Positions 1 to 25,133 of a DNA stretch of 25,133 nt are shown piece after piece. Made by a program: the position numbers and the translations under genes. The notes beneath the pieces were generated by a model. The model saw only the letters and a program-made list of their open reading frames with translations. It was not told the DNA's origin and ran no database searches. Source of the DNA: a virus; IMG/VR virus record IMGVR_UViG_3300032246_001696, positions 1 through 25,133 of that record; one strand, 5' to 3'. Each line of letters starts with the position of its first letter. Position 1 is the first letter of the stretch.

Positions 1-513
1 ATTCCTGGTAAGAAATGGTTAGAGAATTGTATGAACACAATGAATGAGAAAGAAGGTTTGTTAGGAACGGTAGGATTACTTTATTTAAATCCATTGTCAC
101 CACAACATTCATCTTACTACGAACACTATTTAAGATTCGGATGGCCTGAGCAAGGTAACAACGATAGGACTGTTGAAGTTGATTTAGTAGGGCATAGTTG
201 GTTTTTTAAGAAAGAATGGTTACCTATTATGGTAAGAGAATTACCTGACCCTAAATACAATACCTGTGGTGAAGATATGCATTTCTCTTATATGTTACAA
301 AAGTATGCTGGTATTAAAACTTATGTACCACCACATCCTCGTTCTGATATGGAAATGTGGGGAAGTACTAAAGGCGCAACTTATGGTGGAGATGTAAATT
401 CACTTTGGGAATCAAACCAAAGAAGTAACGAAGGTGTACCATTTAAACAATTGATGAATCAGTATTTTAACGAACAAAGACAAAAAGGCTGGAAATTAGT
501 AAATGAAAAATAA
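1..513 (+). CDS. Glycosyltransferase, GT2-like (5'-truncated by window)
   Basis: The reading frame is open from the first base of the window, so the gene starts upstream and only its C-terminal ~170 residues are visible. The stretch reading VGHSWFFKKEWL followed by GEDMHFSYMLQKYAG and a YVPPHP segment is the arrangement seen in the acceptor-side half of GT-A/GT2-type glycosyltransferases, where a Glu-Asp pair after the nucleotide-sugar domain supplies the catalytic base. The donor-binding part with any DxD motif is outside the window. The stop overlaps the start of the next gene by 11 nt, so it belongs to the same operon as the wecB-like gene. The internal ATG at 31 is unlikely to be the true start because the frame continues upstream. 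The glycosyltransferase call is fairly good; donor and acceptor are unknown. Confidence 0.65.
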   Translation: MPGKKWLENCMNTMNEKEGLLGTVGLLYLNPLSPQHSSYYEHYLRFGWPEQGNNDRTVEVDLVGHSWFFKKEWLPIMVRELPDPKYNTCGEDMHFSYMLQKYAGIKTYVPPHPRSDMEMWGSTKGATYGGDVNSLWESNQRSNEGVPFKQLMNQYFNEQRQKGWKLVNEK

Positions 514-1504
514 GTTACCTATATTAATTTGTTTCGGAACTAGACCGGAATGGTTAAAGATAAAACCTTTAATTAAAATAATGGACCGTAGTGAATATAA
601 ATTATTCTTTACAGGTCAGCATGAAGATTTACTTAAAGAGGTTGATGTTGATTATAAAGCAACTATCAAAGAAGGTTCTAATAGATTAGATGAAGTAGTA
701 AAAGGATGTTTAGATTTACCCGAAGGAGAGTTTAGAGGTGTTATGGTTCAAGGTGATACCGCATCTGCTTTTGCTTGTGCTATTGGAGCATATCATAGAG
801 GATTACGAATCTATTATTTAGAAGCTGGACTTAGAAGTAAGAGTTTAAAACATCCATATCCAGAAGAAGGTTATAGACAAATGATAGCTCGTATTGCTGA
901 TGTAAACTTTGCGCCAACACATCCTGCATTAGTTAATCTATTTGAAGAAAAATGTTTAGGTGATGCTTGGTTAGTTGGCAACACTGTGTTAGATAACTTA
1001 GTGGACTTGCCTGAACCTACTTATGGTAACAAAGTATTAGTTACTTTACATCGTAGAGAGAATCATCCCATAATGCACGAATGGTTTAAAGAGGTAAATG
1101 ATTTATCAATACAATATCCAAACTTAGAATTTATACTTCCAATACATCCAAATCCAAATGTACAAAAACATAGAGATTTACTAACAAATGTTAAAGTAGT
1201 AGAACCACTTTCGCATGATGAACTAATAGCTATCCTATTAGAATGTAAGTTAGTAATAAGTGATAGTGGTGGAATACAAGAAGAAGCATCTTTTTTAAAT
1301 AAGAAAGTAATTGTTTGTAGAGAAGTAACGGAAAGACCAGAAGCAATTTACACAGGTCATTTACATCTTTGTAAAACAACAGATAAATTAAAAGATTTAT
1401 TTGTTACATTGGAAAAAGATTCGTATATTTGTAAACCTTGTCCGTATGGAGATGGGTACGCAGCAAAACAAATTAAAAAGATATTAGATGCAGAAGAACT
1501 TTAG
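503..1504 (+). CDS. wecB: UDP-N-acetylglucosamine 2-epimerase (non-hydrolysing type)
   Basis: This enzyme interconverts UDP-GlcNAc and UDP-ManNAc, a cytosolic step towards ManNAc- or sialic-acid-type sugars. The family signatures are in order: GTRPE (12-16), QGDT (83-86, Asp85), EAGLR (107-111), PEEGYR (120-125), HRREN (183-187), HPNP (215-218), SDSGGIQEEA (253-262) and RE-TERPE (273-280). The acidic residues, Arg125 and His183 match positions known to matter in WecB/MnaA. At 333 aa it is somewhat shorter than the usual ~370-380 aa, and the normal GTRPEAIK reads GTRPEWLK. The ATG overlaps the upstream gene by 11 nt, and the 3' end overlaps the next gene by 17 nt, consistent with translational coupling. 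The hydrolysing NeuC-type relative is possible, but the whole motif set favours WecB. Confidence 0.9.
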   Translation: MKNKLPILICFGTRPEWLKIKPLIKIMDRSEYKLFFTGQHEDLLKEVDVDYKATIKEGSNRLDEVVKGCLDLPEGEFRGVMVQGDTASAFACAIGAYHRGLRIYYLEAGLRSKSLKHPYPEEGYRQMIARIADVNFAPTHPALVNLFEEKCLGDAWLVGNTVLDNLVDLPEPTYGNKVLVTLHRRENHPIMHEWFKEVNDLSIQYPNLEFILPIHPNPNVQKHRDLLTNVKVVEPLSHDELIAILLECKLVISDSGGIQEEASFLNKKVIVCREVTERPEAIYTGHLHLCKTTDKLKDLFVTLEKDSYICKPCPYGDGYAAKQIKKILDAEEL

Positions 1505-2267
1505 AGAACACTTTGCTAAGTTTACGGAAATGATTCGTAACGATGAACATTTTGCACTTGCTAGATATTCGGATGGTGAATTATATATTCTTCAAAATAA
1601 AGAATTGGTATTAGATAAAGGGTTAATTCAAATTGGAGAACAAAAGCAAGGAGGATTTTATCAACCAGCTGATTTCAAACACTATGACCCAAAAGAGCAT
1701 GGATTCTATCAACAAAAGTTAGTAGAGGCTTATAAACATAGACAATCAAATTATTACAAAGGTATTAGTTGTAGTTGTTGTGTTGGTAAAGAATCATTTG
1801 ATTGGCAGGTAGATTTGCATGGTGGTGATGATGATAGTTTGACTTGGGCAAACTTATGGGTTAATGGTAACTACCCAGCTTTTATAATGAATACACTTCC
1901 AATCCTTTATAGTAAAGATTGTGTATTTGTTGGACATGAAAGTGCTGATACATCAAAGTTACCATTTATTAAAAAAGATTTTAGAGTAGGTTATAACGCA
2001 ATGATAAATGATTATGGAAAAATTGAAGATATTAAAAATTGGATTAGAGAAAACAATATTGAAAACCATCTATTTTTATTTTCAGCTTCAACGTTTTCTA
2101 ATTTGGCAATATACGAACTATTCAAAGAGTTTCCAAATAATTCTTACGTTGATATAGGAACGTGTTTAACTCCAATGATGAACATGCCAACTGAAAGAGG
2201 TTATCTAAAAGCATTTTGGAATTACACCGGCGGACAGGATATTCAAAAAATATGTATATGGAATTAG
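1488..2267 (+). CDS. Putative GT-D-fold glycosyltransferase-like protein
   Basis: The N-terminus contains FALARYSDGELYIL (about residues 22-35), which resembles the ARxGDGE signature at the start of the GT-D glycosyltransferase family (DUF1792/PF08759). Near the C-terminus, a LFSASTFSNLAIYELF segment followed by SYVDIGTCL resembles the second conserved half of that family, which ends in an xDIG strand. A Cys-rich SCSCCVG stretch sits around residue 95. The length of 259 aa fits a single-domain enzyme. It overlaps the wecB-like gene by 17 nt and the following acetyltransferase by about 16 nt, so it sits firmly within the glycan operon. The GT-D assignment rests on two motifs only; donor and acceptor are unknown. 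Confidence 0.5.
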   Translation: MQKNFREHFAKFTEMIRNDEHFALARYSDGELYILQNKELVLDKGLIQIGEQKQGGFYQPADFKHYDPKEHGFYQQKLVEAYKHRQSNYYKGISCSCCVGKESFDWQVDLHGGDDDSLTWANLWVNGNYPAFIMNTLPILYSKDCVFVGHESADTSKLPFIKKDFRVGYNAMINDYGKIEDIKNWIRENNIENHLFLFSASTFSNLAIYELFKEFPNNSYVDIGTCLTPMMNMPTERGYLKAFWNYTGGQDIQKICIWN

Positions 2268-2875
2268 TAAAATGCGAAGAACAATATTGGGAATTTGTAA
2301 GAATACTCAGAATGGATGGTAGAGTAATTGATGGATTTATTGAAACCATACCAATTACAAAAGAGCAGCAAGAAAATTATATGAATAGCAATTCTCAATA
2401 CTATCGTATAGCATTAGTTAATGGAAAGCCGGCAGGATATGTAGGAGTAATTAAAGATGATATTAGAGTTTGTACACATCCAGACTTTCAGGGAATGGGA
2501 GTTGGTAAGTTTATGATAGATGAGTGTATGAAGATATGGCCTACCGCATATGCTAAAGTAAAGCATGGTAATGAGGCTAGTTCTAAATTGTTCTTAGCTT
2601 GTGGATTTGAGATGAGTGGAACTGATGATAAGTTCTTATATTATAGAAAAGAAAAAAAGATGGTTAGTTTAAAAAGTTCAATCATAGCTAAAGGAAGATA
2701 TGTTTCACAAATCTTACATTTTGTAGGTGGTGAAAAGAGAACCTTTAATAATGTAGATACTCATTCAATTAAGCAAGGTCAATTTACTAAGTTTGAAACA
2801 AAAGATGGTAGATTGGTAATGGTTAATGATAAGAATATATTATGTATCGAAATAATCACAGAAGAAAATAATTAA
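2252..2875 (+). CDS. GNAT N-acetyltransferase with extra C-terminal module
   Basis: I chose the ATG at 2252 rather than the in-frame ATG at 2216, because 2216 would force a 52-nt overlap and add 12 residues of unlike composition; 2258 is also possible. Residues 1-133 form a GNAT acetyl-CoA transferase: motif A reads THPDFQGMGVGKFMI (75-89; QGMGVG holds the CoA pyrophosphate) and motif B is NEASSKLFLACGFE (107-120). From about residue 137 a ~70-residue beta-rich tail begins, containing GGEKRTF and SIKQGQFTKFETKDGRLVMV, which is not part of a normal GNAT. It begins with a Met in an A-rich context (ATG at 2660) and may also be translated alone. The next gene is an aminotransferase, the classic pair for making and acetylating an amino sugar. 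The acceptor is not known. Confidence 0.75.
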   Translation: MYMELVKCEEQYWEFVRILRMDGRVIDGFIETIPITKEQQENYMNSNSQYYRIALVNGKPAGYVGVIKDDIRVCTHPDFQGMGVGKFMIDECMKIWPTAYAKVKHGNEASSKLFLACGFEMSGTDDKFLYYRKEKKMVSLKSSIIAKGRYVSQILHFVGGEKRTFNNVDTHSIKQGQFTKFETKDGRLVMVNDKNILCIEIITEENN

Positions 2876-2877
2876 TT

Positions 2878-3510
2878 ATGCCAATGTTACACAATCCTTA
2901 CAAAGTAGTAAGAATGTTTGAAGAAGAAATAGCAGCTTATACTGGAGCACCTTATGCTATATCAATTGATAGTTGTACAAATGCACTATTTTTAATTTGT
3001 AAGTACAATGAAGTTAAAGAGGTAACCATTCCATCTAAAACTTACCTATCAGTACCACAATCAATAATACACGCCGGTGGTGAAGTTATCTTTGATAAAA
3101 GACCTGAAACAAATCATTGGGTGGGTGCATATCAATTAAAGCCATACCCAATTTGGGATGCGGCTAAGAGATTAACAAAGGATATGTATATGCCCGGAAC
3201 ATTTATGGGATTATCATTTCATATTAAAAAGATATTACCAATTTGGAAAGGTGGTATGATTTTAACTGATAACGCTGAGGCAGCTGATTGGTTTAAGAAA
3301 GCTCGTTATGAAGGTAGAAGTGAGAAATATTATAAGGATGATGATATTACATTTTGTGGATGGAATATGTATATGACTCCACAGCAAGCAGCACATGGAT
3401 TGGCAATGTTTCAAAATTTACCTGTACATAATTCAGACCAAGGTGAATTGAATGGTTATAGAGATTTAACTGAGTTCACTGTTTTTAAAAATAACAAAGT
3501 AATAGAATAA
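2878..3510 (+). CDS. DegT/DnrJ/EryC1-type PLP aminotransferase, short form
   Basis: The sequence follows the sugar aminotransferase family (fold type I): FEEEIAAYTGAPYAISIDS (14-32), VTIPSKTY (49-56), the DAAKR aspartate (Asp94, contacts the PLP pyridine nitrogen) and SFHIKK followed by GG, where Lys118 aligns with the Schiff-base lysine. A GWNMYMTPQQAAHGLAMFQNL segment corresponds to the GxNxRM-AAxGxxQL region. At 210 aa it lacks roughly the last 150 residues of the usual ~370-aa enzyme, namely the small C-terminal domain, and it ends cleanly in a stop that overlaps the next ATG by one base. It could be a natural minimal form, a degraded enzyme, or a non-catalytic relative. With the adjacent GNAT it would make an N-acetylated amino sugar from a keto-sugar. 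Confidence 0.8.
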   Translation: MPMLHNPYKVVRMFEEEIAAYTGAPYAISIDSCTNALFLICKYNEVKEVTIPSKTYLSVPQSIIHAGGEVIFDKRPETNHWVGAYQLKPYPIWDAAKRLTKDMYMPGTFMGLSFHIKKILPIWKGGMILTDNAEAADWFKKARYEGRSEKYYKDDDITFCGWNMYMTPQQAAHGLAMFQNLPVHNSDQGELNGYRDLTEFTVFKNNKVIE

Positions 3511-4367
3511 TGATTACATTTCATAAATTAGGTGAATTGGGCAGATTGGGTAATCAATTATTTCAATATGCAGCTTTAAAAGGATTGGCATTAAAAAATG
3601 GATATATTCCTAAAATTCCAAATCCACAAACAATGAATTGGCATGGGCAGACTTGTTTATTAGATAGATTTAATATTGAGTGTGATTATATTACACAAGA
3701 GGATATGAGTACTTTACAAAATCTATATCAAGAACCAACTTGGCAAAAGTATGATGATAGATTTTTTGGTTTGCCTGATAATACAACAATAGAAGGGTAT
3801 TTTCAAAGTACTTTTTATTTTGAACATATATCAGAACAAATTAAAAAAGAACTTACTCCTAAGCAAGATTATTTAGATAAAGCAACTAAGTTGATTGATT
3901 ATTTAAAAGGACAACATAATTGTGAAATAGTAAGTGTGCATGTTAGGAGAGGAGATAATATGACAAACGGACAAACTGGATTAATTCAAGCCTTTGAGCC
4001 GGGTGGAATGTATGAAACATACTTTAACAAAGCTAAGAAAGTATTTGAAGGAAAGAATGTAAAGTTTTTAGTATTCACTGGAGGCCAAAGATTTAATGAA
4101 GATAATAAAGTTGATGTTGATTGGTGTAGAAGTTTCTTTAAAGGAGATGAATTTTTATTTTCAGAAGGAAACCAACAAATAGATGATTTTTCATTAATAA
4201 TGAGTTGTGACCATAATATACTTTCACACGCTAGTAGTTTTGGATGGTGGGCTGCATATGTTAATCCAAATCCTAATAAGATTGTAGTAGCTCCTGAATA
4301 TTATCATCCTGATGAACCTGATTTAAAAAGGGATATGTTTTATCCAAAAGAATTTATATTAAAATAA
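3510..4367 (+). CDS. Alpha-1,2-fucosyltransferase family protein (GT11)
   Basis: This is a well-preserved GT11 enzyme (GT-B-like fold), the family that transfers fucose from GDP-fucose in alpha-1,2 linkage. It shows the N-terminal GRLGNQLFQYA motif (11-21), EGYFQSTFYF (95-104), the HVRRGD motif (144-149, the GDP-fucose-binding signature HxRRxD) and the C-terminal block DDFSLIMSCDHNILSHASSFGWWAAY (225-250). The length of 285 aa matches bacterial members. The start overlaps the aminotransferase stop by one base (TAATG). A GDP-fucose synthase-like gene lies one gene downstream, so donor synthesis and transfer appear to be encoded together. No gmd (GDP-mannose 4,6-dehydratase) is seen in the window; the precursor would have to come from the host or from elsewhere in the genome. 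Confidence 0.9.
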   Translation: MITFHKLGELGRLGNQLFQYAALKGLALKNGYIPKIPNPQTMNWHGQTCLLDRFNIECDYITQEDMSTLQNLYQEPTWQKYDDRFFGLPDNTTIEGYFQSTFYFEHISEQIKKELTPKQDYLDKATKLIDYLKGQHNCEIVSVHVRRGDNMTNGQTGLIQAFEPGGMYETYFNKAKKVFEGKNVKFLVFTGGQRFNEDNKVDVDWCRSFFKGDEFLFSEGNQQIDDFSLIMSCDHNILSHASSFGWWAAYVNPNPNKIVVAPEYYHPDEPDLKRDMFYPKEFILK

Positions 4368-4371
4368 AATT

Positions 4372-5316
4372 ATGCAAATAGTAAGAACTACTGGTGGAGA
4401 ATATAATGATTGTATTGTAAAATATTTTGATTTGTTTGATTACCAAAATGATAAAAAAGATGAAGTTATGTTTTGGGGATGGGCTTCTATTGATGATGAA
4501 ACAAAGAAATCTGAATATGAAAGTTATTCTAAAAGATATTTTATAAACACAGCAATGCCTTGTGAAATTGTTGGAGGTTATATTGATATATTAAAACAAT
4601 CATATTTTAATCAAGTTTTTACAATTTGCCCATATACAGCAAATGTATTAAATACAACTGCTAATAAAATAAGTGATACTTTATATACTCCAATATGTTT
4701 TCCGTTTAGAGAAAAATATTTTGACAAATATAAAAGTATAACAATTGCAGATAAAGAAAAAGATGTAATTTATTATGGTAATCTACATCATAGTTTATAT
4801 TATGATTTAATTAAAAGTATAAGTAAATTCAATTACGCATTTTCAACTATATCACATCATAATCAAACAGAAGAAATGGTTAAATTGATTACTCACTATA
4901 ATATATCTTCTGAAGAAAAGTGGGATTTGATAAGTAAGTGTAAAATGAGTGTTGGTTTTAATTTAATATTTTTAAGGGAAGACCAAATAGCTAATTTAAA
5001 AAGTACACAAAACATAGAAGCATTTAAAGGAATAGATAAAGTATATGAAACAGCAATGATGCCTCAATTTAAAACTAGAATGGTAGAAGCAGCTGCATGT
5101 AAAACTCTAATGTTGATGTATAAAGATAGTTGGAATGTAATAGAGGAATGGTTTGAGCCAAATAAACATTTTTTATATTGGGAAACATTTGAGGAATTAG
5201 AAGCATTAATAAAAGATGTATCAGATAACTATGAAAAATATTGGCATATAGTTGAAGCGGCAAATGAGCATGTTCAACAATATTCAATTGAAAATTTAAT
5301 GAAAAAAATACAATAA
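4372..5316 (+). CDS. Glycosyltransferase, GT-B-like (GT1/GT4-related C-terminal domain)
   Basis: The clearest signal is the C-terminal half: KTRMVEAAACKTLMLMYKDS (234-253) followed by EEWFEPNKHFLYWETFEEL. This matches the donor-binding part of GT-B enzymes of the Glyco_trans_1_2 type, where the Glu (Glu239) contacts the nucleotide-sugar and the segment after it describes the F-G/NKHFLYW loop. The N-terminal half includes WGWASIDDE and a VIYYGNLHH strand, consistent with two Rossmann-like domains. The length of 314 aa is typical. It is preceded by a 4-base gap and followed by one base to the next ATG. It is more AT-rich by eye than its SDR neighbours. Donor and acceptor cannot be told. Confidence 0.65.
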   Translation: MQIVRTTGGEYNDCIVKYFDLFDYQNDKKDEVMFWGWASIDDETKKSEYESYSKRYFINTAMPCEIVGGYIDILKQSYFNQVFTICPYTANVLNTTANKISDTLYTPICFPFREKYFDKYKSITIADKEKDVIYYGNLHHSLYYDLIKSISKFNYAFSTISHHNQTEEMVKLITHYNISSEEKWDLISKCKMSVGFNLIFLREDQIANLKSTQNIEAFKGIDKVYETAMMPQFKTRMVEAAACKTLMLMYKDSWNVIEEWFEPNKHFLYWETFEELEALIKDVSDNYEKYWHIVEAANEHVQQYSIENLMKKIQ

Positions 5317-5317
5317 T

Positions 5318-6271
5318 ATGAATATAGAACAATTTAAAAACAAAAAGATTTTAGTTACTGGAGCTAGTGGCTTCGTAGGTAAAAATTTAGTAGAAGAACT
5401 ACAAAGAAAAGGATTTACAAATATTTTAACACCAACATCAGCTGAGGTTGATTTAACAAAAGAAAACGATGTAAAGGGATACTTTCAATTACATAAGCCT
5501 GAGGTTGTATTGCATATAGCAGGTTTGGTTGGTGGTATTGCTGCAAACAAAGCAAGACCGGCTGAATTCTTTTATAAGAACGCAATGATGAGTGTATTGA
5601 TTAATCATTACTCTTATATCAATGGAGTTGAGAAGTTAGTATCATTAGCAGCAGGATGTGGGTATCCAAAAGATATTCCCGTACCATTTTCAGAAAATGA
5701 TTTTTGGAACGGATTGCCTGATATGAATTCATATGGTTATTCATTGGCTAAGAAAAACTTAGTAATTGGTGGATGGGCATATAGAGAGCAATATGGTTTC
5801 AATACAACAGTATTACTACCAGCTAATCTTTATGGACCTTATGATAATTTCCATTTAGAAAATTCGCATGTAATTCCTGCCCTAATTAGAAAGTTCATTG
5901 CAGCTAAAGAATCGAATTCACCTACTGTTGAAGTATGGGGAACTGGTGTGGCTACTAGAGAGTTCTTATATGTTGGTGATACTGTTAAAGCAATCATTGA
6001 CGCTATGGCTTGTACCGAAACAGGTCCTTTTAATTTAGGAACTGGTGTTGAGACATCTATCAAAGAATTGAATGAAGCTATTGCTAAGTTGGTAGGATAT
6101 GAAGGTGAGATTGTTTGGGATACAACTAGACCAGATGGGCAACCAAAAAGATTTTATGATATGAGTAAATTTAAAGAAGCATTTGGTTATGTACCAAGTA
6201 CAACTTTAGAAGCTGGATTAAAAGAAACAATTGATTGGTATAATAAGAACAAAGAAACAGCAAGATTATAA
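5318..6271 (+). CDS. fcl: GDP-L-fucose synthase-like SDR epimerase/reductase
   Basis: Fcl converts GDP-4-keto-6-deoxymannose to GDP-L-fucose with NADPH. The sequence has the Rossmann glycine motif GASGFVG (15-21), the family marker VGGIAANKARPAEF (71-84), CGYP (114-117), Tyr141-xxx-Lys145, and the signature ANLYGPYDNF...NSHVIPALIRKF (169-193), which contains the catalytic-type His184. This fits Fcl/WcaG very well in length (317 aa) and order. One oddity: aligning by eye with E. coli Fcl (GSSCIYP), the catalytic Ser107 position is Ala112 and the next Ser is Gly113, while the Cys (Cys114) is kept. It may therefore have altered activity or act on a related keto-sugar. The GT11 fucosyltransferase lies two genes upstream. 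It ends in TAATG with the next gene. Confidence 0.82.
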   Translation: MNIEQFKNKKILVTGASGFVGKNLVEELQRKGFTNILTPTSAEVDLTKENDVKGYFQLHKPEVVLHIAGLVGGIAANKARPAEFFYKNAMMSVLINHYSYINGVEKLVSLAAGCGYPKDIPVPFSENDFWNGLPDMNSYGYSLAKKNLVIGGWAYREQYGFNTTVLLPANLYGPYDNFHLENSHVIPALIRKFIAAKESNSPTVEVWGTGVATREFLYVGDTVKAIIDAMACTETGPFNLGTGVETSIKELNEAIAKLVGYEGEIVWDTTRPDGQPKRFYDMSKFKEAFGYVPSTTLEAGLKETIDWYNKNKETARL

Positions 6272-7002
6272 TGAATACAATATATAGAGATTATTTGAAT
6301 GAGCAGGGGTTATTTGATATCCCCTCTCATATCAAAAGTATAAGATTTGATATTGGATTAAGTTGGAATGCACCAAACTCTGGTATGTGGTTAAAAAACG
6401 ATGATACTATTTTTGTTATTGGTGTTGAAGCAAATAAATACGCAGCACAAACTATAATGGAAAACGGATTTATAATTCAGCAAGAAAATTTACAAATACC
6501 ATTCTATACACAAGCTCAAAATTATGTATTATTAAATGCTGCATTAGATAATGTTGATGTTCAAACTAAAAAACCATTCTATCATATGCAAGGTGATGTT
6601 GGTGTTTCATCTTTACTTAAACCAACTGATGCATTAGGATATAGTGTATTGGAAACCGAAGATGTTGATGTGTTATCACTATCTATGTTGATGGATAAAA
6701 TTGATTGGAATAGATTTGACTATATTGAATTAGTAAAAATAGATACTCAGGGTAAGGATTTGGATATTATTAAAAGTGCAAAAAATTACCTAGATAAAAT
6801 TGTATTTTTAAATTGTGAAATTAATACATTTAATCATTATGAAAACAACATAGCACCTAATGTATATCATACATATTTGCAATCGATTGGATTTGAAAAG
6901 GTATTGGATAATTCAATAGTAGATGGTGAAGTAGTTGATGTAACTTACATAAATAAAAAGTACATTCATTTAAAAGATAAAATAAATTATTCAGTATTAT
7001 AA
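6271..7002 (+). CDS. FkbM-family methyltransferase
   Basis: This is a likely SAM-dependent O-methyltransferase of the FkbM (Methyltransf_21) type, a family often found in glycan clusters where it methylates sugar hydroxyls. Visible elements are FDIGLSWNAPNSGMW (26-40; degenerate SAM-binding loop), IGVEAN (50-55; acidic residue for the SAM ribose), NAAL (89-92) and VDVLSLSMLMDKID (132-145) followed by VKIDTQGKDLDIIKSA (155-170), the most diagnostic FkbM block (usually KIDVEGxExxVLxGA). The length of 243 aa is normal. Both ends use one-base TAATG overlaps. Methylation could mask a terminal sugar of the glycan made by this operon; the acceptor is inferred only from context. Confidence 0.75.
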   Translation: MNTIYRDYLNEQGLFDIPSHIKSIRFDIGLSWNAPNSGMWLKNDDTIFVIGVEANKYAAQTIMENGFIIQQENLQIPFYTQAQNYVLLNAALDNVDVQTKKPFYHMQGDVGVSSLLKPTDALGYSVLETEDVDVLSLSMLMDKIDWNRFDYIELVKIDTQGKDLDIIKSAKNYLDKIVFLNCEINTFNHYENNIAPNVYHTYLQSIGFEKVLDNSIVDGEVVDVTYINKKYIHLKDKINYSVL

Positions 7003-7976
7003 TGAAAAAAATATTAATTACAGGTGGTGCCGGATTCATAGGTTCTCATTTAGTTAAGAGATTAGTTAAGCAAGGACATGAAATTACGGTAATAGATAAT
7101 TTGGAAAGAGGTAGAGTTGAGTTTATATCGGATGTTATAACTGATATTAAAATGGTACATGCTGATTTAACAGATTACGATGAATGTAGTAGATACTTCA
7201 TTAAAAAAGATATTGTAATCCATTTAGCATCTAAGGTTGGTGGTATTGGTACTTATTTATCAAAACCATATGATGTGATGAACTCAAATATGAAAATGGA
7301 TAGTAATGTATTGAGAGGTATCATTGAAAATAAAATAGATACATACTTTTATGCATCATCAGCACACATATATCCAAAGGAGTTGCAAACAATAGCAGAC
7401 TCTCCAATGATTAAAGAATCAGATGCTTACCCAGCAAATCCAGAACTAACATATGGTTGGGCAAAGTTGATTGGTGAGAAAGCAATTGAATCAGCAGTAG
7501 TTGAGAATGATTGGATGAAAGTAGCAATAGCAAGATTCATTGGTATCTATGGACCAAATCAGGACTTTAAGTTAGAGAGTGGTTCAGTTATACCTGTATT
7601 CTCACATAGAGCAATCAAATATCCTGAAGTACCATTTAGTGTATGGGGAACTGGAAAGGAAACTCGTTCTTATTGTTACATTGATGATGCATTAGATTGT
7701 ATTGAGAAAATGATTGAAGCAATGGATACAAAGCAAATTGTTGGACCATACAATGTTGGTAAGGGTGAAAGATGTACCATTGAAGAAATCGCAAACACTG
7801 TTGTTGAGATTAGTGGTAAGGATATTAACATTGAATGGGATACAACAAAGAACACAGTCATTTGGGGACAATGGTGTGATTGTAGTTTAGCAAAAGAAGA
7901 ATTAGGTTGGGAAGCACAAACATCTTTAAGAGATGGATTAACAATAGTATATAACGATATAAAACAAAGAGTATGA
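7002..7976 (+). CDS. NAD-dependent epimerase/dehydratase, GDP-mannose 3,5-epimerase-like
   Basis: This is an extended SDR: GGAGFIG (8-14), DNLERG (32-37), Tyr151-xxx-Lys155 (YGWAK), and SVIPVF followed by WGTGKETRSYCYIDDA. The block HLASKVGGIGTYLSKPYDVMNSNMKM and the FYASSAHIYP segment (116-125), followed by KESDAYPANPELTYG (138-152), closely resemble GDP-mannose 3,5-epimerase (GME). In GME the motif reads SSACIYP and the Cys is a catalytic acid/base; here that position is His122. It is therefore GME-like, but the reaction is uncertain: it could epimerise or reduce a related GDP- or UDP-sugar. The length of 324 aa is normal for the superfamily. It joins the preceding gene by TAATG and the next by ATGA. 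Confidence 0.75.
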   Translation: MKKILITGGAGFIGSHLVKRLVKQGHEITVIDNLERGRVEFISDVITDIKMVHADLTDYDECSRYFIKKDIVIHLASKVGGIGTYLSKPYDVMNSNMKMDSNVLRGIIENKIDTYFYASSAHIYPKELQTIADSPMIKESDAYPANPELTYGWAKLIGEKAIESAVVENDWMKVAIARFIGIYGPNQDFKLESGSVIPVFSHRAIKYPEVPFSVWGTGKETRSYCYIDDALDCIEKMIEAMDTKQIVGPYNVGKGERCTIEEIANTVVEISGKDINIEWDTTKNTVIWGQWCDCSLAKEELGWEAQTSLRDGLTIVYNDIKQRV

Positions 7977-8908
7977 AAGTATTAATTACGGGAGGGGCTG
8001 GTTACTTAGGTTCAAATTTAACTAGACATTTATTAGAGGCAGGTTATTCTGTTACGGTATTGGACAATTTAATGTATGACCAAGTAACTTTATTACATTT
8101 ATTTGGTAATCCTAAATTTCAATTTGAATTGGGTGATGTAAGAGATAAAAAACTTTTACAGGAGTTAGTAGGATTAAATGATGTTATTATTCCATTAGCA
8201 GCAATTGTGGGTATGCCCGCATGTAAAGCTAATCCGGAATTAACGGTAGCGGTAAACTATCAGCAAGTGGCTGATATTGTTGAAGTATTAAGAGATGACC
8301 AAAAGTTAATCTTACCTAATACCAATTCACAATATGGTTCATCTGATTCAATCATTACCGAAGAATCACCATTCAATCCATTATCACTTTATGCTAAAAC
8401 TAAATGTGATGCGGAGAACACAATGTTAGCAAACGGAAACGGTGTATCATTAAGATTAGCAACTGTATTTGGTGTATCACCTCGTATGAGAACTGATTTA
8501 TTGGTAAACGATTTTGTATATAAAAGTATAGTAGATGGTTACTTAGTATTGTTCGAAGCACACTTCAAAAGAAACTACATACACGTTCAGGATATAGCTC
8601 GTACATTCCAATTTATTATTGAGAATTATGATAAGTGTAAAGGGCATGCATTCAATGTAGGTTTATCAACTGCTAATTTAAGTAAATTAGAATTGGCAGA
8701 GAAGATTAAATCACATATTCCATCGTTGGTAATTAAGCAAGATGATTTTAAAGAAGATTTTGATAAGAGAAATTATATCGTATCAAATGAGAAATTAGAA
8801 TCATTAGGATGGAAACCAATTTATGATTTGGATTACGGAATCAAACAATTGATATCAGCATACAAAATCGTAATAAACAAAAACAATCAAAATTTTACAA
8901 ACCTTTAA
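7973..8908 (+). CDS. NAD-dependent sugar epimerase/dehydratase (extended SDR)
   Basis: This is another extended SDR nucleotide-sugar enzyme: GGAGYLG (7-13), GDVRD (54-58), LAAIVGMPACKANPELTVAVN (75-95), an NTNSQYG strand (116-122) in place of the usual SSSxVYG, and Tyr140-xxx-Lys144 (YAKTK) as the catalytic pair. RLATVFGVSPRMRTDLLVNDF and RNYIHVQDIA complete the substrate domain. The PACKANPE pattern is common in SDRs of phage and LPS clusters next to heptose- or mannose-type genes. The length is 311 aa. The start overlaps the upstream gene by 4 nt (ATGA). The family is certain; the substrate is not. It may act with the kinase and nucleotidyltransferase that follow. Confidence 0.8.
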   Translation: MKVLITGGAGYLGSNLTRHLLEAGYSVTVLDNLMYDQVTLLHLFGNPKFQFELGDVRDKKLLQELVGLNDVIIPLAAIVGMPACKANPELTVAVNYQQVADIVEVLRDDQKLILPNTNSQYGSSDSIITEESPFNPLSLYAKTKCDAENTMLANGNGVSLRLATVFGVSPRMRTDLLVNDFVYKSIVDGYLVLFEAHFKRNYIHVQDIARTFQFIIENYDKCKGHAFNVGLSTANLSKLELAEKIKSHIPSLVIKQDDFKEDFDKRNYIVSNEKLESLGWKPIYDLDYGIKQLISAYKIVINKNNQNFTNL

Positions 8909-8910
8909 TT

Positions 8911-9315
8911 ATGGCAGACAGAAAGTATTTACCAACATTGAGTGAATTAGTAGATAGATTATCTATCGTACAATTGAAAGAGGTGTTCATTCCAGAACAC
9001 AAAGCAGAATATGCGGATGAGATAAACGCAATTGTACATGATATTCAATTATATTTGGATGATAGTAAAGAACCGATTACAGCAGAAACAATTAGAGCAA
9101 TTGTAGTATTATCACAAATGAACTTACATATTTGGCATAATGAATCAAATTACCGTAAGGGAATTAAAGATGGTAATAACTTAGAATTAACACATGGATT
9201 AAATGGAATCCGTAACGTAGCTAAGAATAAGATTCAGGAAGTTATGGGTGGAAGAAAGGATTATAAAATAGATTGCTTAGCAGCAGATTTTAAAGATTGG
9301 GAAATTAGTTGGTAA
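8911..9315 (+). CDS. Small conserved-looking protein with DRLSIVQLK motif
   Basis: This is a 134-aa soluble protein with no signal peptide or membrane segment. The N-terminus LPTLSELVDRLSIVQLKEVF (7-26) resembles the DRxSIxxLK opening of DUF4254-type proteins found in LPS/heptose clusters, but this resemblance is from memory and weak. Later segments include LNLHIW-type and YRKGIKDGNNLELTHGLNGIRN (81-102), rich in charged and amide residues and probably helical. It lies between an SDR and an HldE-type kinase, so a role in the same sugar pathway, or as a partner subunit, is a reasonable inference. There are only two bases between it and the preceding stop. Confidence 0.55.
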   Translation: MADRKYLPTLSELVDRLSIVQLKEVFIPEHKAEYADEINAIVHDIQLYLDDSKEPITAETIRAIVVLSQMNLHIWHNESNYRKGIKDGNNLELTHGLNGIRNVAKNKIQEVMGGRKDYKIDCLAADFKDWEISW

Positions 9316-9325
9316 AACAAAAATT

Positions 9326-10081
9326 ATGAGAATATTAGTTATAGGAGATAGTTGTAAAGATGTATTCATTTATGGCACAGCTAATAGATTGTGTCCTGAA
9401 GCTCCTGTTCCTGTTTTTATTCCTAAAAGACAAACGGAAACGGGAGGTATGGCAGCTAATGTATATGAGAACATCGAGTCATTAGGTGTTGATGTTGATT
9501 TGGTTACAAATGGAGAACCTATTACAAAAACACGCTATGTTGAGGAAAAAACAAATCATCAAATTATAAGAGTAGATTCGGATGCATCAAAATCTAAAAG
9601 AATAGAGGGTATAGAACACATCCCATTTAATTTATATGATGGTATTATTATATCAGATTATAATAAAGGATTTTTGGAATATGATGATATTGAATTTATT
9701 TGTTCAAAGCATGATACGGTATTCATTGATACTAAAAAGATTATTAATGAAAAGATGTTAGGAGCTAAGTTTATTAAGATAAATGAATATGAGTATGAAA
9801 ACAATATAGCAGCTGGACAATACTTTGACCAATTTTATGATAAGTTAATTGTAACTATGAGTGGGAAGGGTTGTAAATATATGGATAAGGAGTTCAATGT
9901 AGATGAAGTAGAAGTAAGAGATAATAGCGGAGCAGGAGATACTTTCATTTCAGCATTGGCAATTCAATACTGCGAAACAAAAGATATTGAAAGTGCAATA
10001 ATTTATGGTAATGAATGTGCTACTATTGTAGTTCAACACAAAGGAGTAACAAAGGTTGGTAAACATATTAAAATCTATTAA
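9326..10081 (+). CDS. PfkB-family sugar kinase, HldE/RfaE kinase-domain-like
   Basis: This is a ribokinase-fold kinase most like the N-terminal domain of HldE (RfaE), which phosphorylates D-glycero-D-manno-heptose-7-phosphate at C1. The matching pieces are VIGDSCKDVF (5-14), the diagnostic RLCPEAPVPVF (21-31), TGGMAANV (39-46; usually PGGAANV), TKTRYV (67-72), SDYNKG (110-115) and the catalytic DNSGAGDTF (199-207; base Asp205). At 251 aa it is shorter than the ~310-330-aa HldE kinase domain, with trimmed middle strands, and has no attached nucleotidyltransferase domain. The next gene encodes a separate phosphatase-nucleotidyltransferase, so the three activities needed to activate a heptose-like sugar are adjacent. 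The substrate is inferred. Confidence 0.82.
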   Translation: MRILVIGDSCKDVFIYGTANRLCPEAPVPVFIPKRQTETGGMAANVYENIESLGVDVDLVTNGEPITKTRYVEEKTNHQIIRVDSDASKSKRIEGIEHIPFNLYDGIIISDYNKGFLEYDDIEFICSKHDTVFIDTKKIINEKMLGAKFIKINEYEYENNIAAGQYFDQFYDKLIVTMSGKGCKYMDKEFNVDEVEVRDNSGAGDTFISALAIQYCETKDIESAIIYGNECATIVVQHKGVTKVGKHIKIY

Positions 10082-11445
10082 TGACAAAATTAATAATATT
10101 TGATTTGGATGGTGTATTAGTAGAGGCTAAAAAAATCCACTACGATACACTAAACCAAGCCTTAAAAGAAATTGGTGAGGAATATGTAATTTCAGAATCA
10201 GAGCATCTATCAACATACGATGGATTAAAGACAACTCAAAAATTAGAATTACTTACTAAGAGCAAAGGATTACACCCAGAGTTTTATGATAGTATTTGGT
10301 ATAGAAAGCAACATCTAACTATTGAAGCTATTTCACAATTACAACCCGATTCGCAAAAAATTGAGTTATTCAAAGAATTGAGAGATAGGGGATATCAATT
10401 GGCATGTGCTTCAAACTCAATTAGAAGGTCTGTGTTGGTTATGTTAGCTAAGATAGGTATAATTGAGTATATGGACTTAATCATCTCTAATGAGGATGTA
10501 AAGAACTCTAAACCGCATCCTGAAATGTATTGGAAAGCAATGAGTATGATGAGTGTATTGCCGGAAGAAACCCTTATAGTAGAAGATTCACCGCATGGAC
10601 TTTTAGCAGCAAGTAGAAGTAGAGCAAACGTTTTGAGAGTAGATAACCCAAAAGATTTGGTAATATCAAAAATTATTTGTAAATTAGAGGAAACTAAAAA
10701 AGTTATGAGCATACCAAAGTGGCAGGGTGGTAAGATGAATGTTCTTATACCAATGGCCGGAGCCGGTAGTAGATTCCAAGCAGCAGGTTATACGTTTCCA
10801 AAACCACTAATCGATGTGGAAGGTAAACCAATGATTCAGGTTGTTGTTGATAATTTAAACATAGATGCTACATTTATTTATGTAGTACAAAAAGAACATA
10901 GAGAGAAGTATAACTTAGATACTTTATTAAATCTAATCACTCCAAATTGCAAGATTGTGGAAGTTGATGGTTTGACTGAAGGAGCAGCATGTACTACTCT
11001 ATTAGCAAAACAATTCATTAATAATGATGAACCATTAGTTATGGCAAACTCTGACCAATTTGTAGAATGGGATAGTAATGAATTTATGTATAAGATGATT
11101 GAACAAAAAGTTGATGGTGGTATCTTAACATTTACAGCAACACATCCAAAATGGTCATTTGCTAAAGTAGATGAATACGGATATGTGACTGAAGTAGCAG
11201 AGAAAAATCCAATATCGGATATAGCAACGGTAGGGATTTACTATTGGGCTAAAGGTTCTGATTATGTAAAATATGCAGAGCAAATGATTAATAAGAATAT
11301 TAGAACTAACAATGAATTCTATACTTGCCCAACTTTCAATGAAGCAATTGAGGATGGTAAGAAGATTAAAACATTCAATATTGAAAAAATGTGGGGATTG
11401 GGAACTCCTGAGGATTTAAAATATTACTTAGAAAATAAAAAATAA
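10081..11445 (+). CDS. Bifunctional HAD phosphatase / sugar-1-phosphate nucleotidyltransferase fusion
   Basis: Residues 1-~205 are a HAD hydrolase of the beta-phosphoglucomutase/phosphatase type: FDLDGVL (Asp8 nucleophile, Asp10), ACASNS (108-113, Ser111), KPHPE with Lys144, and VEDSPHG (167-173, Asp169). Residues 219-454 are an NTP-transferase domain of the RmlA/GCD1 type: VLIPMAGAGSRF (221-232), FPKPL (239-243) and MANSDQF with metal-binding Asp325. The linker is about 15 residues. The internal Met219 (ATG at 10735) could give the nucleotidyltransferase alone. Following an HldE-type kinase, the fusion would remove one phosphate and activate the sugar-1-phosphate. The HAD half is not the GmhB type and the transferase is not the HldC type, so heptose is a guess. 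It joins its neighbours by one-base TAATG overlaps on both sides. Confidence 0.82.
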   Translation: MTKLIIFDLDGVLVEAKKIHYDTLNQALKEIGEEYVISESEHLSTYDGLKTTQKLELLTKSKGLHPEFYDSIWYRKQHLTIEAISQLQPDSQKIELFKELRDRGYQLACASNSIRRSVLVMLAKIGIIEYMDLIISNEDVKNSKPHPEMYWKAMSMMSVLPEETLIVEDSPHGLLAASRSRANVLRVDNPKDLVISKIICKLEETKKVMSIPKWQGGKMNVLIPMAGAGSRFQAAGYTFPKPLIDVEGKPMIQVVVDNLNIDATFIYVVQKEHREKYNLDTLLNLITPNCKIVEVDGLTEGAACTTLLAKQFINNDEPLVMANSDQFVEWDSNEFMYKMIEQKVDGGILTFTATHPKWSFAKVDEYGYVTEVAEKNPISDIATVGIYYWAKGSDYVKYAEQMINKNIRTNNEFYTCPTFNEAIEDGKKIKTFNIEKMWGLGTPEDLKYYLENKK

Positions 11446-12677
11446 TGGCACATATACAACCAATAACATTTATAATTCCTTGTAGAAATAATATAAAATA
11501 TTTAAAGCAAGCAGTTGATAGTATTCAAAATCATTATGGAGATTATCATCATATAATAATATTAGATGATGCTTCTACTGATAATACTGCTGGATGGGCA
11601 TTTGTGATGGAAGAAAGATATCCACATATTAAATTATATAGAAACGAAAGTGGTGATAGAGTGGGACATACGGTATTATATGATATTGGTATTAAAATGG
11701 CAACTACCCCAATAGTTACAATATTACATTCAGATATGATTGTAACTCAAAACTATGTGGAGAATATGTTAAAGCATTTAAAACCACTTTCAGTAGTATC
11801 GGCAACTCGTATCGAACCACCATTACATCCGCCGGGACCTGAAAAGTATGTTATGGATTTTGGAATGGAGCCAGAAACATTTAATCAAAAAGAATTTGAT
11901 AAATTTGTTTATGAAACCGAATATATAATGGAAGGTAAAACAACTCAAGGTATATTTGCACCTTGGATGTTATATAAAGAAGATTTTGTAACAATTGGTG
12001 GACACGATAAATTATTTGCACCAATGGAGCTAGAAGATTCAGATATTTTCAATAGATTTCATTTACAACAATATCAGTTAATACAAAGTAGAGATGCTTT
12101 TGTATATCATATGACTTGTAGAGGTAGTAGATTCAAAGATGGTATTGAGATTGAAAGAGTAATAGATTTACCCGATGGTACTAAATGGTATAAACCAAAA
12201 GATTCGGAGGAATATAAAAAACTTAGAGAAAATAAATTCAAAGAGTGGTGGAGAAAATGGCATACTGATGTATTGCATGATGACCTGATGATGCCAATTG
12301 TTCCAAATAGATATGATACAACATTTGTAGTTCATAATTGTAATTCTATGTTATTGAGAGCATTAGAACCTTGGTGTGATACATTATATGTAGATTGTGA
12401 ATATCAAACCTATTTAGATAATGAGAAAAAAGAAACAATGTTTAATATCTCTGATAAGATACATAGTATTGGTGATGAAATGAAAGGTGATGTGCAAATT
12501 CTTTTTGATGGCTCTAAACTTACATCACAACATTTTGAAACCTTTATAAAAAATATACCATTTATTATTCAACAAACTGATTCAGTTGGAAGCTTTGAAT
12601 GGGATATATTTCAATTACACATATTCAGTTTAAAAACAAAAGATATGGTCACTCCATTTTTTAAAAATATATTTTAA
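11445..12677 (+). CDS. Glycosyltransferase family 2 with C-terminal extension
   Basis: The N-terminal ~230 residues form a GT-A fold GT2 enzyme: ITFIIPCRNN (7-16), ILDDASTDNT (39-48; Asp41/42 bind the nucleotide), ILHSDM (94-98) as the metal-binding DxD-like motif, and MELEDSD (194-200) with the likely catalytic base, followed by YHMTCRGSRF. Residues ~280-410 form an extra domain (VPNRYDTTFVVHNCNS... TLYVDCEYQTYL) that I do not recognise. It has Rossmann-like alternation and may be an acceptor-binding or second transferase-like domain. Both ends have TAATG overlaps. It probably elongates the glycan built by this operon; the sugar is unknown. Confidence 0.82.
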   Translation: MAHIQPITFIIPCRNNIKYLKQAVDSIQNHYGDYHHIIILDDASTDNTAGWAFVMEERYPHIKLYRNESGDRVGHTVLYDIGIKMATTPIVTILHSDMIVTQNYVENMLKHLKPLSVVSATRIEPPLHPPGPEKYVMDFGMEPETFNQKEFDKFVYETEYIMEGKTTQGIFAPWMLYKEDFVTIGGHDKLFAPMELEDSDIFNRFHLQQYQLIQSRDAFVYHMTCRGSRFKDGIEIERVIDLPDGTKWYKPKDSEEYKKLRENKFKEWWRKWHTDVLHDDLMMPIVPNRYDTTFVVHNCNSMLLRALEPWCDTLYVDCEYQTYLDNEKKETMFNISDKIHSIGDEMKGDVQILFDGSKLTSQHFETFIKNIPFIIQQTDSVGSFEWDIFQLHIFSLKTKDMVTPFFKNIF

Positions 12678-13570
12678 TGAAAAAGAAAACACTAATTTGC
12701 ATTCATGTAATGCCATCGGAAATAGAAATGTTTGAACGCTTGATGCAACAAATGAAAAGAGCATTAATGTATTTGGATGAAAATGATGATGTTACATTAA
12801 AAGTAACATTAAACTTAAATCCACAACTTACGGATTGGCAAGATAGCGAATTGAAAAATGGTCATTTCATAAGCAGATTTGCAGTATTATTTAATGGTAT
12901 TAAAAATATAAATGAAATTATATTAGATACTTCTTGTTGGGGAACTACTCAGCAAAAAAGAGAAAGTTATAAATTAGATTATGACCAATTTATATTTTGT
13001 GATACTGATATTTTGTTTCATGAGCATATGTTAAAATATCAATTAAATGTTGCATCTCAATTAGATGGTACATATATAGTATCACCTTCTTTGGCAAAGT
13101 GGTGGGATGGTAGTTGGGATGAGTTATGTCATAGTGAATATTTAGATAAACCATATGGATATTCAATTGATAACGCAGAAATTATGTATGGAGCTCTCAA
13201 TCAAGAAATAAAAGAAATAAATGCAAGACAATTGCATGAAATTAAATTTGGATGTGGAATGCATACTTTATATTCTAAATCATTTTGGGAATTGGTTGGT
13301 ATTCCTGAATCATTTGGAGGATATGGACCGGAAGATACATATGGAATGTCAGCAGCCAAACTTGCTATCAAACTGGGATATGATATAAAGCAATTTGTTA
13401 TGGATGGTGTATATATTGCAGAAGATTATAAAAATAGATTACCATCTTTTATTGATAAAATAAAACCAATAGATAAGAAAAAGGAGTTTTATGATAGGGC
13501 AAGTGCGTTAGGACAAGAAGAAGTGATAAAATTTGGTAAAGAATTAATAGAAAAACAATCTAATCCATAA
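12677..13570 (+). CDS. GT-A glycosyltransferase (DxD type, galactosyltransferase-like C-terminus)
   Basis: The motif FIFCDTDILF (105-114) provides a clear DxD (Asp109, Asp111) in the setting typical of GT-A enzymes that handle UDP-sugars. FGCGMHTLYSKSFWELVGIP (191-210), followed by GGYGPEDTYG with Glu219-Asp220, resembles the Glyco_transf_7C/galactosyltransferase C-terminal block, where the ED pair lies in the active site. The length of 297 aa suits a single domain. It is the last gene of the tight operon: it starts in TAATG with the previous gene and is followed by a 33-base gap that carries a candidate promoter. No signal peptide or membrane anchor is seen, so it is cytoplasmic. Confidence 0.75.
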   Translation: MKKKTLICIHVMPSEIEMFERLMQQMKRALMYLDENDDVTLKVTLNLNPQLTDWQDSELKNGHFISRFAVLFNGIKNINEIILDTSCWGTTQQKRESYKLDYDQFIFCDTDILFHEHMLKYQLNVASQLDGTYIVSPSLAKWWDGSWDELCHSEYLDKPYGYSIDNAEIMYGALNQEIKEINARQLHEIKFGCGMHTLYSKSFWELVGIPESFGGYGPEDTYGMSAAKLAIKLGYDIKQFVMDGVYIAEDYKNRLPSFIDKIKPIDKKKEFYDRASALGQEEVIKFGKELIEKQSNP

Positions 13571-13576
13571 AAACTT

Positions 13577-13596
13577 ATATTTATATCAGTAAATAC
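13577..13596 (+). promoter_or_regulatory. Candidate promoter-like element, copy 1
   Basis: In the 33-base gap after the glycan operon, the sequence reads ATATTTATA, one variable base, then CAGT and AATAC with small spacing changes. Nearly the same string occurs at 14985-15005 in the other long gap, before the fibre gene. Both copies lie in non-coding DNA before a new gene block. TATTTATA is the reverse complement of the T4-type late box TATAAATA, but on this strand it may simply be a -10-like AT box. This is inference from two copies. Confidence 0.35.
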
Positions 13597-13603
13597 GAAT
13601 ATA

Positions 13604-13987
13604 ATGAAACTTAGTGAATTAAAAGAACAAATACGTTCAGTAATAAGAGAACAATTTATAGATGAAATGTCTAAAAATGATATTCATGTAAAAGAAATAA
13701 TGAAATTTTACGATAAGGGAAGCTCAAACGCTAAAAAAGCCCTATCTCTATATCTACTTCGTAAGCCAAATGCAAGCAGAAGCCAAATTATGGATGAGTT
13801 GGGTGATTATGGATATAACGATGTATGGGATGTAATGGACCATTTCAAATTAGATTTAGAAGGTGTTAGAGAATATGTTGATAAAAAAGGTGTAGAGCAT
13901 GTAGCTGCAGCGTTACCTCAAACGCAGGAAGAAAAGCCTGAAGAAAAAAAGCTGCATAATGAAGGAAAAGATTGCGGTTGTAAGTAG
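13604..13987 (+). CDS. Hypothetical small charged protein
   Basis: I do not recognise this 127-aa protein. It begins LSELKEQIRSVIREQF, an amphipathic helix of a kind often seen at the N-terminus of small phage proteins. The middle (residues ~20-95) is predicted mostly helical, with SRSQIMDELGDYGYNDVWDVMDHF and DLEGVREYVDKKGVEHV reminiscent of helical bundles. The tail is a Glu/Lys/Pro-rich low-complexity stretch (QTQEEKPEEKK) ending in DCGCK, with two cysteines. There is no signal or membrane segment. It is the first gene after the candidate promoter at 13577, and its end overlaps a possible 47-codon ORF by 29 nt. Confidence 0.65.
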   Translation: MKLSELKEQIRSVIREQFIDEMSKNDIHVKEIMKFYDKGSSNAKKALSLYLLRKPNASRSQIMDELGDYGYNDVWDVMDHFKLDLEGVREYVDKKGVEHVAAALPQTQEEKPEEKKLHNEGKDCGCK

Positions 13988-14102
13988 TAGTTTAGACTAT
14001 GGTTACACTAATATACAAAATACTTATGACGGTAAAGCATCTGATTTGATGTTTTTTCCAACTGGCAGTTTTGAATGGATTAAAAACTTTATAAAAAAGT
14101 AA
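13959..14102 (+). CDS. Possible 47-codon small ORF in apparent intergenic gap
   Basis: Between the stop at 13987 and the ATG at 14105 there is an apparent 117-base gap, unusual for this packed genome. An ORF fills it exactly: ATG at 13959, 47 sense codons, TAA at 14100-14102, two bases before the next start. The start overlaps the upstream gene by 29 nt in another frame. The peptide begins MKEKIAVVSSSLDYGY and ends FEWIKNFIKK, with a mixed, protein-like composition and no membrane helix. The function is unknown. It could instead be a remnant or chance ORF; the tight fit to both neighbours is the main support. Confidence 0.4.
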   Translation: MKEKIAVVSSSLDYGYTNIQNTYDGKASDLMFFPTGSFEWIKNFIKK

Positions 14103-14104
14103 AA

Positions 14105-14425
14105 ATGGACCAAAATAACATTTATTCAGTACTAATAACAGCTTTAACTGTATTAGGTGGTACTGCTGCTTGGCGATTCTACGAAAAGAGAGCAGATAAT
14201 AGAGAAAAAGATGAAGATTTTATCAGACACGATTGTAGAGATAGAATATCAAAATTAGAAGCATTGCTTGTTCAATCAGCAAAAGAAAAGGATGAGTTAA
14301 GAACAATGGTATTAGATTTGACTAGACAAGTAGCTGAACTTAGAGTTACTGTTGAATTCTTGAGAGCTGAAAACAATGAATTAGAAAAGCAGACTAAAAC
14401 TTCTAAAAAACAAATTAACGGATAG
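14105..14425 (+). CDS. Membrane-anchored coiled-coil protein (spanin- or Rz-like topology)
   Basis: This 106-aa protein has one hydrophobic segment near the N-terminus (about residues 7-24, IYSVLITALTVLGGTAAW), followed by a basic stretch and a long heptad-like coiled coil (about 45-98: ISKLEALL... LTRQVAELRVTVEFLRAENNELEK). This topology, a short N-terminal tail, one membrane helix and an extended charged coiled coil, matches inner-membrane spanins (Rz) and also some generic phage membrane proteins. No overlapping outer-membrane lipoprotein partner (Rz1) or lysis enzyme is seen nearby, so a lysis role is only a suggestion. The next gene begins one base after its stop. Confidence 0.6.
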   Translation: MDQNNIYSVLITALTVLGGTAAWRFYEKRADNREKDEDFIRHDCRDRISKLEALLVQSAKEKDELRTMVLDLTRQVAELRVTVEFLRAENNELEKQTKTSKKQING

Positions 14426-14426
14426 G

Positions 14427-14954
14427 ATGCCAATCTCAAGAACACTGTTTACAGAAGATAAAAAATTAAGAGTGTTTGATTTTGATGATACCCTTGTCAA
14501 AACAACCTCATTCATATATGTAAAGCATAAAGATGGTAAAATATCCAAATTAACACCAGGTCAATATGCAGTTTACAAAGAACAACCTGGCGATGTATTT
14601 GATTACAAAGATTTTCAGCAAGTATCAAACCCACAGCTTATTAAGGGGTATGTGGAATTATTAAGAAGAATGGTTAATAGTGGTGGTAGTAGAGAGGTAT
14701 TTATCTTAACTGCTAGAGCAGCTGAAAGACCTGTTTCGCAATTCATAAAAGATTTAGGTATAAGAGGTGTAACTGTAGTTGCATTAGGAGATGCAAATCC
14801 TGAAAAGAAAGCTGATTGGATTGAGGATAAAGTAAAGGCTGGATTTGATGATGTTTACTTTGTTGATGATTCCCCAAAAAATGTAGATGCTGTACGCAAA
14901 AGACTTAAGAGCTACAATATAAAGCAAAAAATCCAACAAGTTAAGCACTTCTAA
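14427..14954 (+). CDS. HAD-family phosphatase
   Basis: This 175-aa single-domain HAD hydrolase has motif I VFDFDDTLV (16-24; Asp18 nucleophile, Asp20 acid/base), motif II FILTAR (92-97, Thr95), a Lys around 127-128 in EKKAD as the likely motif III lysine, and motif IV YFVDDSPKN (144-152, Asp147/Asp148). The LTAR and DDSPKN forms resemble the phosphatase domain of phage polynucleotide kinase/phosphatases and related cap-less HADs, so a nucleic-acid end or nucleotide phosphatase is possible; a sugar phosphatase acting with region 1 is another option. There is no kinase domain. It is followed by the longest gene-free gap of the window (76 bases). Confidence 0.75.
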   Translation: MPISRTLFTEDKKLRVFDFDDTLVKTTSFIYVKHKDGKISKLTPGQYAVYKEQPGDVFDYKDFQQVSNPQLIKGYVELLRRMVNSGGSREVFILTARAAERPVSQFIKDLGIRGVTVVALGDANPEKKADWIEDKVKAGFDDVYFVDDSPKNVDAVRKRLKSYNIKQKIQQVKHF

Positions 14955-14984
14955 CTATCAGTAGTAGTTTATTTCATTTTTTGA

Positions 14985-15005
14985 ATATTTATAGCAGTTG
15001 AATAC
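14985..15005 (+). promoter_or_regulatory. Candidate promoter-like element, copy 2
   Basis: In the 76-base gap before the fibre gene, ATATTTATA is followed by GCAGT, TG and AATAC. It matches the element at 13577-13596 in nearly every position apart from a one-base insertion and a few substitutions. The ATG of the fibre gene is 25 bases further on, leaving room for a short leader. The rest of the gap is AT-rich with no obvious terminator. Confidence 0.35.
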
Positions 15006-15030
15006 CAACTTTTTTAAATAATATCAATAA

Positions 15031-17568
15031 ATGGCAACTAAAAAGATAACCGAATTACCTTTAATTAATACTATATCTGGTTCATACAGTGTAGTACCAA
15101 TTGTAATAGGTGATACAGTGGGTACTGGAAATACCGACCAAATTAGTATAGAAAACTTTAGTAAATTTGTAACTGCATATAGTGCACATACAGGTTCTGC
15201 TGGTAATATATTCACAGGTCCTCAAACTATTAATAATAATGTTACTATTAATGGTAGACTTACTGTTACTGAAGTATATGCACAATATGAAACTGCAAGT
15301 GTAATATATTCTTCTGGTGGAAACGTTTTTGGTGACCAAAACGCAGACTTACATCAATTTACAGGTTCAATAAACTTAAATGGTTCTTTAATATATAATG
15401 GTGTTCTTGTTACAAATGTTGATGCAAATACAATAAATAAATTACAGCAAACAACCGCATCACTTCAACAAGCAACTCAATCATTACAATCATTTACATC
15501 ATCTCAATTAGCAGTTAATTTAGGTAACTCAATTTATACATCTTCAGTTGATGCACATATTGTTGGTATTAGTACATACACATCATCTGTAAGAGATACA
15601 TTGGCTAGAGTACATCAGACAACACAATCATTACAAGTAGCTACTGCATCATTAAATCAATTTACTGCATCTCAAGATAGTAGAAACTTTATAATATCTC
15701 AATTTACATCTTCAACAAATGTACATATAGTGGGTATTAGTACATTTACATCATCTCAATATGATACGATGGCAAGAGTGTACCAAACAACTTCATCGTT
15801 ACAATCAACAACCGCATCTTTAAATCAATTTACGGCATCTCAAGATAGTAGAAACTTAACACTTTCAATTGTAACTGGTTCATTGATTGGAATCACAAAC
15901 GGATTGATGGCATTTACTGCATCATTAGATAATACATACGCAACTGATGCACAATTGTATCAATTATATCAATCAACGGCATCTATACAATCATTTACTG
16001 CATCTCAAGATAGTAGAAACTTTACACTTTCAACTGTAACCGGTTCTTTAATTGGAATCACAAATGGTTTAATGGCATTTACTGCGGCTTTAGATAATAC
16101 ATATGCAACTGATGCACAACTTTATCAATTATACCAAGCTACTCGTTCATTGGAATTACTTAGTGGTTCAATGATAGGTGTAACAAATGGTTTAATGGCT
16201 TATACAGCATCAAACGATAGTTGGAAAGATGGCGTAAGAGGTGAGATTAGTAAGATTGAAGCTTGGACAGCATCATTGGATTCTACATACGCAACTGATG
16301 CACAACTTTATCAATTATACGCTGAAACTGCATCAATAAAGGCTGAGATAGCTGGTATTGAAGCATATACGGCATCATTAAAATCAGTAGCATTAGTTAG
16401 TGGTTCATTGATAGCTTCATCTTCATATAGTATTGTGGCCGATGGTGCAAGAACAATAGATGTATTTTCAGCTGGTATTGATTTTGAATCATATCCATTA
16501 TTTTCAAATGTAATTGCAGCTAGTGGAGTTGCGGTAAGTGGTGATACTAATTTAAGATATAATTCATCAACAAACGTATTAACTGTACCAACTATATCAG
16601 CAACTACCTATTTGGGTGGTGTTGTTAGTGGTAGTGCGCAATTAACTCAATTAAATACATTCACTGGTTCAATACAAAATGAAGTAAGTGGAATTGAAGT
16701 ATATACCGCATCTTTAAAAGCAGCAAGTATAGTTTCATCTTCACAGCAAATACAAAATTATAGTTTATTTGCTACAACTGGTTCAAATACTTTTGTAGGA
16801 AACCAAACAATAAATGGTACAACTAAAATCACTGGTTCATTAATAGTAAGTGGTGCATTAACAACAAATATAATAAGTGGTGGATTGGATGTATTTGGTG
16901 GTATCACTGGTTCACTAAAAGGAAATGTAGCTGGTACTGCAACTTATTCTAATCTTCTTAATGTAGGAAACTCATCAACAAATCAAAACTACGCAATACC
17001 ATTTACAACAGCAAATAGTAATGGGTATATGACTCTATATACCGATTTAACTGGAGGACCCTTATATAATCCATCTACTAATAAAATGGAATTGACCGGT
17101 TCATTAAATGTGACTGGTTCAATTACAATTAATAGCGGTTCAATTACGATGCCGGATAGACCTGCATTTAGAGTGATTGGGGCTGGTGGAGCTAAACAAG
17201 CACCAACGGTATTATCTGGTAGTTATTTAACTGTGGATTACGCTCAATCTAATGCATGGGATAATACAACTGGTACATTTACTGCACCAATAGCAGGATT
17301 ATATCAAGTTAATATTGTTGCAAGATGTTTGAACAACGCAAGTCCAGCTGCACAAGTTATTGTATATAAAAACAATACATCATTAACACCTTCTCCTGAT
17401 GGTACTGCACTAATAATGTTAGAATGGGCAGCAAATACAACAGCAAACCATATTGGAGGTAGTACTATTTGTAAATTAGCAGTAGGTGATACTCTTAAAG
17501 CAATAGTTGCTAGTGGTACTGCTTCATTTGATGCAAACGATAATTTTTCAGTAGCATATATAGGATAA
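15031..17568 (+). CDS. Tail-fibre/structural protein with repeats and C1q/TNF-like head
   Basis: The N-terminus (MATKKITELPLINTISG ... VVPIVIGDT ... ISIENFSKF, ~1-50) is a pattern common in phage fibre and virion proteins. Residues ~130-460 are low-complexity Ser/Thr/Gln-rich repeats, including two 56-residue copies starting HIVGIST (nt 15556 and 15724) and 55-residue copies of TGSLIGITNGLMAFTA...TYATDAQLYQLY; these should form a long trimeric, coiled or beta shaft. A GSLNVTGSITI segment near 690-710 resembles beta-helical fibre repeats. Residues ~711-845 form a C1q/TNF-like jelly roll: PAFRVIG, GTFTAPIAGLYQVN, VIVYKNN and IGGSTICKLAVGDTLKA, the expected receptor-binding trimer head. It is preceded by the longest gap and followed by the protease after three bases. 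Confidence 0.82.
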   Translation: MATKKITELPLINTISGSYSVVPIVIGDTVGTGNTDQISIENFSKFVTAYSAHTGSAGNIFTGPQTINNNVTINGRLTVTEVYAQYETASVIYSSGGNVFGDQNADLHQFTGSINLNGSLIYNGVLVTNVDANTINKLQQTTASLQQATQSLQSFTSSQLAVNLGNSIYTSSVDAHIVGISTYTSSVRDTLARVHQTTQSLQVATASLNQFTASQDSRNFIISQFTSSTNVHIVGISTFTSSQYDTMARVYQTTSSLQSTTASLNQFTASQDSRNLTLSIVTGSLIGITNGLMAFTASLDNTYATDAQLYQLYQSTASIQSFTASQDSRNFTLSTVTGSLIGITNGLMAFTAALDNTYATDAQLYQLYQATRSLELLSGSMIGVTNGLMAYTASNDSWKDGVRGEISKIEAWTASLDSTYATDAQLYQLYAETASIKAEIAGIEAYTASLKSVALVSGSLIASSSYSIVADGARTIDVFSAGIDFESYPLFSNVIAASGVAVSGDTNLRYNSSTNVLTVPTISATTYLGGVVSGSAQLTQLNTFTGSIQNEVSGIEVYTASLKAASIVSSSQQIQNYSLFATTGSNTFVGNQTINGTTKITGSLIVSGALTTNIISGGLDVFGGITGSLKGNVAGTATYSNLLNVGNSSTNQNYAIPFTTANSNGYMTLYTDLTGGPLYNPSTNKMELTGSLNVTGSITINSGSITMPDRPAFRVIGAGGAKQAPTVLSGSYLTVDYAQSNAWDNTTGTFTAPIAGLYQVNIVARCLNNASPAAQVIVYKNNTSLTPSPDGTALIMLEWAANTTANHIGGSTICKLAVGDTLKAIVASGTASFDANDNFSVAYIG
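15553..16330 (+). repeat. In-frame tandem repeats of fibre shaft
   Basis: Two 168-nt units (56 aa each, from about 15553 and 15721) share HIVGIST, TSS, the ARV-QTT segment and NQFTASQDSRN. They grade into units with a 165-nt period (from about 15862 and 16027) sharing TGSLIGITNGLMAFTA and NTYATDAQLYQLY, with a partial third from about 16162 and a last ATDAQLYQLY near 16291. DNA identity is high but imperfect, suggesting duplication followed by drift. Confidence 0.8.
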
Positions 17569-17571
17569 AAT

Positions 17572-19494
17572 ATGAAACAATATAATGTTGCGTTAAAAGC
17601 CGATATAGATTACGATGGGTTTTGGAATGATATGGAATCCGAAACTGATGGCTTACTTTATATTCCAAATCGTAGGGTAGAATTTACAAACGAAAGACCG
17701 GCATCACTTCGTCAATGTTGGTATTTGCTGACAGATGAAGAAGCAGAATTACTAAGAGGAGATAATAGAGTTTATTGTGTAGAGATACCGCCTGAGTTTA
17801 GAACGGATATCATTATAGCACCCAGAACAATTCAAACTGGGGATTTTACAAAAACATCATCTTCCAGTGGAGCATATGTAAACTGGGGATTGATTAGAGC
17901 ATCCAATTCAACAAATGTTTATGGTACTGGAACAACAACAGCTTTAAGTTATAATTACACATTAGATGGAACGGGTGTTGATGTTGTGATTCAAGATAGT
18001 GGATTGCAAGTTGACCATCCTGAATTTCAAGATGCAAATGGTAATAGTAGAGTTCAACAAATAGATTGGGCAGCTGCAAGTGGATTGGGATTTATTCAAA
18101 ACGTAAATCATTATAGAGATTATAATGGACATGGTACACACGTAGCAGGTATTACTGCTGGTAAAACATATGGTTGGGCAAAGAATGCTAGGGTGTATTC
18201 TGTTAAAGTTAATGGATTAGAAGGTAGTGGTGATAGTGGTACTGGTATATCAACCACATACGCATTTGATTGTATAAAAGCATGGCACACATCTAAAGCA
18301 GGAAGTAGACCAACTGTTGTTAATATGAGTTGGGGCTATTTAGTTTTTTATAATAGTGTAACATCTGTAAATTATAGAGGAACATCATATACTGATTCAT
18401 CAACAACTGGAAACGCAACTTACAGAGTAAATACATATGGTATAAAAAATGTAAGTGGAGCATCATACGGATATAATTACATTTGTAATACTAGAGTTTC
18501 TTCGGTTGATGTTGATGTAGAGGAATTAATAGCAGCTGGTGTGGTTGTTTGTATAGCAGCAGGTAATCGTGATTTTAAAGTAGATTTAACAACTGGCACT
18601 GATTATAACAACTATATGGTTACTGACCAAGGGACTCAGTATTATCATAGAGGTTCATCTCCGCATAGTGAAAATGCAATTATTGTTGGAGCTTTAGATA
18701 GTAGTACATATGATGCTACATATGACCAAAAAGCAACATATAGCGAAACAGGACCTGGTGTTGATATATGGGCTCCTGGAACTTATATAATGAGTTCTAC
18801 ATCAACTACAAATGGATTTAGTTCTCAACCATATAATTTAAATTCATCGTATAGACAATTAAATATTAGTGGTACATCAATGGCATCACCACAAGTAGCA
18901 GGAGTATCGGCATTAGTATTACAAGCAAACCCATCATATACGCCGGCACAGGTTAAGGCAGCTCTTTTAGCATCATCAACATCTACTATATATACAACGG
19001 GATTGACTAGTGATTGGAGTAGTACAAGAAGTTTACAAGGTGCAGCTCAAAAAGTATTATATGCAAATTATGTATTAGCAACTACTACTACAACAACTAC
19101 AACCACAGCGGCGCCACCTCCGCCACCTCCGCCAACTACTACAACTACTACCACTACAACAACCACAACTACAACAACCACAACTACAACTACGGCTGCA
19201 CCACCCCCACCTCCGCCACCACCAACAACAACTACTACCACAACTACTACTACAACAACTACATTAGCACCAACTATTGTTACTTGTACACAATATTTAT
19301 GTACGGCAAATAGGGGTGGTTATATATTTTGGACAGAGTGTGATTCAAAGCATCAAGCTGGAGCTATGATAAATTCAGGAAAAAGAAAATACATATCATC
19401 TTTAACATATCCAACTCAAGAAAAAGGAGCAGGTATTACTATTAAAGCTATATCCAGTACAGATACTATTGAATATATCCAACCAACCAAATAA
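17572..19494 (+). CDS. Subtilisin-like serine protease (S8) with Thr/Pro-rich mucin-like tail
   Basis: Residues ~1-110 look like a prodomain or adaptor. Residues ~125-500 form a subtilase with the full triad: Asp142 in VVIQDSGLQVDHPEF, His187 in NGHGTHVAG, Ser436 in GTSMASPQVAG, plus the oxyanion Asn332 in AAGN. There is no signal peptide, which fits cytoplasmic assembly into a virion rather than secretion. Residues ~504-565 are T9-AA-P7-T20-AA-P8-T13 linkers, followed by a ~75-residue domain with several Cys (VTCTQYLCTANRGGYIFWTEC). The protease lies between the fibre and the poly-Pro adhesin and shares its linker type with the latter. It could cleave host surface proteins or mature the fibres. 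The active-site assignment is strong; location and target are inferred. Confidence 0.9.
   Translation: MKQYNVALKADIDYDGFWNDMESETDGLLYIPNRRVEFTNERPASLRQCWYLLTDEEAELLRGDNRVYCVEIPPEFRTDIIIAPRTIQTGDFTKTSSSSGAYVNWGLIRASNSTNVYGTGTTTALSYNYTLDGTGVDVVIQDSGLQVDHPEFQDANGNSRVQQIDWAAASGLGFIQNVNHYRDYNGHGTHVAGITAGKTYGWAKNARVYSVKVNGLEGSGDSGTGISTTYAFDCIKAWHTSKAGSRPTVVNMSWGYLVFYNSVTSVNYRGTSYTDSSTTGNATYRVNTYGIKNVSGASYGYNYICNTRVSSVDVDVEELIAAGVVVCIAAGNRDFKVDLTTGTDYNNYMVTDQGTQYYHRGSSPHSENAIIVGALDSSTYDATYDQKATYSETGPGVDIWAPGTYIMSSTSTTNGFSSQPYNLNSSYRQLNISGTSMASPQVAGVSALVLQANPSYTPAQVKAALLASSTSTIYTTGLTSDWSSTRSLQGAAQKVLYANYVLATTTTTTTTTAAPPPPPPPTTTTTTTTTTTTTTTTTTTTAAPPPPPPPPTTTTTTTTTTTTTLAPTIVTCTQYLCTANRGGYIFWTECDSKHQAGAMINSGKRKYISSLTYPTQEKGAGITIKAISSTDTIEYIQPTK
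19081..19263 (+). repeat. Poly-Thr/poly-Pro coding low-complexity tract (protease tail)
   Basis: The tract encodes Thr9 (19081-19107), Ala2, Pro7 (19114-19134), Thr20 (19135-19194), Ala2, Pro8 (19201-19224) and Thr13 (19225-19263). The Thr codons are shuffled among ACT, ACA and ACC, with ACG nearly absent, so there is no pure trinucleotide run. This points to selection on the amino acids, or against slippage, rather than simple DNA expansion. Confidence 0.9.
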
Positions 19495-19506
19495 TAAAAA
19501 CTATAT

Positions 19507-19541
19507 ATACTTATTACTATAACCTAATATTATAAGTTATG
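19507..19541 (+). promoter_or_regulatory. Shared upstream element ATACTTATTA ... TTATAAGTTATG
   Basis: The gap before the adhesin holds ATACTTATTA (19507-19516) and TTATAAGTTATG (19530-19541), the latter ending in the start codon. Both strings recur before the APS-kinase-like gene (24918-24927 and 24933-24944), with a shorter spacing. A shorter AAGTTATG also precedes the start at 22959, and GTTATG precedes those at 22415 and 23696. It may combine a promoter with a translation-initiation signal that uses no Shine-Dalgarno sequence. Confidence 0.35.
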
Positions 19542-22400
19542 GCTCAAGGAAATGTATGTTGGACTGAACCGAATGGAACAATAGGACCATGCCAATATAT
19601 TTCGGTTAAAATTGGTGGAGTAAGTATTTTAGCAAGAGAAGGCTCATTAACATATCCTGTGGGCTCTTATATTGTACAAGGACCATTATATTCATCGGTT
19701 AATGGTATAAACTCATATTATTATGATGTATATCCAGAAGCACCACCAACAACCACAACTACTACTACTACAACAACTACATCAACAACTACACATGCGC
19801 CAGTTTGGTATCGATTGACAAATTGTAATGATAATAGCACTGCATATTCTGTACAATATCCATTTGGAAAATTTGTAGTAGGTGAGAGAGTTTTAAATGG
19901 AGCATCAACAATTTCATATAATGTAGCTGAAGTACTTTCATCAAATCCCGGTGGAACTTTAATATCAATTTTTAAAAGTGGATATTCAGCTTGCATAAGT
20001 ACTACAACTACAACAACGCAAGCACTTTCATTTACATTAACTCCAGGTTGTGCTGGTATTGGAACTCCGGGAACAGGTACTCTTTCAGCAAGTGGATTTA
20101 GTGGTGGTACTGGTACATACTCACACTTAAGGATGGGTACTACATTAGCAAATGCCCAAGCAGCAACTCCAAGAGCAATAGGTTCATATTCAACTATTAC
20201 TTGGGATGTATTAACTAACGGAACTTATTATGTTATATTAAATGATTCAAGCGGAAATAGTACATATACAACGGCAGTAGTATCTTGTACGGCAATATCA
20301 TTTTTAGCAACACCAAGTTGTGCATCACCGGCTATACCGGGAAGTGGTAGGATTACAATTGACCATTTTGTTGGAGGTAATACGGATTATAGATATGTAA
20401 AAATATCATCAGTATCATATGCAGATGCACATACACAAACTCCAACAGCAATACCTTCACCATATAACACATATACATTTACTGGATTATCAAATGCAGC
20501 TTGGTTTATAATATTAATTGATAGTGCTGGGCAAGAAAGTGGAAACTATGGAGTGCATAAAGCAACTACAAGTTGTACCGATGTTGGATTTTCAACTACA
20601 TATTTATCTAATCAACCGGGATGTTATCTTACGATTAATAATTTTATTGGTGGTAATGGAACTTATAATAAAGTTAGATTATCTACTACATCATTAGCAG
20701 ATGCAGCAGCTCAAACAGCAACATCATTTAGTGGTACATCATATACATATGGACCTATATATTTCAACGCAACATATTACATACAATTAGAGGATAGTGC
20801 AGGACGTAAGAGTACATCAACGGTAACAACTGATTGGAATACAAAAGCAGTAACTGGATGTACATTAACTCCTGAAAGTGGAACGGTAGTTACGGGTTGT
20901 GTAAACAATGGTGGACATACTGGTACAATTGATGTAACATCACCATCGGGCGGTACGGGTGTTGGATATTACTTTACTTTAAATGGTAGTGGACATTACA
21001 CTCCTGGCGTTGGAGCAACTGGATTAGATGATGGAAGTTATGCGGTAGTATTATATGATAGTTATGATGGGGGTACTAGTTTAGGTACTGCTACTATAAG
21101 TTGTTATGTAGCACCAAGCGGTACATCAACACAAACTTGTTTGGATACTTCAGGAACAAATGGTAAAATAGATGTAAATTCAGCAGCCGGTGGTACTGGT
21201 ACTGGATATTACTTTAAATTAAATGGAGGGGCAACTAACTATACTCCGGGAACTGGGGCAACGGGATTGGCAGATGGAACATATAGTGTAACTCTATATG
21301 ATAGTATTGGAAATAGTACTGCATTAACAAGTCAAACATTAGCTTGTTATGTTGCGCCACCTCCACCACCGCCTCCGCCGCCACCACCTCCGCCGCCTAC
21401 GCCGCCGCCTCCGCCACCACCTCCGCCGCCTACGCCGCCTCCTCCGCCACCACCTCCGCCGCCTACGCCGCCGCCACCACCGCCGGGAGGGCCAGCAACA
21501 TTTTATGTGTATATGAGTGAAACTAGCCCTACCGCAGCATGTGATGGTGGAGATACTGCATATGGAGCATATCATTTATTTACAGTTGATGGTAATAGTG
21601 ATAGTCATTGTTCATCAACAAGCTTTACATGTACTGAATTAGGTTCTTTAGATTTTGGCGGAACTTTTTGGATTGCATATGGAGCTTATTATAGAGAGGT
21701 TATGAAAACTGGCGGTTCAGCAAGCAATACATTTACTGCTACCGCAGCTTGTGATGTTTGTGGTGGTACACCTCCACCACCTCCACCACCTCCGCCGCCT
21801 CCACCGCCTCCACCTCCTCCATCATATGATTATTATTTGGCGGATGAATATTCTTGTGCAGCTGGATGTACTTTAACAAATACAAATGTATTGGTAGCAT
21901 TTACAGCAGGTTCATCTATTAATTGGTATAACAAACATTATATATCATTGGGTGGTTCTAATGTGGGATATAACTATGTAATTCAAAATAATGGTTCAGC
22001 TGGGGCAGCTTTAATATTATATGGAACACAATACACAAGTTGTACAGCCGCATGTACTGCTGAGGGAGAGCCTGTTGGACCACCTCCACCTCCACCTCCA
22101 CCTCCACCACCGCCACCACCTCCTACGCCAAGTAGTTATACATCAATTGGAAAGTATACTGTTAAAACTGCTTTGAGTTGTGGTTCTTCCTCAGGTAGTT
22201 TAGTATATATATTTTTAAATGATACTGATTTAGCAACATACAATGGCAATGGTGGTTTTTTAGAAGTTGGAATGCAATTCTACGCAAATTCTTCTGGCGA
22301 TGCTTGGTTTAATGCTGGAAATAAAGTATATGATATGAATGCGCTAACAATATTCAATTTATCAGGCGGAGCTATTACAAGTGTATATTCCTATTGTTAA
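19539..22400 (+). CDS. Giant modular adhesin with Ig/SprB-like repeats and poly-Thr/poly-Pro linkers
   Basis: This 953-aa protein has no signal peptide. In order: an N-terminal module with two Cys (1-67), a poly-Thr linker (~70-85), a second small module, and a short Thr6 linker (~154-160). Then come three ~90-95-residue repeats (nt ~20026-20850), each with Cys, F-GG-GTY, an LADA-AQTPT-like loop and NATYYI-L-DSAG. Two ~75-residue repeats follow (nt ~20856-21350), ending GLxDGxYxVxLYDS and resembling SprB repeats of Bacteroidota gliding adhesins. The C-terminus holds three Cys-containing modules separated by Pro14-T-Pro10-T-Pro10-T-Pro6, Pro17 and Pro15 linkers. It is likely a virion surface protein binding host cells. 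A 2OG oxygenase and a glycosyltransferase follow, so the linkers may be modified. Confidence 0.78.
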   Translation: MAQGNVCWTEPNGTIGPCQYISVKIGGVSILAREGSLTYPVGSYIVQGPLYSSVNGINSYYYDVYPEAPPTTTTTTTTTTTSTTTHAPVWYRLTNCNDNSTAYSVQYPFGKFVVGERVLNGASTISYNVAEVLSSNPGGTLISIFKSGYSACISTTTTTTQALSFTLTPGCAGIGTPGTGTLSASGFSGGTGTYSHLRMGTTLANAQAATPRAIGSYSTITWDVLTNGTYYVILNDSSGNSTYTTAVVSCTAISFLATPSCASPAIPGSGRITIDHFVGGNTDYRYVKISSVSYADAHTQTPTAIPSPYNTYTFTGLSNAAWFIILIDSAGQESGNYGVHKATTSCTDVGFSTTYLSNQPGCYLTINNFIGGNGTYNKVRLSTTSLADAAAQTATSFSGTSYTYGPIYFNATYYIQLEDSAGRKSTSTVTTDWNTKAVTGCTLTPESGTVVTGCVNNGGHTGTIDVTSPSGGTGVGYYFTLNGSGHYTPGVGATGLDDGSYAVVLYDSYDGGTSLGTATISCYVAPSGTSTQTCLDTSGTNGKIDVNSAAGGTGTGYYFKLNGGATNYTPGTGATGLADGTYSVTLYDSIGNSTALTSQTLACYVAPPPPPPPPPPPPPPTPPPPPPPPPPTPPPPPPPPPPTPPPPPPGGPATFYVYMSETSPTAACDGGDTAYGAYHLFTVDGNSDSHCSSTSFTCTELGSLDFGGTFWIAYGAYYREVMKTGGSASNTFTATAACDVCGGTPPPPPPPPPPPPPPPPPSYDYYLADEYSCAAGCTLTNTNVLVAFTAGSSINWYNKHYISLGGSNVGYNYVIQNNGSAGAALILYGTQYTSCTAACTAEGEPVGPPPPPPPPPPPPPPPTPSSYTSIGKYTVKTALSCGSSSGSLVYIFLNDTDLATYNGNGGFLEVGMQFYANSSGDAWFNAGNKVYDMNALTIFNLSGGAITSVYSYC
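20026..20850 (+). repeat. Three diverged Ig-like repeats (about 90-95 aa) in adhesin
   Basis: Copies run roughly 20026-20292, 20293-20580 and 20581-20850. Shared features are an early Cys, a G-x-L/I-x-I-x-x-F-x-GG-x-x-x-Y strand, a loop with ADA and QT-T, and a closing Y-I-x-L-x-DSAG strand. They are diverged at the DNA level, so the duplication is old. Confidence 0.65.
20856..21350 (+). repeat. Two SprB-like repeats in adhesin
   Basis: Two copies (about 20856-21105 and 21130-21350) share C-x(5-8)-G-x-I-D-V, GGTGxGYYFxLNG, YTPGxGATGLxDGxYxVxLYDS and a final SC/AC. The pattern GGTGxYxxxxNG...GLxxGxYxVxVxD is the SprB-repeat hallmark known from Flavobacteriia cell-surface adhesins. The assignment is by eye. 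Confidence 0.6.
21357..21485 (+). repeat. GC-rich poly-Pro coding tract with near-identical 33-nt tandem units
   Basis: The tract encodes Pro14-Thr, then two Pro10-Thr units (21402-21434 and 21435-21467) that differ at a single base, then Pro6. The last 8 codons of all three Thr-ending units are identical. The tract is made of CCG/CCA/CCT codons with ACG for Thr, giving a GC-rich island in an AT-rich genome. It is a likely site of unit gain and loss. Confidence 0.9.
21771..21821 (+). repeat. Pro17 coding linker in adhesin
   Basis: Seventeen consecutive Pro codons, mostly CCT/CCA/CCG in mixed order, separate two Cys-containing C-terminal modules. No exact tandem unit as long as that of the 21357 tract is present. 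Confidence 0.9.
22080..22124 (+). repeat. Pro15 coding linker in adhesin
   Basis: Fifteen consecutive Pro codons, starting as alternating CCA/CCT and followed by an ACG Thr codon, join the last two modules. The alternating hexanucleotide start could slip during replication. Confidence 0.9.
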
Positions 22401-22414
22401 AAATAAAAAATGTT

Positions 22415-22999
22415 ATGAATACCTTTATATCAATTAATGAAAATTTTTTAAGTGATGATGATTTTGAAAAGTATTTAAATTTTTCAAAAGAAACAAATCT
22501 ATGGGGAAATAGAGTACCAAATAATGTATGGTCTGGTAGGGTTGTTTTTGCTAATAGTGTTAATGAATTATCAGAATTAAATAATTTATTTTTAAACAAA
22601 GTTAGAGAAACTATAAAATCTAAATTTGAATTAGAAGCCGAAATATACCCAGATTATTTGGGAGTAGTTAAATGGGAAAATGATGATATGCAACATGCAC
22701 ATGCTGATGGTGAAATTGAAAATGGTACGCATCCATTTTTTTGGAGAAATTTTGGATGTGTTTTATATTTAAATGATAATTATAGTGGTGGGGAAATATA
22801 TTTTCCAAATCAAAATATAGAAATAAAACCAAAACCAAATACATTAGTTTTCTTTCCAGGTAATTTAGAATTTTTACACGGAGTGAAACCTATGATAAAT
22901 GATGTGAGATATACATTAACATCATTTTGGACATATGATAAAAAATATTCAATAAGTTATGATAATAGTCCCGGAAAATACAATAATAGCAATTCCTGA
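22415..22999 (+). CDS. Prolyl-4-hydroxylase-like 2-oxoglutarate/Fe(II) oxygenase
   Basis: I chose the ATG at 22415 (194 aa), which has the GTTATG context; an upstream in-frame TTG at 22394 would overlap the adhesin stop and adds nothing. The double-stranded beta-helix carries the Fe ligands His96-x-Asp98 (in QHAHADGE) and distal His155 (in EFLHGVKP), with Arg165 (VRYTLTSFW) in the usual 2-oxoglutarate-binding place. CVLYLNDNYSGGEIYFP (115-131) and PNTLVFFPG (141-149) are typical of the P4H/2OG-FeII_Oxy_3 family. Such enzymes hydroxylate proline or other residues. Lying directly after an adhesin with poly-Pro linkers, it plausibly hydroxylates them. Other 2OG substrates (nucleobases, sugars) remain possible. 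Confidence 0.85.
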   Translation: MNTFISINENFLSDDDFEKYLNFSKETNLWGNRVPNNVWSGRVVFANSVNELSELNNLFLNKVRETIKSKFELEAEIYPDYLGVVKWENDDMQHAHADGEIENGTHPFFWRNFGCVLYLNDNYSGGEIYFPNQNIEIKPKPNTLVFFPGNLEFLHGVKPMINDVRYTLTSFWTYDKKYSISYDNSPGKYNNSNS

Positions 23000-23693
23000 A
23001 AATCCTAATTTTAAGGATAGTATTAGTTTAATTGTAGAACCATTTAAAGGAAACCTAAAAAGAGACTGGTTTGTAGACCATGCTTACTTTTGCTTACCAC
23101 TAACAATAGGAAATCAATATGGGTTTGGTATAAAATCATTAAAAACATTTAGTGTAATTTGGGAAGGTGGTGATGGTGCACAAAATGTTAAGGTAGAAAT
23201 ATTAGATGATTCAGAACGACCAATGGCACAAACAATATCATCTCACTTTGGTATGGGTACGTTTACTATACAAAATCGATTTACATTTAGAACTCCACCG
23301 GGTGTTAATCTAATGACAATAAATCCACCAAATCATTGGATAGATGGTATTCAGCATATGACTGGTGTTGTTGAAACAGATAATCTTCGTAGAGATTTTA
23401 CATTCAATTTAAGAATAACTCGTAAAAACGAAAAAATAATAATTAATAAAGGAGATTATATCGGATGTGTTTTACCAATACCTAGATACTTTGTTGATGG
23501 GTTTAGTTTAAAAAGTTTTGAAGATATACTAACACCAGAACAAATTTTAGAAGAGCAGCAAGCTATGGCTGATTTTGGTGATGAGAGAAGAAATTTAGAT
23601 AGGAGTAAACCACACGGTAATGGTAGAAGATATTTTAATGGAGAGGATGTATATGGATGTCCATTTTCAGACCATCAAAAGAAAATAAAATAG
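22959..23693 (+). CDS. DUF6065-like protein of unknown function
   Basis: The ATG at 22959 is preceded by ATAAGTT, the same context as other starts here, and overlaps the oxygenase gene by 41 nt; no other Met occurs until about residue 95. The block HAYFCLPLTIGNQYGFGIKS (41-60) followed by FSVIWEGG matches the pattern I associate with DUF6065 proteins, which often sit near oxygenases and glycan genes. The mid-region holds FGMGTFTIQNRFTFRTPPG and a WIDG motif, and the C-terminus is charged, ending with RRYFNGEDVYGCPFSDHQ. The length of 244 aa is normal for that family. It is predicted beta-rich and soluble. Its position between a hydroxylase and a glycosyltransferase suggests a role in the same modification. 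Confidence 0.6.
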   Translation: MIIVPENTIIAIPENPNFKDSISLIVEPFKGNLKRDWFVDHAYFCLPLTIGNQYGFGIKSLKTFSVIWEGGDGAQNVKVEILDDSERPMAQTISSHFGMGTFTIQNRFTFRTPPGVNLMTINPPNHWIDGIQHMTGVVETDNLRRDFTFNLRITRKNEKIIINKGDYIGCVLPIPRYFVDGFSLKSFEDILTPEQILEEQQAMADFGDERRNLDRSKPHGNGRRYFNGEDVYGCPFSDHQKKIK

Positions 23694-23695
23694 TT

Positions 23696-24910
23696 ATGAA
23701 TAAGATTTCTGAAATTTTTACTGCTTGGGGAATAAGTTTTAACCCAAATGATACTCAATCAGAATTAGCATCTAACCGAATAGAGATTTGTAATTCATGC
23801 GAACATAAAAAACAAAATGTTTTATTTACAAACATATGTGAATTATGTGGATGTGCTTTAAAAGCAAAAGTATTTACACCAATAAAAGGAGCATGTCCTG
23901 CTGGTAAATGGAATGATATAGATAATTTATTACTTCAAAATAATGCAAGACCAACAACAAAAAATTTAAGATTTGTTTGCGCTCAACCCGCTATTAATTA
24001 TTATCTTTGGCAAGTTGAAGTTATGATTAATAATTTTATTAAGATGGGTGTAAATCCTAATAATATAGATATAGTTTGTTGGGCTGAAAATGGAGTTATT
24101 CCAAATGATTGGGCTAAATTGGCAGCTTGTTATAGTTCAGTTCGTTTCTTTTTTTATAATGATACTCGTGAAAGTAAAAATTATACATCATCTATACGAC
24201 CTAATATACTCAAACAGCATTGGTTAGCAAATCCAGAATTACGAAATGAAGCAATATTTTATCATGACTGTGATATCGTATTCACAAAACCAATATCAGA
24301 ATGGATTAGCGATAATATGATAAATGATAGAATTTGGTATGGTTCTGATTGTAGGTGGTATTTAGATTACAATTATATACTTTCAAAAGGTGAAGATATA
24401 TTGGATAAAATGTGTTCTATAATTGAAATAGAAAAAGACATAATAAAAGAAAATGAATTGAATACAATAGGAGCTCAATATATAATTAAAAACGTAAATT
24501 ATCATTTTTGGGAAAGAGTAGAAAATCATTCAGAACTTTTATTTAAACAAATAACTGAAATGAGTAGTAAAAAGAAAGAGGAAACTCCATCATATCACGA
24601 ATTACAAATATGGTGTGCTGATATGTGGTCCCTATTATGGAATGCTTGGAATAATGGTATTGAAACTAAAATCGTAGGTAATTTGGGATTTAGTTGGGCA
24701 ACATCAACAAAATCAGATTGGGATAGATATAATATATTTCACAACGCTGGTGTAACAAATGATACAAGTGGATTATTTTATAAAGCTAATTATATGAATA
24801 GTTTACCCTATACTGATGAATTAAAAATAAATGAAGAAACTGCATCTTTGGAATATTGGAAAATTATCAAAGAAGTTGGAAAAAAATCATGTTTAATTCA
24901 AAATAATTAA
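23696..24910 (+). CDS. Zinc-ribbon / GT-A glycosyltransferase fusion (HPAT/SERGT-like)
   Basis: I chose the ATG at 23696 (404 aa, GTTATG context, just after the previous stop) over the in-frame ATG at 23657, which would overlap by 37 nt. Residues ~30-72 form a metal-binding knuckle: Cys32, Cys35, Cys48, Cys51, Cys53 and Cys67 in a C-x2-C-x12-C-x2-C-x-C-x13-C pattern, typical of small phage zinc proteins. Residues ~92-404 resemble GT-A enzymes of the hydroxyproline arabinosyl-/serine galactosyltransferase kind: YLWQVEVMINNF, SIRPNILKQHWL, IFYHDCDIVFTKPISEWI (DxD at Asp191/Asp193) and LGFSWATS. Following a P4H-like gene, it may glycosylate hydroxylated adhesin residues. The GT call is good; the subfamily is tentative. 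Confidence 0.7.
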   Translation: MNKISEIFTAWGISFNPNDTQSELASNRIEICNSCEHKKQNVLFTNICELCGCALKAKVFTPIKGACPAGKWNDIDNLLLQNNARPTTKNLRFVCAQPAINYYLWQVEVMINNFIKMGVNPNNIDIVCWAENGVIPNDWAKLAACYSSVRFFFYNDTRESKNYTSSIRPNILKQHWLANPELRNEAIFYHDCDIVFTKPISEWISDNMINDRIWYGSDCRWYLDYNYILSKGEDILDKMCSIIEIEKDIIKENELNTIGAQYIIKNVNYHFWERVENHSELLFKQITEMSSKKKEETPSYHELQIWCADMWSLLWNAWNNGIETKIVGNLGFSWATSTKSDWDRYNIFHNAGVTNDTSGLFYKANYMNSLPYTDELKINEETASLEYWKIIKEVGKKSCLIQNN

Positions 24911-24912
24911 AA

Positions 24913-24945
24913 ATGAAATACTTATTAAAAACTTATAAGTTATGA
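24913..24945 (+). other. Possible 10-codon leader ORF coupled to the APS-kinase start
   Basis: ATG at 24913 opens ten codons (MKYLLKTYKL) ending in TGA at 24943-24945, which overlaps the next gene's ATG in an ATGA junction. It starts two bases after the preceding stop codon. Such an arrangement could couple translation or be chance. Confidence 0.25.
24918..24944 (+). promoter_or_regulatory. Shared upstream element, second copy
   Basis: ATACTTATTA (24918-24927) and TTATAAGTTATG (24933-24944) repeat the two strings found before the adhesin at 19507-19541, here 5 rather than 13 bases apart. The second ends in the start codon of the APS-kinase-like gene. Confidence 0.35.
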
Positions 24946-25133
24946 TATATTGGTTTACGGGACAGCCTGGCGCAGGTAAGACGGTATTGGGAACAAAGTT
25001 AAAAGACTTTTTACAAACTGAAAAAAGAAATTGGAGAAAGGATGTATTTCATATTGATGGGGATGTTTTAAGAGAACTAACTCTTAATAAAGATTATTCC
25101 GAAGCTGGTAGAATTCAAAATATTAAGAACGCA
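24942..25133 (+). CDS. cysC: Adenylylsulfate (APS) kinase-like P-loop kinase (3'-truncated by window)
   Basis: The first 64 residues are visible and the gene runs off the window. It has a Walker A GQPGAGKT (7-14), preceded by IYWFTG as in CysC (WFTGLSGAGKST), then HIDGDVLRELTLNKDYSEAGR (37-57), matching the CysC block LDGDxLRxxLxxxLGFSxEDR followed by NIxR. CysC phosphorylates APS to PAPS, the sulfate donor for sulfotransferases. Many phage and glycan-cluster CysC-like proteins may instead phosphorylate other nucleotide or sugar substrates. Its position at the end of the adhesin-modification genes would fit glycan sulfation. The start lies in an ATGA overlap with a short leader ORF. Confidence 0.75.
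   Translation, partial: MIYWFTGQPGAGKTVLGTKLKDFLQTEKRNWRKDVFHIDGDVLRELTLNKDYSEAGRIQNIKNA

Follow-up and report, generated by a model that had tools for sequence, protein, structure and literature searches.

A beads-on-a-string protein with SprB-type repeats in the putative tail-fibre region of an uncultured phage

The window, meaning the whole stretch of 25,133 nucleotides of the IMG/VR record IMGVR_UViG_3300032246_001696 analysed here, contains an open reading frame for a protein that reads as beads on a string, the beads being separated by poly-Thr and poly-Pro linkers (Table 1). Scans of Pfam, PHROGs and NCBIfam gave no convincing family for this ORF, and no T9SS C-terminal sorting domain was found in the protein by Pfam and NCBIfam at E ≤ 10. 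In both the window and the sister contig L001 the gene comes after one for a fibre-like protein, and in the kin-phage record L166 it comes after a long ORF; this record codes elsewhere for a baseplate wedge protein. The fibre-like protein matches cyanophage structural proteins from six records over 12–14% of its length, and it has a C1q-like C-terminus at a sub-threshold level (E 0.006). Relatives of the subtilase encoded between the two in the window occur in 53 phage records, Synechococcus phages accounting for 33. In the left half of the window, many genes read as sugar-modification genes, which are possibly bacterial too.

Table 1 Features of the bead-protein locus (positions in the window)
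Feature	Position	Strand	Remarks
Upstream fibre-like protein, 845 aa	15031..17568	+	
Subtilase (Peptidase_S8, 9e-36), Thr/Pro-rich tail	17572..19494	+	
953-aa beads-on-a-string protein with repeats	19539..22400	+	
Poly-Thr linker	19743..19781	+	
Repeat R1, 88 aa	20025..20288	+	
Repeat R2, 96 aa	20289..20576	+	Member of phage clade in second tree
Repeat R3, 95 aa	20577..20861	+	Lowest SprB score among R1–R5
Repeat R4, 81 aa, SprB-type	20862..21104	+	17.6 bits, full SprB profile, bias-corrected
Repeat R5, 81 aa, SprB-type	21105..21347	+	23.6 bits, full SprB profile, bias-corrected
Poly-Pro linker	21357..21485	+	G+C 81% (record overall 32%)
Bead	21486..21767	+	Different bead at this place in sister contig L001
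Poly-Pro linker	21768..21821	+	G+C 70%
Bead	21822..22079	+	84/86 residues identical to L001
Poly-Pro linker	22080..22130	+	G+C 69%
C-terminal bead	22131..22397	+	82/89 residues identical to L001

An earlier note on this DNA had described two repeats of ~75 aa with the pattern GGTGxGYY...LNG...GLxDGxYxVxLYDS. Both are present as R4 and R5, each somewhat longer than first given and 53% identical to the other, but the array is larger than two units: it spans 20025–21347, and the three upstream repeats R1–R3 (20025–20861) are more divergent. Common to all five repeats are C12, GG29-30, DS66-67 and the final Cys (R5 numbering).

The resemblance of R4 and R5 to SprB repeats (PF13573) is specific. 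The likeness covers the length of ~75–85 aa, a Cys near the start and the motifs GxIxV, GGTGxxY and GL..G(T/S)YxVxLxD, whereas YDS and a later closing Cys stand in the place of DANGC. Against a full profile made from the SprB repeats of 80 bacterial loci, the best-domain scores were 34.7 bits for R5 and 27.6 bits for R4 before bias correction, and the corrected scores (Table 1) were reached by none of 2000 composition-matched shuffles; none of R1–R3 was significant after the same correction. Depth-matched SprB profiles (25 repeats, four draws) gave 15.8–20.2 bits for R5 and 11.6–15.4 bits for R4, with 0/500 shuffles reaching them in each case. Among 6891 background windows of 85 aa, taken from this phage, from contigs of its kin and from three phages in culture, the top score was 23.7 bits and the best one outside the bead-protein family 9.3 bits. 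Additionally, when R4/R5 were compared by hhalign with 250 SprB repeats from bacteria, the probability was 93 and the score 37.2, the best of 60 column shuffles giving 46.8 and 24.3; the corresponding probabilities were 90 for the L166 bead and 55.5 for the bead of the kin locus L177, each exceeding its shuffles, and 2.7 for R1–R3, which lies inside the shuffle range (maximum 4.1). The bead of the kin loci L163, L166, L167, L168 and L170, present there in near-identical copies, also matches SprB with 17.6–17.8 bits.

At the same time, the Pfam model itself, with which the earlier note had suggested checking the segment, matched neither the full-length protein nor the 165-aa segment nor any single repeat at E ≤ 10, and a six-frame search of the whole record gave nothing either; the membership cut-off of this model is 28 bits. 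When the ORF was scored as a whole protein against the custom profile, with bias correction, it obtained −18.4, its best domain having 15.1 bits (i-E 0.0043), and it was absent from the resulting list at E ≤ 10, in which the sister contig L001 was present (E 1e-4, and 0.0029 in the search with the background windows). The SprB likeness claimed earlier therefore stands for R4 and R5 by custom profile, hhalign and matched controls, and does not extend to Pfam's model. The profile comparisons support a relationship of R4 and R5 to genuine SprB repeats at the sequence level, R1–R3 not being significant alone.

The repeats might instead be ordinary phage Ig-like domains of the Big, PKD or decoration type, in which SprB-like Gly/Thr-rich loops had arisen by convergence, as the silence of the Pfam SprB model and the scores of R1–R3 would allow. 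A contest with general Ig-like families, also suggested in the earlier note, came out in favour of SprB: the PKD_4, HYR, fn3 and Big_2 profiles gave at most 6.1 bits for R5 and 0.8 for R4, and Pfam placed no family of these kinds on the repeats at E ≤ 10. The highest non-SprB score on R1–R5 was that of R5 with PKD_4, a value reached by 3/500 shuffles. Note that this contest covered no more than these four families, and that the profiles were made from 26/30 PKD_4, 24/30 HYR, 29/30 fn3 and 13/22 Big_2 loci, the remainder, mostly partial or near-duplicate matches, having been dropped by hand before scoring. In the PDB, the SprB-rich profile A3 also matches Ig-like repeat proteins of phage virions (decoration, Hoc and neck-whisker proteins), so these families grade into one another; the R4/R5-only profile did not match these proteins and had a single listed match in the PDB, with E 1.3. 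Since R4 and R5 match the depth-matched SprB profiles and none of the four others, and shuffles and phage background windows score far lower, we regard convergence as unlikely, though it deserves to be kept in mind.

The AlphaFold2 model of R4R5 was all-beta with a pLDDT of 87.6, and it is not independent of SprB because 75 SprB rows went into the alignment; a model of R1–R5 made without such rows, the second row being L001 only, reached a pLDDT of 41. The Ig-like fold of the repeats, R1–R3 included, is best treated as presumptive. The best Foldseek match of the R4R5 model in the PDB was the Aureispira grappling hook protein A (GhpA; 9flu, 9g8b, 9flw; E 9.5e-4), a Bacteroidota adhesin that was also the top match of the SprB-rich profile. 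However, its chain comprises 5898 residues, and by VIA-align (Z up to 8.0) it was level with human CD45 and with fn3 and Ig chains. A phmmer search of the PDB with R4–R5 gave 0 matches.

The trees sample 342 viral and 1165 bacterial repeats, 22 viral rows being taken into the first and 68 into the second; eight rows were included as top matches and the remainder were random per locus. R1, R2, R4 and R5 form a separate clade with the L166 bead, to which none of the bacterial or remaining viral repeats sampled belongs, with support of 100/87 in the first tree and 96/91 in the second (78–79 columns, bootstrap not settled); R2 was in the second tree only and R3 in neither, and the L177 bead fell outside this clade in the second tree. 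R1 is 32% identical to the L166 bead over 102 aa (blastp, E 1e-9, composition correction and filter off). The best single bacterial matches had 32–33 bits (uncorrected), tied with one viral match. A search of genome_contigs with R4–R5, which reaches close relatives only, returned 46 pattern matches and 0 relatives, viral_contigs queried with two parts of the array contained the sister contig as the sole relative, and a tblastn search of the phage collection with the repeat region gave nothing at E ≤ 1, the low-complexity filter being on.

The earlier note proposed a module borrowed from the host, to be checked by a phylogeny showing whether the nearest relatives are Bacteroidota proteins. Such descent is plausible, since 78/80 of the bacterial SprB reference loci belong to Bacteroidota by record title; in the trees, however, the repeats cluster with the bead of a kin phage, so no donor can be named. 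A recent capture from the present host, imitating its gliding adhesin, would suit these reference loci and a probable Bacteroidota host, yet it is very improbable given this clustering, bacterial matches no better than a viral one and the result in genome_contigs. The protein differs from Bacteroidota SprB adhesins in its poly-Pro linkers, in its phage setting and in that neither Pfam nor NCBIfam showed a T9SS sorting domain.

This setting could be called into question if a bacterial surface-protein gene had come onto the contig by mis-assembly or misbinning, as the sugar-modification genes of the left half, if bacterial, might suggest. The sister contig lacks the subtilase at the corresponding place but otherwise has its genes in the same order, with a DNA identity of ~88–91%; the L166 record has, besides the baseplate wedge, endolysin, primase and SbcCD-like phage families; and all subtilase matches at E ≤ 1e-3 are phage records, a phage collection having been searched. 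Together with these observations, an artefact of this kind is scarcely credible.

Comparison with the sister contig revealed the replacement of one bead, with both breakpoints in poly-Pro linkers: the DNA match stops at 21428, restarts at 21778, and only 19/84 aligned residues of the bead between these linkers are identical to its counterpart. The poly-Pro and poly-Thr tracts could, as a tentative suggestion, serve as recombination joints at which, thanks to the likeness of the linker DNA, bead cassettes are swapped and the tip is retargeted while the SprB-type stalk is kept. The poly-Pro coding tracts are G+C-rich islands in an AT-rich phage.

Shine-Dalgarno-like words are rare in this phage group, being found at 2/22 starts in the window (plus-strand ATG starts hand-picked from 30 ORFs) and at 3/48 and 4/48 starts in two kin records. 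Their rarity is shared with Flavobacterium phage FCL-2 (1/30), the values for S-CREM1 and HTVC008M being 6/12 and 13/34. The host is therefore probably a member of Bacteroidota, which lends indirect support to the assignment made earlier, and such rarity is an inexpensive clue to the host for this uncultured group.

The reading that we prefer, with a probability of about two in three, is that of a modular virion adhesin in the tail-fibre region of a contractile-tailed Bacteroidota phage, with a SprB-type stalk, exchangeable beads and an old exchange at its origin. Small beta-sandwich domains would be carried on stiff poly-Pro/poly-Thr spacers, five SprB-type Ig-like repeats would build a rod, and the remaining, exchangeable beads would contact the host surface or host sugars. 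In other surface proteins of phages, Ig-like domains probably serve as stalks or bind glycans weakly, and by this analogy the SprB-type repeats may do the same. The module would stem from an exchange long ago between phages and the adhesins of Bacteroidota, perhaps in the direction from host to phage, followed by divergence within this phage lineage. The receptors of such phages are little known; should host sugars be the ligands of the beads, the locus would provide a naturally occurring series of swapped adhesin tips.

SprB-type repeats are common in viral records, 40 of the 44 tested exceeding the Pfam cut-off, so the module is interesting yet not unprecedented. Among ten PHROGs-scanned neighbours of viral SprB genes, two had tail annotations (both from L094), one belonged to a family of unknown function and seven had no annotation, so the phage identity of most of these records rests on IMG/VR. 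SprB-type repeats can evidently diverge in a phage lineage beyond the reach of Pfam and may therefore be undercounted in phages. In the literature covered, mostly abstracts and largely outside subscription journals, SprB repeats are not described from phage proteins; a paper that mentions both SprB repeats and phages concerns T9SS toxins. Among viral structures, three of the best four matches of the R4R5 model are named "SprB repeat", and these proteins of uncultured Caudovirales (BFVD A0A6J5LD72, A0A6J5LDA4 and A0A6J5MUM3; ranks 1, 2 and 4) are likewise of phage origin but have only 14–23% identity in the structural alignment.

The window is an entire virus record of 25,133 bases (32% G+C) and encodes a bead protein, in which small domains (beads) are separated by poly-Thr or poly-Pro linkers: two N-terminal beads with poly-Thr boundaries are followed by five tandem repeats (R1–R5, 81–96 aa) and by three beads between poly-Pro runs. 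The repeat pair described in the earlier note corresponds to R4 and R5 and was confirmed, but that description was incomplete, as R1–R3 precede the pair in the same array.

Coordinates of the bead protein gene and its tandem repeats
Feature	Position	Strand	Description
Bead protein ORF	19539-22400	+	953 aa, beads on a string
R1	20025-20288	+	tandem repeat, 31% identity to R5
R2	20289-20576	+	tandem repeat, 26% identity to R5
R3	20577-20861	+	tandem repeat, 26% identity to R5
R4	20862-21104	+	tandem repeat, 53% identity to R5
R5	21105-21347	+	tandem repeat, reference for identities

The Pfam SprB model, PF13573, gave no match at E ≤ 10 with the whole ORF, a 165-aa segment or the single repeats, and a SprB match was also absent from a six-frame search of the record. 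Because PF13573 spans only 37 positions, a full-repeat SprB profile was built from a typed consensus searched against genome_contigs, using the best 80 of 481 related loci (by record title, 78 Bacteroidota and two Pseudomonadota bins), whose 931 repeats were reduced to 762 by redundancy removal. The best-domain scores (uncorrected/bias-corrected) were 34.7/23.6 bits for R5 and 27.6/17.6 bits for R4, none of them equalled by any of 2000 shuffles. The values for R1 (15.8/2.8 bits), R2 (4.0/3.4 bits) and R3 (2.3/1.9 bits) were equalled by 2/120, 107/87 and 1134/216 of 2000 shuffles, respectively, and those of the five other beads by at least 206 shuffles each. In the bias-corrected whole-protein mode, the window ORF scored −18.4 bits, with its best domain still at 15.1, and the bead protein of the sister viral contig L001 scored 15.6 bits (E 0.0029); the low whole-protein score counts against easy annotation and leaves the result for the cut-out repeats standing.

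To examine specificity, 6891 background segments, each 85 aa long, were taken from the window itself, L001, kin contigs and three further phages (a cyanophage, a pelagiphage and Flavobacterium phage FCL-2). The top thirty all lay in bead proteins of this phage group, and the best one outside them reached 9.3 bits. Profiles from 25 SprB repeats (four random draws) gave 11.6–15.4 bits for R4 and 15.8–20.2 bits for R5, equalled by none of 500 shuffles. Four rival Ig-like profiles (PKD_4, HYR, fn3 and Big_2; 13–29 matches each from seven Bacteroidota genomes) gave at most 0.8 bits for R4 and 6.1 bits for R5. When aligned by hhalign with 250 bacterial SprB repeats, R4/R5 reached a probability of 93 and a score of 37.2, against maxima of 46.8 and 24.3 among 60 column shuffles; R1–R3 together gave a probability of 2.7, inside their own shuffle range. 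Thus, the proposed SprB resemblance holds for R4/R5 by the custom profile, hhalign and the controls, but finds no match with the Pfam model and is not significant for R1–R3 taken singly. R1 can be tied to the family because the first post-linker bead of kin locus L166, which matches R1 (32% over 102 aa, E 1e-9), itself matches the SprB profile: this bead, present as near-identical copies in five kin loci (L163, L166, L167, L168 and L170), scored 17.6–17.8 bits. The hhalign probabilities were 90 for the L166 bead and 55.5 for that of another kin locus, L177.

The AlphaFold2 (AF2) model of R4R5 was an all-beta tandem (pLDDT 87.6, pTM 0.69) dependent on its input, in which 75 of 77 rows were SprB repeat pairs; without SprB rows, modelling of R1–R5 failed (pLDDT 41). 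For the R4R5 model, the best PDB match (E 9.5e-4) was GhpA, the grappling hook protein of Aureispira; by VIA-align Z, GhpA was level with CD45, fn3 and Ig chains. The same SprB-rich input, used as a search profile, likewise found GhpA first, followed by several phage proteins of Ig-like type (decoration, tail, neck whisker and Hoc) and others, and therefore SprB and phage Ig-like repeats intergrade; the single match listed for an R4/R5-only profile had E 1.3.

The SprB consensus search found 77 viral loci. Records were tested for 44 of these loci, and 40 passed the Pfam SprB cut-off; the four kin records tested (L001, L166, L177 and L172) gave no match. In the structural comparison of the R4R5 model with viral proteins, three of the top four matches came from uncultured Caudovirales phages and carried the name "SprB repeat". 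The viral SprB kind is thus known at least from database annotation, and the window array is a diverged member of it. A protein on a viral contig (L103:7059-10202) is related to the window protein but closer to type: it has cadherin domains, Ser/Thr/Pro linkers and five stretches that exceed the Pfam cut-off for SprB.

A first tree, of 110 repeats, placed R1, R4, R5 and the L166 bead in one clade (100/87); in a second, built from 114 repeats of which 68 were viral, R2 joined them (96/91). The L177 bead fell among other viral rows. Both trees had few columns and unsettled bootstraps, most other branching being unresolved, and the row nearest the phage clade in the second, a Bacteroidetes bin repeat (89/80), is not firmly placed. 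The best single matches (uncorrected) were viral L103 for both R4 (35.1 bits) and R5 (32.6), with Flavobacterium close behind (32.8 and 32.4), then Chryseobacterium for R4 (32.1) and a Bacteroidetes bin for R5 (31.7). Consequently, the borrowing of a host module suggested earlier is left without a donor that these comparisons could name, and the mimicry proposed with it gained no support.

The gene at 22959-23693 has relatives at 34 viral loci, L001 included, and at 15 of these it is preceded by an ORF that contains Pro/Thr linkers; eight of nine such ORFs examined besides L001 encode bead proteins, L182 being the exception. Many kin loci are short fragments. Full gene order was mapped in L001 and L166 only: a fibre-like end, the bead gene, a 2OG oxygenase-like gene and the 22959-type gene in L001; a long ORF, the bead gene, a 2OG-like gene (by reading), one further gene and the 22959-type gene in L166. 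In the window, a 2OG-Fe(II) oxygenase-like gene with PHROG matches (22394-22999) likewise adjoins the bead gene. Among nine proteins scanned from the L166 and L177 records, four had matches, the L166 families being baseplate wedge, endolysin, primase and SbcCD-like; the single L177-record protein had none. That record encodes a 1707-aa protein (L204:8787-13907) with no Pfam family above cut-off.

Relative to L001, the third linker-bounded bead is replaced (19/84 residues identical) between regions 92% and 98% identical, the DNA match ending at 21428 and restarting at 21778, both within poly-Pro tracts; the N-terminal bead ahead of the poly-Thr run falls to 49%. Between the kin loci L159 and L177, one bead is common to both (90%), whereas their N-terminal beads show 34% similarity. 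Two comparisons are a small number, and on this basis it is conceivable, if somewhat doubtful, that linker tracts (G+C 69–81% for poly-Pro, 41% for poly-Thr) serve as recombination joints for whole-bead swaps. The window array is SprB-type, specific and diverged, and sits in a modular protein that probably belongs to the tail-fibre region. The best explanation, to which we assign a probability of about two in three, tempered by the mapping of gene order in only two relatives, is a modular SprB-type adhesin of a Bacteroidota phage.

The Bacteroidota host proposed earlier gained support, short of proof, from the scarcity of Shine-Dalgarno-like words (GGAG, GAGG or AGGA before starts), such sites being described in PMC6847099 as naturally absent in Bacteroidetes. 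Of 22 starts chosen in the window, 2 had such a word before them, matching the rate for other ATGs (64/668); in six kin loci, 2 of 53 starts did. For long ORFs, the counts were 3/48 (L166 record), 4/48 (L177 record) and 1/30 (FCL-2), against 6/12 (cyanophage S-CREM1) and 13/34 (the similarly AT-rich pelagiphage HTVC008M). The host is therefore probably a member of the Bacteroidota.

Upstream of the bead gene, a subtilase gene with a Thr/Pro-rich tail (17572-19494) is missing from L001, where the bead gene directly follows the fibre-like ORF; the best phage relative of the subtilase, in S-CREM1 (37% identity), neighbours a gene whose annotation is baseplate wedge and tail pin. The C-terminus of the fibre-like protein (16900-17565) gave a C1q-like match below threshold (E 0.006). 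A long run of sugar-related genes by reading (503-13570; epimerase, NAD-dependent sugar enzymes, glycosyltransferase-like and nucleotidyltransferase-like) may perhaps serve to decorate the virion or the surface of the host with glycans.
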